A stretch of DNA of 58,974 nucleotides from a virus. Positions 1 to 58,974 of the stretch are shown piece by piece. Numbering within the stretch: the first letter of the stretch is position 1; each line of letters starts with the position of its first letter. The stretch covers positions 1 to 58,974 of the IMG/VR virus record IMGVR_UViG_3300045996_002045. The stretch is one strand, 5' to 3'. The notes beneath the pieces are model-generated. The model worked only from the letters and a program-made list of their open reading frames with translations, made no database searches and was not told where the DNA came from. Made by a program: the position numbers and the translations under genes.

Positions 1-140
1 GGACCATCACCACGTTCCGCGGCGCCTACGTGGTGAGGTACGGCGACCCGCGCACCGGGCGCACCGGCCGTGAGGGACGCCTGCGGACCAACCGGATCAC
101 CGGCGCGGTGCGGTATGGCCACACGAGGGAAGGGGAGTGA
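1..140 (+). CDS. Tail fibre, duplicated C-terminal fragment (partial)
   Basis: This is the last 46 codons of the repeat-rich fibre gene at 54786-58967, present here only because the contig ends overlap. It ends TGA at 138-140. The one nucleotide difference changes Lys to Arg near the C-terminus (TREGE here, TKEGE at the right end). The tail is basic and glycine/arginine-rich. It should be merged with the complete copy when the genome is closed. Confidence 0.85.
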   Translation, partial: TITTFRGAYVVRYGDPRTGRTGREGRLRTNRITGAVRYGHTREGE

Positions 141-147
141 CCGTGGA
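1..147. repeat. End repeat, left copy (147 bp)
   Basis: The first 147 bases match the last 147 bases of the window (58828-58974) with one difference: G at 127, A at 58954. The repeat lies in the 3' end of the fibre gene and runs into the next gene. Because the break is inside a coding sequence, the simplest reading is overlap from a circular or circularly permuted genome, with the single difference reflecting strain variation or an error. Confidence 0.9.
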
Positions 148-457
148 GATCCCACGCACCGCACGCCAGCCGATCGAGATCGACGTCGACGCAGAGCTGC
201 CCAACGGCGAGCCGGCGCCGCTGAGCGACGTCCGGTGGGCCATCTGCGACCGGTCGGGGCCCCGGGCGGACACCGTCTGGCACGACGGCACCTTCGACGT
301 CGCCACGCGGGTGGCGACGGTCGTCGTCTGCGGCCCGGCGGCCGAGGACATGAGCAACGCGCTGGTGCTCACCACCGCCCGCGGCCGGCTCTACGCGCTG
401 CCGGTGCAGGAGGGTGCCGCGGTGCCGGGGTTCATCGCGACCCTCGAGCTGCCGTAG
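143..457 (+). CDS. Small beta-rich protein after the tail fibre
   Basis: 104 residues, family not recognised. The sequence alternates hydrophobic and polar residues and begins with a stretch (IDVDAELPNG) like a small beta-sandwich; no signal peptide or membrane segment is seen. The GTG at 143 has the purine-rich stretch 130-137 about 5 nt upstream; an in-frame GTG at 137 overlaps the fibre stop. Its position as last gene of the fibre operon suggests a tail accessory, fibre chaperone or attachment protein; this is inference from context only. Confidence 0.6.
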   Translation: MEIPRTARQPIEIDVDAELPNGEPAPLSDVRWAICDRSGPRADTVWHDGTFDVATRVATVVVCGPAAEDMSNALVLTTARGRLYALPVQEGAAVPGFIATLELP

Positions 458-464
458 CCTGGTC

Positions 465-500
465 GGGACCGGTCAGCTCCCCCCGTGGCTGGCCGGTCCC
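465..500. terminator. Convergent terminator
   Basis: An inverted repeat (GGGACCGG at 465-472, CCGGTCCC at 493-500, with an inner AGC/GCT pairing) sits exactly between the plus-strand gene ending at 457 and the minus-strand gene ending at 501. The position fits a bidirectional terminator for two converging operons. Confidence 0.6.
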
Positions 501-605
501 TCACACCCACCGCCAGGCGCCGGTCATGAACACCGCGGTCCACAGGCCGGCGATCAGGGCGAGCATCACGACGAGCAGCACCTTCTCCCCGCGGCTCAGC
601 TTCAC
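501..605 (-). CDS. Small single-span membrane protein
   Basis: 34 residues: a short charged start (VKLSRGEK) and one strong hydrophobic span, ending near GAWRWV. The GTG start overlaps the stop of the upstream minus-strand gene (GTGA), typical of translational coupling in this genome. It is the last gene of the minus cassette that starts near 2277. Function unknown; a holin-like or inner-membrane role is possible but nothing in the sequence proves it. Confidence 0.5.
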   Translation of the reverse strand: MKLSRGEKVLLVVMLALIAGLWTAVFMTGAWRWV

Positions 606-802
606 TTCCGCCGCCGGCCCCGCGCCATCAGCAGCAGCACGACGACGACGTTCAGCGCGATCCACCCCGCCGGGAGCATCCACAGGTTGTCCCAGGTGAT
701 GAGTGGGTCACTATCGGAGCGTGTGCGCAGGTGAGGCGCCGAAGTGGTCTGCCCGGTGAGGGATGGTAGGGCCATGACGAACAGTGCCAGGGGGAGGCAC
801 AT
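602..802 (-). CDS. Small two-span membrane protein
   Basis: 66 residues from an ATG at 802. The N-terminus is hydrophobic (signal-like or membrane span); a second span (WIALNVVVVLLLM) is followed by a basic tail RGRRRK. High third-position GC supports the frame below 740; the start is less sure because the ribosome site is weak and the frame stays open further upstream. Overlaps the next gene by 4 nt. Function unknown. Confidence 0.45.
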   Translation of the reverse strand: MCLPLALFVMALPSLTGQTTSAPHLRTRSDSDPLITWDNLWMLPAGWIALNVVVVLLLMARGRRRK

Positions 803-879
803 CGCGCGCACCCCGGACCAAAAGCCCCCGCCCCGCTGGCCTCTGCTCATCGCCGCCGCCGCCGGTCTCCTCGTCGCCG

Positions 880-1455
880 TCACCGGCGCGTCCCTGACCG
901 CAGGGGACCATGGCCAGCCAGACGAAGGCCCGATCGTCGTGGAAGCGCTGGCCGCGCTCGAAACGCTGATGACAGACGGCGAACCCGCAGGTGGAACCGG
1001 CGCATCGACGGGCGGCGTGCTGGAGCTCCCAGCATCGACACCGGGTAGACCGTCTCCCACTGGCGAGCCTGGCCCTTCGCCCACGGATACCGACGCCACG
1101 TCGTCTCGACCACCTGCGGGTAGCGCTTCGAGTACCACCTCAGCATCTCCTGCACGTACCCCGGATCCGGGTAGTGCGGCCGCCGGGACCTCCACGACTC
1201 AGCGTCCGGAAGCATCTGAAACAGACCCGTCGCGGTCGACTGCTCCAGCTGGACCGGGGGATCCTCCCGGATCGTCCACGTCCCCCGAACCTCCCGCGTC
1301 TCCTCCGACGACCGAGGCTCCGGCCGAACAAGATCCGAGTCGAACAGAGGGACATCAGACGCCTCCCAGTCCGGGCCCGGACGCTCCGGCGTCTCCGTCT
1401 CCCGCCACACCATCCGACCCGTCTCCGGATCCCGCTGATACCACTGGAACGCCAT
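880..1455 (-). CDS. Minus-strand protein with a possible lysozyme-like motif
   Basis: 191 residues. A strong ribosome site (GAGGAGAG, 7 nt spacing) precedes the ATG at 1455. Codons over the first two thirds are GC-ending or T-ending as in real genes of this phage, and the protein is rich in Trp, Tyr and Arg. The stretch TATGLFQMLPDAESW recalls the GLFQ motif of transglycosylase-like domains, but no clear catalytic Glu context is seen. The last 45 residues look non-coding (basic, low complexity), so a frameshift or decayed 3' end near 1020 is possible. Function unassigned. Confidence 0.55.
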   Translation of the reverse strand: MAFQWYQRDPETGRMVWRETETPERPGPDWEASDVPLFDSDLVRPEPRSSEETREVRGTWTIREDPPVQLEQSTATGLFQMLPDAESWRSRRPHYPDPGYVQEMLRWYSKRYPQVVETTWRRYPWAKGQARQWETVYPVSMLGAPARRPSMRRFHLRVRRLSSAFRARPALPRRSGLRLAGHGPLRSGTRR

Positions 1456-1517
1456 TGCTGGACTCTCCTCAAGCTGCAGGGGCAGGGGACCCTCCTGGGG
1501 CCCCCTGCCCCTGATGG

Positions 1518-2021
1518 TCAGGACTGCTGGTCGTCGGGGCGCTCCAACGCCTGGTAGAACGGCCGGCGGTTCGCGATCGAGTGCATGCGCACGCGGTTGT
1601 TGCGGACCAGCGTCTTCAGTCGGTCGCTGATGTCCTTCCCGGTGCCGCCGAGGTTCTCGTCGATGCTGATGGCGGTGAACTTCAGCCCGCGGTGCTCTTC
1701 GAGAAACGCCACGATCCGCTCGTTCAGGTCGTCCCGGTCCTTCGTCGGCGGCTTGCCGGCGTCCTCGAGCGCGGCGAGGCGCTCGCTCAGCTCGGCCGTG
1801 GTGCTGTTGATGAGGCCGACGAGGCTCGTGACGTTGTCGAACCGGCCGCGCAGCGCGGCGATCTCGCTCTTCAGCTGCTCGATCGCCTCTCCCTGCTGGG
1901 AGAGGCGGTAGTCAACGAAGCTCTGGCCGTTGTCGGGGGTCGTCAGAAACGCCGGGGGATGTGGCGAGCTGGGGAAGTCAGGGCCGGCGGTGACGGCGTC
2001 GGACGAGTTGAACTCAGGCAT
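1518..2021 (-). CDS. Coiled-coil plus winged-helix-like protein
   Basis: 167 residues from the ATG at 2021 with ribosome site GGAGGA 6 nt upstream. Residues around 45-95 form a probable coiled coil (EAIEQLKSEIAALRGRF and the following Leu/Ala heptads). The last 60 residues look like a winged helix: a helix with FLEEHRG, then DISDRLKTLVRNN and a beta wing with MHSIANRRPFY. This suggests a dimeric DNA-binding protein and makes it one candidate regulator of the minus cassette or of the shared palindromes. It overlaps the upstream gene by 8 nt. Confidence 0.75.
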   Translation of the reverse strand: MPEFNSSDAVTAGPDFPSSPHPPAFLTTPDNGQSFVDYRLSQQGEAIEQLKSEIAALRGRFDNVTSLVGLINSTTAELSERLAALEDAGKPPTKDRDDLNERIVAFLEEHRGLKFTAISIDENLGGTGKDISDRLKTLVRNNRVRMHSIANRRPFYQALERPDDQQS

Positions 2022-2277
2022 GGGTGATCCTCCGGGCGGTGTAGGAGCGGCAGCTGCACATCGAGCAGTCGGTGCCGTCACGGTGGTGGCGATGCGGGTT
2101 GGCCGGGTGGCCGCAGGTACACAGCGGATAGCCGTGGACGGGCACGCCGAGGTCGATGGGCAGCTGCAGGGGGCGCAGGCTGGCGCGCCGGGCGCGCCGC
2201 TCGGCCTTGCGGCGGGGGGCGGTGGACTTCCAGTCCCACCAGTAGTCGAGCAATCGGGTGATCACGGACTCGGGCAT
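2014..2277 (-). CDS. Basic Cys/His-rich small protein
   Basis: 87 residues. The N-terminal half is helical and very basic (RRKAERRARRASLRP); the C-terminal half carries Cys and His pairs (CTCGHPANPHRHH, then CSMCSC) likely to bind zinc. First gene of the minus-strand cassette, with its ATG only 6 nt after a -10-like hexamer, so the transcript is probably leaderless. Family not recognised; a small nucleic-acid-binding protein is the natural guess. Confidence 0.7.
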   Translation of the reverse strand: MPESVITRLLDYWWDWKSTAPRRKAERRARRASLRPLQLPIDLGVPVHGYPLCTCGHPANPHRHHRDGTDCSMCSCRSYTARRITHA

Positions 2278-2334
2278 GCCATAAGTCTGGCACGACTCTT
2301 GCGCTAGCGCTACCCCCCTGGGACAGTGATTGGC
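2278..2334. promoter_or_regulatory. Back-to-back leaderless promoters sharing one palindrome
   Basis: The palindrome TTGCGCTAGCGCTA occupies 2299-2312. Plus strand: TTGCGC (2299-2304), 17 nt, GACAGT (2322-2327), 7 nt, ATG at 2335. Minus strand: TAGCGC (2312-2307), 17 nt, CAGACT (2289-2284), 6 nt, ATG at 2277. Each half of the palindrome would be the -35 of one direction. A second inverted repeat, TGCCATAAGTCTGGCA (2277-2292), recurs identically at 7329-7344. Confidence 0.65.
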
Positions 2335-2547
2335 ATGGACGACTTCGAGCCCTGCGAGCACGAGCACATCGCCCGCGTCAGCAGCCATGAGGATCTTGTC
2401 GCTGCCAACGAGCAGGGTGAGGCCACCGCGTCCACCTACGTCTGCGGTCAGCGCACCTGCGCCGACGCCGCGCGCGCGTGGGTCGTCAGCACCACCGGCC
2501 GCGGCGTCACGTACTGGATCCCGCTCCGCGATCTCGAGGAGGACTAG
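2335..2547 (+). CDS. Small acidic hypothetical protein
   Basis: 70 residues, starting at the ATG placed 7 nt after the -10-like GACAGT, so probably leaderless; a GTG at 2326 is in frame but would fall in the promoter. The protein is acidic, has Cys at three positions (PCEHEH, VCGQRTC) and is otherwise unremarkable. First gene of the plus-strand run to 3571. Function unknown. Confidence 0.7.
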   Translation: MDDFEPCEHEHIARVSSHEDLVAANEQGEATASTYVCGQRTCADAARAWVVSTTGRGVTYWIPLRDLEED

Positions 2548-2654
2548 TGGCGGAGTTCGCCGCCGAGCACCACTTCCTGACCGTGCTCGCCCTGACCGCG
2601 CTCGTCTGCGCGATCGGCTGGCCAGCCACCGACCCCAAGAGAAGGAAGCGATGA
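2547..2654 (+). CDS. 35-residue membrane protein
   Basis: GTG at 2547 overlaps the TAG of the previous gene and lies just after an excellent ribosome site (GAGGAGGA). The 35 residues begin with a short acidic segment, hold one hydrophobic span (LTVLALTALVCAIGW) and end with a basic KRRKR tail, the usual pattern of an N-out small membrane protein. The stop overlaps the next ATG. Function unknown. Confidence 0.6.
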   Translation: MAEFAAEHHFLTVLALTALVCAIGWPATDPKRRKR

Positions 2655-2869
2655 GCTACCAGCGCGCCGCGAGCCAGGAAGAGCTCGAGCAGCGGATCCG
2701 CGACTACATCGAACGGCTGGAGAACTGGACACCCACCCGCGGCGTCGTCGTCGGCCGCAAAGAGACCGACGACGACCGGGCCCGTGACCACTGGTTCAAC
2801 TGCGGCATGGACGAGGGCTACGACAACGCCCTGGACAACCTGTATGCGATCTTGGGGGAAGAGCGGTGA
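2651..2869 (+). CDS. Small helical hypothetical protein
   Basis: 72 residues, ATG overlapping the previous stop (ATGA). The sequence is charged and helical (QEELEQRIRDYIERLE) with a C-terminal acidic helix (EGYDNALDNLYAIL). No family recognised. Tight coupling on both sides places it in the early small-gene operon. Confidence 0.7.
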   Translation: MSYQRAASQEELEQRIRDYIERLENWTPTRGVVVGRKETDDDRARDHWFNCGMDEGYDNALDNLYAILGEER

Positions 2870-3075
2870 ATCCCGCCCCCCGGCGCCGCGTCGCCCGCAA
2901 GCGGCACCCGGCGTGCGGCGGCTACTGCCCGCCGATTCAGCCCGGCGACGTCTACCTCGAGCACATCGCCTTCCCCGGCGACGAGGACATCGGCAACACC
3001 CGGTTCTGGCGAGCCCGCGAGTGCGCCACCTGCGCCACCCGTTACGGCCGCGCCGACCTCCTGGAGCAGCGGTGA
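2866..3075 (+). CDS. Small zinc-ribbon-like protein
   Basis: 69 residues from GTG 2866. A basic N-terminus (RRRVARKRH) is followed by CGGYC and, after 48 residues, CATC, so four Cys could bind one zinc. The spacing fits the zinc-ribbon proteins common in actinobacteriophage early regions. It overlaps both neighbours by 4 nt. No specific function can be given. Confidence 0.7.
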   Translation: MNPAPRRRVARKRHPACGGYCPPIQPGDVYLEHIAFPGDEDIGNTRFWRARECATCATRYGRADLLEQR

Positions 3076-3242
3076 CCGCCGGAAGCTCCACCCCGGCCAC
3101 CGTGCTGGACCACTGCCCCCGCTGCGGCGCCCCCACCGGCAGCCGCTGTTACGACCTGCGCAGCTCCGACCGTCGGACGGCGATCCGCTACCACCCTGAG
3201 CGGACCGCTCTGCGCCCCACCCACCCCGAGGAGAAGCGATGA
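3072..3242 (+). CDS. Small CPxCG zinc-finger protein
   Basis: 56 residues from a GTG overlapping the previous stop. It has the motif CPRCGAPTGSRC near residue 15, a compact CxxC...C knuckle, followed by a basic segment with YHPER. Such tiny zinc fingers recur in this genome (7102-7323, 13349-13501, 23122-23304). Probably nucleic-acid or protein binding; family not named. Confidence 0.65.
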   Translation: MTAGSSTPATVLDHCPRCGAPTGSRCYDLRSSDRRTAIRYHPERTALRPTHPEEKR

Positions 3243-3571
3243 GGACCGTCGGCGAGATCCTGTCCCGCGTCACCACCGCGATGATCATCGCGCACGACGC
3301 GAAGTGCCCGCACGCCGAGGTGCAGGGCCACCGCTGGGAGCGCTGCCCGTTCGCGCCGAGCATCTATGGCGTCGGCGACGCCCTGGACGCGATCGACCGC
3401 GGTGGCGATGAGCTCGAGGTGTCCCTGGCGCTGCACGACCGGCAGTGCGTCGACGTCGCCTGCACTGGCATGTTGGAGAAGAGCCGCCGGGTGCACGCCC
3501 ACCAGTGGGAGCCGATGGCCGACGCCCTCATCGCGCACGAGCGGCCGGTGCCGCTGCGGCTCGGCGACTGA
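3239..3571 (+). CDS. Hypothetical protein with His/Cys pairs
   Basis: 110 residues, ATG overlapping the previous stop. Contains KCPHAEVQGH and later RQCVDVACTG, plus HAHQWE, so metal binding is possible. It ends the small-gene operon begun at 2335; the next gene starts 59 nt later from a different promoter type. Function not recognised. Confidence 0.7.
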   Translation: MRTVGEILSRVTTAMIIAHDAKCPHAEVQGHRWERCPFAPSIYGVGDALDAIDRGGDELEVSLALHDRQCVDVACTGMLEKSRRVHAHQWEPMADALIAHERPVPLRLGD

Positions 3572-3612
3572 GGTGGAGCGCACATCTCGCGCAGCAGGGG
3601 GTAGTCGGAGCA

Positions 3613-3630
3613 CGACCGTATGGTCAGGAC
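3613..3630 (+). promoter_or_regulatory. Leaderless promoter of the chitosanase gene
   Basis: CGACCGTATGGT ends at 3624; TATGGT fits a -10 hexamer and lies 6 nt before the ATG, leaving no room for a ribosome site. Nearly the same block (CGACCGTAGGGT) precedes the ATG at 5040. No clear -35 and no copy of the genome-wide palindrome is present, so these two genes seem to be controlled separately from the rest. Confidence 0.55.
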
Positions 3631-4920
3631 ATGCGCACACCTTCCTGGCTTTCGGCTGGGCTCTTGACGGCGGTCGCCGTCGGGACCCTGGCCATGCCAA
3701 TGACCGCGGCATCCGCCGCCACCGACGCCGGTGGCGCTGACGCCTTCACCTACACCGGCACGTGGGGTGGCACTGCCCCCGCCGAAAAGTGGTCCACCAC
3801 GGCCGGGTCGACGGCGACCGCCAAGGTCGACGTGGGCCCCGGCGGCGGCACCATCTCCTGGTACGGGAACCGGGACACCGGCGGCGGCAAGGCGACGGTT
3901 ACGGTCGACGCCCGGACCCCGGTCACGGTGGACACCTACGACCCGACCCCGCCGCCTGGCCTGGACCGCAACCTCTACACGACCCCGTGGCTGGCTGAGG
4001 GCCCGCACACCGTCAAGATCAACGTGCTGGGCACCGCGCGGACCGGCGCCACCGGCGTTGCGATCTCCGTCAAGGGCGTCAACACCACGAACGGCACGAT
4101 CGTCTGGCCGGGCAGCACCACGCCGACCACGCCGACCACCCCGCCGCCCACCAGCACCCCGCTGTCGGACCCGGTGAAGAAAGAGCAGATCCTCCAGTTC
4201 GTCTCCACCGTCGAGAACGGCGACAAGGACTGGACGAAGCACTACGGCTACGTCGAGTACGGCGCTGGCATCGGCGACACCCGCGGCTACACCCTCGGGA
4301 TCGTCGGCTGGACCACCGCCACCTACGACGCCAACATCCTGTTCAAGGCCTACCGCGCCGCGAAGCCCGGGAACGTGCTCGAGAAGTGGATCGACGAGCT
4401 CGACCGCATCGACGCGATGAGCACGCAGCAGCAGCGGCATGACGCCTCGCGCACGCTGCTCGGCTCGGCGTTCGTGGCCGACGTCCGCACCGCCGGCGCC
4501 GACCCGGTCTTCCAGTCCACGCAGAAGGCCGAGCGGGACCGCATGTACTGGAAGCCGGCGTACGACCTGGCCGTCACCGACGGGCTGTCGCCGCTGGGGC
4601 TGCAGGTCTACTACGACACCTCGGTCAACCACGGCCAGGGCTCGGCGACCGTGGGCGGCCAGTCCTTCCAGGGCATCCGGGCGACCGCCATGTCCAAGGC
4701 GAAGACGCCGGCGCAGGGTGGCAGCGAGGCCGCGTACCTGAACGCCGTCCTCGACGCCCGGTGGGTCGTGCTGCAGCAGTGGGGCGACGCGCAGACCAAC
4801 GGCCGGGTGCCGGCACTGCGCACCTTCGTCTCCACCGGCAAGTTCCCGCTGACCACCCCGTACAGCTGGAACATGTACGGCACGACGCACACCATCAGCG
4901 CGCCGCCGACGCCTCGCTGA
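3631..4920 (+). CDS. Secreted GH46 chitosanase
   Basis: 429 residues. A Sec signal peptide (residues 1-29, cleavage after ASA) is followed by a beta-sandwich, CBM-like domain (about 33-158), a Thr/Pro linker (about 161-178) and a glycoside hydrolase family 46 domain (180-425). GH46 enzymes cut beta-1,4 bonds in chitosan by inversion using a Glu and an Asp. Here Glu195 (STVENG) and Asp216 (GDTRGYT) match those positions, and AERDRMYW, TPAQGG and the C-terminal WNMYGT are as in Streptomyces family members. It forms a monocistronic unit with a leaderless promoter and a strong terminator. It would be exported by the infected host. A paralogous domain sits in the tail protein at 42694-45897. Natural substrate is unknown: environmental chitosan or a glucosamine-rich host surface polymer. 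Confidence 0.9.
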   Translation: MRTPSWLSAGLLTAVAVGTLAMPMTAASAATDAGGADAFTYTGTWGGTAPAEKWSTTAGSTATAKVDVGPGGGTISWYGNRDTGGGKATVTVDARTPVTVDTYDPTPPPGLDRNLYTTPWLAEGPHTVKINVLGTARTGATGVAISVKGVNTTNGTIVWPGSTTPTTPTTPPPTSTPLSDPVKKEQILQFVSTVENGDKDWTKHYGYVEYGAGIGDTRGYTLGIVGWTTATYDANILFKAYRAAKPGNVLEKWIDELDRIDAMSTQQQRHDASRTLLGSAFVADVRTAGADPVFQSTQKAERDRMYWKPAYDLAVTDGLSPLGLQVYYDTSVNHGQGSATVGGQSFQGIRATAMSKAKTPAQGGSEAAYLNAVLDARWVVLQQWGDAQTNGRVPALRTFVSTGKFPLTTPYSWNMYGTTHTISAPPTPR

Positions 4921-4939
4921 CCTCATCCCTACGAGCAGG

Positions 4940-4972
4940 ACGACCCCCCGGGCCCACCGCCCGGGGGGTCGT
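4940..4972 (+). terminator. Intrinsic terminator after the chitosanase
   Basis: Perfect 14-bp stem (ACGACCCCCCGGGC / GCCCGGGGGGTCGT) with a 5-nt loop, followed by TTTC, 19 nt past the stop codon. Confidence 0.85.
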
Positions 4973-5020
4973 TTCATGAGACGCACCGCACGTACCGCAC
5001 AGCGGGGAGTACGCGACGCG

Positions 5021-5039
5021 CGACCGTAGGGTGCGAGAC
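5021..5039 (+). promoter_or_regulatory. Leaderless promoter of the esterase-CAP gene
   Basis: CGACCGTAGGGT at 5021-5032 with TAGGGT as -10, 7 nt before the ATG at 5040. It closely matches the promoter of the chitosanase gene, including the GAC just before ATG, suggesting the two genes are expressed together although each has its own terminator. Confidence 0.55.
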
Positions 5040-6518
5040 ATGCCGAACTTCACCCTCAACGGGATGACCTCGCTCTACCACCTGTACGACGACACCGACC
5101 CCGGTAAGGAGAAGGGGCTGCTGCTCTACCTCGACGGGTCCGGCGGCTACGGCATCGACAACCCGAACGCCGTCTACCTGATCGACGCTGACGGCACCGC
5201 CGGCATGCGCCAGGTGGCGAAGGACCACAACATGGTGCTGCTGGTGCCCCAGGCGCCCCCGCCGGGCGACGCTGACGGCGACAACTGCTGGTACAACACG
5301 AGCACCTCGCCGAACGCCACCGCCAAGAGCGATTGGCTGCTCGGTCTGGTGCAGAAGGTGCAGGCCGAGCAGGGCGTCGTGAAGGATCGGGTCGCCACCG
5401 GCGGCTACTCCTCCGGCGCCCAGGGCCTGATGCGCTGGTTCCTCCCGCGGCACGGCACGAAGGTGCAGACCGACGGCGTCAACGTCGCGATCAGCTTCGG
5501 CGGTGCGCCGGACTCCAGCGCGGGCACACCGACGTTCACCGCCGCCTACAAGGGTGCGGTGCCGTTCCACTGGAACGTCGGCACGCAGGACACCACCGGC
5601 GCGTACAGCACCGCGGCATACGGCGGCCGCGGCGGCGTCGCCTGGTACCAGAACAACGGCTTCCAGGTGACCACCGAGTACCCGGCGATCGGGCACAACC
5701 GCAGCGACTTCGCCAAGATCATGCGGGCGCAGATCGTGAAGCACGTCCGGGCGGCCGCCGCGGTGGGCACCACCACGCCGCCGCCGACCGAGCCCCCGCC
5801 GAGCGGTGTCGGGCCGTCGGTGGCCGCCAGCGCCACCCCGGGCGATGGCACGGTGACGGTCAACTGGACCGCCAGCAACGTGACCGACCCGGCGACCGCC
5901 GGCGTGTGGGTGCAGCGGTTCGACGGCACCGACGGCACCTGGCACCGCGAGCTCACCGGGTCGCGCACCTTCACCGGGCTGGCCAACGGCACCCCGGCGA
6001 CGTTCGAGGTGTTCGTCGTCCGCGACGGCGGCGGGAACCTGGCCAGTGCCACGGTCACCGCCACCCCGCAGGCGGCCGCCGCACCGGCACCGGCCCCGGC
6101 GCCCGCCCCGGCCCCGACGGGGCTGTCCGCGCTCGAGACCGAGGCGCTGCGGCTGATCAACGTGGAGCGGTCGCGGGTCGGCGCCCCGGCGCTGGTCGTC
6201 GACGCCGGCATGCAGGAGGTCGCGCGGAAGCACTCCACCGACATGCGGGACCGCAACTACTTCTCGCACACCACCCCGGAGGGCGTCACGTTCTCCCAGC
6301 GGCTCACCGCGGCCGGCGAGGGCGGCGGCAGCAGCGCGGAGAACATCGCGTGGGGGCAGAGCACCGCGTCGGCGCTGGTCAGCGCGTGGATGGGGTCGTC
6401 GGGTCACCGGACCAACCTGCTGAACGCCACGTACCGGGCGACGGGCATCGCGGCGGTCACCGGCGGCACCCGCTCCCCGATGTGGACGCAGGTCTACCGA
6501 TCGACCGCGGCCAGCTGA
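5040..6518 (+). CDS. Esterase-FN3-CAP domain protein
   Basis: 492 residues. Residues 1 to about 240 look like an alpha/beta hydrolase of the PHB-depolymerase/carbohydrate-esterase kind: LLLYLDGSGGYG near the oxyanion region, nucleophile Ser124 in GYSSG, and a late GHNRSDF supplying a possible catalytic His. A fibronectin type III domain (about 255-345) and an Ala/Pro linker follow. The C-terminal 125 residues are a CAP (SCP/PR-1) domain with RKHSTDM, NYFSHTTPEG, AENIAWG and SSGHRTNLLN. There is no signal peptide, so the protein is either released at lysis or attached to particles. Monocistronic, sharing promoter type and terminator style with the chitosanase upstream. The substrate is unknown; a role in degrading host envelope or exopolymer is inferred from its neighbour. 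Confidence 0.8.
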   Translation: MPNFTLNGMTSLYHLYDDTDPGKEKGLLLYLDGSGGYGIDNPNAVYLIDADGTAGMRQVAKDHNMVLLVPQAPPPGDADGDNCWYNTSTSPNATAKSDWLLGLVQKVQAEQGVVKDRVATGGYSSGAQGLMRWFLPRHGTKVQTDGVNVAISFGGAPDSSAGTPTFTAAYKGAVPFHWNVGTQDTTGAYSTAAYGGRGGVAWYQNNGFQVTTEYPAIGHNRSDFAKIMRAQIVKHVRAAAAVGTTTPPPTEPPPSGVGPSVAASATPGDGTVTVNWTASNVTDPATAGVWVQRFDGTDGTWHRELTGSRTFTGLANGTPATFEVFVVRDGGGNLASATVTATPQAAAAPAPAPAPAPAPTGLSALETEALRLINVERSRVGAPALVVDAGMQEVARKHSTDMRDRNYFSHTTPEGVTFSQRLTAAGEGGGSSAENIAWGQSTASALVSAWMGSSGHRTNLLNATYRATGIAAVTGGTRSPMWTQVYRSTAAS

Positions 6519-6536
6519 CCTGACCTCCTCCGGCGG

Positions 6537-6570
6537 AACGACCCCCTGGCCTGGTGTCCGGGGGGTCGTT
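6537..6570 (+). terminator. Intrinsic terminator after the esterase-CAP gene
   Basis: 13-bp stem (AACGACCCCCTGG / CCGGGGGGTCGTT) with an 8-nt loop and a T-rich tail. It resembles the terminator at 4940-4972. Confidence 0.8.
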
Positions 6571-6596
6571 CTGTTTCCACAGGTTGCCCAATGCCG

Positions 6597-6610
6597 TAGC
6601 GTATGCGCTA
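6597..6610 (+). promoter_or_regulatory. Palindromic operator/promoter
   Basis: TAGCGT-AT-GCGCTA, 21 nt upstream of the ATG at 6632. TAGCGT itself could act as a -10, with TTTCCA 17 nt upstream as -35, so bound protein would block or assist polymerase directly. Confidence 0.55.
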
Positions 6611-6631
6611 CCCCGAGGAGGAAGCGGACCC

Positions 6632-7105
6632 ATGCCGAACTACCACTTCACGCTCGAGCTGGACGGCGTGACCGTCGACGAGCTCGAGGTGCCCATCGCC
6701 AAGCTCACCGGCGAGTCGTATGACCCGGTGCTGGGGGAGTCCTACGGCCGCCCCTCGGTCACCATCGTCGTGCAGGCCGCCAACCCCTGGAAGGCGATCG
6801 ACGTCGCCTCCGACGCGCTGGACGCGCTCCCGGGGCACGCCGTCGACTTCGCGCTGTCCGTGCTGCCCACCGAAGAGCATGAGCGGCGCACCGCGACCGT
6901 GCACCTGGCCGTCGTCGTCTCCGTGCCGGAGGCCGCGGCGATGCTCGGTGTCGGGCAGCAGCGGGTGCGGCAGCTGCTGGACCGCGGCAAGCTCGCCGGC
7001 AAGCGGGTCGGTCGCGATTGGGTGGTGTCCCGCGCGGCGGTGGAAGAGCGGAAGGCTGCGCAGACGGCCGCGAAGGTGGCGGCGGAGCGGCGGCGGCAGC
7101 GGTGA
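6632..7105 (+). CDS. HTH (excisionase-type) DNA-binding protein
   Basis: 157 residues from ATG 6632 with ribosome site GAGGAGGAAG. The first 85 residues form an alpha/beta domain of unknown type. Residues about 100-145 carry a MerR/excisionase-like helix-turn-helix: VPEAAAMLGVGQQRVRQLLD, then GKLAGKRVGRDWVVSRAAVEE, ending in a basic tail. No recombinase is seen, so a regulatory rather than excision role is more likely. It is transcribed from a palindrome-containing promoter and may itself be part of the switch. Confidence 0.75.
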   Translation: MPNYHFTLELDGVTVDELEVPIAKLTGESYDPVLGESYGRPSVTIVVQAANPWKAIDVASDALDALPGHAVDFALSVLPTEEHERRTATVHLAVVVSVPEAAAMLGVGQQRVRQLLDRGKLAGKRVGRDWVVSRAAVEERKAAQTAAKVAAERRRQR

Positions 7106-7323
7106 GCTCCCGCTGTTGGGACTGCGGCGCGCCGATCGCCAAGGTGCGCACCTCGTCGGGGTCGCAGCTGGCGATTAACCTCGAGCCGAGCCCGGACGGG
7201 ACAGTCGTCATAGACGACTGCGGGGTGGCTCACGTCCTGTCGGCAGTTGGCGCAGAGGCAGTCGGCGGCCGGCGGCACGTGAAGCACGCCCTGACCTGCA
7301 CGAATCCGAAGCCGCAGCACTGA
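7102..7323 (+). CDS. Small Cys-rich protein
   Basis: 73 residues from a GTG overlapping the previous stop. The N-terminus SSRCWDCGAPI is a CxxCG knuckle, and HALTC near the end may complete a zinc site. Between them is a predicted beta segment (SQLAINLEPSPDGTVVI). Function unknown. Confidence 0.65.
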   Translation: MSSRCWDCGAPIAKVRTSSGSQLAINLEPSPDGTVVIDDCGVAHVLSAVGAEAVGGRRHVKHALTCTNPKPQH

Positions 7324-7327
7324 GGTG

Positions 7328-7364
7328 TTGCCATAAGTCTGGCAAGGGGGTAGCGTAAGCGCTA
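7328..7364 (+). promoter_or_regulatory. Promoter with palindrome overlapping the -10
   Basis: TTGCCA (7328-7333), 17 nt, TAGCGT (7351-7356), 7 nt, ATG at 7364: a good leaderless sigma70-type promoter. The palindrome TAGCGT-AA-GCGCTA (7351-7364) covers the -10 and reaches the start codon. The inverted repeat TGCCATAAGTCTGGCA (7329-7344) overlaps the -35 and is identical to the one at 2277-2292. Confidence 0.65.
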
Positions 7365-7573
7365 TGCCCAGCACGAAGAACGCAACGCCCCTCAGTGCGT
7401 CCGAAGTGTCCCGGATCACCGGCTACGACATCAGCACCATCTGTCGCTGGGCCCGCGCCGGGGACCTGAAGGGCACCAGCAAGCTGCCCGGACTCCGCGG
7501 CGCCTGGCTCATCCCAGAGTCCGCGATCCAGACCATCAGGCCGAAGGGTGGGGCATCCGCCCCCCAGGCCTGA
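7364..7573 (+). CDS. Small HTH DNA-binding protein
   Basis: 69 residues. Residues about 9-60 form a MerR/excisionase-like helix-turn-helix: LSASEVSRITGYDISTICRW followed by AGDLKGTSKLPGLRGAWLIP, the recognition helix and wing. The start is the ATG just after the palindrome. Because its own promoter carries two inverted repeats, autoregulation is plausible. It is a candidate binder of the recurrent TAGCGC-N2-GCGCTA site. Confidence 0.75.
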   Translation: MPSTKNATPLSASEVSRITGYDISTICRWARAGDLKGTSKLPGLRGAWLIPESAIQTIRPKGGASAPQA

Positions 7574-7771
7574 TCGAGACCCGCGCGCCGCAGGCGGCGT
7601 AAGCCCCGACGTCATCAGGCGCACAGCCGGGGCACTGCGGCACCACACGTCCGGCCCGGGGAGTTGGCGCACATGCGCTGAGAGTCGCCCCGCGCACCCG
7701 CGCAGGCGATGGCTGGGGAGCCTCCCCGGGCCGGATACCCCTCCACCCCGAACCTTGAGAGAGGCACACCC
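7574..7771 (+). other. 198-nt gap upstream of the recombination genes
   Basis: No credible reading frame. The stretch is GC-rich with short inverted repeats (for example GGGGAG/CTCCCC near 7717) and ends in the ribosome site GAGAGAGG for the gene at 7772. It could be a 5' leader or hold a small RNA; nothing specific is recognised. Confidence 0.4.
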
Positions 7772-7942
7772 ATGCCGCTCGACACCTTCACCGAGTACGA
7801 CCTGTGGACACCGCCCGCGGTGCCGCCCCTGGAGATCGACCTCGAATGCGAGGAGTGCGGTCGCAAGGGTGCGATCCGCCGCATCCGCACCACCGGGTTC
7901 CGCCACGAGTGCCCCGGCCCGTTCATCGAAGGTGCCGCGTGA
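7772..7942 (+). CDS. Small zinc-ribbon protein
   Basis: 56 residues, ATG 7772 with ribosome site GAGAGAGG. The segment LECEECGRKGAIRRIRTTGF with a later HECPGP gives a CxxC...C arrangement typical of a zinc ribbon. It overlaps the exonuclease gene by 4 nt, so the two are likely co-translated. Confidence 0.65.
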   Translation: MPLDTFTEYDLWTPPAVPPLEIDLECEECGRKGAIRRIRTTGFRHECPGPFIEGAA

Positions 7943-8784
7943 CCGACGACCGGAACCGCATCGTCGCCGGCATGGACGAGCTGGAGTACCACCGGCACCC
8001 CGCGCTGTCCGTGTCCGGCGCGAAGGGGCTGCTCCGGCCGTCGTGCCCGGCGCTGTTCCGCCATGCGCAGGACAACCCGCCGGAGTCGAAGCCGGCGTTC
8101 GACTACGGCACCGCCGCGCACAAGCTGCTGCTGGGCAGCGGGCCGAAGGTCGAGTGGTTCGACGCTCCCGACTGGCGGTCGAAGAAAGCGCAGGAGTGGG
8201 CCGCCGCGTGCCGGCTCGAGGGCATCGTCCCGCTGCTGAAGCACCAGTACGAGCAGATCGCCGACATGGTCGACGCGCTGCGGGCCCACGAGCTCGCCGC
8301 CGCGCTGTTCGAGGAGGGCACCGGCAACGCCGAGGTGTCCGCGTTCTGGCACGACCCCACGTTCGACGTGCACCGGCGCTGCCGCTTCGACTGGCTGCCG
8401 TTCACCGACGGCGGCCGGCTGATCATCCCGGACTACAAGACGTGCCAGTCAGCGTCGAAGCCGGCGATCGAGAAGACGATCGCCTCCTACCGCTACCACA
8501 TGCAGGCCGCCTGGTACGCCGACCTGGCCTTCGGCCTGGGCATCGCCGAGGAGGTCGTCTTCCTCTTCGTCTTCCAGGAGAAGCGGGCGCCGTACCTGGT
8601 GCACGTCGTCGAGGCCGATGCCGACGCCATGCGGATGGGCCGAGGGCTCAACGACCAGGCGCTGGAGACCTACGTCCAGTGCACCACCACGAACACCTGG
8701 CCCGGCTACGCGGACGACGTGACGCTGGTCAGCCTGCCCACCTGGGCGCACTACGAGTACCACGAGATCACGGAGGAAAACTGA
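7939..8784 (+). CDS. PD-(D/E)XK exonuclease (RecE/Cas4-like)
   Basis: 281 residues from a GTG overlapping the previous stop. It shows the pattern of the RecE C-terminal/phage exonuclease family: SVSGAKGLLRPSCPALFRHA at the N-terminus, FDYGTAAHKLLLG, and the nuclease core CRFDWLPF followed by LIIPDYKTC, giving D...D-Y-K as motifs II and III; YRYHMQAAWYADLA carries the usual Gln motif. It would resect double-stranded DNA 5' to 3' to feed the annealing protein encoded next. The pair forms a RecE/RecT-type recombination system. Confidence 0.8.
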   Translation: MTDDRNRIVAGMDELEYHRHPALSVSGAKGLLRPSCPALFRHAQDNPPESKPAFDYGTAAHKLLLGSGPKVEWFDAPDWRSKKAQEWAAACRLEGIVPLLKHQYEQIADMVDALRAHELAAALFEEGTGNAEVSAFWHDPTFDVHRRCRFDWLPFTDGGRLIIPDYKTCQSASKPAIEKTIASYRYHMQAAWYADLAFGLGIAEEVVFLFVFQEKRAPYLVHVVEADADAMRMGRGLNDQALETYVQCTTTNTWPGYADDVTLVSLPTWAHYEYHEITEEN

Positions 8785-8786
8785 TC

Positions 8787-9701
8787 ATGTCTGGACCCCT
8801 GGAGCGCGCCGGTCGGCGCGCCGTTCCGCAGCCGAAGAGCATCGGCCAGGTCACCGCCGTCGAGCAGGCGCGCGCCGTGGCCGAGGTCGCGGCCGCCGTG
8901 CAGGTCGCGCAGCAGTTCCCCCGGGACCTGGAGCGGGTGCGCCGCGAGATGGCCGAGGCCTGCGCCTCCCACGACCTCGCTCGGCAGGCCTTCTACGCCG
9001 TCCCCAACCGGGGGGAGGGCCCCTCGGTCCACCTCGCCCGGGAGCTCGCCACCATCTGGGGCAACTTCCAGTCCGGCACCCACGAGCTGCACCGCGACGA
9101 CGAGGCCGGCCAGTCGGAGGTGCAGTCGTTCGCCTGGGACGTGCAGACCAACAGCCGGTCGAGCCGGACGTTCATCTCGCCGCACCAGAAGATGCGCGGC
9201 CAGAACCGCGTCGACCTCGTCGACCTGAACGACGTCTACCTGAACAACCAGAACGTGGGCGCCCGGGCGCTGCGGGAGTGCATCTTCGCGGCGCTGCCGA
9301 AGTGGTATCTGAACGAGGCCGAGCGGCTCTGTAGGGAGACGCTGGAGCGCGGCACCGGGGAGCCGGTGGAGCAGCGCGCGGCGAAGGCTGTCGCGGCGTT
9401 CGCGCGGCTCAACGTGACCGAGGCGCAGCTGACCGCCCGCGTCGGCCGGCCGGTCGCGCAGTGGACGCCGGAGGATCTCGCCAGCCTGGAGGTCGTCTTC
9501 ACCTCGCTGCAGCGCGGGGAGACCACCGTCGACGAGCAGTTCGACGTGCCCAAGCCGGCGGCGTCGGTCAGCGCGAAGGACATCGTCCGCACCGCCACCG
9601 ACGGCGCCTCCGCCGTCGACTCGGCGCGCGCCGACCTCGAGAAGGCGATCGTCGACGACGCGACCTCGGCCGGGAAGACGCTGGGGCGGGGTGAGCGGTG
9701 A
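8787..9701 (+). CDS. RecT-like single-strand annealing protein
   Basis: 304 residues from ATG 8787 with ribosome site GGAGG. The core has VPNRGEGPSVHLARELATIW, FAWDVQTNSRSSRTF and NVGARALRECIFAALPKWY, a pattern I associate with RecT-like annealing proteins of actinobacteriophages. The C-terminal 80 residues are low complexity and charged. It follows the exonuclease gene directly, the standard order for phage recombination pairs, and should anneal single strands during replication and repair. Assignment rests on pattern and context; an ERF-type protein is the main alternative. Confidence 0.7.
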   Translation: MSGPLERAGRRAVPQPKSIGQVTAVEQARAVAEVAAAVQVAQQFPRDLERVRREMAEACASHDLARQAFYAVPNRGEGPSVHLARELATIWGNFQSGTHELHRDDEAGQSEVQSFAWDVQTNSRSSRTFISPHQKMRGQNRVDLVDLNDVYLNNQNVGARALRECIFAALPKWYLNEAERLCRETLERGTGEPVEQRAAKAVAAFARLNVTEAQLTARVGRPVAQWTPEDLASLEVVFTSLQRGETTVDEQFDVPKPAASVSAKDIVRTATDGASAVDSARADLEKAIVDDATSAGKTLGRGER

Positions 9702-9820
9702 TGGTGCTGAACCGTCGTGACGAGCTGGACATCCGGGTTCGGTCGTTCTTCGCCGGCGGCGTGACCGGCTTCGTCGCCGGCGTACTGCTGATCATGCTCA
9801 CCATGAGCGACGTCTTCTGA
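9701..9820 (+). CDS. 39-residue membrane protein
   Basis: The ATG at 9701 overlaps the previous stop. A charged start (NRRDELDIRVR) is followed by one hydrophobic span (GFVAGVLLIMLTM). This fits the tiny membrane proteins scattered through the genome. Function unknown. Confidence 0.55.
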   Translation: MVLNRRDELDIRVRSFFAGGVTGFVAGVLLIMLTMSDVF

Positions 9821-9829
9821 GGGGGAGCC

Positions 9830-10039
9830 ATGACTACCGAAGCAAGCCGCCTGGCCAAGGGCTACGCGCTGGACTGCATCACGCGGGCGGAGACCGACGC
9901 ACAGGGGTCGCCGCCGGACCCGGACCGCGAGCTCCGCAAGGCGCAGGTGTACGCCACCCTGGCTGTCGCTGAGGCGCTCGAGGACCTGCCCGACGCCGTC
10001 GGTGCCGTCCGGAGCGCGCTGCTGGTGGACAAGTCGTGA
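9830..10039 (+). CDS. Small helical hypothetical protein
   Basis: 69 residues, ATG preceded by GGGGGAG. Ala-rich and helical throughout (RELRKAQVYATLAVAEALED). No motif recognised. It overlaps the next gene by 4 nt. Confidence 0.65.
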   Translation: MTTEASRLAKGYALDCITRAETDAQGSPPDPDRELRKAQVYATLAVAEALEDLPDAVGAVRSALLVDKS

Positions 10040-10338
10040 GGGAGACCCTGGCCGGCGCGCTGCGGGGTGCGGCCAACCGGCTGTCCCCGCCGCCGCCGCC
10101 GCCCCGCCCCAAGGCGGCGATCACCGTCACCCGCAGCCGGCGGAAGGTGATCGACGGCATCGAGATGACCTTCGAGACACTGGACCACGACGAGCTCGCG
10201 CCGCCGCTGCGGAACTCGACCATGGGCGTGAACGACGAGCTCGACCTGTCCCATGACGTCAACGGCTGGACGCAGGAGGGGCTGACGTGCGTGGTGAGCC
10301 ACACCTTCCACGTGACGTGGGAGCAGGTGACCTCGTGA
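10036..10338 (+). CDS. Hypothetical protein with proline run
   Basis: 100 residues, GTG overlapping the previous stop. A basic N-terminus leads to a run of six prolines near residue 18, then a predicted beta-rich region (AAITVTRSRRKVIDGIEMTF). No family recognised. Coupled to the gene on each side. Confidence 0.65.
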   Translation: MRETLAGALRGAANRLSPPPPPPRPKAAITVTRSRRKVIDGIEMTFETLDHDELAPPLRNSTMGVNDELDLSHDVNGWTQEGLTCVVSHTFHVTWEQVTS

Positions 10339-10616
10339 CGGGCGCCAAGGTCGTCGTGGTGCCCGAGGACGAGGACGTGGGCGCCGCCGCGCTGGACGTC
10401 ACGAACGTCGTCCGGCAGCTCTGGAACACCCACCAGTGGTGCCTCGACAACGGCTACGGCGTGCCAGAGGACGTCGAGCCCGTCTTCGAGCAGTTCCGCG
10501 CCTTCGCGGGGCTGCCCACGCAGGCCGACTACGAGGAGGACAAGGCACGTCGACACCGCGAGCACGAAGCGTGGCTCGAGGAGATGCACCGCACCGACTG
10601 GGGAAGGCTCGGCTGA
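10335..10616 (+). CDS. Hypothetical acidic protein
   Basis: 93 residues from a GTG overlapping the previous stop. Acidic N-terminus (VVVPEDEDVG), helical middle with several Trp, and a charged C-terminal helix. Nothing diagnostic is seen. Confidence 0.65.
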   Translation: MTGAKVVVVPEDEDVGAAALDVTNVVRQLWNTHQWCLDNGYGVPEDVEPVFEQFRAFAGLPTQADYEEDKARRHREHEAWLEEMHRTDWGRLG

Positions 10617-10882
10617 TGCCCGACGGAAAGCCAACGCCCGCCGAGGTCTATGCGATGGCGCGGGAGGCCGCACTGCTGGCCAGCGTCATGCGCAAGATCG
10701 TCACCGGCGCGCACCAGGTGACGCACCTGACCAACTACGAGGAGACGGTGCACTTCGTTTCGTTCACCGCGGAGCCGGTGCAGGTGTCGCAGGAGGAGTG
10801 GGACGCGCTGAACGCGCTCCCGGGGATGAACTATCCGAGCGACCCGCAGCCGGACCCGACGCTCGACGGGGGGGAGGGGTAG
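10616..10882 (+). CDS. Hypothetical protein
   Basis: 88 residues; ATG overlaps the previous stop. A helical first half (EVYAMAREAALLASVMRKIV) is followed by a beta-like region with FVSFTAEPVQVS. It precedes a nuclease gene and overlaps its start. Function unknown. Confidence 0.65.
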   Translation: MPDGKPTPAEVYAMAREAALLASVMRKIVTGAHQVTHLTNYEETVHFVSFTAEPVQVSQEEWDALNALPGMNYPSDPQPDPTLDGGEG

Positions 10883-11241
10883 TGGCCACCCATCGGGTGT
10901 CGCGGGGTCGCGCGACGCAGGAGATCCTGGCCAACCGGCTGCGGTTCCGGGGGCTGGTGCACGCCCAGTCGCGGGCGGCGTCGCTGCCCGGGGAGGACAT
11001 CACCGGCACGCCGGGGCTGTACATCGAGGTGAAGGCCACGGAGAACCCCGGGCCGATGAAGTGGACCCGGGAGAACGCCGCCAAGGCGGGGGCCGCGCTG
11101 CCGTTCGTGGTGTGGCGCGGCCGCGGGCAGGGGCCGGCGAACGTCGATGACTGGGTGGCGATGCTGCGCTGGGCCGACCTCGAGCAGCTGCTCAGTGAGG
11201 CGGGGTACTTCCCGGCCACACCGGAGGTCGACGCCGGGTAG
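10882..11241 (+). CDS. Small PD-(D/E)XK nuclease, resolvase-like
   Basis: 119 residues from a GTG overlapping the previous TAG. The N-terminal RGRATQEILANRLRFRG helix, then LPGEDITGTPGLYIEVKATE, gives the D...(E)xK core of the PD-(D/E)XK fold, similar to small Holliday-junction resolvase or VRR-type nucleases; a conserved-looking PFVVWRGRGQG strand follows. It ends the recombination operon begun at 7364, which supports a role in resolving recombination or replication intermediates. The exact subtype is uncertain. Confidence 0.65.
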   Translation: MATHRVSRGRATQEILANRLRFRGLVHAQSRAASLPGEDITGTPGLYIEVKATENPGPMKWTRENAAKAGAALPFVVWRGRGQGPANVDDWVAMLRWADLEQLLSEAGYFPATPEVDAG

Positions 11242-11305
11242 TGCATGATCGGGTGCGAGGGGCCGGCAGAAGGGAAGCTGTCGGCCCCTCACCCATGCCC
11301 GGGGG

Positions 11306-11334
11306 TTGCGCGTGCGCTAGTGCTGTGCCATAGT
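11306..11334 (+). promoter_or_regulatory. Palindromic promoter
   Basis: TTGCGC-GT-GCGCTA at 11306-11319; TTGCGC as -35, 17 nt, CATAGT (11329-11334) as -10. A leader follows before the GTG at 11373, unlike the leaderless copies. Confidence 0.65.
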
Positions 11335-11372
11335 CATTGGCACCCGAGTAGCACCACCCGAAAGGACACACC

Positions 11373-11555
11373 GTGGAGTTCGTCGCCTTCCTCGTTCAGG
11401 TCTTCCACTCCGTCTGGGCCGACCTCGTCGGCTTCGTCGGCGAGCGGCCCCTCGTCGCCAGCTCCGCCGCCGCCGGCTTCCTGCTGGTCGTCGGCCTCGG
11501 CGAGCTCCGCGCCTACCGCCGCGGTGAGCACCCCTACGCCGGGTCCGTCCGATGA
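11373..11555 (+). CDS. Small membrane protein
   Basis: 60 residues from GTG 11373, ribosome site AAAGGA. One or two hydrophobic segments (VEFVAFLVQVF and ASSAAAGFLLVVGL) and a basic end with YRRGEHPY. First gene of the operon running to 15610. Function unknown. Confidence 0.65.
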   Translation: MEFVAFLVQVFHSVWADLVGFVGERPLVASSAAAGFLLVVGLGELRAYRRGEHPYAGSVR

Positions 11556-11668
11556 GCTACGCGCTCGCCGTCGGCGGCGTCGCGGTCGCCTACGTCGCCG
11601 GCAGCCTCGGCCTGTTCGCCGTCCTCATTCGCCTGCTGTCCCGGCAGGTCCACCCCGAGGAGAGCTGA
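11552..11668 (+). CDS. 38-residue membrane protein
   Basis: ATG overlaps the previous stop and the stop overlaps the next ATG. A single long hydrophobic span (LAVGGVAVAYVAGSLGLFAV) with a short polar C-terminus. Function unknown. Confidence 0.55.
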   Translation: MSYALAVGGVAVAYVAGSLGLFAVLIRLLSRQVHPEES

Positions 11669-11781
11669 TGCACCGCCACAACCTCGTGATGTGCACCACC
11701 ACGAAGCTGACCCGAATCCTCTTCGTGCACCTCCTGCTCGCGCGCAACGTCGACGAGCTCCGCAAGCGGGGGCAGGCCTGA
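11668..11781 (+). CDS. 37-residue basic protein
   Basis: ATG overlaps the previous stop. Basic N-terminus (MHRHN), a hydrophobic stretch (LTRILFVHLLLA) and a charged end (DELRKRGQA). Kept because of coupled start and stop and codon use; no function. Confidence 0.5.
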   Translation: MHRHNLVMCTTTKLTRILFVHLLLARNVDELRKRGQA

Positions 11782-12182
11782 TGCCCGTCACCGTCGAGGA
11801 CGACCGGCCGCTGTGCCAGTGGGGGCAGTGCACGCACAGCCCCAACGCGCACGGCCGCGACCACTGCCACGCCTGCGACTGCGAGAAGCCCCCGCCCCCT
11901 CCCCCCACGCCGGCCCCCGGCGCCGGGCACGAGGACAGCTTCGACGAGCCGTTCGACGTCCTCGACATGGAGCTGTGCACCGCGTGCTCGGCCTACGTCC
12001 AGGACCGTGAGAAGCACGTCACGAAGCACGAGGAACAGCTCAACACCATGTCCAACCTGATGGCCGCCATCCGCGGCGTCGACCACCGCGTGGACACCCT
12101 CGTCGAGCGCCTCGAGCGCTTGCAGTCGCAGATCGGCGCGCTCGACCGAGCCGTCTCCCCCAAGCCCGAGAAGGACTTCTGA
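11781..12182 (+). CDS. Zinc-binding plus coiled-coil protein
   Basis: 133 residues. Cys/His cluster near the N-terminus (CQWGQCTHSPNAHGRDHCHA, then CDC), a proline run, a second CTAC pair, and a C-terminal helix with heptads (VDTLVERLERLQSQIGAL). The build suggests a dimer or trimer with zinc-stabilised head; no family identified. Confidence 0.65.
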   Translation: MPVTVEDDRPLCQWGQCTHSPNAHGRDHCHACDCEKPPPPPPTPAPGAGHEDSFDEPFDVLDMELCTACSAYVQDREKHVTKHEEQLNTMSNLMAAIRGVDHRVDTLVERLERLQSQIGALDRAVSPKPEKDF

Positions 12183-12184
12183 CC

Positions 12185-12433
12185 ATGGCTGAGAACGTGC
12201 AACTGACCTTGTCGATCACCGTCGCCGAAGAGGGGCAGATCGCTACCGCGACGCGCATCCTCACCGACGCGCTGGTGCTCGTCGTGACGCAGGTCGATGA
12301 CCTGGTCGGCGCCAGCGTCTCCCTCTACCGCGACGACCTCCTCGAGCAGGAAGCCGAGGGGTCGCGTCTCGACGACGAGATCGCTCGCCGCGCCGTCGAC
12401 AAGGGTCGGCCGGACGCCGGGGACTCCCTGTGA
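12185..12433 (+). CDS. Hypothetical acidic protein
   Basis: 82 residues from ATG 12185. Begins with a beta-like segment (NVQLTLSITVAEEG), then helix and an acidic C-terminus. It overlaps the next gene by 4 nt. No family recognised. Confidence 0.6.
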   Translation: MAENVQLTLSITVAEEGQIATATRILTDALVLVVTQVDDLVGASVSLYRDDLLEQEAEGSRLDDEIARRAVDKGRPDAGDSL

Positions 12434-13050
12434 GCGCCTACCGCGAAGACTCCGGGCCCTATCCGGTCGGCAGCTTCTTCCTCACCCGCATCAGTGGCCG
12501 CACCGGCTGGTGGGTCGGCATCATGCAGGCGATTGCCGGCATCCCGTCCCGCTGGACCCACGCCGGCATCATCGGCAGCGGCGGCCGCACGTACGAGGCG
12601 GGTCCCGGCGGCGTCTACATCGGCTCCCTGGCCGACCTGAAGGGCAAGCCGCACGTCGTTTCCGACGCCGTCGTCCGCCGGCAGCTGGCCGATGCGGACA
12701 TCCTCGACCGGATCGCCGCGCAGCACTTCGAGCGGGTCACCCGCTGTGACGCCGCCGACGAGGCGCACAACCACCTCGGCATCGGGTACAGCTTCCTCGA
12801 CTACCTGGCGTTGGCGCTGCTGCATCTCGAGGTGCTGCTCACCGGCCGGCCGTCCGGGCAGACGAAGTGGTGGATCACCCGCCGCATCCGGCAGCGCGTG
12901 CAGGACTCCGGGCACATGATTTGCAGCGCCTTCGTCGACCACTGGGCGTCGCACCTCGGGTTCGAGTTCTTCGACGACGACCGGCTCCCGGGCGACGTCA
13001 CCCCATCCGACCTGGACGCCTGGCTCGACGACCACGGGCGCGCGGCATGA
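12430..13050 (+). CDS. Permuted NlpC/P60-like (YiiX/YaeF-type) protein
   Basis: 206 residues from GTG 12430. The order of catalytic-type residues is that of the circularly permuted papain-like family: His44 in RWTHAGII comes first, Cys165 in MICSAFVDHW comes near the C-terminus. Family members act as amidases or lipid-linked hydrolases; some bind or cleave acyl or peptide bonds. There is no signal peptide, but a hydrophobic middle (FLDYLALALLHLEVLL) could touch membrane. It lies among small membrane proteins, so an envelope role is possible. Substrate unknown. Confidence 0.65.
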   Translation: MSAYREDSGPYPVGSFFLTRISGRTGWWVGIMQAIAGIPSRWTHAGIIGSGGRTYEAGPGGVYIGSLADLKGKPHVVSDAVVRRQLADADILDRIAAQHFERVTRCDAADEAHNHLGIGYSFLDYLALALLHLEVLLTGRPSGQTKWWITRRIRQRVQDSGHMICSAFVDHWASHLGFEFFDDDRLPGDVTPSDLDAWLDDHGRAA

Positions 13051-13349
13051 GCTGGGAGATCGGCTACCGCTGCGACGGGCACCTCAACGGGCGCAAGTGC
13101 CGCACCGGCGCGACGCGGTTCGTCGACCTCACCGAGGCCGGCATGCGGGAGGTCAGCGCGCAGAGTCTCCGCGACGGCTTCCGGCCGCTGTCCACCGTGC
13201 TGTCCCCGGAGACGCACCTGCAGGTGCCCGGCGAGCTGCTCTGCAAGCGCACCGACCACGACGAAGAGCAACCCGGCTACGGGCCCGAGGATTGGGTGCG
13301 CATCGCCCCCGCGCAGCTGAAGCCGGGCGATGTCTGGCCGGAACCCTGA
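13047..13349 (+). CDS. Hypothetical protein
   Basis: 100 residues, ATG overlapping the previous stop. Two early Cys (YRCDGHLNGRKC) may bind metal; the rest is mixed alpha/beta with PGELLCKRTDHDEE. Function unknown. Confidence 0.65.
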   Translation: MSWEIGYRCDGHLNGRKCRTGATRFVDLTEAGMREVSAQSLRDGFRPLSTVLSPETHLQVPGELLCKRTDHDEEQPGYGPEDWVRIAPAQLKPGDVWPEP

Positions 13350-13501
13350 TGTTCACCTGCCCCATATGCGGGGAGGACGGGCTGCTCCACGGCGACGACT
13401 GCATCGTCCCGCTGGCCACGTTCCTCGTCGACCCGACCGTGCTGATCCCCGAGGTCATCTCCGGGGTGTGGGACGAACTGACCGCATCGGATGAGGAATG
13501 A
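13349..13501 (+). CDS. 50-residue zinc-knuckle protein
   Basis: ATG overlaps the previous stop. Starts FTCPICGEDGLLHGDDC, a CxxC...C knuckle, then a hydrophobic and acidic tail. Another of the tiny zinc-binding proteins of the early region. Confidence 0.6.
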   Translation: MFTCPICGEDGLLHGDDCIVPLATFLVDPTVLIPEVISGVWDELTASDEE

Positions 13502-13554
13502 CCCCCGACGACCTGCAAGAGCTCGAGGACCGACAGGAAGGCATGAGGCAATGA
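13498..13554 (+). CDS. 18-residue coupled mini-ORF
   Basis: The ATG overlaps the previous stop and its TGA overlaps the next ATG. The peptide MTPDDLQELEDRQEGMRQ is too short to judge; it may only couple translation of the flanking genes, with GAAGGCATGAGGCA supplying the ribosome site for 13551. Confidence 0.3.
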   Translation: MTPDDLQELEDRQEGMRQ

Positions 13555-13856
13555 GCAACGACGTGATCCCCATGAGGCGGGGAGAGGCCTACATCACCCG
13601 CGAGACGTACGAGCAGCACGGCGCCGGGTACCTGCAGGATCTCTACCCGGACAGCTCGATCTTCGTCGACGGGGTGCCGCTCGACGTGCTCGAGGACGGG
13701 CTGCGCTGCGCCTGGTGCGACGGGGAGTACATCGAGTCCGACGGCCCCGAGTGGGAGGACTACGGCGGCTACGCCCACATGCAGGACTGCGGGGTGCTCG
13801 TCTTCGCCGACGCGCTGGTGGCCGCCGTCGAAGGCGACCTGGGGGTGGAGCTCTGA
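13551..13856 (+). CDS. Hypothetical acidic protein
   Basis: 101 residues. Acidic, with CAWCDGEYIESDGPEW in the middle, a CxxC that could bind zinc with later HMQDC. Coupled to the next gene. No family recognised. Confidence 0.65.
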   Translation: MSNDVIPMRRGEAYITRETYEQHGAGYLQDLYPDSSIFVDGVPLDVLEDGLRCAWCDGEYIESDGPEWEDYGGYAHMQDCGVLVFADALVAAVEGDLGVEL

Positions 13857-14656
13857 TGACCGCCCCGCCCATGATCCTGAAGGGTGCCGGTGGCGGGTGG
13901 GTCACCCTCGACCGCCGGCTGGACCGCGTCCCCTCGGAGACCCACGAGCACCTCGAGCGCTACCCGCTGGGCGCCGCCACGATGCCCACCAAGGCCACGA
14001 GCATGGTCGCCGGCACCAACTGGTACGCCGGGATGATGTACCCCCGGCTGCGGACCATCGGCGGCCGCAAGCGGTACGTGCTGGAGTCCGTCGACCTCGG
14101 CCGGCTCATCGGTGGGCACGCCACCTGCCTGCGGAACTGGAAGACCACCGACACCGCCGCCTGGTGGCGGTTCTACGACCAGGGCGTGGAAGGTCGGTGC
14201 GTCGAGTTCGCCATGCTGCGGATGCTCACCCACGCCAACCGCAAGCGCTACGACATCACCTCCCGTTGGCACTACTGGGAGGCGCAGCGGCGCGACGAGT
14301 GGACCGGCGGCTCCTACCCGGGCGCCAGCCCCCGCTACGAGGGCACCAGCGTCCGCGCAGGGCTCGAGGTGCTCCGCCAGCACGGCGCGCTGCCCGCGCT
14401 CGTCGGCGGGCGCGCCTACGCCCCGGGGAGGGACCTGGGGGCCCTGGTGAGCCCCGACGAGGGCATCGCCGCGTACCGGTGGGCGCGCACCTGGGACGAC
14501 GTCCGGACGGCGCTGGGCGTCCCCGACGACCTGCCCGGCGTGCCGCTGCTGAACTCGTGGGGGGCCGACTGGCCGCGGGAGGTGCTGCTGCTCGACCCGC
14601 TGGGAGAGCTGCTGCTCGACGAGGACGGCGAGTTCGGCGTGGTGGTCGACCGGTGA
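13856..14656 (+). CDS. Papain-like (C1-type) fold protein
   Basis: 266 residues. YDQGVEGRCVEFAML matches the QG-x-x-G-x-C active-site helix of papain-type peptidases, placing Cys115 as nucleophile, and LLNSWGADWP (Asn233) matches the NSWG motif. The catalytic His usually found 15-20 residues before NSWG is not seen, so activity is uncertain. No signal peptide, so it would act in the cytoplasm, perhaps on a host protein or during particle assembly. It is the largest gene of the 11.4-15.6 kb operon. Confidence 0.6.
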   Translation: MTAPPMILKGAGGGWVTLDRRLDRVPSETHEHLERYPLGAATMPTKATSMVAGTNWYAGMMYPRLRTIGGRKRYVLESVDLGRLIGGHATCLRNWKTTDTAAWWRFYDQGVEGRCVEFAMLRMLTHANRKRYDITSRWHYWEAQRRDEWTGGSYPGASPRYEGTSVRAGLEVLRQHGALPALVGGRAYAPGRDLGALVSPDEGIAAYRWARTWDDVRTALGVPDDLPGVPLLNSWGADWPREVLLLDPLGELLLDEDGEFGVVVDR

Positions 14657-14841
14657 GGACCATCCGGCCGGCGAAGAGCCCTACCGAGGAGGTCGACAAG
14701 GCCATCCGGTGGGCCATGGACGACCTGCACGCCGCCCGCGCCGCGCACCAGCTGCGGCCGCACACCATGTCCGCCGAGGACGTCCAGCGCTACGAGGACG
14801 CCCTCAACGGGCTGCTGGAGTCCCGGAAGAGGTACACGTGA
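14653..14841 (+). CDS. Small helical hypothetical protein
   Basis: 62 residues from a GTG overlapping the previous stop. Helical and basic (AIRWAMDDLHAARAAHQLRP, later ALNGLLESRKRYT). No family recognised. Confidence 0.6.
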   Translation: MRTIRPAKSPTEEVDKAIRWAMDDLHAARAAHQLRPHTMSAEDVQRYEDALNGLLESRKRYT

Positions 14842-15119
14842 TGGCCGAGCTCAAGGTCTGGCACATCGACTGGAACGACTACCTGGTGCGCGGCACCGAC
14901 GACGTCGCGCTGGCGCAGGCCGCGCTGCGGGACTACCTGCTCGAGCCGCCATCGGACTTCACCAGCAACGAAGAGGTGCAGCAGGCCATCGACCAGTGGA
15001 CGCCGCACGTCGGCTGGTACCGCTGCAACCCCTGTACCTGCGGTGACGAGCATCGCTTCGACATGTTGGAGGTGGACGGGCCGGCCCGCGGGAACTTCGT
15101 GGGAGTGTTCTTCACATGA
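14841..15119 (+). CDS. Hypothetical protein with Cys cluster
   Basis: 92 residues. WYRCNPCTCGDEHRF in the C-terminal half is a likely metal site; the N-terminal half resembles a small alpha/beta domain with several Trp. Coupled to the SNase-like gene that follows. Confidence 0.65.
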   Translation: MAELKVWHIDWNDYLVRGTDDVALAQAALRDYLLEPPSDFTSNEEVQQAIDQWTPHVGWYRCNPCTCGDEHRFDMLEVDGPARGNFVGVFFT

Positions 15120-15610
15120 TCCACGGCTTGACGTTGGCCCAACTCGTCCCCGGTGCGCCTTATGCCACCGGGGACGATTGGTCTGTCACCACCTACACCG
15201 TGACCGACGGGGACACTGTCCGGGCGCACCTCGAGACGTGGGAGCAGGAGGGAGACCTCCCGGTGGCGGTCAACGGCGTGCTGCTGGACCGCTGGACGCG
15301 CATCACCCTCGACCCGGTCGTCTACCCGCGGGGGGCGTCCTGCCGGGCGCTCTACTACAACACCCCGGAGAAGGGGCAGCAGCTCCCGGAGCGCCTCCCG
15401 GACGGCCGTGCGGGCACCTGGGAGCAGGGTGGCCAGGATGTGCGCGCCTGGTTCGACATGTACTCTGAGCAGGGCATTCGCGCCGAGACGTGGACTCTGG
15501 AAGGCAACCTCGGCCGGCTGCTCGCTGACTTCTACGTCGAGGGCGACAGGGGTCGGACGCTGTCCCAGTACATGCTCCGCATCGGGTGGCCGCCGTACGT
15601 GAAGCGGTAG
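15116..15610 (+). CDS. Staphylococcal-nuclease-like (SNase) protein
   Basis: 164 residues. YTVTDGDTVRAHLETW matches the first SNase strand motif, YYNTPEKGQ matches the usual GIDTPE turn, and GNLGRLLADFYVEGDRGRTL followed by YMLRIGWPPYV matches the C-terminal GR-LAYVYV / L-R-G-A pattern. The insertion between the first two motifs is long and some catalytic positions are unclear, so activity against DNA or RNA is not certain. Last gene of its operon. It could help degrade host nucleic acid. Confidence 0.6.
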   Translation: MIHGLTLAQLVPGAPYATGDDWSVTTYTVTDGDTVRAHLETWEQEGDLPVAVNGVLLDRWTRITLDPVVYPRGASCRALYYNTPEKGQQLPERLPDGRAGTWEQGGQDVRAWFDMYSEQGIRAETWTLEGNLGRLLADFYVEGDRGRTLSQYMLRIGWPPYVKR

Positions 15611-15615
15611 CGGGG

Positions 15616-15645
15616 TAGCGCAAGCGCAACCCATTGGCGTAAGGT
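15616..15645 (+). promoter_or_regulatory. Palindromic leaderless promoter
   Basis: TAGCGC-AA-GCGCAA (15616-15629); TAGCGC as -35, 18 nt, TAAGGT (15640-15645), 8 nt, ATG at 15654. Confidence 0.6.
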
Positions 15646-15653
15646 CCATTGGC

Positions 15654-15974
15654 ATGAACGAATCGCTCCCCGCCGTCCGGGCACCGACGCCCGTCGAGGG
15701 TGAGCTGCTCGGCGTTGACGGCACACCCGTCACCCGGGCGCCCACTTCCCCGGAGGTCCCCCATGGGCCCACGCACCGCCATGCCGTCTGCACAGCTGAG
15801 TACCGCGGCAGCTGGGCCCCCTGGACGGCGTTCTGCGGCGCCACCGTTCACCACGCCGGGGAGTTCCGCCGGCAGGACTTGCCGAAGTGTCCGGAGTGCC
15901 TGGCAGCGTCCACAGAGCATGCGCAGCACTGCACCTGCTGGAAGCTCTTCCCTGGAGCTCGCCTACCACGCTGA
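15654..15974 (+). CDS. Hypothetical protein with zinc-ribbon-like C-terminus
   Basis: 106 residues from the leaderless ATG at 15654. The second half holds HAVCTAEYRG, FCGATVHH, KCPEC and HCTCW, consistent with one or two zinc sites. It is a single-gene unit, followed by inverted repeats. Function unknown. Confidence 0.65.
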   Translation: MNESLPAVRAPTPVEGELLGVDGTPVTRAPTSPEVPHGPTHRHAVCTAEYRGSWAPWTAFCGATVHHAGEFRRQDLPKCPECLAASTEHAQHCTCWKLFPGARLPR

Positions 15975-15981
15975 GCACCTA

Positions 15982-16019
15982 CTCGCGCGTACGACACACC
16001 CTCTGGCGTGTCTCGCGCG
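15982..16019. promoter_or_regulatory. Inverted repeat flanked by direct repeats
   Basis: GACACACC-CTCT-GGCGTGTC (15993-16012) is an imperfect inverted repeat flanked on both sides by CTCGCGCG (15982-15989 and 16012-16019). TAGAGT just downstream (16028-16033) could be a -10. An operator/promoter for the replication operon is plausible. Confidence 0.4.
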
Positions 16020-16049
16020 GACCCGCTTAGAGTCCCACCAGAGACGGGC

Positions 16050-16079
16050 GCGGCCCCGGGAGTGGCATCCCGGGGCCGC
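16050..16079 (+). terminator. Strong hairpin before the replication genes
   Basis: 12-bp perfect stem GCGGCCCCGGGA / TCCCGGGGCCGC with a GTGGCA loop. No T-run follows. It may end the 15654 transcript or form a 5' structure on the replication mRNA. Confidence 0.6.
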
Positions 16080-16141
16080 AGCGCCCCTCTCGACCGCACG
16101 ACCGTCCAAGCCCTGACACGACGAGAGAAGCTGAACCGATT

Positions 16142-16411
16142 ATGTCGCAATCCCCTGTCACAAGCGAGCCCTCGACTGCCGTCGAATGGCCGCAGGTCGG
16201 CAACGCCATGCGCGCGGAGGCCATCGCCGCCGACGATCAGTGGCTTCACATGCAGACCGACGTCGTTTCCCTCGGCATCAGCATGCACTGGTTTGGCTGG
16301 TCAGAGGGCTGCATGGTCTGCCACGGCCGTGACATGCACGTCTGCCCCCGCTGGACCCACGCGCAGAGCATCGCGCTGACGTGGCTCATGGGGAAGGCAG
16401 GGCTGGTCTGA
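16142..16411 (+). CDS. Hypothetical protein upstream of replication genes
   Basis: 89 residues from ATG 16142 with ribosome site GAGAGAAG 11-18 nt upstream. MHWFGWSEGCMVCHGRDMHVC carries three Cys and two His, a possible metal site. It directly precedes the replication organiser and may be part of that set. Confidence 0.6.
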   Translation: MSQSPVTSEPSTAVEWPQVGNAMRAEAIAADDQWLHMQTDVVSLGISMHWFGWSEGCMVCHGRDMHVCPRWTHAQSIALTWLMGKAGLV

Positions 16412-17157
16412 TGCCCTGGTTCAAGGTCGACGATCAGCTCGCGTTTCACCCCAAGGTGCTCGCCTGCCCGCCCACGTCGCTGGCTCTGTGGCTGCGCGCT
16501 GGCGCCTGGTGTGCCGGCCAACTGACAGACGGCCGCCTTCCCGCTGCCATGCTGTCGCCATTCGGCTGCCGCAGACGTGATGCCGAGAAGCTCGTCGAGG
16601 TCGGCCTGTGGGAGCACACCGAGGACGGGTATCGCTTCCGCAACTGGGAGGAGTACCAGCCGACGAAGGCGCAGGTCGAGGCCGAGCGGGCGAAGAACAA
16701 AGAGCGCCAGTCACGGTGGCGGAAGCGCGTTAGCGACGGCGATAGTAACGCCGTTACAGACGACGTGACTGACGCCGTTAGTGCGGATGCCCCGACCCGA
16801 CCCGACCCGACCACTAGTAAGGAAGAGACTTCGTCTCTTCCACCGCAGGCGCCGCCTGCGAAGCGGTCCACCCCCAAGGGGACCCGCCTGCCGGCGGATT
16901 GGAAGCCCTCGCCGGAGGACGTCACGGCCGCCGCTGAGTACGGCATCGCCGGTGCGGCGCTCACCCATGAGGCCGACAGCTTCCGCGACTACTGGACCGC
17001 GAAGGCCGGTAAGGACGCCGTCAAGATCGACTGGGCGGCCACCTGGCGCAACTGGGTGCGGCGCAACCGGGCCAAGGTCAACGGCAACGGCACCGTCCAC
17101 CCCCTCCGCCCCGGGCAGTCCCAGCAGGACCGCCGACTTCAGCCCTGGAACCTGTGA
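16411..17157 (+). CDS. Replication organiser / helicase-loader-like protein
   Basis: 248 residues. The N-terminal winged-helix-type region begins WFKVDDQLAFHPKVLA and continues with LWLRAGAWCAGQLTDGRLP and VGLWEHTEDGYRFRNWEEYQ, a pattern typical of phage replisome-organiser proteins. A charged, low-complexity linker (about residues 90-160) leads to a C-terminal domain ending near WAATWRNWVRRN, similar to helicase-loader C-termini. Placed directly before the primase-helicase, it probably binds the origin and loads that enzyme. Confidence 0.75.
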   Translation: MPWFKVDDQLAFHPKVLACPPTSLALWLRAGAWCAGQLTDGRLPAAMLSPFGCRRRDAEKLVEVGLWEHTEDGYRFRNWEEYQPTKAQVEAERAKNKERQSRWRKRVSDGDSNAVTDDVTDAVSADAPTRPDPTTSKEETSSLPPQAPPAKRSTPKGTRLPADWKPSPEDVTAAAEYGIAGAALTHEADSFRDYWTAKAGKDAVKIDWAATWRNWVRRNRAKVNGNGTVHPLRPGQSQQDRRLQPWNL

Positions 17158-18776
17158 TGCGCAACCCGCTGCCCTACGACGTGTCCTCCCGGCTCGAGGG
17201 CATCCGCCCCTCGGGCGACAGCTGGACCGCCCGCTGCCCCGCCCACGACGACCGCTCGCCGAGCCTGACCATCACCGTGAAGGACGACGGCAAGCTGCTG
17301 CTGCACTGCCACGCCGGCTGTGAGCAAACCGCCGTGCTCGAGGCGATCAACGCCACCCCGCAGCTGCTCAACCCCGCGTGGGAGGAGAACCGCGACGAGC
17401 GCCGCGCCGAGCCGGCGGGGGAGTGGACCCCCCGGGGCCCCGCCGTGGCCGTCTACGACTACGTCGACGAGCAGGGCACCCTCCTGTTCCAGGTGCTCCG
17501 CACCGCCGACAAGGAGTTCCCGCAGCGGCGCCCGGACCCCGCGGCCAAGAGCGGGTGGTCGTGGAAGCTCGGCGACACCCGCCGGGTGCTGTACCGGCTG
17601 CCGCAGGTGCTCGCCGCGCTCGAGGCCGGCGAGACGGTGTGGATCGCCGAAGGCGAGAAGGACGTCCACTCGCTCGAGGCCAAGGGGCTGGTGGCCACCT
17701 GCTCGCCCGGCGGGGCCGGCAAGTGGCGCGCGGAGTACGCCGAGCACTTCCCTGACGGCTCCAACGTCGTCGTGGCGGCCGACAACGACAACCCCGGCCA
17801 GGCGCACGCCCGCACCGTCGCGGCGTCCCTGAGCGCCCGCGGCGCCCGCGTCCGGGTGGTCGAGCCGAAGCACGGGAAGGACGTCAGCGACCACCTGCAG
17901 GCCGGCTTCGGACTCGACGAGCTGCTCACCACCCACGAGCCGGACCTGCCTGTCGCGCCCGACCTGGCGCCCGACCTGTGGGACTTCCTCGACGGCGAGG
18001 ACCCCGGCTTCGACTGGATCCTGCCCGGCATCCTCGAGCGGAAGGACCGGCTGATGATCACCGGCTACGAGGGTTGGGGTAAGAGCACCCTCAACCGGCA
18101 GCTGGCCCTCGGCATCGCGTCCGGGATCCACCCGTTCACCGGTGAGAACTTCGAGCCGGCCCGGGTGCTGTTCATCGACTGCGAGAACTCCGAGCGCCAG
18201 CTGCGCCGAGGCCTCATGCGCATGCTGCCGGTGGTCACCGAGACGTACGGCCAGCCTCCCGATCGCGGGATGATGCGCATCCTGTCGAAGATGGGCGGCG
18301 TCGACCTCACGAAGGACGAGGACGCCCAGTGGCTGCTCGAGCGGGCCACCGCGCACAAGCCCGACGTGCTGTTCCTCGGCCCCCTGTACTGCCTGTACGA
18401 GGAGGGCTCGAACGAAGAGGCTGCGATGCGCCGCATTCAGGTGTCCGTCGACGCCGTGCGGCACCGCATCGGCTGCGCCGTGGTCATCGAGGCGCACCCC
18501 GGGCACGGCGGATCGGCCGGCAAGCGCCCCACCCGCGTGTCCGGCTCGTCGGTGTGGCTGCGGTGGCTGGAGTCCGGCATCGGCCTGACGGACATCGAAG
18601 GGGAGACCTGCCCCAAGAGCTTCAGTCCGCTGGAGGTCGTGAACTGGAAGAAGCACCGGTACGAGCGCGCATGGCCTGAGCGGATCATGCACGGCGCCCG
18701 GGATCCGGAGACCTACCAGCACCGCGACTGGCCGTGGGTGACGGTGCCCGGCTTCCACGCCGCGGACATCGCCTAG
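17157..18776 (+). CDS. Primase-helicase (TOPRIM plus RecA-like ATPase)
   Basis: 539 residues. N-terminal zinc-type region with RCPAHDDRSPSLTI and LLLHCHAGC; a TOPRIM region with WIAEGEKDVHSLEA and VVVAADNDNPGQAHA; then a RecA-like domain with Walker A GYEGWGKST (Lys309), RVLFIDCENSERQLRRGL and DVLFLGPLYCLY. This is the layout of bifunctional phage/plasmid primase-helicases, which unwind the fork and lay primers. The ATG at 17157 overlaps the upstream stop; a GTG at 17154 would add one residue. No phage DNA polymerase is seen, so host polymerase is presumably recruited. Confidence 0.85.
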   Translation: MRNPLPYDVSSRLEGIRPSGDSWTARCPAHDDRSPSLTITVKDDGKLLLHCHAGCEQTAVLEAINATPQLLNPAWEENRDERRAEPAGEWTPRGPAVAVYDYVDEQGTLLFQVLRTADKEFPQRRPDPAAKSGWSWKLGDTRRVLYRLPQVLAALEAGETVWIAEGEKDVHSLEAKGLVATCSPGGAGKWRAEYAEHFPDGSNVVVAADNDNPGQAHARTVAASLSARGARVRVVEPKHGKDVSDHLQAGFGLDELLTTHEPDLPVAPDLAPDLWDFLDGEDPGFDWILPGILERKDRLMITGYEGWGKSTLNRQLALGIASGIHPFTGENFEPARVLFIDCENSERQLRRGLMRMLPVVTETYGQPPDRGMMRILSKMGGVDLTKDEDAQWLLERATAHKPDVLFLGPLYCLYEEGSNEEAAMRRIQVSVDAVRHRIGCAVVIEAHPGHGGSAGKRPTRVSGSSVWLRWLESGIGLTDIEGETCPKSFSPLEVVNWKKHRYERAWPERIMHGARDPETYQHRDWPWVTVPGFHAADIA

Positions 18777-18782
18777 CGGGGG

Positions 18783-18812
18783 TAGCGCTAGCGCTAGTTC
18801 CTATGGCACACT
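18783..18812 (+). promoter_or_regulatory. Palindromic leaderless promoter
   Basis: TAGCGC-TA-GCGCTA (18783-18796), a perfect palindrome; TAGCGC as -35, 18 nt, CACACT (18807-18812), 6 nt, ATG at 18819. A GGGGG run before the ATG might also act as a ribosome site. Confidence 0.65.
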
Positions 18813-18818
18813 GGGGGC

Positions 18819-19115
18819 ATGAGCGAGCCCGACGGCAGCCCCGTCACCCCCGCCCCCATCCACCCCACCGGCGATGACCGGGTGTTCCTCAAGGTCACCC
18901 CTGACCCGATCGAGCGCGTCGCCATCGACATTCGGGGCATCCTGAAGTCATCGGGCGGCCGCGGTGAGCCCGACCCGGCCATCGTCGACCGGCTGCTCAC
19001 GCACTACCTCGTCGGCCAGGCCACCGCGCTGCGCAAGGGTGCGCGCCTCGTCGGAGGCCTCGACGCGCGCGAGAAGCTCCGCGACCTCGCGGACGACCTC
19101 GACCCGACGCTCTGA
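18819..19115 (+). CDS. Hypothetical protein
   Basis: 98 residues from ATG 18819. A Pro-rich N-terminus, then a helical domain (VDRLLTHYLVGQATALRKGA, EKLRDLADDLD). First gene of the operon carrying the FtsK-like translocase. Family not recognised. Confidence 0.65.
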   Translation: MSEPDGSPVTPAPIHPTGDDRVFLKVTPDPIERVAIDIRGILKSSGGRGEPDPAIVDRLLTHYLVGQATALRKGARLVGGLDAREKLRDLADDLDPTL

Positions 19116-19170
19116 CCCATCCCCATCCCCGCTGAGAACACGGCGACCTCACTCCCCAGGAGGCACCACC

Positions 19171-19419
19171 ATGTCCGAAACCACCCGCCTGTGCTTCACG
19201 ACCACGCTGATCAAGCAGACCCCCACCGTCACCGTCGTGCGCGTCTGGACCATGGGCGCGGGTCACGACGTCGTCGTCCCGCACTGGGTCGCCGAGCCGC
19301 GCATGTGGGCCGTGGGCGACTTCATGCGTCGCCACCGGCAGCTCGGCGGCTACCTGATCCACCAGACCAGCCCGCAGACCTTCGACGTCCTCATCGACCC
19401 ACAGGCCAAGGTCGCGTGA
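19171..19419 (+). CDS. Hypothetical protein
   Basis: 82 residues, ATG 19171 with ribosome site CAGGAGG. A beta-rich small domain (TVTVVRVWTMGAGHDVVVP). It overlaps the next ATG. Function unknown. Confidence 0.6.
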   Translation: MSETTRLCFTTTLIKQTPTVTVVRVWTMGAGHDVVVPHWVAEPRMWAVGDFMRRHRQLGGYLIHQTSPQTFDVLIDPQAKVA

Positions 19420-19604
19420 TGGCCGAGATCACCGCCCGCAGCATCGTCACCGTCACCACCAACGACGGCCGCACGTTCGCCTGGGACAACACCAAGAGCG
19501 GCACCGCCCCCGACCACAGCGTGCTGCTGCCCTGCGCCGTCCAGGCGCTCGTCACGCTGCAGGCCGAGGACGCCGCCGACCACGTCGAAGAGACCGTCCG
19601 ATGA
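19419..19604 (+). CDS. Small hypothetical protein
   Basis: 61 residues, coupled to both neighbours. N-terminal beta hairpin (SIVTVTTNDGRTFAWDNT) and an Ala-rich helix. Nothing diagnostic. Confidence 0.6.
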   Translation: MAEITARSIVTVTTNDGRTFAWDNTKSGTAPDHSVLLPCAVQALVTLQAEDAADHVEETVR

Positions 19605-20062
19605 CCACCGAGCCCTCCCCTGACGACATCAGGGCGGTCGCGCAGGTGCTCGCCGAAGGCCTGCGGCACAACCGTGACCTGTTCGTCGCCTTCGCCGGCA
19701 CCGCCCAGCGGGCGGCCGAGCAGATCGACGGCGTGCTGCAGGCGCTCGAACAGCTCGACAAGCCGGCGCCGCCGACTCCCCCCAAGTGGACCCGGGAGAC
19801 CGCGGCCGACGTCTTCGGAACGATCCGCGGCCACATCTTCGAGACGATCCGCGGCCAGATCACCGCGCACATGACGGTCACCGGCCAGGCGCCGATCGAG
19901 ATCGCGCTCACCACCGCCATGCGCGAGGGGCTGCTCAACCACGCCGAACGGCAGGTCGGGCACGAGATCATCCCCATCCCCGACCACCTGTTCGGGCTGC
20001 CCATCACCGTCGACGACACCATCCCGCACGACCCCGGGTTCGAGATCCGCCCCCGCCGCTGA
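19601..20062 (+). CDS. Hypothetical helical protein
   Basis: 153 residues. Helical N-terminal half (VAQVLAEGLRHNRDLFVAFA) with an acidic/hydrophobic middle and a near-repeat (FGTIRGHIFETIRGQI, residues about 72-87). Its stop overlaps the translocase start, suggesting a partner protein. Family unknown. Confidence 0.6.
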   Translation: MTTEPSPDDIRAVAQVLAEGLRHNRDLFVAFAGTAQRAAEQIDGVLQALEQLDKPAPPTPPKWTRETAADVFGTIRGHIFETIRGQITAHMTVTGQAPIEIALTTAMREGLLNHAERQVGHEIIPIPDHLFGLPITVDDTIPHDPGFEIRPRR

Positions 20063-20994
20063 TGCCCGACTTCCCGTGGGTGCCGTTCCTCGGCCTCGTC
20101 GCGATCATCACCGCCGTCTACACGGCGCTGTACCGCGTCGGCAGCCGAACCAACTGGACGATCAGCGACTACGTCGATCCGCTGCAGTCGCCCGTGGCGC
20201 CGTTCCAGGCCACCGACGACCTGAAGCGCATCCCCGTCGCGCTGAACGAGGACCGGCGCCCCGTCACCCTCCCGCTGCTCGGCAACCACCTGCTGATCGC
20301 CGGCGTCACCGGCAGCGGCAAAGGAAGCGTCATCTGGGCCCTGGTCGCCGGCTGCCAGCCGGCGCGGCGCCTCGGCCACGTCGAGCTCCGCGCCGTCGAC
20401 CCCAAGGGCGGCATGGAACTCACCCCCGGGTTCGAGCTGTTCGACGTGCTCGTCACCACCCCCGAGGAGGGCGTCGAGATCCTCGAGCAGGCCGTGCAGG
20501 ACATGAACGAGCGCGCCGCCCGGCTCGCCGACGTCGGCATCCGCAAGCTCACCCCCGGCGACGAAGACCAGGAAGCCGCCCTGGGCGTCGTCGAACCCCT
20601 CGTCGTCGTGCTCATCGACGAGCTGGCCGACCTGCTTGACTCCCCCGACCGGGACCTCAAGCGGCGCTGCCACGAAGCGCTGCGGGAGCTGCTCCGCAAG
20701 GGGCGGGCCGTCGGGTTCTGCGTCATCGGCGCCACGCAGGACGCCCGCGTGGAGGTCATCGGCATGCGCGCGCTGTTCCGGCAGCGCATCGCACTGCGCA
20801 CCGCCGACGCCAATCAGGCGGACATGATCCTCGGCCTCGGTGCCCGCCAAGCCGGCGCCGAGACCCACCGCATCCCAGCTGCCCACCCGGGCATCGCCTA
20901 CCTGATGACCGAGGGAGGACACCCCCGCCGCATCCGCTTCGCCTACCACTCCGACGAAGACATCACCGAACTCAGCGAGGAGGCCGCCGCATGA
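20062..20994 (+). CDS. FtsK/SpoIIIE/TraB-like DNA translocase
   Basis: 310 residues. One N-terminal membrane span (FLGLVAIITAVYTALY), then the FtsK-type ATPase: Walker A GVTGSGKGS (Lys87), RAVDPKGGMEL, Walker B VVVLIDELADLL (Asp186, Glu187), and GFCVIGATQD followed by RQRIALRTADANQADMILG. In actinobacterial plasmids and integrative elements such proteins (Tra/TraB) move double-stranded DNA through membranes, and short forms occur in some actinobacteriophages. The C-terminal gamma DNA-recognition domain is absent. Its role here is open: DNA uptake, partition or segregation of phage DNA. Flanked by membrane proteins and a LuxR-type regulator. Confidence 0.85.
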   Translation: MPDFPWVPFLGLVAIITAVYTALYRVGSRTNWTISDYVDPLQSPVAPFQATDDLKRIPVALNEDRRPVTLPLLGNHLLIAGVTGSGKGSVIWALVAGCQPARRLGHVELRAVDPKGGMELTPGFELFDVLVTTPEEGVEILEQAVQDMNERAARLADVGIRKLTPGDEDQEAALGVVEPLVVVLIDELADLLDSPDRDLKRRCHEALRELLRKGRAVGFCVIGATQDARVEVIGMRALFRQRIALRTADANQADMILGLGARQAGAETHRIPAAHPGIAYLMTEGGHPRRIRFAYHSDEDITELSEEAAA

Positions 20995-21107
20995 TCCGCC
21001 GGCTGACCAACGCCCTGGACATCGTCATCGGCGACGCCCTCGACGCCCTGTACCGGCTCGCGACCTACCCCGTCACGCGCCTTGCCGACCCCGAACGGAA
21101 CCCGTGA
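20991..21107 (+). CDS. 38-residue coupled protein
   Basis: ATG overlaps the translocase stop and the end overlaps the next GTG. Amphipathic (LTNALDIVIGDALDALYRLA), possibly membrane-associated. Probably an accessory to the translocase; inference only. Confidence 0.5.
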   Translation: MIRRLTNALDIVIGDALDALYRLATYPVTRLADPERNP

Positions 21108-21604
21108 TCGTGAACACTTCCCCTGGCGCGTCGGCGCCCGACATGGTGCCCTCGGGTCCCATGACTTCCCTGCGCGAACGGCCGCGCCTCGACCTGCCCC
21201 CGGCGTGGATTCACCGCATCCTGACCCTTCAGGTCGCGCAGTGGTCCTTCGGCAAGATCGTCGACCTGGGCCGGCACCAGGGCACCTGGGACGAGCAGAC
21301 CGTCGTCGACGTGCTCACCGCCCACGGCCGCACCGTGCTCGGCATGCCCGGCACCCCCGAGTACCGCACCCACGGCGGCCGGCCCATCCCCGTCAACCCC
21401 ACGCAGCACGCCGTGCTGACCCTGCTGCTCGAGGACACCTCCGACGAGACGATCGCCGCGACCCTCGGCATCAGCGTCAAGGTCGTCCAGAAGCACATCC
21501 GCACCGTCTGCCAGAAGGCCGAGCTGCGGGACCGCACCAGCCTCGTGCTCGCCCTCACCTCTGGCCGCGTCCGCGCGGTGGACCTGGACGACTCCCATGA
21601 CTGA
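21104..21604 (+). CDS. LuxR-type HTH regulator
   Basis: 166 residues from GTG 21104, overlapping the previous stop; later ATGs at 21143 and 21161 are alternatives. Residues about 103-155 form a LuxR/GerE helix-turn-helix: LTLLLEDTSDETIAATLGIS then VKVVQKHIRTVCQKAELRDR. No receiver or autoinducer domain is recognised in the N-terminal half. Its site in the translocase operon suggests control of that operon, and it is a further candidate for the palindrome-binding regulator. Confidence 0.75.
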   Translation: MIVNTSPGASAPDMVPSGPMTSLRERPRLDLPPAWIHRILTLQVAQWSFGKIVDLGRHQGTWDEQTVVDVLTAHGRTVLGMPGTPEYRTHGGRPIPVNPTQHAVLTLLLEDTSDETIAATLGISVKVVQKHIRTVCQKAELRDRTSLVLALTSGRVRAVDLDDSHD

Positions 21605-22310
21605 CTTCCTCACCGAGATCCCGCGATGGGTCACGAACCTCGCGTTCTGGACGGCCCTCCTCCTGCTGCTCGTCACCAGTTGGGGCGTGCTGCGCTCGAT
21701 CAAGGGCATGCGCGAAGACCTCGAGAAGGCCGTCGACGACGTGTACGACTTCCTGGCCGAGCTGAAGGACGAGCGGCATGGGGTCGTGCAGCCCCTCAGC
21801 GCCCCGCTGAGCGCCTCGGGCAACGTGGTGGACATCCCAACCACCCGAACGGCTGTGGCACGCACAGACCAAGCCGTGGAGGGGCTGAAGGCCGAACTGG
21901 GCATCCCCACCGACCCCAACAAGCTCACCCGGCAGCCGGCCGCAGCCACCGAGGTGCACGTCGTCACCACCGCCGGGCACCCCGTCGACCCGCCACCCAC
22001 CGAGCAGGCCCGACTCATCCCCACCCCCAACGGTGAGTTCGAGGTCGTCGTCTCCAGCGACGTGCCAGCGACGAACGAGATCCCCGCCATGCGCCCGGAC
22101 GACCCCGGACGCATCGCCTCCAACGTCACCGACACCGGCTGGGCGTATGTCCTCAGCCCCGACTACCAGCTGGAAGTGGTCGACGGTCAGACCATTCCCG
22201 CCTTCCGCCACCCCGACGACGATGAGTCCGACCTCGAGCTCCACGGCGCCACCCGCCTCGACCTCACCCATGTCGGTGGCCGGCACCGAGCACCCGGAGA
22301 CGACGAGTGA
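21597..22310 (+). CDS. Membrane-anchored protein, translocase operon
   Basis: 237 residues. An N-terminal membrane span (NLAFWTALLLLLVTSWGVL) is followed by a short coiled-coil-like helix (MREDLEKAVDDVYDFLAEL) and a long, acidic, probably unstructured region. The layout suits an anchor or scaffold for a membrane machine. Overlaps both neighbours. Family not recognised. Confidence 0.65.
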   Translation: MTDFLTEIPRWVTNLAFWTALLLLLVTSWGVLRSIKGMREDLEKAVDDVYDFLAELKDERHGVVQPLSAPLSASGNVVDIPTTRTAVARTDQAVEGLKAELGIPTDPNKLTRQPAAATEVHVVTTAGHPVDPPPTEQARLIPTPNGEFEVVVSSDVPATNEIPAMRPDDPGRIASNVTDTGWAYVLSPDYQLEVVDGQTIPAFRHPDDDESDLELHGATRLDLTHVGGRHRAPGDDE

Positions 22311-23125
22311 CCGCCCCTGCCAAGGCCAAGCCGGCTGAGCCGGAGACCAAGGGCCTCGGCCTCTCACCGGCCGCCACCGCGGGAGGTGCGCTCGCCTCGG
22401 TCACCAGCACCGTGGCCGCGTCCAGCCTCGGCACCGCCGGCACCCTGTGGGGAGCAGCCGTCGGATCCGTCATCTCCACCGTCGCCGCCGCGCTCTACAC
22501 GCACAGCCTCAAGCGCGGCGCGACCAAGGTGACCAAGGTGATCCCGCTCGGCACACCCATGGGCGCCACCGCCGTGCCCGGCCGGGACGCCACGCGCACC
22601 ATGTCCGCCGCCACCCTCGACGCGGTCAACCAGCTGCCCGCCCACCTCGACCCCCGCAAGAGCAAGCGGTTCGACATCAAGCTCGACCGGAAGTTCTGGC
22701 TCAAGATCGCTGCAGCAGCGGTCGCCATGTTCGCCTGCGTGATGATCGCCATCACCGCCGTCGAGCTGCTCACCCACAAGCCCGTCGCCGCGCTGGTAGG
22801 CGACACCGAGACGTCCCGATCCACCACACTCGGCACCGTCACCGACGACACCCCGAGCACCCCGGTGCCCGAGGACGACCAGCAGGAGGACGCACCCGTG
22901 ACCACAACCACCCCGCCCGACGACAGCGCCCCCGAGCCCGAGGTCACCGAAGAGGCCGAGCCGACCCCCACCGGCGGTCAGGACATCACCCGCACCGCCG
23001 AGTCCACGCAGGCCGACCCGAGCGCCGAGGCCGACACCGAGGAGGACGAGCCGGAGGCCACCGAGGCACCCGCGCAGACCACCTCCGCCCCGGACGAGGA
23101 CACCGGAGCATCGGACACCGAGTGA
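22307..23125 (+). CDS. Membrane protein with acidic C-terminal tail
   Basis: 272 residues. A Gly/Ala/Ser-rich hydrophobic region (about 20-65, SVISTVAAALYTHSLKRG) and a second span (WLKIAAAAVAMFACVMIAIT, about 130-150) are followed by a 110-residue Glu/Thr/Pro-rich tail. Similar layouts are found next to mobile-element transfer genes in actinomycetes (recalled, not searched). Probably works with the translocase; whether the tail is outside the cell is not known. Confidence 0.65.
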   Translation: MTAPAKAKPAEPETKGLGLSPAATAGGALASVTSTVAASSLGTAGTLWGAAVGSVISTVAAALYTHSLKRGATKVTKVIPLGTPMGATAVPGRDATRTMSAATLDAVNQLPAHLDPRKSKRFDIKLDRKFWLKIAAAAVAMFACVMIAITAVELLTHKPVAALVGDTETSRSTTLGTVTDDTPSTPVPEDDQQEDAPVTTTTPPDDSAPEPEVTEEAEPTPTGGQDITRTAESTQADPSAEADTEEDEPEATEAPAQTTSAPDEDTGASDTE

Positions 23126-23304
23126 TCACGCACGACGAGGCTGACTGCCCTCACTGCCGGGAGTGCCCTGGCTGTGAGGGCAGTCCGCTGCCCGAGGACA
23201 TCGCCAACCCTGTCGTGATCCGACTGTCCGGTGGATACGCCGGCATCCGCTGCGGCGACTGCAACGGCGAAGGCGTCGCCTGCGCATGTGGCTGCCACCT
23301 CTAG
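23122..23304 (+). CDS. 60-residue Cys-rich zinc protein
   Basis: GTG overlaps the previous stop. Cys arrangement ADCPHCRECPGC then GIRCGDCNGEGVACACGC resembles a small DnaJ-type or rubredoxin-like zinc cluster (two CxxC-type groups). Ends the translocase operon, right before the next palindrome. Confidence 0.6.
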   Translation: MITHDEADCPHCRECPGCEGSPLPEDIANPVVIRLSGGYAGIRCGDCNGEGVACACGCHL

Positions 23305-23330
23305 CGCACGCGCTACAGCTCTGGCACCCT
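23302..23330 (+). promoter_or_regulatory. Palindromic leaderless promoter
   Basis: TAGCGC-AC-GCGCTA (23302-23315); TAGCGC as -35, 17 nt, CACCCT (23325-23330), 6 nt, ATG at 23337. The left edge overlaps the stop of the preceding gene. Confidence 0.6.
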
Positions 23331-23336
23331 GGGCCC

Positions 23337-23633
23337 ATGACCGAACCCCAGCCCGAACGCCTCGTCCTCACCATCACCCGCTGGCACGGCGACGAACAGC
23401 CCGCGCTCGTCGAAGACGTCCATGACTTCGAGTTCACCGAATCCGGCATGCTCCGCGTTGACCACAGCCTCACCGCGAACGGCTTCATCCGCGACGTCTA
23501 CGCGCCCGGTTCCTGGGCAGTCGTTCGCGCCGACGGCATGCCGGCTCCCAAGCCCGCGCCTCAGTGGCCCGACAAGCCCGGCCGTGGACGACGGGTCAAC
23601 CTCACCATGGACCCGCCTCCCTACGGCCGATGA
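23337..23633 (+). CDS. Hypothetical protein
   Basis: 98 residues from the leaderless ATG. Beta-rich (RLVLTITRWHGDEQPALVED), then a basic Pro-rich end. Coupled to the next gene. Function unknown. Confidence 0.6.
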   Translation: MTEPQPERLVLTITRWHGDEQPALVEDVHDFEFTESGMLRVDHSLTANGFIRDVYAPGSWAVVRADGMPAPKPAPQWPDKPGRGRRVNLTMDPPPYGR

Positions 23634-23854
23634 CCTCCGACCGGGAGGATCCCCTCACGGCCCCCGAGTCGCAGTCGACCATCGTCCTCCGCATCGTCGG
23701 CCTGCTCGGCCTGCTCTTCGGGACCGCAGTCGGAGGGATCATCGGGGGATGGTGGTGGCTACTCGGCCTAGGGATCTTCATCGCAACAGCGCTCATCGCA
23801 GCTTCGATCGAGATTGTGCGCAGCGAGCTGGGCAAGAGACCCCGTCGCTCATGA
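23630..23854 (+). CDS. Two-span membrane protein
   Basis: 74 residues. Two hydrophobic spans (TIVLRIVGLLGLLFGTAVGG and WWLLGLGIFIATALIAA) joined by a short turn with GGWW; basic C-terminus. Overlaps the Cys-rich gene that follows. Function unknown. Confidence 0.65.
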   Translation: MTSDREDPLTAPESQSTIVLRIVGLLGLLFGTAVGGIIGGWWWLLGLGIFIATALIAASIEIVRSELGKRPRRS

Positions 23855-24075
23855 CCTCCACCCACAGTGGGGTACCAGGTGCAGGTACCTGTCCCCACTG
23901 TGGATGGGGGTCACATGCATGGGGGGTACCAGTGGCTATCACACGTAGGGCTATGCGTATGCACATACAGGATAAGCATGGTGATCTATGTACATCATGT
24001 ATGAATAGTAATCATGGTATGTGTGAAGGTAAGCCTTGTGCATGTACTCATATCGTATGTGCTTCACGAAGATAG
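23851..24075 (+). CDS. Cys/His-rich protein with atypical low-GC codons
   Basis: 74 residues. TCPHCGWGSHAWGV plus HIQDKHGDLCTSCM and GMCEGKPCACTHIVC give at least two probable zinc sites. The codons are far more A/T-ending than in any neighbour (for example ata, gat, cta, aca, tca, aat), yet the frame is intact. It starts inside a strong inverted repeat. Together with the HNH gene it seems to have entered this genome recently. Function unknown. Confidence 0.6.
   Translation: MTSTHSGVPGAGTCPHCGWGSHAWGVPVAITRRAMRMHIQDKHGDLCTSCMNSNHGMCEGKPCACTHIVCASRR
23862..23903. repeat. 11-bp inverted repeat with nested palindromes
   Basis: CCACAGTGGGG (23862-23872) and CCCCACTGTGG (23893-23903) are exact reverse complements separated by 20 nt. 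The gap contains two GGTACC-type sites and CAGGTACCTG, itself palindromic; a third GGTACC lies at 23925-23930. It overlaps the start of the Cys-rich gene. It may be a hairpin, protein-binding site or insertion remnant. Confidence 0.7.
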
Positions 24076-24330
24076 ATGTATGAATACATAGTTAGTTATA
24101 TACAATGATGATGATGTGATGTTATGAACTAAGGAATGAACAATGCCAAGTACAAACAGGAAGACAACAACAGAACGCAATCTTGGTTGGGAACATCAGA
24201 AGAACAGACGAAGGTTAATAGCTAAGCACATTGATGGAACGCCTTGTCCATGTGGAGTTGGTCGAGAGTGTGGACCTGCATGCTTGTGCCGTAAGGCCGG
24301 ACGTGCCTTGCCCATGTACAGATCGCAGCA
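23930..24330. other. AT-rich island
   Basis: About 400 nt with much lower GC than the rest, including a 67-nt spacer at 24076-24142 that is mostly A/T with runs such as GATGATGATG. It spans the end of the Cys-rich gene and the first half of the HNH gene; composition returns to normal within the HNH gene near 24330. Recent acquisition or an origin-like unwinding element are the two readings. Confidence 0.75.
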
Positions 24331-24505
24331 CCTCAACGCAGACGGCTTACCGCTTCAAGCTGACCACTCACAAGCGCGAAGCCAAGGTGGCATGAAGGCA
24401 GACAGGCTCATGCTCGCAACCTGCAACGCCTCACGAGGCGACGGCACACGCTCCACCGACATGCCAGCGTGGTGGGACCGCGACTGGAGCGGAACGCTCA
24501 GCTGA
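24143..24505 (+). CDS. HNH endonuclease
   Basis: 120 residues. PCPCGVGRECGPACLC supplies Cys pairs, and QADHSQARSQGGMKADRLML followed by ATCNASRGDGT is the HNH core (DH...GG...CN..RG). The first half uses A/T-ending codons, the second half host-like ones, so the gene itself crosses the composition boundary. HNH proteins in this position, upstream of terminase genes, commonly assist DNA packaging; homing is the alternative, favoured by the foreign composition. Confidence 0.8.
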   Translation: MPSTNRKTTTERNLGWEHQKNRRRLIAKHIDGTPCPCGVGRECGPACLCRKAGRALPMYRSQHLNADGLPLQADHSQARSQGGMKADRLMLATCNASRGDGTRSTDMPAWWDRDWSGTLS

Positions 24506-24688
24506 CACAGGCCCCCCACCGAAAATCTGAGCCCCCGGCCGCCCGACCCCCGCGCCGCACAGTCAGGAGTTTCCCCCCGGGCCTCGGGACACGATTCGGT
24601 GGTGGGCATGCGGCGAGCGCTGGGAGGGCGGCAGCGGGCAGCTGAGCGGGCTGGCGGGCCATGGCGCACACGAGAGAGGGGAGCCGGC

Positions 24689-24856
24689 GTGGCTGGCGCG
24701 GTGTTCTTCGGCTGCTTGCTGGCGGCGTTCGCTGCGGGACTGTGGGCGCAGACGGGTGCGCGGCCGGCGCGGTCGGGCGACTGGCTGATGGTGTGCGCGG
24801 CGCTGTTCGGCGCCGGGATCGTGCTGGGCGTGGTGCTGACACCGGGCGCTCTGTAG
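24689..24856 (+). CDS. Small two-span membrane protein
   Basis: 55 residues from GTG 24689, ribosome site GAGAGAGGGGAG just upstream; an in-frame ATG at 24608 would add 27 basic residues. Two spans: VFFGCLLAAFAAGLWA and WLMVCAALFGAGIVLGVVL. Possible holin-like shape, but it is far from the endolysin. Stretches 24506-24688 and 24857-25045 hold no other credible gene. Confidence 0.55.
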   Translation: MAGAVFFGCLLAAFAAGLWAQTGARPARSGDWLMVCAALFGAGIVLGVVLTPGAL

Positions 24857-25045
24857 GCGCGTCGGGCGCGGCGTGCCGTGTGACAGCGGGCGACTTGTGC
24901 CAAGGCGTCGTGCCCTAGTGCGTACAGGCGCGACGAGGTTCACGTTACGCATGTCGTCGCTATCACGGCATCTGACATCACCTCTACGTAACGTCATCGG
25001 CGAGGTCGGAAGGGCCTCATGTCGTTACAAAGGAGGGTCGCCGTC

Positions 25046-25798
25046 ATGCGTTCGGCGGTTCGGAACACCATCACGGTGGGGTCGGTGGGCACTGCCCTGC
25101 TGCTCCCGCTGGTCACCGCTGGGACTGCATCGGCGCATGTCTCCACGCCCGCTCCCGTGGCTCCGGCCGCGGTGCAGGCTCCGGCTCCGGCTGCGGCCGA
25201 GCAGGGGAACGGGACCCACAAGGTCAAGCCGGGCGACACGATCGCCAAGATCGCGAAGGCTTACGGCGTCCGCTGGGACGCGCTGGCCGACCTGAACGGC
25301 GTCAAGTCTCCGTTCGTGATCTTCCCGAACCAGGTGCTGAAGCTGCCCGGTGGGGCGACCGCTCCGGCGGCCACTCCGGCGCCCGTGGAGCACACCTCGC
25401 GGGGCGCTGACCGCTCCGCTCCGGCCCCGACGCCGTCGGTGTCGAGCTCCGGCAAGGGTGCCGGCGCGGTGGCCTACATGTTCGAGCAGATGCGGCAGGG
25501 TGACCGGTACGTCTACGGCGCGAACGGCCCCAGCCAGTGGGACTGCTCGAGCCTGACGCAGGCTGCCTGGAAGTCACAGGGCGAGAACCTGCCGCGGACG
25601 TCGGCTGCGCAGGCCTCGGCCGGCACGGCGACGACCCGCGCGGCGCTGGTGCCCGGTGACCTGGTCCGCTACCCGGGCCACATCGCCATGTACATCGGCA
25701 ACGGCGAGGTCATCCACGCGGTGAACAAGAACGTCGGCCTGAAGGTGACGAGCCTCGACTGGGCAGGGTCGCCGACGGGTTACCGTCACATCGGCTGA
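25046..25798 (+). CDS. Secreted LysM-NlpC/P60 peptidoglycan hydrolase
   Basis: 250 residues. A Sec signal peptide (cleavage near TASA-HVS), an Ala/Pro spacer, one LysM domain (THKVKPGDTIAKIAKAYGV, ending VLKLPGG), a Ser/Pro linker and a C-terminal NlpC/P60 domain with Cys in WDCSSLTQ, His in PGHIAMYIG and a third polar residue in VIHAVN. Such enzymes cut peptidoglycan stem peptides; the design is that of host actinobacterial wall hydrolases, not of a usual endolysin. ATG 25046 is chosen because of AGGAGGG 8 nt upstream and because the longer form from 25019 needs a TTA codon, rare in such genomes. Monocistronic with a terminator. Probably acquired from a host. Confidence 0.85.
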   Translation: MRSAVRNTITVGSVGTALLLPLVTAGTASAHVSTPAPVAPAAVQAPAPAAAEQGNGTHKVKPGDTIAKIAKAYGVRWDALADLNGVKSPFVIFPNQVLKLPGGATAPAATPAPVEHTSRGADRSAPAPTPSVSSSGKGAGAVAYMFEQMRQGDRYVYGANGPSQWDCSSLTQAAWKSQGENLPRTSAAQASAGTATTRAALVPGDLVRYPGHIAMYIGNGEVIHAVNKNVGLKVTSLDWAGSPTGYRHIG

Positions 25799-25816
25799 TC
25801 CCTCCGTGACGCCGCG

Positions 25817-25862
25817 GTGAGGGGCCCGGCACCTGCTCAGATCAGGTCGCTGGGCCCCTCAC
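25817..25862. terminator. Bidirectional terminator
   Basis: 11-bp exact stem GTGAGGGGCCC / GGGCCCCTCAC with a 24-nt loop, between the plus-strand NlpC/P60 gene and the minus-strand gene whose stop codon it overlaps. Confidence 0.75.
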
Positions 25863-26002
25863 TTGCGCTTCCGGCCGCCCTTGCCCTTGCGCTTGCCGCC
25901 CTTGCTCTTGCTGTTGGCGATCTTGGCCGACTTCGTCTTCGAGTACCCCTTGTCGCGGAGCGCCTCGTACACCTTCCAGTTCTTCACCGACTTACCAGGC
26001 AT
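25859..26002 (-). CDS. Small Lys-rich protein
   Basis: 47 residues. MPGKSVKNWKVYEALRDKGY followed by SKTKSAKIANS and a Lys/Gly/Arg tail. The N-terminal pattern (KNxxxYEALRxxGxSKxxAAxIxN) matches a family of short basic proteins common in actinobacterial genomes, so host origin is likely; the function of that family is not known to me. Nucleic-acid binding is suggested by charge. Convergent with the NlpC/P60 gene. Confidence 0.7.
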   Translation of the reverse strand: MPGKSVKNWKVYEALRDKGYSKTKSAKIANSKSKGGKRKGKGGRKRK

Positions 26003-26038
26003 GCCCTCAGCGTGCTCCGCGCCACGCTTCCGGGGTAC

Positions 26039-26062
26039 GCGCGCGTGCGCTAGTCTGGCAGC
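26039..26062 (+). promoter_or_regulatory. Degenerate palindrome and leaderless promoter
   Basis: The right half GCGCTA (26047-26052) is kept, the left half is degenerate. TAGTCT (26051-26056) lies 6 nt before the ATG at 26063, a typical leaderless arrangement. Probable start of the packaging operon. Confidence 0.5.
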
Positions 26063-26170
26063 ATGAGGAACCTGATCAGCCGCATCCGTACGTACGCCTC
26101 CGGCGCCTGGGCCGACTACGTCGCCGTGCAGGAGCAGGTGGCCAAGGTCAGGCGCAAGGGCATGCTGTGA
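26063..26170 (+). CDS. 35-residue basic protein
   Basis: Leaderless ATG at 26063; the stop overlaps the next GTG. Amphipathic and basic (RIRTYASGAWADYVAVQEQV, then KVRRKGML). Function unknown. Confidence 0.5.
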   Translation: MRNLISRIRTYASGAWADYVAVQEQVAKVRRKGML

Positions 26171-26289
26171 CGTCTCGAGCGGCCCGGGCCGGCTACCGGC
26201 TCGGTCTGGCCATCGGGTGGACATGGCGGCGTGTCGCACCGAAGAGTTGGGCACAATGTGCCCGCCGGTGGGGTACTGAGCGGCGATGA
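26167..26289 (+). CDS. 40-residue basic protein
   Basis: GTG overlaps the previous stop and TGA overlaps the next ATG. Rich in Arg and Trp with one moderately hydrophobic stretch (YRLGLAIGWTW). Retained on coupling; no function. Confidence 0.45.
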   Translation: MTSRAARAGYRLGLAIGWTWRRVAPKSWAQCARRWGTERR

Positions 26290-26456
26290 ACGCGCAGAAG
26301 GTGCTCACATACGCCGCCGTGGTGCCCCTGTACGGGATGCAGGCCGCAGGATGGGTGCTCATCGCGGGCGCGGCGGTGGTGGCCAACCTGGTCAGCACCC
26401 GCGCCGTGGAGGTGCCGAGTGCTCTTCCGAAGGATCGAGAGCGCGTCGTGGCCTGA
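26286..26456 (+). CDS. Small membrane protein
   Basis: 56 residues, coupled start. A long hydrophobic segment (AAGWVLIAGAAVVANLV) preceded by a short polar helix and followed by a charged end. Function unknown. Confidence 0.55.
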   Translation: MNAQKVLTYAAVVPLYGMQAAGWVLIAGAAVVANLVSTRAVEVPSALPKDRERVVA

Positions 26457-26541
26457 TGTGGTCATCAGCGCAGTAGCAACTGGCGTCCTGGGGGGATCAG
26501 TGGCGTACGTGATCAGGCAAGCGTGGGGGTGGCTGTCGTGA
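26419..26541 (+). CDS. Small membrane protein overlapping its neighbour
   Basis: 40 residues from GTG 26419, with GGAGG 6 nt upstream, overlapping the end of the preceding gene by 38 nt in another frame. One hydrophobic span (VVISAVATGVLGGSVAYVI). The long overlap of two small membrane proteins recalls holin/antiholin pairs, but they are distant from the lysis genes. Confidence 0.5.
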   Translation: MLFRRIESASWPDVVISAVATGVLGGSVAYVIRQAWGWLS

Positions 26542-26882
26542 CCTACCGTCGCTGGCAGCGCGCCCACGACAAGGAAGAGCTGCCGATCGGGCCGCTGGAG
26601 ACCGCGGTGCGCGCGGAGCTCGAGGCGCTCGGCTGGACGCCGCTGACGCCCCCGGGGCCGCTGCGGACGGCCGCCGAACGGGCCTGCGCGCTCGCCGAGA
26701 CCATGGACACCACGCAGAACGCCGCTTACCTGCCGCCGCTGGACCGCCAGCTGTCGGTGGCGATGACCGATGCGCGCGCCGCGACCGAGGAGAACGCGCT
26801 CGAGGAGGACCGGGAAGAGGAGATCAGCGACTTCGAGGCCGAGCGGGCGCGTCGCCGGCCGCCGCCGAGGGCTGTGCCGTGA
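26538..26882 (+). CDS. Terminase small subunit-like protein
   Basis: 114 residues from GTG 26538. IGPLETAVRAELEALGWTPL followed by LRTAAERACALAETMDTT and a Leu-rich helical stretch matches the short, helical small-terminase type seen before large terminase in many actinobacteriophages; the C-terminus is very acidic then basic. It would recognise DNA and regulate packaging. Assigned by pattern and position, two small genes ahead of TerL. Confidence 0.6.
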   Translation: MTYRRWQRAHDKEELPIGPLETAVRAELEALGWTPLTPPGPLRTAAERACALAETMDTTQNAAYLPPLDRQLSVAMTDARAATEENALEEDREEEISDFEAERARRRPPPRAVP

Positions 26883-27067
26883 GCTTCCGCTTCCGCGCGC
26901 GCCCCCGGGTGGGTCCGGTGGCGGTGAACATCACCGAGCGGGGCCCGCGGTCGCTGTCGGTGCGCCTGGGCCCGCTGACGTGGAATCCGACGCGCCGGAC
27001 GGTGACGACGAACCTCCCCGGGGGGCTCTACCACACGTTCCGGTACGGCAAGAGGGCTGCGAAGTGA
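26879..27067 (+). CDS. DUF4236-like small protein
   Basis: 62 residues. FRFRARPRVGPVAVNITERG and the following Gly/Thr-rich beta repeats resemble the DUF4236 family, short beta-rich proteins starting FRFRKS...G. That family has no known function. Coupled on both sides within the packaging operon, an unusual location for it. Confidence 0.55.
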   Translation: MSFRFRARPRVGPVAVNITERGPRSLSVRLGPLTWNPTRRTVTTNLPGGLYHTFRYGKRAAK

Positions 27068-27162
27068 CCGCCGAGCGCGTGCGGTGCCCGCTGAACCTCT
27101 ACCTCTGCGGCGTGCCGTGCGGGTGTGAGGGTCGGAACCCGTCGCATCGGCGGCCGAGGTGA
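27064..27162 (+). CDS. 32-residue Cys-rich protein
   Basis: GTG overlaps the previous stop. RCPLNLYLCGVPCGCEG has four Cys; the end is basic. Likely a tiny zinc-binding peptide; function unknown. Confidence 0.45.
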   Translation: MTAERVRCPLNLYLCGVPCGCEGRNPSHRRPR

Positions 27163-27167
27163 CCGCG

Positions 27168-28853
27168 ATGACCGCCCCCGAGCCGATCCTGGGCGCCGAA
27201 GAGCCGCGCCTGCGGGTGCTGCCGCCGAACGAGGCGCGATGCGTCCGCTGCGGCACGTCGACGGTGCGGAAGGACCGGTGCGCGGGGCATGCGGCCGTGG
27301 CGTTTTTCCGGAAGATGACCGGCCGGACGGTGATGACGTGGCAGGAGAACGCCGTCGTCGACGCGATGGGCGAGCGCTACGTCGAGGACCCCTACGACAC
27401 GGTGCACGGCGGCCGCTGGAAGTGGGCGGCGGCCAACGTGGGCCTGATCGTGGCCCGGCAGAACGGTAAGGGCGACGTCCTCCTCATCATCGAGCTGTAC
27501 CACCTGTACGTGCTGAAGGCGCGGCGCATCTTCCACACCGCGCAGCTGCAGCGGACGTCGACGGACGCTTTCAAGCGAATGGCGGACGTGATCAAGGCGT
27601 CTCCCAAGCTGCTGGCGCAGGTGAATGGCGGGGAACGGGGCATTCGGTCGGGTAAGGGTGACGAGCGGGTCGTGCTGAAGGACGGCCGGGAGATCCTGTT
27701 CTTCACCCGGTCGGACAACGCCGGCCGTGGGTTGTTCGGCGACTTGCTGATTTGCGACGAGGCCTACGACCTCACCGATGCCGAGCTGGCCGCGCTGCGC
27801 CCGATGATTAAGACGTCCCCGTCGCCGCAGGTGCTATTCGTGTCGACGCCGGTGGACGGCGACAGCATGCCGAACGGTATCGAGCTGGCGAGCATGCGGA
27901 AGAAAGCGCTCGCCGGCGGGGACCGCATGTGCTGGCTGGAGTGGAGCGTTCCGGAGCGGGAGACGGACCCGGAGACGGGCCGCTTCGTGAACAAGGTCGA
28001 CGAGCGGCTGGACGATCCGTTCATGTGGGCGCTGGCGAATCCGTCGCTGGGCCGCCGTATCGCCGACGGCCGGGTGCTGCTGGAGCTGGAGACCATCGGC
28101 GACGACCGCAACGGCATGGGCGTCCGGAAGTTCATGGTCGAGGATCTCTGCGCGCCCGACTTCTGGCCCGATCCGGACCTGGACGAGGCCGAGGACATCC
28201 CGTTCGACCCGGAGGACTTCCACGCGGCCGCCACCGGTGAGGTGCAGCCGCTGAGCAACCCCGTGGTGCTGGGCATCCACCGCATGCCGGGCAGCGTGCG
28301 CACGTCGCTGGTGGCCGCCGGCTGGCATGAGGATGGCACCTGGGGGTCGTCGACGGTCTACCACCAGGAGGGCGTCGAGTGGGTGATCCCGCGGCTGCTG
28401 AAGATCACCGAGCTGTTCAAGCCGGCGGTGCTGGTCATCGACTCCGGCGGCCCGGCCGGCGCGCTGGTGCCCAAGCTGCAGGCGGCAGGGCTCGACCCGA
28501 TCCTCACCGGGCCCGCGGAGATGGGGCAGGCGTGCCAGGCGATCGTCGACGACTTCGGCGCCGGGAAGTACGTCCCCACCGGCGTCGATGAGCCGCTGAA
28601 CCGCGCGATCGAGGTCGCCCGGTGGCGGTTCATCGGCAAATCGAAGAGCACGCGGGGATTCACCACGGAGGGCAGCGGGGACATCAGCCCGCTGGTCGGT
28701 GCCGCATTGGCAGGCCTGGGGCTGAACCTGCACGTCGCGTTCGGGAAGCACCGCCCGGGGGGCGCGTTGACCCCGACGGCGGTGCCCTCAGCGCCCGGTG
28801 GGGCAGACTGGTCATCCGGTAGCGCTGGCGCGCTGTCCGGCGTCGGATTCTAG
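27168..28853 (+). CDS. terL: Terminase large subunit
   Basis: 561 residues. An N-terminal zinc-like knuckle (RCVRCGTSTVRKDRC) precedes the ATPase: MTWQENAVVDAM adenine motif, Walker A VARQNGKG (Lys101), Walker B LLICDEAYDL (Asp197, Glu198) and coupling motif LFVSTP. The C-terminal nuclease has VLVIDSGGPAG and later acidic residues, with NRAIEVARWRF near the end. It pumps DNA into the prohead and cuts it. ATG 27168 is preferred because GAGGTGA lies 5 nt upstream; a GTG at 27159 overlaps the previous stop. Followed 12 nt later by portal. Confidence 0.9.
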   Translation: MTAPEPILGAEEPRLRVLPPNEARCVRCGTSTVRKDRCAGHAAVAFFRKMTGRTVMTWQENAVVDAMGERYVEDPYDTVHGGRWKWAAANVGLIVARQNGKGDVLLIIELYHLYVLKARRIFHTAQLQRTSTDAFKRMADVIKASPKLLAQVNGGERGIRSGKGDERVVLKDGREILFFTRSDNAGRGLFGDLLICDEAYDLTDAELAALRPMIKTSPSPQVLFVSTPVDGDSMPNGIELASMRKKALAGGDRMCWLEWSVPERETDPETGRFVNKVDERLDDPFMWALANPSLGRRIADGRVLLELETIGDDRNGMGVRKFMVEDLCAPDFWPDPDLDEAEDIPFDPEDFHAAATGEVQPLSNPVVLGIHRMPGSVRTSLVAAGWHEDGTWGSSTVYHQEGVEWVIPRLLKITELFKPAVLVIDSGGPAGALVPKLQAAGLDPILTGPAEMGQACQAIVDDFGAGKYVPTGVDEPLNRAIEVARWRFIGKSKSTRGFTTEGSGDISPLVGAALAGLGLNLHVAFGKHRPGGALTPTAVPSAPGGADWSSGSAGALSGVGF

Positions 28854-28865
28854 GGAGAAGCGTGC

Positions 28866-30224
28866 ATGTCTGAGCCCACCCGGCTGCGCGTCGCGCGTCG
28901 TCCCCGAGCCGTCGAGGTCGGCCACGGCCAGCCATCGCAGTGGTGGGCCATGTGGGGCGACGAGGAGACCCCGGAGCTGCAGTGGCCGGCGTCGAACGTC
29001 GTCTACGACCGCATGCAGCGCCAGGACCCGCAGGTGCTGTCCGCGCTGGCCGCGGTGCAGCTGCCGGTGCAGCAGGCGACGTGGCGCCTGGACCCCGCCG
29101 ACGCCTCCGACGAGGTCGTCACCTTCGTCGCGGAGAACCTGGGGCTGCCGATCAAGGGCAAGAGCGAGGCCCCGCCGCGCGCCACCCGGGAGCGGGACCG
29201 CTTCAGCTGGACGCAGCACGTCGAATGGGCGCTCGAGTGCACCGTGTTCGGGCACATGTTCTTCGAGCAGGTCTACCGCTTCGACTCGGCGACGGGGAAG
29301 TTCCACCTGCGGAAGCTGGCGCCGCGCTGGCCGAAGACGATTCAGGAGATCAAGACGGCCCGCGACGGTGGTCTCGAGGCGATCGTGCAGCGCCCGTGGA
29401 TCGCGCCGGGCGTCGTGTCGACGTCGGATAAGGAACCGATCACGATCCCCGTCGAGTCGCTGGTGGCCTACGTCTACAAGCGCCGCGGCACGTGGCTCGG
29501 CCAGTCGCTGCTCCGCTCGGCCTACAAGCATTGGCTGCTGAAGGACCGGTCCCTGCGGCGCTGGGACGAGCGGGACGAGCGCAACAGCATGGGCGTGCCG
29601 CACTACACCGCGGGCGAGGAGGAGGACACCCTCGACCACGGCCACGCGCTGGCGCAGCAGTACCGCGCCGGGACCGCGGCCGGCGGTGCCGGCCCGTTCG
29701 GCTCCCGCATGGAACTGCTCGGCGTGCAGGGCATGCTGCCGGACATCGAAGCGGCGGCCCGCTACCACGACGAGGCGATCACCAAGAGCGTCCTGGCGCA
29801 CTTCCTGAACCTCGGCCAGCAGACCGGCACCGGCAGCTACGCGCTGGGCGCCAGCTTCATCGACTTCTTCATCATGAGCCTGCAGAGCCTCGCGCAGCTC
29901 ATCGCGGACACCGCCACGCAGCACGTCGTCGAAGACCTGGTCGACGTCAACTTCGGCGAGGATGAGCCGGCGCCGGTGATCACGTTCGACCCGATCGGGC
30001 AGAACGCCGGGGCCGTGGTGCAGGCGCTGCAGATGCTCATCACCTCGGGCGCGATCTTCCCCGACCCCGCGCTGGACGCCTTCGTGCGCCAGCTCGTCGG
30101 GCTGCCGCCCAAGGCGCCGCTGCCGAACGCGACCACGCCGGCCGGTGCCGCCGGCCCGCCGGTCCCGGAGCGCCCCGCCACCGGCCCGGAGGCCGACAAC
30201 GCGGCACCGGCTACCGACGAGTAA
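28866..30224 (+). CDS. Portal protein
   Basis: 452 residues. The DUF935/Mu-gp29-type pattern is present: MQRQDPQVLSALAAVQLPVQ, WTQHVEWALECTVFGHMFFE, KLAPRWPKTIQEI and YKHWLLKDRSLRRWDERDER, then a long helical region and a low-complexity Pro/Ala tail. It forms the dodecameric ring through which DNA is packaged and to which the tail connects. Position after terminase and before protease agrees. Confidence 0.85.
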   Translation: MSEPTRLRVARRPRAVEVGHGQPSQWWAMWGDEETPELQWPASNVVYDRMQRQDPQVLSALAAVQLPVQQATWRLDPADASDEVVTFVAENLGLPIKGKSEAPPRATRERDRFSWTQHVEWALECTVFGHMFFEQVYRFDSATGKFHLRKLAPRWPKTIQEIKTARDGGLEAIVQRPWIAPGVVSTSDKEPITIPVESLVAYVYKRRGTWLGQSLLRSAYKHWLLKDRSLRRWDERDERNSMGVPHYTAGEEEDTLDHGHALAQQYRAGTAAGGAGPFGSRMELLGVQGMLPDIEAAARYHDEAITKSVLAHFLNLGQQTGTGSYALGASFIDFFIMSLQSLAQLIADTATQHVVEDLVDVNFGEDEPAPVITFDPIGQNAGAVVQALQMLITSGAIFPDPALDAFVRQLVGLPPKAPLPNATTPAGAAGPPVPERPATGPEADNAAPATDE

Positions 30225-30412
30225 TGGACCTGCTCGGCCTCATCCTCGTCGTCGGCGCGGTGCTGGTGCTGCTACTGCTCGGCATGCTGGTGCTCGAGTC
30301 GGCGGTCAAGCTCCACCTCGCGTGGCGGTTCCGGAAGGTCGTCGAGAACGCCTGCCAGTACCCGGACTGCCTGCAGCTGAGGTGTCACGACGACCGCGAG
30401 AACGGCGGGTGA
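30224..30412 (+). CDS. Small membrane protein
   Basis: 62 residues; ATG overlaps the portal stop (TAATG). One N-terminal span (LILVVGAVLVLLLLGMLVL) and a cytosolic part with CQYPDCLQLRC, a possible metal site. Insertion of a membrane protein between portal and protease is unusual. Function unknown. Confidence 0.6.
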   Translation: MDLLGLILVVGAVLVLLLLGMLVLESAVKLHLAWRFRKVVENACQYPDCLQLRCHDDRENGG

Positions 30413-30449
30413 CTTCTCTCTCCGCGCCATTGACCCCGTCGCCCGGGGG

Positions 30450-30474
30450 TTGTGCGCTACTGGGCGCTAACGTG
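30450..30474 (+). promoter_or_regulatory. Degenerate palindrome upstream of the protease gene
   Basis: GGGGGTTGTGCGCTA resembles the copy at 11301-11319 with three bases missing, followed by a second GCGCTA (30464-30469) running into TAACGT, which lies 8 nt before the ATG at 30482. Likely a late promoter for the head genes. Confidence 0.45.
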
Positions 30475-30481
30475 TGCACCC

Positions 30482-31675
30482 ATGGGTGATCAGCGCCGGT
30501 GGTATGCCATGGCCAAGGCCGAGGCGAGCGACGCGGCGGTGATCCGCATCTTCGGCGACATTGGCGATTCGTGGTGGGGCGACTCGGTGTCCGCCGCCCA
30601 GTTCGCTGAGGATCTCGACGAGATCGGCAAGGTCGCGCAGCTCGAGGTGCGCCTCAACTCCCCCGGCGGGGACATGTTCGACGGCGTCGCGATCTACAAC
30701 ACGCTGCGGAACCACCCCGCGAAGGTCACTGCCTACGTCGACGGGCTGGCCGCCTCCGCCGCGTCCGTCATCGCGATGGGCGCCGACGAGCTCGTCATGG
30801 GCACCGGCACGCAGCTGATGATCCACGACGCCTGGGCACTGTCGGTCGGGAACGCCGACGACATGCGCGCGCAGGCCGCGGTCATGGACCAGCTGTCCGA
30901 TTCGATGGCGGACATCTATGCCGACCGGGCCGGCGGCACCGCCGCCGACTGGCGCAAGGCGATGCGCGACGAAGCCTGGTATGGCGCCGATGAGGCCGTC
31001 GAGGCTGGCCTGGCCGACCGGATCGTGAAGCGCGAGAAGGACACCGAGGACGTCGAAGTGGCCGCCGCGGTGCGCTCGTCGAAGTTCGCCGCGAAGGTGT
31101 TCCGCTACCAGGGCCGGGCGCACGCACCGGCACCACAGACCCCCGCCCGTCCGGGTGGGTCCACGAACAAGGGAGGTGCCGTGGCTCACGAGTTCACGGA
31201 CGAGGAGTTCACCGCCCTGCGCGAGAAGCTCGGACTGGGCGAGGACGCCGCTGCTGGCGACCTGCTGGACGCCCTGGACGAGCTCGCGACGCAGGCACCC
31301 GCCACCGAGAAGGAAGCCGAGCCGGTCGCGGCGAAGCTCCCCGCCGGTGTCGTCGCCATCGAAGAGGGCGTGCTCGCCGACCTTCGTCGGGACGCCGCCG
31401 CCGGTGCCGCCGCGCGCGCCGAGCAGGTCAAGGCCCGCCGGGTCGGCCTGGTCGAGGCCGCCACGATCGCCGGCAAGATCCGCGCCGCGGACCGCGACCG
31501 GTGGCTGAAGAACCTCGAGCTCGACCCCGAGGGGTACGAGGAGATCTTGGCCAAGCTCGAGCCGGGCCTGGCGGTCAACACCTCGGAGCGTGGCTACGAC
31601 TCCGGGGAGACCGACACCCCTGACGACGTCCAGGCCGTCGTCGACTCGCCGCTCTACAAGGGATGGACTGTCTGA
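30482..31675 (+). CDS. ClpP-like prohead protease with fused scaffold region
   Basis: 397 residues. Residues about 17-190 are a ClpP/S14-type protease: VRLNSPGGDMFDG, catalytic-type Ser92 in DGLAASAASVIAMG, His115 in LMIHDAWA. The C-terminal 165 residues are charged and helical, as in scaffold proteins, ending in a conserved-looking VVDSPLYKGW. Such proteases mature phage proheads by cutting the scaffold and capsid. An internal start at 31181 (listed separately) would give the scaffold alone, as in lambda C/Nu3. Confidence 0.85.
   Translation: MGDQRRWYAMAKAEASDAAVIRIFGDIGDSWWGDSVSAAQFAEDLDEIGKVAQLEVRLNSPGGDMFDGVAIYNTLRNHPAKVTAYVDGLAASAASVIAMGADELVMGTGTQLMIHDAWALSVGNADDMRAQAAVMDQLSDSMADIYADRAGGTAADWRKAMRDEAWYGADEAVEAGLADRIVKREKDTEDVEVAAAVRSSKFAAKVFRYQGRAHAPAPQTPARPGGSTNKGGAVAHEFTDEEFTALREKLGLGEDAAAGDLLDALDELATQAPATEKEAEPVAAKLPAGVVAIEEGVLADLRRDAAAGAAARAEQVKARRVGLVEAATIAGKIRAADRDRWLKNLELDPEGYEEILAKLEPGLAVNTSERGYDSGETDTPDDVQAVVDSPLYKGWTV
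31181..31675 (+). CDS. Scaffold protein from an internal in-frame start
   Basis: GTG at 31181 is codon 234 of the protease frame and follows AAGGGAGGTG with 3-4 nt spacing, one of the best ribosome sites in the window. The product would be 164 residues (AHEFTDEEFTALREKLGLGE onwards), acidic and helical with Ala/Glu-rich stretches, exactly the scaffold-like part. Nested scaffold genes are known from lambda-like phages; here it is inferred from the ribosome site. Confidence 0.7.
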   Translation: MAHEFTDEEFTALREKLGLGEDAAAGDLLDALDELATQAPATEKEAEPVAAKLPAGVVAIEEGVLADLRRDAAAGAAARAEQVKARRVGLVEAATIAGKIRAADRDRWLKNLELDPEGYEEILAKLEPGLAVNTSERGYDSGETDTPDDVQAVVDSPLYKGWTV

Positions 31676-32142
31676 TGCCCGCGATCCCCGTCGTTACTCA
31701 GCAGGCGCAGCGGACGTACGTCCCCGCCCTCGGTCAGATCATCACCGGTGGGCAGGTCGTCGAGGCCGTTACCGACTCGACCCGCGGCGGCCGCATCCGG
31801 CCGGCCGGCGCCGGCTCCGCCAAGTGGCTGGGCGTCGCGATCACCGACGCGCACTCCCCGGAAGACGTGAACACCGCGCTCGGCACCGCCGGCACCGTCG
31901 GCGGCCGCCCGCTGGTCAACTTCGCGCCGTTCCCGGTGAACGTCGCCGTCGTGTCCAGCGGCTCCGAGGTGCCCGTGGTGTACGCCGCCGCGGCCAACTT
32001 CGGTGACGCGCTCCAGTGCGCCGCGAACGGCCAGGTGACGCCGGTGACGGTGGCCACCGCCGACCCGCGCACGATCGTCGGCAAGTGCACCGCTCCCAAC
32101 GGGGTGGGCATCGGCGCCGTCGGCCTCATGCGGATCGCCTGA
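31675..32142 (+). CDS. Head decoration-like protein
   Basis: 155 residues, ATG overlapping the protease stop. Beta- and Gly-rich (RTYVPALGQIITGGQVVEAV, ending GVGIGAVGLMRIA), resembling DUF2190/lambda-D-type decoration proteins that bind the capsid surface. Location between protease and major capsid is the standard one. Confidence 0.7.
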   Translation: MPAIPVVTQQAQRTYVPALGQIITGGQVVEAVTDSTRGGRIRPAGAGSAKWLGVAITDAHSPEDVNTALGTAGTVGGRPLVNFAPFPVNVAVVSSGSEVPVVYAAAANFGDALQCAANGQVTPVTVATADPRTIVGKCTAPNGVGIGAVGLMRIA

Positions 32143-32179
32143 CGGCCCCGACCACCACGACTGAGAGAGCGAGCACAGC

Positions 32180-33124
32180 ATGGCTACCGTGACCACGGTC
32201 GGGAGCGTCTCGGACGGCTCCCGCACCACCGTCGCCGACCTCGTCGGCAACCCGCTGATGATCCCCGCGCGGATCATTGAGCTGCTCAACAACGCCTTCC
32301 TGACCGACGTCGTCTTCCGCAACGCGGGCGGCAACAGCAACGGGCTGGTGGGGTTCGAGGAGAACACGCCGCTGTTCCTCGCCGGTGACGTCGAGGACGT
32401 CGCCGAGTACGGCGAGATCCCGATCGCCGTCGGACAGCGCGGCATCGCCCGCGTCGCGGTCGGCGTGAAGCGTGGCCTGGGCGTCCGGGTGTCGCGCGAG
32501 ATGCGCGACGAGAACCAGGTCGACAAGGTCAACCTGCAGATCCGCCAGCTGACCAACACCATGATCCGCTCGGAAGAGCGGGTGCTGCGTGCGCTGCTGC
32601 TGGCCTCCTCGTCGATCCCGAGCATCGCCGCGACCGCGGCGTGGACGGGTGCCACGAGCAAGGTGCGCCGGGACATCTCGGCCGCGCAGGAGAAGGTGGC
32701 CACCGCGAAGCCGGCGGCGGAGGTGTCGACTGAGGAGTACCTCGGCTTCGACGCTGACACCATCATCCTGCCGGGCAGCATCCGCGCGGTGCTGCAGGAC
32801 AACGAGGAGTTCCTCAAGGTCTACAACACCACGGCCGAGGGTGAGGCGCTCGCGTTCCGCGGCACCATGCCCGGCCAGGTGCTCGGCCTCAACCCGCTGC
32901 TGACGCGGTTCTGGCCGAACGACCGGGCGCTGGTCCTCCAGCGCGGGACCGTCGGCTTCCGCTCCGACACCCGTCCGCTGGAGGCCACTGGCCTCTACCC
33001 GGAGGGCAACGGCCCCAACGGCGGCCCGACCGAGTCGTGGCGGACCGACACCACCCGCAAGCGCGTCCTGGGCGTCGACCAGCCCCTGGCCGCCTGCTGG
33101 ATCACCGGCATCCAGGCCGCCTGA
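32180..33124 (+). CDS. Major capsid protein
   Basis: 314 residues, ATG 32180 with GAGAGAGCGAG upstream. VTTVGSVSDGSRTTVADLVG, IPIAVGQRGIARVAVGVKRG and VKVNLQIRQL-like helices correspond to an HK97-type capsid fold with N-arm, spine helix (MIRSEERVLRALLLAS) and P-domain; the C-terminal strand carries TDTTRKRVLGVDQPLAAC. No separate delta domain is evident, consistent with the encoded scaffold. Main shell protein by position and length. Confidence 0.85.
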   Translation: MATVTTVGSVSDGSRTTVADLVGNPLMIPARIIELLNNAFLTDVVFRNAGGNSNGLVGFEENTPLFLAGDVEDVAEYGEIPIAVGQRGIARVAVGVKRGLGVRVSREMRDENQVDKVNLQIRQLTNTMIRSEERVLRALLLASSSIPSIAATAAWTGATSKVRRDISAAQEKVATAKPAAEVSTEEYLGFDADTIILPGSIRAVLQDNEEFLKVYNTTAEGEALAFRGTMPGQVLGLNPLLTRFWPNDRALVLQRGTVGFRSDTRPLEATGLYPEGNGPNGGPTESWRTDTTRKRVLGVDQPLAACWITGIQAA

Positions 33125-33138
33125 GAGGACTGACAGAC

Positions 33139-33678
33139 ATGCCCGACGTCAACGAGATCAAGGCCGGCGAGTACGAACTTCTCGCCGACCAGTGGGACGA
33201 GACGACCAGCAAGCCCGGCGAGCCGTACACCTTCGTGCGGCACTACAAGGGCGAGACGGTCACGCTGACCGAAGAGGACGCGCGGCGCCTGCTGCCCGTC
33301 GGCGCGGTCGGCGAGCCCGGTGCCCGCGAGAAGCTGCAGCTGGAGCTGGCCAAGGCGCAGTACCTGGCTGCGCTGGCCGCGGTGCCGGACGCTCTTCGGT
33401 CGCAGATCACCGAGGAGCAGGCGCTCGAGGCCTTCAACCGCGAGACCCCCGTCGAGGAGCTCACGGTGCACACCGCACCCGGCTTCCCGAACGAGGGCCC
33501 GCGGCCGCGCGTCGCTGAGGCGACCGTCGGCGAGGGCACCGGCGGGCCGGAGACCGAGGAGGCGTCGGAGGCTTCCACGCCGGCCGAGGTCGCTGAGGAG
33601 GCCGAGGCGAGCACCAGCACGGTGTCGTCCGCGAAGCGCACCGGTCGCACCGGCCGCGGCGCCGACGACAGCGTCTGA
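33139..33678 (+). CDS. Head-associated protein with acidic tail
   Basis: 179 residues from ATG 33139, GAGAGGA upstream. A compact N-terminal domain (ADQWDETTSKPGEPYTFVRH, YKGETVTLTEEDARRLL) is followed by a Glu/Ala/Ser/Thr-rich tail with a basic end. Genes of this type lie after the capsid gene in many phages and may be head fibres or structural adaptors. Not firmly assigned. Confidence 0.6.
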   Translation: MPDVNEIKAGEYELLADQWDETTSKPGEPYTFVRHYKGETVTLTEEDARRLLPVGAVGEPGAREKLQLELAKAQYLAALAAVPDALRSQITEEQALEAFNRETPVEELTVHTAPGFPNEGPRPRVAEATVGEGTGGPETEEASEASTPAEVAEEAEASTSTVSSAKRTGRTGRGADDSV

Positions 33679-33698
33679 CCGAGAGAGGAGGGCGTGAG

Positions 33699-34115
33699 AT
33701 GGCTGCGAATCTGACGAGGAAGGACGCTCGCGCCCTCCTCCCTCAGCACGACCTGCCCGACGAGCAGGTGGACATCGTCATCGACATGGTTCGGGCGTGG
33801 CTGCTCGACGCCACGGGCCTGGACGCGCTGCCGGAGCCGCTCGACGACTTCCTGTGGGCGTCGGCGGTGGAGCTGGCCGCGCTGCTCGCGGACAACCCCA
33901 CGTCGCTGATGAGCCGGCAGGCGGGCCCCACGGGCACCATGTGGTCGCAGCGCAACCAGCGCGAGTCGGTGCTCAACCGCGTCCGCGCGCGGTACCGCGC
34001 CAAGCGCATGGCGCCGCGCGGCTCGTACCCGGCGCCGTCCAGCTGGCCGCAGCCGGCCGAGCCGCTCATCAAGAGCGTCGACAGCGGCTCCGTGTGGCTG
34101 GTGCCGGGCCCGTGA
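33699..34115 (+). CDS. Head-tail connector (adaptor)
   Basis: 138 residues. Helical (DEQVDIVIDMVRAWLLDATG and WASAVELAALLADNPTSLMS) in the manner of HK97 gp6/SPP1 gp15 connectors, with a basic C-terminus. It would dock onto the portal. Overlaps the head-closure gene by 4 nt. Confidence 0.65.
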   Translation: MAANLTRKDARALLPQHDLPDEQVDIVIDMVRAWLLDATGLDALPEPLDDFLWASAVELAALLADNPTSLMSRQAGPTGTMWSQRNQRESVLNRVRARYRAKRMAPRGSYPAPSSWPQPAEPLIKSVDSGSVWLVPGP

Positions 34116-34459
34116 AGCTCGGCGATCACACGGTCGTGCTCGAGAAGAGCATCGACAACTGGGAGCAGGCCGACGAGTACGGCAACCCGGCCAAGGGGAA
34201 GGTGTACCGCGAGTTGCGGTGGTGCTCGTTCACCCCGACCCGCTCGAGTGAGGACCAGTCGCGCACGTCGCCGTCGATCTCCGGCGCGACGCTGATCGCC
34301 ACCCGGCTCAGCGCGCACGACGTGGAGACCGCCGACGCGATCTTGTCCAACTGGACGAAGAACCCCGACGGCACGTACACCGGCCGCCGGTGGGGCGTCA
34401 TCGGCGAGGTCGGCGAGTGGGACACCGCCATCGAAGTGCAGCTGCGGAGGCTGACCTGA
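34112..34459 (+). CDS. Head-closure protein
   Basis: 115 residues from GTG 34112. Beta-rich, with CSFTPTRSSEDQSRTSPSIS and a C-terminal WGVIGEVGEWD, similar in size and order to gp16/stopper proteins that seal the head. Coupled to both neighbours. Confidence 0.65.
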   Translation: MKLGDHTVVLEKSIDNWEQADEYGNPAKGKVYRELRWCSFTPTRSSEDQSRTSPSISGATLIATRLSAHDVETADAILSNWTKNPDGTYTGRRWGVIGEVGEWDTAIEVQLRRLT

Positions 34460-34767
34460 TGGCCGCGATCAAGGAACTGGTCGTCTCACAGATCGACTCC
34501 CGGTACGGCGGCAACGGTGGCCTCATCCGCGCCGTCATGCAGTCCCGGCAGGTGCGCGCGAAGCTGGCCGAGGTCGCCGACCGCAAGGCGGCCACCGCGC
34601 GGCGCATCGCCGCCGTCGAGGCGCCCGACGTGGTGATCGGCCGCTACGACGGCACCCGGCCGCGGGGCCGCTCGTACGCGCGGATCACCGCGCCCGCCGA
34701 CTACGAGCACGGGACGGCGAACATCGCCCGGCGGCGGATCCTCGGCCGGGCGGTGAGTGCCCGATGA
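34459..34767 (+). CDS. HK97 gp10-like neck/tail component
   Basis: 102 residues. Helix with VMQSRQVRAKLAEVADRKAA, then a short beta domain ending YEHGTANIARRRILGRA. Size, charge and order match the gp10-type head-tail joining proteins. Confidence 0.65.
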   Translation: MAAIKELVVSQIDSRYGGNGGLIRAVMQSRQVRAKLAEVADRKAATARRIAAVEAPDVVIGRYDGTRPRGRSYARITAPADYEHGTANIARRRILGRAVSAR

Positions 34768-35177
34768 CCGTCCTGCCCTTCGTTGACGTGGAGCGGCTCG
34801 TCGCGCGGCACATGAACGGCGGCAACGGCCAGCCCCGCGCGCTGCCGCCGGCGTACCGCGCGGTCACCGACCTGCCCGACCCGCTGGAGCCCCGGCTGCC
34901 GCTGGTGCGCCTGATCGCCGGGACGTCCACCCGCGACGACCAGGTCACCGCGTACCCGCGGATCGACGTCCACAACTTCGCGGCCACCCGCGAAGCGATG
35001 TGGGCCCTCACCGCGGCGTCGCACGCCGCGATGGGCACCCTCACGCAGGTGGACGGACAAGACGTGGATCAGGTGGTCACGATTCAGTGGCCGTACTTCC
35101 TGGCCTGGTCCCCGACGGTCCCTCGGTCCGTCGCCTCGTACGAAATACAGCTCCGCCCGCGCCGCGCGGTCGGCTGA
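34764..35177 (+). CDS. Tail terminator protein
   Basis: 137 residues. The alpha/beta pattern includes LPLVRLIAGTSTRDDQVTAY, PRIDVHNFAATREAMWALT and a C-terminal YEIQLRPRRA strand, as in tail-terminator proteins that cap the tail tube. Directly precedes the major tail protein. Confidence 0.7.
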   Translation: MTVLPFVDVERLVARHMNGGNGQPRALPPAYRAVTDLPDPLEPRLPLVRLIAGTSTRDDQVTAYPRIDVHNFAATREAMWALTAASHAAMGTLTQVDGQDVDQVVTIQWPYFLAWSPTVPRSVASYEIQLRPRRAVG

Positions 35178-35194
35178 CCCGAGAGGAACACAGC

Positions 35195-35872
35195 ATGCCC
35201 GACGTGACCGGGACCTTCACCGACCTGAAGGGGCACGATGACAGCCTCATCAGGAAGATGCTCGAGCTCGCCATCTTCGTGGCGCCGTGGCCGGCGGCTC
35301 CGGCTCTGACGACGGTGACGAACGCCGCTGGCACGCAGCTGACCATCCCCGACTCGTACAAGAGCCTGGGCATGATCGGCAAGGATGACGGCGCCAGCTG
35401 GACCCCCTCGATCGACATCAGCGAGGTCGGCGCCTACGGCTACGGCACCGCGGTCCGCCGCGACGCGACCAGCCGCACGCTGGACCTGGCCTTCACCATG
35501 CTGGAGGCCAAGCGCGCCGTCTGGGAGCTCTACTACGGCATCGACCTGACCAGCGCCGTCGTGCCCGCGGCGAAGAACGAGCTGTTCTTCGACCAGCCGG
35601 CCGCGCCGGGCACCACGTATGTGCGCCTGCTCGCCGTCGGTAAGGACGGCCAAGGGTCGAACACGATCTACCACGCGGAGTACCTGCCGAAGGCGATCCT
35701 CACCGACGCTGAGGCCATCGCCTGGTCCGACGGCGACCCGATCCGCTACGGCGTGACGCTGTCCGCCGACGTGGACACCACCTACGGCACGTCGCAGCGG
35801 TCCTTCTGGGGCGGTCCCGGCTTCACGACCTCCCTGATCACCCGCATGGGCCTGACCAAGGCCTCGAGCTGA
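35195..35872 (+). CDS. Major tail protein
   Basis: 225 residues, ATG 35195 with GAGAGGA upstream. Features of tail-tube proteins: SWTPSIDISEVGAYGYGTAV, RDATSRTLDLAFTMLEAKRA (strand then helix), and DGDPIRYGVTLSADVD. It forms stacked hexamers of the non-contractile tail. Lies between terminator and chaperone genes as expected. Confidence 0.8.
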   Translation: MPDVTGTFTDLKGHDDSLIRKMLELAIFVAPWPAAPALTTVTNAAGTQLTIPDSYKSLGMIGKDDGASWTPSIDISEVGAYGYGTAVRRDATSRTLDLAFTMLEAKRAVWELYYGIDLTSAVVPAAKNELFFDQPAAPGTTYVRLLAVGKDGQGSNTIYHAEYLPKAILTDAEAIAWSDGDPIRYGVTLSADVDTTYGTSQRSFWGGPGFTTSLITRMGLTKASS

Positions 35873-35887
35873 GAGAGGACTGACGAC

Positions 35888-36097
35888 ATGGCACGCAGGG
35901 ACAGCGGGGGCGACCCCACGGTGATCTATTACGCGCCGGACGGCAGCGAGTATCCCGTCAACGGCGACACGCTGACCGAGGTCGAGAAGACCAACCTCCG
36001 GTCGCAGGGCTACTCCACGGAGAAGCCGAAGGACCCCCAGCCGGTCGCCCCGCCGCCGGCACCTCCGGGCCCGCTGTCGGGTGCAACGTCGGAGTGA
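35888..36097 (+). CDS. Small protein after the major tail gene
   Basis: 69 residues, ATG 35888 with GAGAGGAC upstream. Contains VIYYAPDGSEYPVNGDTLTE, then a Pro-rich tail. Possibly a minor tail-tube component; family not recognised. The transcript ends shortly after at a strong terminator. Confidence 0.6.
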   Translation: MARRDSGGDPTVIYYAPDGSEYPVNGDTLTEVEKTNLRSQGYSTEKPKDPQPVAPPPAPPGPLSGATSE

Positions 36098-36203
36098 TGG
36101 GGTAGGAATGCACTAGTCCCCGCTTCGGGGTGGGGAAGCGCAGAGTCTCACGACTCGGGTGATGGGCTGGCAGGCCCCATCGCGCACGTCTGCCCCCGCA
36201 CAG

Positions 36204-36240
36204 CAGCCCCCCGGTCTCATCCCCCGAGACCGGGGGGCTG
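36204..36240 (+). terminator. Terminator ahead of the first moron
   Basis: Exact 15-bp stem CAGCCCCCCGGTCTC / GAGACCGGGGGGCTG with a 7-nt loop, followed by TT. A smaller hairpin (CCCCGCTTCGGGG) lies at 36117-36129. The 36098-36203 stretch has no gene. Confidence 0.85.
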
Positions 36241-36269
36241 TTGCGTGCGCTAGTACCTGGTGCTACCTT
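36241..36269 (+). promoter_or_regulatory. Shortened palindrome and promoter
   Basis: TTGCGTGCGCTA (36241-36252), two bases shorter in the left arm; TTGCGT as -35, 17 nt, TACCTT (36264-36269) as -10. It abuts the terminator stem and drives the gene at 36318. Confidence 0.6.
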
Positions 36270-36317
36270 CAGGACACCCGAGCAGCACAGAACACACCCC
36301 GAACGAAGGATCACACC

Positions 36318-37148
36318 GTGTCTCACCCCAGCCAGACCCCCCGCCCCCGCCACGGCGAGCCCGACCAGTACGCCGGCTACGGCTACGGCGGCCAGCCCGT
36401 CGACCCGGGCACCGGCACCCCCGTCCCGCCGCCCGGCTACCGCTACGAGCCCGGCTACCCGCCCTTCGTGCCGATCCCCCGCAAGGGCAACGGCCTGGCG
36501 ATCTCCAGCCTGGTGCTCGGCATCGTCGGCGTGATGCTGTCGTGGATCCCGGTCGTCGGGTACTTCGCCTTCATCATCGGCATCGTCGGCTTCGTGCTCG
36601 GCGCCATCGGGATCTTCAAGAGCCACCGGATCATGTCGATCACCGGCGTGGTGCTCAACACCCTGGCGATCGTCTTCTCGGTCATCGCGTTCGCCTCGCT
36701 GATGAGCGACGTTGACAAGGCCGTCAACGACTACAACGCCGCCGTGGAGGCCGCGCCCGAGCTCACCGCTCCGTCGCTGAGTGCCCCGGCCGGCGGCATC
36801 GAAGACGAGCTCGAGGGTGAGGCCGAGGCCAACGCCGACGTGGTCGACGACACCCCGAACAGCGACAACGGCTGGGTGATCGAGCACCTCGACTGGCCGA
36901 CCGGCAGCGCCTACACCTTCGCCGAGCTGACGCTGACCAACACCGAGCCCTCCGCGCGCACTGCGAGCGTCGAGGTCGCCGTCTTCGAGGATGAGCACCT
37001 GATCGGCACGCTCTACGGCGTGACCAACTTCGACGTGCCCGGCAACAGCAGCGACACCCTCGTGCTGCTGCCGGCCGACATCACCGAGGACCCCTTCGAC
37101 CACGAGCCGACCGAGGCGAACCTGACCTACGTGCTCACCACCTACTGA
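36318..37148 (+). CDS. Moron: DUF4190-like membrane protein
   Basis: 276 residues from GTG 36318, ribosome site GAAGGA. A Pro/Gly/Tyr-rich cytoplasmic start (YAGYGYGGQPVDPG) is followed by a DUF4190-type pair of spans (NGLAISSLVLGIVGVMLSWI, FAFIIGIVGFVLGAIGIF and a further VVLNTLAIVFSVIAF), then an acidic linker and a beta-rich outer domain (YTFAELTLTNTEPSARTASV) like DUF4352-type regions. This is a host-like architecture and not a tail protein. Its own promoter and flanking terminators set it apart within the tail operon, the hallmark of a moron. Superinfection exclusion or host-envelope change is the natural hypothesis. Confidence 0.75.
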   Translation: MSHPSQTPRPRHGEPDQYAGYGYGGQPVDPGTGTPVPPPGYRYEPGYPPFVPIPRKGNGLAISSLVLGIVGVMLSWIPVVGYFAFIIGIVGFVLGAIGIFKSHRIMSITGVVLNTLAIVFSVIAFASLMSDVDKAVNDYNAAVEAAPELTAPSLSAPAGGIEDELEGEAEANADVVDDTPNSDNGWVIEHLDWPTGSAYTFAELTLTNTEPSARTASVEVAVFEDEHLIGTLYGVTNFDVPGNSSDTLVLLPADITEDPFDHEPTEANLTYVLTTY

Positions 37149-37168
37149 CCGCCGCTCCACCCCTGATC

Positions 37169-37200
37169 GCCCCGGCGCGGACCAGCCCCCGCGCCGGGGC
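37169..37200 (+). terminator. Terminator after the first moron
   Basis: Exact 12-bp stem GCCCCGGCGCGG / CCGCGCCGGGGC with an 8-nt loop, 21 nt past the stop. Confidence 0.8.
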
Positions 37201-37223
37201 CCACCCCTGAGAGAGGACTTCCC

Positions 37224-37637
37224 ATGCCCAAGGGACGCAGCAAGCGCTACGCCGGCCCGACCCGCGCCCGCAAGCAGGCGCCGGAGGTCGAGGAGTTCGA
37301 CAGCTTCGACGAGATGATGGGCGACGCCACCAGCGACGTCCCGCCGTTCGTCATGCCGGTGCCGCGCTGGGACCCGGAGACCGACGAGCGCCTGCCCGAC
37401 GAGAAGGTGTCGTTCCCCTGCCCCGACGGCGACGCCATGGAGGACTGGAACACCGCCGCCCGCTCCGGTGACGACTACGCCGCCTACGTCGCGCTGTACG
37501 GCGAGGACGTGGCCGAGCGCCTGTGGCGGGCCACCGAGAAGCGGCCGTTCACCGACCGGGCGATCCTCATGAGCAAGATCCTGGTGCACTACCAGCTGCA
37601 GGCGGCCGACGGGATGGGCGTCAACCCCCAATCCTGA
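37224..37637 (+). CDS. Tail assembly chaperone, short form
   Basis: 137 residues, ATG 37224 with GAGAGGAC upstream. A basic start is followed by an acidic, helical domain (AMEDWNTAARSGDDYAAYVA, RPFTDRAILMSKILVHYQLQ). In siphoviruses this protein (like lambda gpG) coats the tape measure before tube assembly. Stops just past a slippery C-run; the -1 extended form is listed separately. Confidence 0.8.
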   Translation: MPKGRSKRYAGPTRARKQAPEVEEFDSFDEMMGDATSDVPPFVMPVPRWDPETDERLPDEKVSFPCPDGDAMEDWNTAARSGDDYAAYVALYGEDVAERLWRATEKRPFTDRAILMSKILVHYQLQAADGMGVNPQS

Positions 37638-38233
37638 GTCTCCGGCCGGTCATCGACCGGTTCGGAGACGCGATCGACCTGGACCTGTGGGAGCGGGGCG
37701 ACAACCTGCGGGAGTACATGTCGCCCCGCTTCCCGCTGAAGACGTGGCGCCGCCTCGCCGTGATCATCGAGCGGCTGGCGCGCGCCCCGCAGTCGCACTA
37801 CACGCTCGCGACGCAGAACGACCCGGAGTTCGCGCTCGAGCAAGCCCGGCGCAGGCGTGAGGCGCGCAGGACGGGCACCGGGGGCGGGTACCGGCCGCCG
37901 GCCGAGGAGTGGGACACCCGCACCGAGCTCGAGGCGCGCGTCTGGGACCGGCTCGGCGAGATCCTCGCGGTGCTCGCCGACCAGCCGGCGGCCACGAAGA
38001 AACGGCGCAAGCCGCCGAAGCCGTTCCCGCGCCCGTACTCCGCGGTCGAGGAGGCCGAGGACATGCTGGCCGAAGAGCACGTCGAGGAGATCATCGCCGA
38101 CGTCGAGGACGGCTACGTCAGCGACGACGAATACCGGCGCATGGTGGCCGAGATGGAAGAGCTCGAGCGCGAGGAGGCCGAAAGGGCTGCTGGCGAGCAG
38201 GAGGGAGGCGCGCACGCGGTACCGTCTGAGTGA
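37224..38233 (+). CDS. Tail assembly chaperone, -1 frameshift fusion
   Basis: Ribosomes slipping back one base on CCCCC (37625-37629) leave the short frame after GVNP and continue PILSLRPVIDRFGDAIDLDL through to 38233, giving about 336 residues (like lambda gpG-T). The extension is helical, contains RRLAVIIERLARAPQSHYTL and an acidic C-terminus (EEIIADVEDGYVSDDEY). The second frame has no good start of its own near 37640, and it ends 30 nt before the tape measure, the normal order. Confidence 0.75.
37625..37669 (+). other. Programmed -1 frameshift signal
   Basis: The run CCCCC at 37625-37629 allows Pro-tRNA on CCC (37626-37628) to re-pair one base back. The zero-frame stop TGA follows at 37635-37637, and 9 nt after the slip codon a hairpin begins: GTCTCCG (37638-37644) with CGGAGAC (37663-37669), and inner stem CCGGTC / GACCGG with an ATC loop. 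Slip run, stop and stimulatory stem are in the standard order. Confidence 0.75.
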
Positions 38234-38263
38234 ATCAGTGGTCCGCGGCGGGAGGTAGTGCGT

Positions 38264-41200
38264 GTGAACGCCGACGTCGTGTGGGTCGACGTCCTCCCGT
38301 CCATGAAGCACTTCCTGGGCAACCTGCGCAAGGGCTCGGTCGACGCGGCGGGGCAGGTGGGCCGCGAGTCCGGGGACGCCTACAGCAAGGGGTTCCAGGA
38401 CAAGGCCGTTGCCGGCGTGGAGAACGCCTCCGCGAAGGTCGCGGCCGCCCGGGCGAAGGAAGCGAACGCCTCGGATGCGGTGAAGGTCGCCGAGCAGCGC
38501 CTGGCCGAGGTCCGGAAGGTCGCCGAGGCCGGGTCGGCGCGGCTGCTGGCGGCTGAGGCCGCGCTCGAGCGCAACCGCCGCGCGGCGACGCTGGCCACCG
38601 AGTCCTCGGAGCGTGCCAACCGGTCGCTGGAGCGGGCGAACCGCGCGCTGGAGTCGGCGAGCGACGGCGCCGGGTTCAGCTTCGCTCGGCTGGCGCAGTC
38701 GATGACCGAGCTGAACGCCCGGTCCGACGCGCTGGACCGCACCAGCAAGGGCCTGGCGTCGACGATCCGCACCGTCGGGTCGATCGGCGCCGCGTCGTTC
38801 GGTGTGCTCGCCGGCCAGGCGGGCGTGGGCGCGCTGGTGGCCGTCACGGGCGCCTCCCTGGCGGCGTCGGGCGCGCTGCTGCTGCTGCCGGCCGCGGCCG
38901 CCGCTGTCGCCGCACCGGTGGCTACTGCGAAGCTCGGCCTCATTGGCTTCGACGCCGCGCTCAAGGGCCTGGCCGACGGCAAGATGGACAAGGTCACCGA
39001 GGCCATGGAAGACATGGCTCCCGCTGGCCGGGCGGTGATCCAAGCGCTCGTCGACGCGAAGCCGGCGTTCGACGACCTGCGCAGGTCCATTCAGCAAGAG
39101 ATGTTCGAGGGCCTGTCGACCGAGGTCCGGTCGCTGGCCGGCAACTACCTGCCGATGTTGCGCGGCGAGCTCGGCCTCTTCGCGGCGATCATCAACGGCG
39201 CCGCGCGCGAAGTGCTCTGGTTCGTCAACCAGGCCCGGACCGTCGACGACGTGCGCACCATCCTCGGCAACGTCCGGACCGGCTTCGCCGAGGTGGAGCA
39301 CGCCGCGCAGCCGATTGTGCAGATCCTCACGGACATCGCGGTGGTCGGCTCGGAGTTCATCCCGAACCTCGCCGGCGGGTTGGCCAACCTGGCGCAGCGC
39401 ACCGCGGATTGGGTGCGGCACGCGCGCGAGACCGGGATCTTGCACGACATCATCAGCCAGGCGCTGTCGGTGGTCGGGCAGCTGGGCATGATCCTCGGCA
39501 ACGTCGGGATGATCATCGTCAGCGTCTTCCGGGCCGGCTACGACCAGGGGCAGGGCTTCCTCACCACGCTGGTGCAGCTCACGACCAGCGTGCGCGAGTT
39601 CGTGAGCTCCGCCCAGGGCATGGCGGTGCTGCGGGCCGGGTTCCAGGGCGTCGGCGACGCGGTCGGCGCGATCACCCCGCTGATCGGGACCGCGGCCAGC
39701 ATCGTGCTCGGCCAGCTGCTGCCGGCGTTCTCTCAGTTCGCGGTGATCCTCGCGCCGATCGTGCACGAGCTGCTGCGCGCGCTGCAGGACGCCTTCCGGC
39801 AGCTGGCGCCGCTGGTGCCGCAGCTGGCGAGCACCGTCGGCACGCTGGTCGGGTCGTTCATCCCGCTGATTCCGCTTGTGACGCAACTGGCGCTCATCCT
39901 CCTGCCCCCCCTGCTGTCGATCATCACCGCGCTGGGCCCTGCGTTCCCCTTCCTGGCCATCGGGATCTTCGCCGCGGTGCAGGCCTTCCAGGCGCTCAAC
40001 GCGCTGGTGACCTTCAGCAAGCTGGCGATCGAGCTGTACGAGTCCCGGATGCTGCTCGTCCGGGTGGCGACCGGTCTGTGGACCGCCGCGCAGTGGCTGC
40101 TGAACGCCGCGCTGACCGCCAACCCGATCGGGCTCGTCATCCTCGCGCTGGTCGCCTTGGGTGCTGGCCTCTACATGGCCTGGACCCACAGCGAGACCTT
40201 CCGGAACATCGTGACCGGCGCCTGGAACGCGGTGAAGGACGCCGCGGTCGGCGCCTGGCAGAACTACATCAAGCCGGCGATCGACGCCTTCGCCGCGGCC
40301 GGCATCTGGCTCTACCAGAACGCGCTGCTGCCGGCGTTCAACGGGATCATGGCCGCGTGGAACGCGGTGTCCACGGCCGTGCAGTGGGCGTGGAACAACG
40401 TGATCAAGCCGACGTGGGACTTCCTGGTGTCGGCCGCGATGCACCTCCTCGCGGTGCTCGTGACGATCGTGCTCGCGCCGATCTTGATCGCCTGGAACCT
40501 GCTGTCGGCCGGGATCATGGCCGGTTGGAACAACATCATCAAGCCGGCGTGGGATCAGCTGCAGCTGTACCTGACGTGGCTCTGGGAGACCCGGATCCGG
40601 CCGCTCTTCGATTTGATCAAGGCCGGTTGGGATGCGCTCGGACGATTCTTCGTCTGGGTGTATGACACCATTCTGAAGCCGCTCTGGGATGGCCTGGTTC
40701 AGTACCTGACCAACTTCTGGAACAACCGCGTCCGGCCATTGTTCGATCAGATCAAGGCCGGTTGGGATCTCCTCGGTCGATTCTTCACGTGGGTGTATGA
40801 CACCATCCTCAAGCCATTGTGGGATGGCCTCGTCTTCTACCTCCAGAACTTTTGGAACAACCGCGTCCGGCCGATCTTCGACTTGATCAAGTCTGGCTGG
40901 GACGCCCTGGGCCGTTTCTTCCGGTGGGTATACGACAACATCATTCAGCCGGCGTGGGACGCGGTGGCGCGCAGCCTGTCGTGGGTGAAGGACCGTTTCC
41001 AGGACGCGGTAAACAACATCCGCAATATCTGGAATGGCATCAAGCGCGTTCTGGCCGTGCCGATCAACTTCATGATCAACACGGTGTGGAATGGCGGCAT
41101 CGTCCCCGCCTGGAACGCCGTTGCCGCACTGCTGCCCGGCGTCGGCAAGATCAGCCCCCAGAAGGGCATCCCCGAGGCGGCCGTGGGCGGCCAGTTCACC

Positions 41201-42691
41201 CGCGACGGGGTGAACAACTTCCGGGCCGGCGGCCAGCTGCAGGGCCGGTACCGGGGCCCCGAGGCCGACAACCTGCTGGGCATCGTCGACAACAAGCATC
41301 CGATCAAGGTCAACCCGCTTGAGTGGATCCACCCCGTCCGGTCGGTCAAGAAGTACGGCGGGGACTTCATGCGGTCGGTGCAGCACGGCACCTTCCCCGA
41401 GGAGCTCGCGAAGGCCCCCCGCCGGTACACCGCCACCGAGAAGGTGCGCCGCGCCGACGTCCGCGAGAAGTACGCCCAGGGTGGGCCCGTCATCCCTGGC
41501 TTCGCGCAGGGCTCGATCGTCGACCTCGGCCGGCTGCTGCAGTCCAAGGGTGCCCGCGTCTCCGAGCACCCGGCGTTCGGCGGCGTCGCGCCGGTGCACG
41601 GGAAGAACTCGCTGCACTACTCCGCGCAGGCCATCGACGTGAACACCAGGCCGGGCACGTCAGCGCTCGAGCAGCGCGAGCTCGACCCGCTGGCCGCGCT
41701 CGCCCGCAGCATGGGGTTCCGGGTGATTTGGCGCTCGGCCGGCCACTTCAACCACATGCACGCCGACACCGGGAAGGGCCTCGGCTCGATCGGCACGGCG
41801 TCGGGCAGCGCGACGGTCACGCAGAGCACCATTGAGGAAATCTTCAACTCGCTGAAGAAATCAATCGCTGACACCTTCGTCGCTCCGGCGCGCGCCGCGG
41901 TGAACAAGCTCACCTGGAACGAGCCGCCGGCGTTCCACGGCATTCCCCGCAAGGCCGGTCACTTCCTGATCGACAAAGCCGTGGAGATGCTCACCGGCAA
42001 GGCGCAGGAGAAGGCCAACGCCGACGGCGCGGCCAGCGCCGCCGGGTCCAGCCTCGGTGTCGCGACCACGAATGGTCCGGTGCAGGAGACGGTGCGCGCG
42101 GTCGCCGCAACCCGCGGGTGGGGCAGTGGCCCGCAGTGGGATGCGCTCGATTGGATCGTGCGGAAAGAGAGTGGGTGGCGGCCGACAGCCCAGAACCCCG
42201 TGTCATCCGCCTCCGGGCTCTTCCAGATGATCGACGGCACGTGGCGCGCGTACCGGCCGCCGCAGGCGAGCTCGTTCGCGAAGGCGCGCCTCGCGCCGGT
42301 GAACCACCAGGCTGTCGCCGGCATGAACTACTTTGGCGGCCGCTACGGCTCCCCGGTCGGCGCGCGGGCGTTCTGGCAGAAGAACGGCTGGTACGCGCAG
42401 GGTGGCCAGGTGCCGGCGTTCGCGCGCGGCGGCCACACCCGCGGCTGGGCGCGCGAGGGCATGGCGATGCTGCACCCCGACGAGCGGGTGCTGGCGCCGG
42501 AGCAGGACCGGTACTTCCGGCAGTTCGTCGACGCGACCAGCGCGATCGGCGGTGCCGGCGGTGACCGGATGCTCGCCCGGGAGATCAACATCCATGCGAA
42601 CACCACGGATCAGGGACGGGACGTCGTGGACAACCTCTGGCACAAGGTCCGTGTGGCTGACCGCGGCGGCGTCTACACCTTCACCACCTGA
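38264..42691 (+). CDS. Tape measure protein with two wall-hydrolase-like domains
   Basis: 1475 residues from GTG 38264 (GGGAGG 8 nt upstream; GTG 38258 is too close). N-terminal coiled coil (about 40-140), several hydrophobic segments (about 160-240 and 540-660), three 45-residue repeats (about 800-935), then a domain like M15 D-Ala-D-Ala peptidases (SLHYSAQAIDVN, FNHMHADTG, about 1100-1185) and a lysozyme/transglycosylase-like domain (WIVRKESGWRPTAQNP, SASGLFQMIDGTWRAY, about 1285-1370; catalytic-type Glu in RKESG). The protein sets tail length and passes the wall during infection; the hydrolase domains fit local peptidoglycan opening. Confidence 0.85.
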   Translation: MNADVVWVDVLPSMKHFLGNLRKGSVDAAGQVGRESGDAYSKGFQDKAVAGVENASAKVAAARAKEANASDAVKVAEQRLAEVRKVAEAGSARLLAAEAALERNRRAATLATESSERANRSLERANRALESASDGAGFSFARLAQSMTELNARSDALDRTSKGLASTIRTVGSIGAASFGVLAGQAGVGALVAVTGASLAASGALLLLPAAAAAVAAPVATAKLGLIGFDAALKGLADGKMDKVTEAMEDMAPAGRAVIQALVDAKPAFDDLRRSIQQEMFEGLSTEVRSLAGNYLPMLRGELGLFAAIINGAAREVLWFVNQARTVDDVRTILGNVRTGFAEVEHAAQPIVQILTDIAVVGSEFIPNLAGGLANLAQRTADWVRHARETGILHDIISQALSVVGQLGMILGNVGMIIVSVFRAGYDQGQGFLTTLVQLTTSVREFVSSAQGMAVLRAGFQGVGDAVGAITPLIGTAASIVLGQLLPAFSQFAVILAPIVHELLRALQDAFRQLAPLVPQLASTVGTLVGSFIPLIPLVTQLALILLPPLLSIITALGPAFPFLAIGIFAAVQAFQALNALVTFSKLAIELYESRMLLVRVATGLWTAAQWLLNAALTANPIGLVILALVALGAGLYMAWTHSETFRNIVTGAWNAVKDAAVGAWQNYIKPAIDAFAAAGIWLYQNALLPAFNGIMAAWNAVSTAVQWAWNNVIKPTWDFLVSAAMHLLAVLVTIVLAPILIAWNLLSAGIMAGWNNIIKPAWDQLQLYLTWLWETRIRPLFDLIKAGWDALGRFFVWVYDTILKPLWDGLVQYLTNFWNNRVRPLFDQIKAGWDLLGRFFTWVYDTILKPLWDGLVFYLQNFWNNRVRPIFDLIKSGWDALGRFFRWVYDNIIQPAWDAVARSLSWVKDRFQDAVNNIRNIWNGIKRVLAVPINFMINTVWNGGIVPAWNAVAALLPGVGKISPQKGIPEAAVGGQFTRDGVNNFRAGGQLQGRYRGPEADNLLGIVDNKHPIKVNPLEWIHPVRSVKKYGGDFMRSVQHGTFPEELAKAPRRYTATEKVRRADVREKYAQGGPVIPGFAQGSIVDLGRLLQSKGARVSEHPAFGGVAPVHGKNSLHYSAQAIDVNTRPGTSALEQRELDPLAALARSMGFRVIWRSAGHFNHMHADTGKGLGSIGTASGSATVTQSTIEEIFNSLKKSIADTFVAPARAAVNKLTWNEPPAFHGIPRKAGHFLIDKAVEMLTGKAQEKANADGAASAAGSSLGVATTNGPVQETVRAVAATRGWGSGPQWDALDWIVRKESGWRPTAQNPVSSASGLFQMIDGTWRAYRPPQASSFAKARLAPVNHQAVAGMNYFGGRYGSPVGARAFWQKNGWYAQGGQVPAFARGGHTRGWAREGMAMLHPDERVLAPEQDRYFRQFVDATSAIGGAGGDRMLAREINIHANTTDQGRDVVDNLWHKVRVADRGGVYTFTT
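40526..41065 (+). repeat. 135-bp tandem repeats in the tape measure gene
   Basis: The segment beginning TATGACACCA recurs at 40661 and 40796, and as TACGACAACA at 40931, each 135 nt (45 residues) apart; a partial copy lies before 40661. The protein unit contains KPLWDGLV, NFWNNRVRP, IKAGWD and LGRFFxWVYD. Gain or loss of a unit would change tail length in fixed steps. Confidence 0.85.
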
Positions 42692-42693
42692 TC

Positions 42694-45600
42694 ATGCCGA
42701 ACCTCTCGACGATCGTTGACGACTTCAACGACAACGCGATCGACACCGGTCTGTGGACCGGCAACTACGGCTCGGTGTCGGAGACCGGCGGCCGCGCCCG
42801 GCTGACGAACACCGCGGCCGGCACCGCGGCGTACCACGGCTTCCAGACGGCGTCGATCTATACCTTCGACGACACCGGCTGGTATCGCGTCTACCCGCAG
42901 GCGGCCAACGGCGCCACGGCGAACACGTACACCGCGATCACGGTCACCTCTGGCGCGCAGCCGGCCGGGACCAGCATCACCATGTCGCACAACGCCGTGA
43001 GCGGCATGCTCACGTGCCAGCTGCGGGTGGGGTACTCCGACGCCGCGGGGACCAGCGTCGCCTACTCAGCGACCGACCACGCCTGGTGGCGGATCCGCCG
43101 CAGCGGCGCGAACATCATCTTCGAGACGGCGCCGGACAACGCCGGGGCCCCGGGCACCGCCACCGCGCGCCGCACCGCCACCCTGCCGGCGTGGGCGGAC
43201 ACCGCCACCGACTGCCGCCTGCTACTGGAGAGCGGCCGGCAGGGCGGTACGCAGACCATCTCGGAGTTCGACCGGGTCACCGTCGCCGCGCCGCCGGCCA
43301 CCTGGAACCTGTCCGACCCCAAGCTGAAGGAAGCGATCCTGCGCTTCGTCAGCACGGTGGAGAACGGCAACCAGCAGTGGTGGACGCACTTCGGCTACAT
43401 CGAGTACGGCGCCGGGATCGAGGACACCCGCGGGTACACCGGCGGCATCGTCGGCTGGACGACGGCGACGTTCGACATGAACGTCCTGATCAAGGCCTAC
43501 CAGTCGGCCAAGCCGGGGAACGTGCTGGAGAAGTGGATCCCCACGCTCAACAGCATCGACGCGATGGCGACGCAGGACGAGCGCCACGCGGCGTCGCTGA
43601 CGCAGTTGGGGTCGGCGTTCGTCGCTGACTTCCAGGCCGCCGGCAATGACCCGGTGTTCCAGACGGTGCAGATGGCCGAGCGGGACCGGCTGTACTGGGC
43701 GCCCGCCTACAACCTCGCGGTCACCGACGACATGTCGCCGCTGGGCCTGCTGCACTACTACGACTGCTCGGTCAACCACGGGCAGGGTGCCGCCACCATC
43801 GGCGGGCAGTCGTTCCAGGGGATCCGCGCCACCGCCCGGTCGCAGGCCTCCACGCCCGCGCAGGGCGGCAATGAGGGCACCTACCTGGCGAAGTTCAACG
43901 ACGCCCGCCAGGTCGTGCTCGAGGCCTGGGGCGACTACCAGGCGGGACCGCCCCCGGAGCTGGACGGCCGCGTGCCGGCGTGCCGGGCGTTCGTCGCGGC
44001 CGGCAACTTCGGCCTGGTCACGCCCTACAGCTGGAACATGTACGGCACCACGCACACGATGTCCGCCTGGCCGGACCCGTACGTGCTGCCTTCGGCCCCC
44101 TCCGGCGTCACCTACCGCAGCGGCGTCACGGCGGAGGCCGGCGCCGGGAGCTCGCTGCCGGTCGGGAAGCCGGCGGGGCTCACGGCCGGCGACCTCATGC
44201 TGTCCGCGTACCTGTGCGACCGGGACGCGAACGGGGCGAGCATCCCGGCGGTGACCGGCTGGACGACGGCCGGCACGCTGGACCGCACGTCGGGCACACC
44301 CGAGATCGGCGGCATGCGGGTCGCGTGGAAGATCGCCACCGCCGGCGACGTGTCCGGCACCGGCTGGACCTTCGGCTCGCCCGGCAGCGCTGACCACGCC
44401 GCCGCGATCCTCGTCTTCACCGCCGGCACCTTCGACCCGAACAACCCCATCGCCGACGTCCAGTTCGGGGTGCACGGCACGGCCGCGTTCACGCACACCG
44501 CGCCGTCGGCGGCCGGCGTCGACCAGGGGATGCTGGTCAGCGTCTTCGGCCGCTCCGACAACGCGCGCCCCGCGGGCACGGTGACCTGGTCGACGACCGC
44601 GCAGGATCTCCGTACGCAGGTCGGCGGCTCCGACATGTGGACCAGCCTCGCCACGGCGACGACGCCGCTGACGGCCACCGGATCCACCGCCACGAAGAAC
44701 GGCACCGCCAACGACTCGTCGCAGGCGCTGAGCGCCTCGGTGGTCATCCGGCCGCCGGCCGCCGCCCAGGCCGGCCAGCGCAACGCCACGGACGCTGCAG
44801 GGGCCACGGACAGCCACACCCGCACCCTGACGATGACCCGCACGGCGACCTCGAGCGCCGGGGCGACGGACGCGGTGCAGGTGCAGCGGGGCAAGGCTGT
44901 CGCCTCGCCCGCCGGCGCGACCGACAGCTTCAGCCGGCAGATGACGATGGTCCGGTCGTTCACCTCGTGGGCGCCGACCACCGACCACGCCGTCTGGACC
45001 ATGGACCGGCCGGACATCATCGACTACCAGTTCGTCTTCGATGCCGAGCCGTGGGTGCCGTTCGGGCTGGGCCAGACGGTCGTCGTGGAGAAGTTCTCCC
45101 CCGGCGGGGCGGACACCCGCACGCAGGACGTGCTGTCGCCCACCGCGGACGTCCGCTGGTTCGGCACCGACCGGCGGACGCCGCCGACGTGGGCCTTCGA
45201 CATGTACACCGACGTCGAGGACGCCGGCCAGGCGCTCGGCTGGGCGCAGAACATGGAAGAGCTCTGGGACGCAGAAGAGCTGCGCAGCACCCCGAACGCC
45301 GTGGTGCCGCTGCGGTACTGCATCGCCGGCCGCATCCGGCGGGTGTACGGGCGCCCGGGGAACTTCGAGGTCGTCCCGACGTTCGTGCGCACCGGGCGGG
45401 TGCACATGGTCGCCGACTTCCGGCTGGCCGAGCACACCTACTACGACGACGTCGAAGACAAGATCACGATCCGCACGGTTCCGTCGGACACGTCGGCCTC
45501 CGGCTTCACGTTCCCGATCACCTTCCCGCTGACCATCGGTGCGCAGGGCGACTCCCCGATCGTCGAGCAGGCCGTCGTGCGCGGCCGCCGGCCGACGTGG

Positions 45601-45897
45601 ACTGACGTCACCTTCTACGGCCCGTCGCTCGACCCGTGGGTGATGATCGGCGGGCAGCGCTGGCAGCTGCGCGGCGAGATCGGCACCGGGGAGTCGATCC
45701 GGATGTCCGGCAAGCCGTGGCAGCAGGGCCTGCTACGCAACGACGGTGCGTGGATGGCCGGCATGTTGGGCCCCCAGGCGCGGCTGTCGCAGCTGCGGCT
45801 GCCGCCGGGGCTGTACCCCGTGAAGTACGGGGCGTACGACCCGACCGGAACCAGTAGAGCCGAAGTGGCGTGGCGCGCCGCTTACGGAACGATGTAG
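42694..45897 (+). CDS. Tail protein (Dit-like) with inserted GH46 chitosanase
   Basis: 1067 residues. Residues about 8-200 are a concanavalin/LamG-like beta domain (DDFNDNAIDTGLWTGNYGS). Residues about 208-459 are a glycoside hydrolase family 46 domain with Glu223 (STVENG) and Asp244 (EDTRGYT), about two thirds identical by eye to the secreted chitosanase at 3631-4920. Another beta domain, three AGATD repeats (about 698-750) and a C-terminal 300-residue part (VPFGLGQTVVVEKFSPGG, WAFDMYTDVED, PPGLYPVKYGAYDPTG) follow; that part and the position after the tape measure suggest a distal tail or minor tail protein. The enzyme would be displayed at the tail tip and could digest a glucosamine-containing surface polymer. 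Confidence 0.85.
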   Translation: MPNLSTIVDDFNDNAIDTGLWTGNYGSVSETGGRARLTNTAAGTAAYHGFQTASIYTFDDTGWYRVYPQAANGATANTYTAITVTSGAQPAGTSITMSHNAVSGMLTCQLRVGYSDAAGTSVAYSATDHAWWRIRRSGANIIFETAPDNAGAPGTATARRTATLPAWADTATDCRLLLESGRQGGTQTISEFDRVTVAAPPATWNLSDPKLKEAILRFVSTVENGNQQWWTHFGYIEYGAGIEDTRGYTGGIVGWTTATFDMNVLIKAYQSAKPGNVLEKWIPTLNSIDAMATQDERHAASLTQLGSAFVADFQAAGNDPVFQTVQMAERDRLYWAPAYNLAVTDDMSPLGLLHYYDCSVNHGQGAATIGGQSFQGIRATARSQASTPAQGGNEGTYLAKFNDARQVVLEAWGDYQAGPPPELDGRVPACRAFVAAGNFGLVTPYSWNMYGTTHTMSAWPDPYVLPSAPSGVTYRSGVTAEAGAGSSLPVGKPAGLTAGDLMLSAYLCDRDANGASIPAVTGWTTAGTLDRTSGTPEIGGMRVAWKIATAGDVSGTGWTFGSPGSADHAAAILVFTAGTFDPNNPIADVQFGVHGTAAFTHTAPSAAGVDQGMLVSVFGRSDNARPAGTVTWSTTAQDLRTQVGGSDMWTSLATATTPLTATGSTATKNGTANDSSQALSASVVIRPPAAAQAGQRNATDAAGATDSHTRTLTMTRTATSSAGATDAVQVQRGKAVASPAGATDSFSRQMTMVRSFTSWAPTTDHAVWTMDRPDIIDYQFVFDAEPWVPFGLGQTVVVEKFSPGGADTRTQDVLSPTADVRWFGTDRRTPPTWAFDMYTDVEDAGQALGWAQNMEELWDAEELRSTPNAVVPLRYCIAGRIRRVYGRPGNFEVVPTFVRTGRVHMVADFRLAEHTYYDDVEDKITIRTVPSDTSASGFTFPITFPLTIGAQGDSPIVEQAVVRGRRPTWTDVTFYGPSLDPWVMIGGQRWQLRGEIGTGESIRMSGKPWQQGLLRNDGAWMAGMLGPQARLSQLRLPPGLYPVKYGAYDPTGTSRAEVAWRAAYGTM
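44785..44945 (+). repeat. Three AGATD repeats
   Basis: Three units (AAGATDSHTRTL, SAGATDAVQVQR, PAGATDSFSRQM) spaced 18-20 residues, of the same kind as the 25 units in the fibre gene at 54786. Shared repeats in two tail genes give a place for recombination between them. Confidence 0.85.
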
Positions 45898-45906
45898 GAG
45901 GCGCGC

Positions 45907-46890
45907 GTGCCCATCAACCCTGTCCCCCTGGCCATCGGTGGGGGCGCCGTCCACTCCGACGATGTGCTGCGGCGGATGATCAATGGGCTGTCGCGGGATG
46001 TGCAGGGAGTCGCGCTGCCCGGCGACTTCAAGGTGACCGCGACCCCCACGGCGTCCGGGTCGGTGAACGTGGCGCCGGGTGGGATGGTGCTCCGGCACCA
46101 CAACATCCGCGGGCAGTCGTACTTCGGCGACTCCGACAGCTCGGTGCCGTGGTCGAAGAACCTGACCTCCGCCGGCTACCACCTGATCGTGCTGAAGGTC
46201 GTCGACCCGGAGACCAGTCCATGGCAGCCGTCGGGGACGCCGGGCGCGCCGAACACCAGCGTCGCCAACGGCCCGTACTTCATGCTGGACACCATCCCGT
46301 GCTCGTCGAACACGATGCTGGCCAGCGAGGTCGTGACCTACGCCGCCGAGGCCATCGCGCGGGTCGACAACCCGACCGGTGCCGCCGCGATCACCAACGC
46401 GATGATCAAAGAGGTCGGCATCCGGCGGCTAGCGCAGCCGCGGATCGGGTTCGCCTACGACTGGCAGCCCGGCCCGGCTACGGCGAACTACGTCACCGTG
46501 GCGGAGACCGCGTGGCACCACTGGCCGTCGAACAGCTTGCTCGTCGAGGTGCCGCGGTGGGCGACGCACGCGCAGGCGACGATCCAACTGGTCGGCCTGG
46601 CGGTCGACGGCCCGTGTGACGTCAACACCCGCGTGATCTTGGGGAACCTCCCCCCGGGGCCCATCGTGTACTTCGACTACAACGGCAACGCCGGCACGCC
46701 GGCCGGCTTCGTGGAGAACCGGCCGCACTTCACCTTCGCAGAGTTCGACGTGCGGTCGCTGCAGGGGCAGACGGTGACGCTGCGGCTGGACGCGCGCCGG
46801 ACGTACGAGCAGCAGAACACCGGGAACGTCTGGTTCGGCCCGGCGGAGCAGATCGTCTTCGACGTGAAGTTCTCTGAGCGTGTGGTGTAG
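45907..46890 (+). CDS. Minor tail protein
   Basis: 327 residues from GTG 45907 with GGAGG upstream. The first part (VLRRMINGLSRDVQGVALPG, then VAPGGMVLRHHN) resembles minor tail proteins with an N-terminal baseplate-binding region. The last 120 residues form a beta domain with WATHAQATIQLVGLAVDG. Likely a baseplate or side-fibre component. The stop overlaps a palindromic promoter. Confidence 0.65.
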   Translation: MPINPVPLAIGGGAVHSDDVLRRMINGLSRDVQGVALPGDFKVTATPTASGSVNVAPGGMVLRHHNIRGQSYFGDSDSSVPWSKNLTSAGYHLIVLKVVDPETSPWQPSGTPGAPNTSVANGPYFMLDTIPCSSNTMLASEVVTYAAEAIARVDNPTGAAAITNAMIKEVGIRRLAQPRIGFAYDWQPGPATANYVTVAETAWHHWPSNSLLVEVPRWATHAQATIQLVGLAVDGPCDVNTRVILGNLPPGPIVYFDYNGNAGTPAGFVENRPHFTFAEFDVRSLQGQTVTLRLDARRTYEQQNTGNVWFGPAEQIVFDVKFSERVV

Positions 46891-46916
46891 CGCGTGCGCT
46901 ATAGTGCTGGCACCCG
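46888..46916 (+). promoter_or_regulatory. Palindromic promoter of the second moron
   Basis: TAGCGC-GT-GCGCTA (46888-46901), perfect arms; TAGCGC as -35 and CACCCG 17 nt later, or alternatively TATAGT at 46900-46905 as -10. It begins at the TAG of the preceding gene. Confidence 0.6.
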
Positions 46917-46941
46917 ATCCACCCACCCCACTGGAGTACCC

Positions 46942-47409
46942 GTGAAGCGCACCCTGACCGTCGCGGCCGCCGTTGCCGCCCTGTTCGCCGCCACCCCCGC
47001 CGCCCAGGCGGCCCCCGCCGACGACAAGGCGCTGTGCAAGAGCGGCGGGTTCGCCAACTACGTCGACCCGACCACCGACCTGCCGTTCGCGGATCAGGGG
47101 CGATGCATCGAGCACGTCAACGCCGGTGGCGCGCTCGCGCCCGTCGCCGCCCCGATTGAAGGCGTCTTCACCTTCTCCCCCTCGGACGCCGGAAAGTGCC
47201 TGTTCCGGTTCGAGGCCAGCGGGCTGGAGTCGCAGACGAGCTACCCCTTCTCCGTGGACTGGACGTGGAACGGGGAGCCGCAGAACATCCCTGGCACCCT
47301 CTCCACTTTCGATGGGACGACGTGGGACTGGGGAACGCAGGCCGATGTGGACACCCCGGTCAGCATGACGGTCGGTGATCAGACGTTCAGGGATCAGGTC
47401 ACCTGCTGA
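46942..47409 (+). CDS. Moron: small secreted protein
   Basis: 155 residues from GTG 46942, ribosome site TGGAG. A clear Sec signal peptide (KRTLTVAAAVAALFAATPAA, cleavage near AQA-AP) precedes a mature part with four Cys (LCKSGG, GRCIEH, GKCLFRF, and a terminal QVTC), likely two disulfides, and an Ig-like beta pattern. Own promoter and own terminator inside the tail operon mark it as a moron. Exported by the infected cell; could mask or alter the surface, or act on competitors. No family recognised. Confidence 0.75.
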   Translation: MKRTLTVAAAVAALFAATPAAQAAPADDKALCKSGGFANYVDPTTDLPFADQGRCIEHVNAGGALAPVAAPIEGVFTFSPSDAGKCLFRFEASGLESQTSYPFSVDWTWNGEPQNIPGTLSTFDGTTWDWGTQADVDTPVSMTVGDQTFRDQVTC

Positions 47410-47425
47410 CAACTGCTGACGGATC

Positions 47426-47458
47426 GCGGCGGCCCCAGCGTTGGCCTGGGGCCGCCGC
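47426..47458 (+). terminator. Terminator after the second moron
   Basis: Exact 13-bp stem GCGGCGGCCCCAG / CTGGGGCCGCCGC with a 7-nt loop, 17 nt past the stop codon. Confidence 0.85.
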
Positions 47459-47480
47459 CCCGTGACGAGGAGGTGTGACG

Positions 47481-48662
47481 TTGGAGCCGAGGTGGTCCGG
47501 CCAGCTGTACGGCTGGCGGTACCTGGCGCGCCGCGTCGACGGCTCCGGGACCCCGGGCCCGTGGCTGGACTCCGAGCTCCCGCTGCAGGGCGTGCAGATC
47601 ACCGACGTCGTCTCCGGGCCGCCGCAGCTGACCGGCACCATCACCCCGGTGCACGCCCGGCTGCTGATGCCCGACGGCATGCCGCTGCTCACCGAGAACG
47701 ACACCGAGGTCGCCGCCGAGAAAGACGGGCAGATCGTCGCCTGCGGCCACCTGGTGCGCAACGCCGCGCAGGGCCACGTGAACGAGATCGAGGTCAACGG
47801 CTTCACCGGCTACGCGAAGGACATGGGGTTTCTCGGTGACCCGATCCTCGGCCCCGACCGGCCGAAAGACTTCGTCGACACCGACCCGCTGGACGTCGTC
47901 CGCTACCTGTGGGATCACGTGCAGAACGTCGGGCCCCGCTCCAACATCGGCCTCGTCGTCGACCCGGACACCCGGACGCCGGTGACGGTGGGGCGGGCGC
48001 CCGAACATGTCATCGAGGGCACCCCGGCCGTCGAGCAGACCACCCCGGAGCCCTACCGGCTGGCCACCTGGCAGACCGACGACATCGGTGGGGAGATCGA
48101 CGCGCTGGCTGCCTCGACGCCGTTCGACTACCACGAGCGCCACCAGTGGAACGACGACCGGTCGGAGATTCTGCACTTCCTCGACTTCGGCTTCCCGCGG
48201 CTCGGTCAGCGCCGGAGCATCACCTTCACCGTGGGTGGGAACGTCCAGGAGATCCCCAAGGTGGAGCGGGACGGCACGCAGACCGCCAACCACGTGCGGG
48301 TGCTCGGCGCCGGGGAGGGCTCGGCGATGATCCGTGCCGACGCACGGCTAGACGACGGCCGTCTCCGGAAGATGATCACCATCACCGACGACAGCATCAC
48401 CGACCCGGAGATGGCGAGGACGCGCGCCCGGACCGAGGTCGCGATGCGCGCCCAGGCCACCCGCATCTCGTCGTTCGTGGTGCGCAACACCGGGGAGACG
48501 CAGCTGGGCGCCTGGCACGTCGGCGACGAGGTGCGCCTGGTCTCCCGCGAGGGCTGGCTCCACGTCGACCAGTGGGTGCGCATCCTCTCCCAGACCATCA
48601 CCCCGGAGGACCCCGCCTTGGCCACCTGCACCGTCCTGCGCGCAGACCGGTTCGCGGTATGA
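47481..48662 (+). CDS. Tail hub / Gp37-like protein
   Basis: 393 residues. A TTG start at 47481 is chosen because GAGGAGGT (47467-47474) lies 6 nt upstream; the GTG at 47475 directly abuts it. The N-terminus (WSGQLYGWRYLARRVDGSG, LPLQGVQITDVVSGPPQL) and the long beta-rich remainder, with RARTEVAMRAQATRISSFVV near the end, resemble the Gp37-like hub proteins of actinobacteriophage tails, which close the tube and attach fibres. Overlaps the fibre gene by 4 nt. Confidence 0.7.
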   Translation: MEPRWSGQLYGWRYLARRVDGSGTPGPWLDSELPLQGVQITDVVSGPPQLTGTITPVHARLLMPDGMPLLTENDTEVAAEKDGQIVACGHLVRNAAQGHVNEIEVNGFTGYAKDMGFLGDPILGPDRPKDFVDTDPLDVVRYLWDHVQNVGPRSNIGLVVDPDTRTPVTVGRAPEHVIEGTPAVEQTTPEPYRLATWQTDDIGGEIDALAASTPFDYHERHQWNDDRSEILHFLDFGFPRLGQRRSITFTVGGNVQEIPKVERDGTQTANHVRVLGAGEGSAMIRADARLDDGRLRKMITITDDSITDPEMARTRARTEVAMRAQATRISSFVVRNTGETQLGAWHVGDEVRLVSREGWLHVDQWVRILSQTITPEDPALATCTVLRADRFAV

Positions 48663-51600
48663 GCGACGCCGTCTACAGCGGGTCCATGGAACCGTTCCGG
48701 CCCGGCAGCTCCGACTCCGTCGACGCGACCGCGCGGGAGATCGCCCGGCTGCGGCGCGCGCAGCGGAACACCTCGGCCAAGCCGGGACTCAACCACTCCG
48801 CGATCGACGACGGTGCGCTGGTGTCCACCGTCGACGGGCAGACGCACCTGGTCATCGGCGCCCAGTGGGACGGCACGAACACGATCACGCAGCTGCGCGG
48901 GGTGAAGCCGCCGCAGCCGGCCGGCGTCACCATCGCCACCACGCTCGGCGGGGCGGTGCTCGCCTGGTCCGGCGCGTTCCTCGACCCGCAGCCCGGCTAC
49001 ACCTCGCCGATCGTCGCGCCCGGCGACTGGGCGGGGCTCACCTTCGAGGTATCCAACGACGTCGACTTCGACGCGGGCACCGTGCGGTACTTCGATATCA
49101 GCACCGCGTCCGGCGGGCACACCACCGTCGCCTGGCCCACCCCGGGGGAGATGCTCTACGCCCGCGCGCGGGTGCGCACCGCCGCGGGGCTGTACAGCGA
49201 CTACAGCACCCCTGCGGGCCCGGTGCCGGCCGGCAAGGTGGGCCTGGCCGACCTGGCGTTCCAGCTCGAGGACTACGTGGCCGGGACGGTGATCCACTAC
49301 GGGCCGACCGAGCCGGCCGCCGAGGACGTCTCCGGCATCGGTGACCTGTGGCTGCGGGAGGTCGACGCCGGGCCGCCGCCGAAGTACGAGACGTGGCGGT
49401 TCGACGGGGTCGCGTTCCGCAAGCTGCAGGACCAGGGCGTCACGCAGGCGCTCGCGGACGCCGTGAGCGCCCAGCAGGCGGCCGACAGCAAGGCCCGGCA
49501 CTTCTCCCAGCCGGAGCGGCCGGCGAACCTCGCCGCGAAGGACAAGGGCGCTATCTGGACCGACACCGACGGCGGGAACCTGCGGTACGTCTGGACCGAC
49601 GAGATCGTCACCTCGACGACCCGCCGGAACCTGGCGCTGAACCCCACGTTCGCCGCGGACGCCCCGGGGCTGTTCGACGTGGGGAAGGCGCCCAGACTGT
49701 GGCGCCGCTTCCAGACCGGCACGACGACGAACGTCACGCTCGAGACGTCCGTGGCCGGTGGCGTCGGCGGCGGCCAGCACGTCATCGTCCGGGCCGGGAC
49801 GATGGGGCCCACCTCCGAGATCGGCCTGATCCACGAGATCCCCCTGGGCGGGATCGTCGGCAAGGTGCGCGTCTCGGTGCGCGCGTGGGTGACCGCCGCG
49901 GACACCACGAAGCTGCCGCAGCTCTACATCGACTGGGTGAACGCCGCCGGCTCGGTCATCTCCAGCGCCCGCACCAGCGGGTCGGGCGCCGCCGGCACGG
50001 CCGCCTCACCGCAGGTGCTGGTGCTGCCCACCGCCACCGCGCTCTACAACATCCCCGACGGCGCCGTGGTCATGCGCGTCTTCCTGCTCCGCGCCTCGAG
50101 CGCCACGGCGCAGGTCAACGGGCTGCCGGCGTCGACCACCACGCTGACCAACGCCGACGTGCACTTCGACCAGCTGCTGATCGAGCACGACCCGCCGGTG
50201 GGGATGGGTACGACGTACTTCGACGGCTCCACCGGCGCCGAAGACTCCTGGGACGCCGCGCCCAACCTGTCGGCCTCGCGGCGGTTCACCTCGACGGTGA
50301 CGACCGGCGCCTACGACTGGCGACCGGCGCCGATCCGGTCGGGGTCGATTCAGGCGAAGAGCCTGATCGCGTCCAACGTGGTGGCCACGGGCACGGTGTC
50401 CGCGGCGCTGCTCGAGGCGATCATGGTCCTGGCGTCGGTGATCGTGGCCGGCGACCCGAACGGCGACCACGCCCGGATGACGCCGCAGGGGTTCTTCGTC
50501 TACACCGACGACCCGATCGACGGGATCCCGAACGAGGTCATCCGGATGGGGACCTCGAGCAACGACACGATTGGCATCACCGACTCGACCGGCCGGCTCG
50601 TCGCGTCGATCAATGAGGCTGGCACCGGCACGTTCCAGAACATGAGCGTCGCCGACAGCCTGATGGTGAGGGGCCGATCCCTCGAGTCGTGGCTGGGCGA
50701 CGTGCCGGCGCAGAACCCCGGGTCGTTCTCCGGCAACCCGCCGGGGCAGCAGGGCGGCGTCGACTACGGCCCGATTCGCGCCGAGGTCGGTGTGGCCGAG
50801 GTGAACGGCTACCTGGTCGCCGGCCGCGAGTACGAGATCCGGGTCCGGTGGACCGGGAAGTGCGAGGGTGACGACTCCGTCGAGGCGCGCACCTACGTGC
50901 GGTACACCGGCCCGTCCGCGGCCGGGTCGGACACCGCCGCGGCGCCGGGGGTGGGGAGCACGTACGTCGACCACTGGCTGCACACGTTCCACTGGGCGGG
51001 CCGCTGGGAGACCTGGGAGAACACCTGCCGGTTCGTGGCGACCACGACCGGCCGGCACCGCTTCCTGCTGTCGGTGGAGCGGGGCGCGTGGGGGCGGAGC
51101 GGCGCCGATGTCGGCAACATTTGGCTCATCGGTGCGCACAAGGTGTCGATGGCCATCGCCGACCTCGGCCCGCGGCGGCCGTCGACCGGGCAGTTCACGC
51201 AGGGTGGCGCGGGGTTCCACACCTTTCCGCCGCCGCCGCCGCCGCCTCCGCCGCCGCAGAACTACTTTGTCGAGCTCGCGCCCGCCGGCTACACGTCCTA
51301 CCGCGGCGACAACACGGTGCGGCCGGCCGGCGACGGCGTCGTGCAGGGCCCCGACCCGTCGGGGAACAACGGCATCGGCAAGGGGCACTGGTGGTTCGCG
51401 ATCCCGCACATCACGGGAACGATCACGAACATGGAGCTGTATGCCTACGCCGAGCATTGGTATTACGGCGACGGCGGGCAGGCCGTGATGAACCTCGCGC
51501 TCATCAACCAGGGCGGACCCAACTACCCGGCGATCAAGGGCGATTGGGTGCACACCGGCGGCGGCGGCTGGTGGCCGCGCGCTGCCGGCCGCAACTTCCG

Positions 51601-51754
51601 GTTGCCCTCGGACTGGTGGTGGCACTTCACGCAGCACGCGCCGATACAGGACCGGGCCGACGGCATCCGGGTCGGCCCGACCGGCAACTTCCCCCGCGAG
51701 TACGGCCGCTTCCACGGCTCCGGCACTCGCCTGAAGATTTGGTGGACTCAGTGA
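48659..51754 (+). CDS. Tail fibre / central tip protein
   Basis: 1031 residues from ATG 48659. N-terminal part with DATAREIARLRRAQRN and FN3-like beta domains; a middle carbohydrate-binding-like domain (RNLALNPTFAADAPGL); a trimer-like stalk (RSGSIQAKSLIASNVVATGT, typical of central fibres); a run of ten prolines (about residue 857); and a 165-residue Trp/Gly/Tyr-rich C-terminal domain that probably contacts the host. Position after the hub fits a receptor-binding fibre. Confidence 0.75.
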   Translation: MSDAVYSGSMEPFRPGSSDSVDATAREIARLRRAQRNTSAKPGLNHSAIDDGALVSTVDGQTHLVIGAQWDGTNTITQLRGVKPPQPAGVTIATTLGGAVLAWSGAFLDPQPGYTSPIVAPGDWAGLTFEVSNDVDFDAGTVRYFDISTASGGHTTVAWPTPGEMLYARARVRTAAGLYSDYSTPAGPVPAGKVGLADLAFQLEDYVAGTVIHYGPTEPAAEDVSGIGDLWLREVDAGPPPKYETWRFDGVAFRKLQDQGVTQALADAVSAQQAADSKARHFSQPERPANLAAKDKGAIWTDTDGGNLRYVWTDEIVTSTTRRNLALNPTFAADAPGLFDVGKAPRLWRRFQTGTTTNVTLETSVAGGVGGGQHVIVRAGTMGPTSEIGLIHEIPLGGIVGKVRVSVRAWVTAADTTKLPQLYIDWVNAAGSVISSARTSGSGAAGTAASPQVLVLPTATALYNIPDGAVVMRVFLLRASSATAQVNGLPASTTTLTNADVHFDQLLIEHDPPVGMGTTYFDGSTGAEDSWDAAPNLSASRRFTSTVTTGAYDWRPAPIRSGSIQAKSLIASNVVATGTVSAALLEAIMVLASVIVAGDPNGDHARMTPQGFFVYTDDPIDGIPNEVIRMGTSSNDTIGITDSTGRLVASINEAGTGTFQNMSVADSLMVRGRSLESWLGDVPAQNPGSFSGNPPGQQGGVDYGPIRAEVGVAEVNGYLVAGREYEIRVRWTGKCEGDDSVEARTYVRYTGPSAAGSDTAAAPGVGSTYVDHWLHTFHWAGRWETWENTCRFVATTTGRHRFLLSVERGAWGRSGADVGNIWLIGAHKVSMAIADLGPRRPSTGQFTQGGAGFHTFPPPPPPPPPPQNYFVELAPAGYTSYRGDNTVRPAGDGVVQGPDPSGNNGIGKGHWWFAIPHITGTITNMELYAYAEHWYYGDGGQAVMNLALINQGGPNYPAIKGDWVHTGGGGWWPRAAGRNFRLPSDWWWHFTQHAPIQDRADGIRVGPTGNFPREYGRFHGSGTRLKIWWTQ

Positions 51755-52092
51755 CCGCACCCGCCGAAGTGACCGTCGGCGCCTTGCAGCTGCCCGCCGA
51801 GCTGGCGCCGCGGGTCGTGGCCGCGCTGCGCGACCAGTACGCCAGCGTCGTGGTCGGCCAGGTCGCCGACGACGACGTGCCGGCCGCGGTGCTGCGCTAC
51901 GTCATCGAGTCCAGCCTGCAGGCGTACGAGGCGAAGGTGGCCGCCGTCGACGTCGACGCGGCGATCGAGAAGGTGCGCACCGAGTCCCGGGAGCGGGTGG
52001 AGCGCGCGCGGGAGAAGGCCCGCCGGGACGTCGAGGCCATCCGTGCGACGCGCCGCACGCCGGCGAAGAAAGCCGCCCCGCGGAAGGCGTGA
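51751..52092 (+). CDS. Small helical protein after the fibre
   Basis: 113 residues from a GTG overlapping the fibre stop. Helical N-terminus (LAPRVVAALRDQYASVVVGQ), then charged helix and a Lys/Ala/Arg-rich tail (RTPAKKAAPRKA). May be a fibre chaperone or nucleic-acid binder; unassigned. Confidence 0.6.
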   Translation: MTAPAEVTVGALQLPAELAPRVVAALRDQYASVVVGQVADDDVPAAVLRYVIESSLQAYEAKVAAVDVDAAIEKVRTESRERVERAREKARRDVEAIRATRRTPAKKAAPRKA

Positions 52093-52164
52093 GACTCGCC
52101 ACCCCCGCGCCTGGAGAACGCCTCCGGACCGGTTCCGTCGCGTCACCCCTGCACACTGGGGAGC

Positions 52165-52314
52165 ATGTCTGAGCCCGAGCGCGACCTGGACCCTGGCGAG
52201 ATCGTCGAGGCGACCACCGTCGAGGAGTACGAGGACCCCACGGACCCGGAGATCACCGACCCCGAGCACCCGGACTACGTAGAGCCGGGCGTCGACTACG
52301 GAGCTGACGACTGA
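52165..52314 (+). CDS. 49-residue acidic protein
   Basis: ATG at 52165, 7 nt after CACACT, so perhaps leaderless; the same CACACTGGGG block precedes the gene at 18819. Almost entirely acidic (EEYEDPTDPEITDPEHPDYV). It overlaps the endolysin ATG. A disordered or DNA-mimic-like small protein; function unknown. Confidence 0.5.
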   Translation: MSEPERDLDPGEIVEATTVEEYEDPTDPEITDPEHPDYVEPGVDYGADD

Positions 52315-53000
52315 TGGCCATCCTGACCAGCGGCTACGTCGGCGCCAAGGCCTGCACCTCCGGCCCGACGCCGGGTGCAAAGAACCTCATGTCCTGGTGG
52401 CTGCGCGACTACGCCCCCCGGGGCGGCACGAACCTGGGCATCTTCAACTGCCGGCCGGTGCGCGGCGGCGTCGTCACGTCGCTGCACGGCGAGGGCCGGG
52501 CGGCCGACCTCGGCACCCCGACGAGCAACACCTGGTCGTTCGCGGCCATGGACAAGCTGCGGCTGCACAGCCGTGAGCTGGGAATCCAGTGCATCATCCA
52601 CAACCGCAAGATTTGGTCGGCCTCCGGCGGGCCCGACTGGCGGCCGTACAAGGGCGTCGCCCCGCACTTCGACCACGGTCACGTCGAGCTCACCCCCGAG
52701 GCTGCCCGGACGCTGACGCTGGCGAAGATCGACTCGGTGCTGTCCCCGCCGGTCGCGATCAAGGGGAAGGCCGGCGACGGCATCCTCGAGCGCGGCGACC
52801 GGGGCCCGGCCGTGGAGCAGCTGCAGCGCGTCCTGCGCGCCTGGTACCCGCGGGACCTGACGTGGCTGGTCGTCGACGGCGACTTCGGCCAGCGAACCGA
52901 GGACGCGGTGCGGTACGCGCAGGCGAAGCACCGACTGGCCGTGGACGGGGTGGCCGGCCCGGCGACGCTGAAGGCGCTGAACCTCGCCGGACTGCGGTGA
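52314..53000 (+). CDS. Endolysin: M15-like peptidase plus peptidoglycan-binding domain
   Basis: 228 residues. Residues about 30-135 have the zinc-peptidase pattern of the M15/D-Ala-D-Ala carboxypeptidase kind: SLHGEGRAADLGT (His and Asp ligands) and HFDHGHVEL (second His). Residues about 155-225 are a peptidoglycan-binding type 1 domain (LERGDRGPAVEQLQRVLRAW, GDFGQRTEDAVRYAQ, VAGPATLKAL). It should cut stem peptides at lysis. No signal peptide, so it depends on the holin-like genes just downstream. Confidence 0.85.
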   Translation: MAILTSGYVGAKACTSGPTPGAKNLMSWWLRDYAPRGGTNLGIFNCRPVRGGVVTSLHGEGRAADLGTPTSNTWSFAAMDKLRLHSRELGIQCIIHNRKIWSASGGPDWRPYKGVAPHFDHGHVELTPEAARTLTLAKIDSVLSPPVAIKGKAGDGILERGDRGPAVEQLQRVLRAWYPRDLTWLVVDGDFGQRTEDAVRYAQAKHRLAVDGVAGPATLKALNLAGLR

Positions 53001-53443
53001 GGCGACCGGGCCGGGAACGCTGGTCGGTCAAGATCGCCAACCGGCTTCCCGGTCCGGTGTTGGCCAACCCCGAGAGGTTGTCGATCAACTACATGATGAT
53101 CATTCTCGGGATCATGTGCCTGGACCCGACCCCGGTGTTCCCCACCGTGGCCGCCTGGTCCAACTGGTACCAGTACGAGTGGGCAATCGCGTCGATCGTC
53201 GGCGGCTGTGCGGCGCTGCACGGCGCCTACCGCGACGCCCGCCCCTCCGAGCGACTGGGATGCACCGTCGTGGCCATCTGCTCCCTCACCTTCGCGGTGA
53301 GCATGCTGCACACCAGCGGGATGGCCGCCGGACTCGTCTCCGCGTTCATTCTCAGCATCACCCTGGCCAAGGTGCTGCGCCTGATCCGATCCCTCGCCTA
53401 CGACGCCACGCTGAGGGCAGCACGTGAGGCTCATGAGCTGTGA
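52997..53443 (+). CDS. Multi-span membrane protein, lysis cassette
   Basis: 148 residues from a GTG overlapping the endolysin stop. Basic N-terminus, then three or four spans (MMIILGIMCLDPT, WAIASIVGGCAALHGAY, LGCTVVAICSLTFAVSM, GMAAGLVSAFILSITLAKVL) and a basic-acidic tail. Directly follows the endolysin, so a holin or lysis regulator is likely. Confidence 0.65.
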   Translation: MRRPGRERWSVKIANRLPGPVLANPERLSINYMMIILGIMCLDPTPVFPTVAAWSNWYQYEWAIASIVGGCAALHGAYRDARPSERLGCTVVAICSLTFAVSMLHTSGMAAGLVSAFILSITLAKVLRLIRSLAYDATLRAAREAHEL

Positions 53444-53952
53444 TCCTCGCGAGCCTCGCCGAGTGGGTGCTGCTCGCCGCTGACCAGCCCCCGACGCCCA
53501 CCCCCACCCCTGCCCCCGCTGCGGCCAGGGAGTGGTGGTGGACGCTGGCCGACTACGGCATCCGGGCCGCCGGGGCGATCGGTCTCCCGGCCGCTCTTAC
53601 CTGGTTCTTCGTCGACCGGCGCCGCACCCGCGCGGCGGCCACCGTCGACGAGCGCAGCGTCAATGCGAACGTGGCGAAGAACGACGCTAGCGCCTACGAG
53701 GCGCACGTGCTCGCGGTGGAGAAGGGACTCACCCTCGAGCGCGCCAGCTTCGACCGGCAGATCGCCCGACTCGACGGCGAACTGACCGACCTGGAAGCGC
53801 GTCACGCGCGTCGCGTGCAGGAGCTAGTGGCGGACAGCGTAGCCAAAGACATGCTCGCGGCGGATCTTCGCGCGCAGGTCGCTACTCTCAAGGCTGAACT
53901 GAAGCAACACCGCGCCGCGGCGCGTCGAAGTGGTGGAGAGGGAGTGGCGTGA
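53440..53952 (+). CDS. Membrane plus coiled-coil protein, lysis cassette
   Basis: 170 residues from a GTG overlapping the previous stop. Short hydrophobic start, Pro/Thr linker, one span (IRAAGAIGLPAALTWFFV), then a long coiled coil (LTLERASFDRQIARLDGELT and on to 160). The layout resembles lysis-accessory proteins of actinobacteriophages. Function inferred from location. Confidence 0.6.
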   Translation: MILASLAEWVLLAADQPPTPTPTPAPAAAREWWWTLADYGIRAAGAIGLPAALTWFFVDRRRTRAAATVDERSVNANVAKNDASAYEAHVLAVEKGLTLERASFDRQIARLDGELTDLEARHARRVQELVADSVAKDMLAADLRAQVATLKAELKQHRAAARRSGGEGVA

Positions 53953-54143
53953 CCGCACTGCTCAAGCGCGCTAAGAAGGCAGTCGCGGCCGCCGCCGGCA
54001 CCGCTGCACTCCTGGTCTCCGCTGGTGTGCTCGACGACCAGGCCGAGGCCATCGCAAACGTGATCATCGCACTCGCCACCGTGGCGGGCGTGTACCAGCT
54101 GAAGAACGAGCCGGTCCCCGGCCGCATCGACACGGAGGTCTGA
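53949..54143 (+). CDS. Small holin-like protein
   Basis: 64 residues, GTG overlapping the previous stop. Basic helix (LLKRAKKAVAAAAGTAALLV), then a second hydrophobic helix (IANVIIALATVAGVYQLKNE). Short proteins of this type with a GVY motif follow endolysin genes in many actinobacteriophages and are usually called holins. Confidence 0.65.
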   Translation: MTALLKRAKKAVAAAAGTAALLVSAGVLDDQAEAIANVIIALATVAGVYQLKNEPVPGRIDTEV

Positions 54144-54146
54144 CCT

Positions 54147-54713
54147 GTGCTGAACACCGAGCCGACTCCCACCACGGAAGAGGGCGTCATCGTCGACGGG
54201 GCCGGCGCCACCGGCACGGTGACGTGGATCCTCCGCGACGAGTCGACGGGGGAGATCAAGCAGTCCGGCGTGGCGTACAACACGATCACCCGGGTCGGCG
54301 ACCAGCGGCTCGGTGAGGGCGGGGCACTCCCCACCCCGGCCGTGGGGATCCCCAACGGCATGAAGCTCGGCACCGGCACCACCGCCGCCGGGAAGACGGG
54401 CGCCGCCGCGGCCGCCATCGCGTCGGGCACCTACCTCGCCGACTCGCACATCCCGTTCAGCGTCAACCCCCCGGCGTCCAGCCTGAACGGCGCGCTGCGG
54501 CAGATCCGCTTCACCGGCGTGTGGGCCGCGGGCAAGGCGACCACCGCCGGCGCCATCACCGAGGCCGTGATCGTCAACGACTACAACGCGGCGCAGAACG
54601 TGACCAGCCCCGAGGCGAACACGCTGTCCAGGGTGATCCTCACCCCGGCCGTCGGGTCCAAGGGTGCGCAGGACTCCCTCACCCTGATTTGGGACTGGAA
54701 CGTCGGCACCTGA
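54147..54713 (+). CDS. Beta-rich tail-associated protein
   Basis: 188 residues, GTG 54147 with GGAGGT upstream. Beta pattern with VTWILRDESTGEIKQSGVAY and GIPNGMKLGTGTTAAGKTGA, then a strand-rich C-terminus (LTLIWDWNV). Similar short proteins sit beside receptor-binding fibres. Followed by a terminator. Confidence 0.55.
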   Translation: MLNTEPTPTTEEGVIVDGAGATGTVTWILRDESTGEIKQSGVAYNTITRVGDQRLGEGGALPTPAVGIPNGMKLGTGTTAAGKTGAAAAAIASGTYLADSHIPFSVNPPASSLNGALRQIRFTGVWAAGKATTAGAITEAVIVNDYNAAQNVTSPEANTLSRVILTPAVGSKGAQDSLTLIWDWNVGT

Positions 54714-54729
54714 CCTGCGCTCCCCCTGA

Positions 54730-54766
54730 CCAGCGGCCCCCGGACCCCCGCGCCGGGGGCCGCTGG
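54730..54766 (+). terminator. Terminator before the large fibre gene
   Basis: Exact 14-bp stem CCAGCGGCCCCCGG / CCGGGGGCCGCTGG with a 9-nt loop. No promoter is evident between it and 54786, so read-through or attenuation may control the fibre gene. Confidence 0.75.
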
Positions 54767-54785
54767 CCTGTGAGGAGGTAGCGGC

Positions 54786-57700
54786 GTGCCCACCAGGTTC
54801 TACCTGCCGGCAACGGGCACCGCCCCGACGGGCAGCTTCGTCCCGCCCACCGGTTCGGGCGCCGGACAGTGGTCCAACGTCGGCAGCGCGCTGATCCGGC
54901 CACTGGTGCGGGCGAAGACGAACACCGCGCTCGCCACGACGACGGTCACGCGCACCAGCACCGGGGCGAACCCGTTCGACCGGCTGCACCGCGTCTACGT
55001 CTCCGAGCCGCTGCCCGTCGCGCAGACGATCAGCGGGTCGTTCTCCGCGGTGATCAAGGCGTGGACGGACAACGCCGGGTATAACACCTTCCTGCAGGTC
55101 GGCATCCGAGTCACGAACGCCGACGGCTCCGTGGTGCGCGGCATCCTCTACGACGGCAGCTCGGCGACCGTCGAGTCTCAGACCGTCGGCGCGGAGAACC
55201 AGGAGATCGCCGGCACGACGTCCGCCGCGCTGGCGACGCGCATCAAGAATGCGATCCCCCTGTCCCGGTCGGTCGCGGCGCAGGCCGGCGACCGGATCGT
55301 GATCTCGATCGGCAACCGCGGTACGGCGCTGACCACGTCGACCATGGACGTCACCTACCAGTGGGGCGACCCGACTGCGACGGCCGACCTGCCGCTGACC
55401 GCGGGCTCCACCGCCGCGGGCGTGCCGTGGATCGAGCTGTCACAGGACGTCTTCGCGGTCCCTGACCTGACGCTCCCGTACAGCGAGAGCTTCACCGGCA
55501 CCGACGGCACGCTGCCGTCCCCCTGGGCGGACACCAGCCACGGCACCGCAGCGATTCAGGGCAACGCGCTCCAGCTGACGCAGTTCGCCGCCGCGTGGGC
55601 CAGCGCCAACGCCCGCCTGATGGGTGGCCTGCCGCAGGACTTCGAGATGGCATGGACGTGGACGCTGGCCACGTCCACCGAGCAGTACCCGACGATCACC
55701 GCGCGGATGCCGGCGTCGGCGGTGCAGGCCGACTACAACGCGCGCGCCAGCGACGGGTTCTACCTGCAGTGCTACCCGGCGGGGGCGTCGGTGCAGTACG
55801 GGCTGACGGTGGCCAGCGCGAAGACCGGCACCGAGGCCAGCGTCAGCGGCTCGCCGGTGACCGCGGTGGGCGTGGCCTACCGCAACCGGCTGCGGATCGA
55901 GGGCAACCGGGTCCGCTACCGGGCGTGGATCGCCGCGAACTCCGAGCCGTCGACCTGGCTGATCGACGACAGCAGCTACACCCTGCCGGCGGGCACGCAG
56001 GTCTCGCTCGGCAACACCTCGGCGACCGCGTCGGTCGTGACGACCATCGACGACGTCACGATCACGACCCCGCCGGCGGCCGCGGTCACGTCCCTCGTCG
56101 AGGTCACGCAGCGCGGGCGCAACGACGACGGCACGCAGGCCTCGGCCACGTGGAAGGCGGCGGCCGGCACCGGCTGGTCGCAGCCGCTGGGGTCGACGTT
56201 CCGCGTGCGGCACCTCATCCGGTCGGAGAACGGCGCGACCAGCACCGACTGGCAGGCCTTCTACTCGCACAACGGCGGGGCGTGGACGCCGGTCACCGGG
56301 ACGTCGTCACCGGTGCGCGCGGTCGCGACGGACTTCCTCACCGACGGCGCGGCGACCACGCAGCAGCTTGGGTCGGGCAGCTTCGTCGCCGGCACCGTCG
56401 ACGAGGGCGGCGGGTTCTTCGGCACGACCAGCCTGGGCGCCAACCAGGAGACCGAGCTCGAGGGCGCGTATCAGGTACTGGCCGCCGGCGCCGCGGTCGG
56501 GGACACCGTGCGCGTGCGGCTGCACCGCGGCAACTGGGCGGCGTTCGACGCCTACACCACCACACCGACGATCACCGTCGCCGCCGCCGAGACGATCCCC
56601 CCGGGGACCCCCGGCGCCGTCCTCGACGAGCCGTTTACCTCCTACCCGCTGACGCAGTGGCCGGCGGGCACCACGCAGGGCCCGTGGGTCGTGAAGTGGG
56701 ACGGCGGCGGGACGATCATCCCGGTCGACGTCTCCGGCGACCGGGTGCTCCAGTTGGAGTCGTCGAAGAACCCCGTCGCCGACGAGTGGGGCGACACCGC
56801 GTCGTCGCTGGTGGTCTCCACGACCCGCAACAGCGGGGACCTGGTGCTGAAGGCGCGCGCCCGGACGATCGCGCAGCTGCGCGACGAGGCCACCCCGGCC
56901 GGCTCCCGCGGCACCCCCAACGCCTGGGAGTGCGCGTGGCTGGGCTGGAACCACTCGACGGTCGCCGGCAATCAGCAGCGCTACTACTACGTGGCGCTGA
57001 AGCCGAACGGCTTCGAGCTGGGCAAGGTGGACCAGACCACCACGCTCCCGGGCGGCCAGCGCTTCCTGTGGACGGACTCGACGCCGTTCACCATCGGCAC
57101 CTGGTATGACGTCGAGGTCCGGCAGGTCGGCTCCAACATCAAGGTGTGGGTCGACGGCACGCTGCGCGCCGACTTCACCGACGGGGCCGGCTCCCAGGGC
57201 ACCCCGGTGTGGGGTACCGCCGGTGAGACGGTGATGACCGCGGGCGCCGTGGTCATGTACCACGAAGACGCCCGCGTCCAGTTCTCCAGCGTCCAGCTCA
57301 ACGCCGGGCTGGCCGTGCAGTCGTCGGCGAGCTCGCCGGCCGGCGCGACCGACACCCACTCGCGGACGCTGACCGCGAACCGCACGGCGGTGGACGCCGC
57401 CGGCGCGACCGACACGCACTCCCGCACGCTCGAGGCGAACCGCACCGCGGTGGACTCCGCGGGCGCCACCGACGCGCACAGCTGGACGATGGCCGCCGGC
57501 CGCAGCGCGACCGACAGCGCCGGGGCCACCGACACGCACGCCTGGACCATGGACTCCGGCCGGACGGCCGTCGACGTCGCCGGGGCCACCGACAGCGCCT
57601 CACGCACCTTGGAGGCGAACCGGGGGGCGTCTGATACCGCCGGCGCCACGGATTCTCACGCCTGGTCCATGGACGTCACCCGCGCGCAGGTGTCGACCGC

Positions 57701-58967
57701 GGGCGCCACCGACACCGCCGCCTGGACGATGGACGCCGGCCGCACGCAGGCCTCGGCCGCCGGGGCGAGCGACGCGCACAGCTGGAGCATGGACGCCGGC
57801 CGCTCCGCGGTGGACAGCGCGGGCGCCACCGACACCGCGAGCCGCACGCTCGAGGCCAACCGGGGTGCTGTCTCCACCGCGGGGGCGTCGGACGCGGTCA
57901 CCGTCGCCATCGACTACGTGCGCACCGCCACGTCGGGTGCCGGCGCCGTCGACTCGGTGACGACGTCGACCGCGCAGGGCCAGGACCGGTCGGCCAGCTC
58001 CGCCGCCGGGGCTACCGACACGGTGACCACCTCGCTGGACGCGCAGCGGTCCACAGTGTCCACCGCCGGGGCTGTGGACAGCGTCACGGTGGCCATCGAC
58101 TACGTGCGCATGGCGTCGTCCGGCGCCGGGGCCACGGACACCGCTAGCGCCTCGCTAACGGCGGTGCGCTCCGCCAGCTCGGGTGCCGGCGCGGTGGACG
58201 CCGCCGGCACGGCGCAGGACTACACCCGCACGGCCACCTCGACCGCCGGGGTCGCCGACACGGCCAGCTGGAGCGCGACCGTCGTCCGGACGGCGTCCTC
58301 GAGCGCGGACGCCCGCGACGAGGTCACCGTGCAGGCGGCCGGGCAGACCAATGCCACGGCGACGTCGGCGGCCGGCGCGACGGACACCGTGGCCGTCATC
58401 CGGGACGTGGTGCGCTACGCCAGCTCCGATGCCGGGGCGAGCGACACGGTCACGCCAGTGCGGGACGTGCACCGCGCGGCGAGCTCCAGCGCGGGCGCCG
58501 TCGACGCGGCGAGCACCTCAGCGGCCGCCGGGCAGGAGCGCTCGGCCGTCTCCGCAGCGGGGGCCACGGACGCCGCGACCACGCAACTCGACTCGGTGCG
58601 CGCGGTAGTCAGCACGGCGGGTGCCACGGATACCGTCACGTGGGAAATGGCCCGGACGATCGTCCGGTACGCCACGTCCGGAGCGGGTGCGACCGACGAG
58701 CTGGCCGCCGTCCGCGACGTGCACCGCACCGCGAGCTCGGCCGCCGGCGCTGTCGACGCCGCCGCCACCGGCCGGGCCGTCACCGCGGCCGCCGTGTCCA
58801 CCGCCGGGGCCACCGACAGCCACTCCTGGACCATCACCACGTTCCGCGGCGCCTACGTGGTGAGGTACGGCGACCCGCGCACCGGGCGCACCGGCCGTGA
58901 GGGACGCCTGCGGACCAACCGGATCACCGGCGCGGTGCGGTATGGCCACACGAAGGAAGGGGAGTGA
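54786..58967 (+). CDS. Large tail fibre with AGATD repeat array
   Basis: 1393 residues from GTG 54786 (GAGGAGG 8 nt upstream). An N-terminal adhesion-like region of about 230 residues is followed by a LamG/concanavalin-like domain (YSESFTGTDGTLPSPWADTS, about 236-420), another beta domain, a second LamG-like domain (LDEPFTSYPLTQWPAGTTQG to VWVDGTLRADF, about 613-830), then about 25 repeats of roughly 20 residues built on AGATD, ending in a basic Gly/Arg C-terminus (VVRYGDPRTGRTGREGRLR). Probably a long carbohydrate-binding side fibre. The contig ends lie within it. The start codon region of the next gene follows at the junction. Confidence 0.8.
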   Translation: MPTRFYLPATGTAPTGSFVPPTGSGAGQWSNVGSALIRPLVRAKTNTALATTTVTRTSTGANPFDRLHRVYVSEPLPVAQTISGSFSAVIKAWTDNAGYNTFLQVGIRVTNADGSVVRGILYDGSSATVESQTVGAENQEIAGTTSAALATRIKNAIPLSRSVAAQAGDRIVISIGNRGTALTTSTMDVTYQWGDPTATADLPLTAGSTAAGVPWIELSQDVFAVPDLTLPYSESFTGTDGTLPSPWADTSHGTAAIQGNALQLTQFAAAWASANARLMGGLPQDFEMAWTWTLATSTEQYPTITARMPASAVQADYNARASDGFYLQCYPAGASVQYGLTVASAKTGTEASVSGSPVTAVGVAYRNRLRIEGNRVRYRAWIAANSEPSTWLIDDSSYTLPAGTQVSLGNTSATASVVTTIDDVTITTPPAAAVTSLVEVTQRGRNDDGTQASATWKAAAGTGWSQPLGSTFRVRHLIRSENGATSTDWQAFYSHNGGAWTPVTGTSSPVRAVATDFLTDGAATTQQLGSGSFVAGTVDEGGGFFGTTSLGANQETELEGAYQVLAAGAAVGDTVRVRLHRGNWAAFDAYTTTPTITVAAAETIPPGTPGAVLDEPFTSYPLTQWPAGTTQGPWVVKWDGGGTIIPVDVSGDRVLQLESSKNPVADEWGDTASSLVVSTTRNSGDLVLKARARTIAQLRDEATPAGSRGTPNAWECAWLGWNHSTVAGNQQRYYYVALKPNGFELGKVDQTTTLPGGQRFLWTDSTPFTIGTWYDVEVRQVGSNIKVWVDGTLRADFTDGAGSQGTPVWGTAGETVMTAGAVVMYHEDARVQFSSVQLNAGLAVQSSASSPAGATDTHSRTLTANRTAVDAAGATDTHSRTLEANRTAVDSAGATDAHSWTMAAGRSATDSAGATDTHAWTMDSGRTAVDVAGATDSASRTLEANRGASDTAGATDSHAWSMDVTRAQVSTAGATDTAAWTMDAGRTQASAAGASDAHSWSMDAGRSAVDSAGATDTASRTLEANRGAVSTAGASDAVTVAIDYVRTATSGAGAVDSVTTSTAQGQDRSASSAAGATDTVTTSLDAQRSTVSTAGAVDSVTVAIDYVRMASSGAGATDTASASLTAVRSASSGAGAVDAAGTAQDYTRTATSTAGVADTASWSATVVRTASSSADARDEVTVQAAGQTNATATSAAGATDTVAVIRDVVRYASSDAGASDTVTPVRDVHRAASSSAGAVDAASTSAAAGQERSAVSAAGATDAATTQLDSVRAVVSTAGATDTVTWEMARTIVRYATSGAGATDELAAVRDVHRTASSAAGAVDAAATGRAVTAAAVSTAGATDSHSWTITTFRGAYVVRYGDPRTGRTGREGRLRTNRITGAVRYGHTKEGE
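57325..58827 (+). repeat. Array of about 25 AGATD repeats
   Basis: Units of about 20 codons with core [SAT]AGATD, followed in the first part by [ST]HSRTLxANR or HSWTMDAGR and in the later part by more diverged forms (AGAVD, AGASD). The earlier units are most alike, suggesting recent duplication there. Reads as protein, spacing 57-66 nt, so it is not a CRISPR array. Confidence 0.9.
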
Positions 58968-58974
58968 CCGTGGA
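58828..58974. repeat. End repeat, right copy (147 bp)
   Basis: Matches 1-147 with one difference (A at 58954, G at 127), converting Arg to Lys in the fibre C-terminus. See the left copy. Confidence 0.9.

Follow-up and report, generated by a model that had tools for sequence, protein, structure and literature searches.

A tail-fused GH46 domain and an export-tagged GH46 paralogue in one actinophage genome: a candidate two-route delivery of chitosanase

The window analyzed here is the whole of a virus record of 58,974 bases, with a GC content of 70%. It is a soil-type bacterial virus, and its genes for terminase-, portal-, capsid-, tape-measure-, and endolysin-type proteins are of the actinophage kind. 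The genome (~58.8 kb) is probably complete, because a 147-bp direct repeat is common to both contig ends. The nearest named-phage relatives of the capsid protein belong to Rhodococcus, Mycobacterium, Gordonia, and Streptomyces phages (top identity 57%), and the closest match to the primase is found in Arthrobacter phages; based on these actinophage relatives, the host is probably an actinomycete. Among the predicted genes that were scanned, no integrase or repressor was recognized. An FtsK/SpoIIIE-like ATPase encoded at 19786–20994 (integrase unrecognized) possibly has a plasmid-like or transfer-related function. A profile search with PF01374 gave two matches in the window and no third (E 4.3e-56 and 2.1e-54; 184.7 and 179.1 bits vs. 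a cut-off of 27), and the presence of both GH46 domains is far beyond chance. The genome ends, the locus of the first copy, and the endolysin comprise the following features:

1..147, plus strand: terminal direct repeat, with its copy at 58828–58974 (99% identity)
3619..3624, plus strand: putative -10 element TATGGT of the leaderless-transcript type, ending 6 nt before the ATG at 3631 (from sequence)
3631..3720, plus strand: putative Sec-type signal peptide, residues 1–30, MRTPSWLSAGLLTAVAVGTLAMPMTAASAA (translation, hydrophobicity, A-x-A motif)
3721..4095, plus strand: accessory domain, approximately residues 31–155, related to domains of secreted actinobacterial enzymes
4159..4917, plus strand: GH46 catalytic domain of the export-tagged copy; profile match over residues 189–410 (PF01374, 1e-53)
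4213–4215 and 4276–4278, plus strand: catalytic residues E195 and D216 of the export-tagged copy (alignment to CsnN174)
4258..4266, plus strand: YGA insert, residues 210–212, between the catalytic Glu and Asp of the export-tagged copy (37-sequence alignment)
4940..4972, plus strand: strong hairpin, intrinsic-terminator-like, with a 14-bp GC stem and a short T run, after the export-tagged chitosanase gene (MFE -38.2 kcal/mol, z -5.7)
5040..6518, plus strand: neighbor gene for a protein with alpha/beta-hydrolase-like, linker/FN3-like and CAP regions, without a signal peptide (PF00188, 2.6e-21)
52314..53000, plus strand: gene for a peptidoglycan-binding endolysin, distinct from both GH46 genes (profile matches)

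The export-tagged chitosanase (P0001; 3631–4920, plus strand; 429 aa) consists of a putative signal peptide, an accessory domain, a Pro/Thr linker, and the GH46 domain. By eye and by hydropathy, its N terminus has clear n, h, and c regions and ends in ASA-A. The accessory domain is 31–38% identical to domains in secreted actinobacterial enzymes, and gave no Pfam match and no match among phages. Upstream of the next gene (ATG at 5040) there is a comparable element, TAGGGT at 5027–5032 (7 nt upstream), and a CGACCGTANGGT context is common to both genes, a pattern that is not rarer than chance when one mismatch is allowed. TANNNT at this distance precedes 4 of 48 gene starts, vs. a background of 0.4%; by an argument from consensus only, expression of the export-tagged chitosanase looks leaderless. 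Scans for consensus sigma-70 promoters and for terminators listed neither a promoter nor the 4940–4972 hairpin at the 3631–4920 locus.

The gene for the export-tagged copy sits between the blocks of late and early genes, flanked by phage-type genes, and its anatomy would fit a moron: a single gene outside the core modules, with promoter-like and hairpin elements of its own. The stand-alone arrangement, with its promoter-like and terminator-like elements, would also fit an explanation in which the export-tagged chitosanase is a host moron, functionally separate from the tail enzyme, through which an infected or lysogenic actinomycete would use fungal chitosan as food or withstand its antimicrobial action. 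In cells, GH46 enzymes have roles in nutrition and in protection against chitosan (PMC4663542); a GH75 chitosanase from a soil virus is regarded as the product of an auxiliary metabolic gene (PMC9485262), and the accessory region that holds the export-tagged copy could be of use to the host instead of to infection. Against this, the export-tagged copy is sister to the tail copy and not to cellular secreted chitosanases (see below), and neither an integrase nor a repressor is recognized among the predicted genes. We regard the host-benefit moron as unlikely, although it is the main rival to the reading that we prefer, in which a domain duplicated within the phage lineage is delivered by two routes.

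The hydrolase domain of the neighboring protein (5040–6518) is 29% identical to one in a GH46-bearing tail protein of a Piscicoccus prophage; a scan of IMG/VR contigs with the domain gave no relatives. Identical copies of a palindrome, TGCCATAAGTCTGGCA, at 2277–2292 and 7329–7344 flank the accessory block with the export-tagged chitosanase; there are two copies, with no others at up to 3 mismatches (expected 0.09), and the second is just upstream of a small HTH gene (7364–7573). TGCCATAAGTCTGGCA is probably an operator or promoter element. Two sister contigs (L118 and L119; MCP 89–90%) span neither GH46 locus, and the region from 1 to 8 kb is left uncovered by them, as might be expected if the export-tagged copy were bacterial DNA joined in an assembly chimera. 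That is the least probable of the explanations considered here: the GC3 of the gene (0.949) falls within the range for phage genes (0.932–0.963), the flanking genes are of phage type, the same palindrome lies on either side, the terminal repeat closes the genome, and the nearest relative of the copy is inside this phage.

Two further export-tagged proteins are encoded in the window. The gene at 25019–25798, before the terminase gene and away from the endolysin, encodes a signal peptide with LysM and NlpC/P60 domains, and its product is likely a peptidoglycan hydrolase. The third, at 46894–47409 (~155–171 aa), is inside the tail gene block, and no domain was recognized in it.

The second GH46 domain is encoded in the tail module, where the following features were identified:

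38258..42691, plus strand: tape measure protein gene, directly upstream of the GH46 tail gene (phrog_6090, 6.9e-121)
42694..43299, plus strand: N-terminal domain of the tail protein, residues 1–202 (phage family phrog_14065)
43303..44082, plus strand: GH46 catalytic domain of the tail copy; profile match over residues 218–444 (PF01374, 2.2e-51)
43360–43362 and 43423–43425, plus strand: catalytic residues E223 and D244 of the tail copy (alignment to CsnN174)
43405..43413, plus strand: YGA insert of the tail copy, residues 238–240 (37-sequence alignment)
45061..45894, plus strand: minor tail protein domain, residues 790–1067 (phrog_7161, 3e-15)

The GH46 tail gene (42694–45897, plus strand) starts two bases past the tape measure gene and encodes a protein of 1067 aa (P0002), in which GH46 lies between the phrog_14065 domain and another domain, after which come short "AGATDS" repeats and, at the C terminus, the phrog_7161 domain. 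The C-terminal 278 residues match the whole of Soondubu gp16 and Gilgamesh gp68, from Arthrobacter and Streptomyces phages, each of which is encoded immediately downstream of the tape measure gene. Because the C terminus matches complete minor tail proteins at the same position, an ordinary tail-tip protein appears to have gained ~790 residues, including the GH46 domain. An enzyme domain is thus fused to a tail protein encoded inside the tail module, one feature of virion-associated depolymerases, and from the minor tail fusion and the position after the tape measure gene we infer that the tail copy is incorporated in virions. Separately, 60-nt tandem repeats at 57337–57953 encode 20-residue "AGATDS/AGAVD" units of a 1393-aa protein (54786–58967), and a shorter run of this motif is encoded at 44904–44945 in the GH46 tail protein; the common repeat motif suggests that the two proteins belong to one tail structure.

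GH46 enzymes cleave beta-1,4 glucosamine links. Both copies align to the structure sequence of Streptomyces CsnN174 (1CHK; 7e-48 for the export-tagged copy and 1.1e-43 for the tail copy), and all eight CsnN174 key residues tested (E22, D40, R42, T45, D57, D145, R190, and R205) are kept in both. The general acid (Glu), the base (Asp), the Arg, and the Thr that positions the water correspond to E195/D216/R218/T221 in the export-tagged copy and E223/D244/R246/T249 in the tail copy, and the minus-2 subsite Asp (CsnN174 D57) to D233 and D261, respectively. The roles of these residues in CsnN174, either in catalysis or in the cleft network, have been described, and the minus-2 subsite Asp gives glucosamine preference in GH46 clusters A–D (PMC4663542). 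The pairwise dN/dS between the copies is ~0.40 (dS 0.60, dN 0.24), and since this is below 1, both copies have evolved under constraint. Both look catalytically competent. It is highly improbable that the GH46 domains are instead non-enzymatic, glycan-binding or structural modules: a private insert between the catalytic residues and the replacement of CsnN174 E197 by W and of H200 by A/Y would be consistent with this, but the catalytic acid, base, water-positioning Thr, and minus-2 Asp are retained in both copies with dN/dS below 1, the same W is present in other phage copies, and the alignment at E197/H200 is uncertain because the region is divergent.

An earlier note on this DNA had placed an export-tagged chitosanase at 3631–4920 and a tail protein with a GH46 domain at 42694–45897; these coordinates and stops are right. 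Its estimate by eye that about two thirds of residues are common to the two copies becomes 69% by BLASTP (181 of 263 residues identical, E 6e-122). It had also pointed to a 21-residue spacing between the catalytic Glu and Asp, which holds in both copies, but is private to the pair, the family norm being 18 (as for E22/D40 of CsnN174). Within this interval lies the YGA insert, which is absent from the other 35 of the 37 aligned sequences, and the exact DNA pattern of the YGA loop had no match elsewhere in a viral scan. The note's view of the copies as paralogous was borne out by the alignment and trees, in which they are not placed far apart; instead, they are sisters, with support of 100/99 to 100/100, in all three trees (21, 37, and 38 sequences). 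The private insert and the tree together identify YGA as a shared derived character of the pair. In a rooted tree, for which Staphylococcus plasmid chitosanases served as outgroup, the pair falls with a clade made up of phage tail copies plus three Micrococcales-type proteins (100/98), and both copies lie outside GH46 cluster A (actinobacterial secreted enzymes). The grouping of the export-tagged copy alone with the secreted cellular clade was rejected by an AU test (p 6.4e-5), which rules this copy out as a bacterial cluster A enzyme. From these sequence comparisons, the export-tagged and tail GH46 domains are judged to be paralogues. The tail form may be ancestral and the export-tagged form derived, a direction that is weak because the outgroup branch is long.

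Independent acquisition of the two copies from related bacterial donors is extremely doubtful. One IMG/VR record (L137) carries a cellular-type secreted copy, and a common unsampled donor is conceivable; however, the copies are 69–71% identical to each other vs. at most ~50% to all other sequences found, and they have the private insert and 100/100 sister support in common. Viral scans that took as query either the domain from the window or an alignment of its two copies gave no relatives, nor did a first scan of genome contigs; 294 genomes from a single order likewise gave nothing at a strict threshold (E 1e-55), in a search run without a positive control.

Among 50,697 phage records, 30 have a GH46 match, all of them Streptomyces phages and each in one place; the GH46 genes inspected among these records sit in the tail block and are often annotated as "chitosanase". 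In IMG/VR, 13 records have a single GH46 match above the cut-off (two are isolates also among the 30), one of which has an extra, weak GH46 fragment below the cut-off. Most of the 13 are of tail type; several (L135, L136, L138, and L140) encode tail-type proteins of 500–1845 aa, with additional modules that by eye are alginate-lyase-like, GH16-like, or beta-helix. L137, in contrast, has a lone, cellular-type exported copy, so there are at least two paths by which GH46 has come into virus records. Given its presence in tail proteins of other actinophages, GH46 is a module that recurs in actinophage tails. No second intact GH46 copy occurs in the 30 phage or 13 IMG/VR records, although these viral scans were pattern-based and left out near relatives of the window, such that absence of the pairing is not proof. 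Within the collections and papers searched, the pairing of a tail copy with an exported paralogue is seen only here.

Some of these tail proteins combine many modules. The Piscicoccus intestinalis prophage protein (L086:3523-9060, the same as L136; ~1.8k aa) is a multi-enzyme tail protein in which GH16-like, GH46, metallopeptidase-like, alginate-lyase-like, and alpha/beta hydrolase modules can be discerned by eye, and the GH46 proteins of L138 and L140 (1689 and 1785 aa) join GH46 to lyase-like, GH16-like, and beta-helix modules within one phage protein, a wide-ranging set of tail modules for glycan degradation.

For the window, we propose that the GH46 domain was duplicated inside this actinophage lineage. 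Because one copy is joined to the minor tail protein encoded immediately downstream of the tape measure gene, particles would bear a depolymerase for glucosamine polymers at the tip of the tail. The second copy has a putative Sec-type signal peptide, an accessory domain related to those of secreted actinobacterial enzymes, and promoter-like and terminator-like elements of its own; from it, the infected (or lysogenic) cell would export a free enzyme. Both enzymes would have the same specificity, and their common target would be a polymer around hosts that is rich in beta-1,4 glucosamine. This delivery by two routes, tail-bound and exported, after duplication within the lineage is the best single reading, and we hold it with slightly better than even confidence; the activity of both enzymes, the presence of the tail copy in virions, the single common polymer, and the tail-to-exported direction are parts of it that we infer. 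A two-stage function of the exported and tail enzymes is plausible. More tentatively, and with less than even credence, the exported enzyme may have arisen when the phage duplicated the depolymerase domain of its tail and the copy acquired a signal peptide, an accessory domain of host type, and a promoter of its own; one specificity would then be delivered along two separately controlled routes. The matrix polymer known from Streptomyces is PNAG, which is beta-1,6-linked (PMC5972031); the beta-1,4 chemistry of GH46 speaks against PNAG as the natural substrate, and Streptomyces PNAG is thus no obvious candidate.

In phages, free depolymerase usually arises via overproduction or release of a tail protein. 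A dedicated export-tagged paralogue, if the two-route reading is true, would make the infected cell an enzyme factory ahead of lysis, and would clearly exemplify an auxiliary gene that arose from a virion gene and was not taken from the host. The pair would also provide a clean test system, in which each gene can be removed alone, and the survey draws attention to GH46 as a module that recurs in actinophage tails without a known substrate.

The earlier note had known of no case of both forms in one phage. To that extent it stands, as we found no literature on a phage with both a tail-borne and an exported GH46; it is qualified by the tail GH46 in 30 Streptomyces phage records, and by a two-form proposal for chlorovirus CVK2. 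The latter is the nearest precedent: vChta-1 (GH46 cluster C) was proposed to exist in two forms, one soluble and the other virion-borne (PMC4663542). Nevertheless, CVK2 is an algal giant virus in which the forms derive from alternative transcripts of a single gene, rather than from two paralogues as in the window, and the virion location was later ascribed to incomplete purification (PMC8145301). Phage polysaccharide depolymerases are similar in terms of delivery, occurring virion-bound and soluble, with a tail-bound enzyme and free enzyme around the plaque, but their free form is released at lysis, whereas the window has a separate gene with a predicted signal peptide (PMC5380687). The soil virus V-Csn is likewise a viral chitosanase, but is a single gene of an unrelated fold and family (GH75; PMC9485262). 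Streptomyces CsnN174 (PDB 1CHK, cluster A) has in common with the window copies the catalytic fold, by sequence, and the key residues; however, it is a cellular secreted enzyme, and the window copies fall outside its clade and bear the YGA insert. Rimavirus gp21 and Ponzi gp58 (Streptomyces phages; phrog_20173) resemble the tail copy in having GH46 in a long tail-block protein, annotated as chitosanase or glycoside hydrolase, and one paper on Streptomyces phages lists a "chitosanase" in the tail region but does not discuss it (PMC8782336). Rimavirus gp21 and Ponzi gp58 differ in that there is one copy per genome (37–43% identical), without an exported paralogue and, among the aligned sequences, without the YGA insert; in addition, the Rima GH46 gene precedes the tape measure gene, whereas that of the window is fused to the protein after it. 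Tail GH46 alone was already known from Streptomyces phages; the pair, tail and exported, in one phage has no counterpart in the collections and papers searched.
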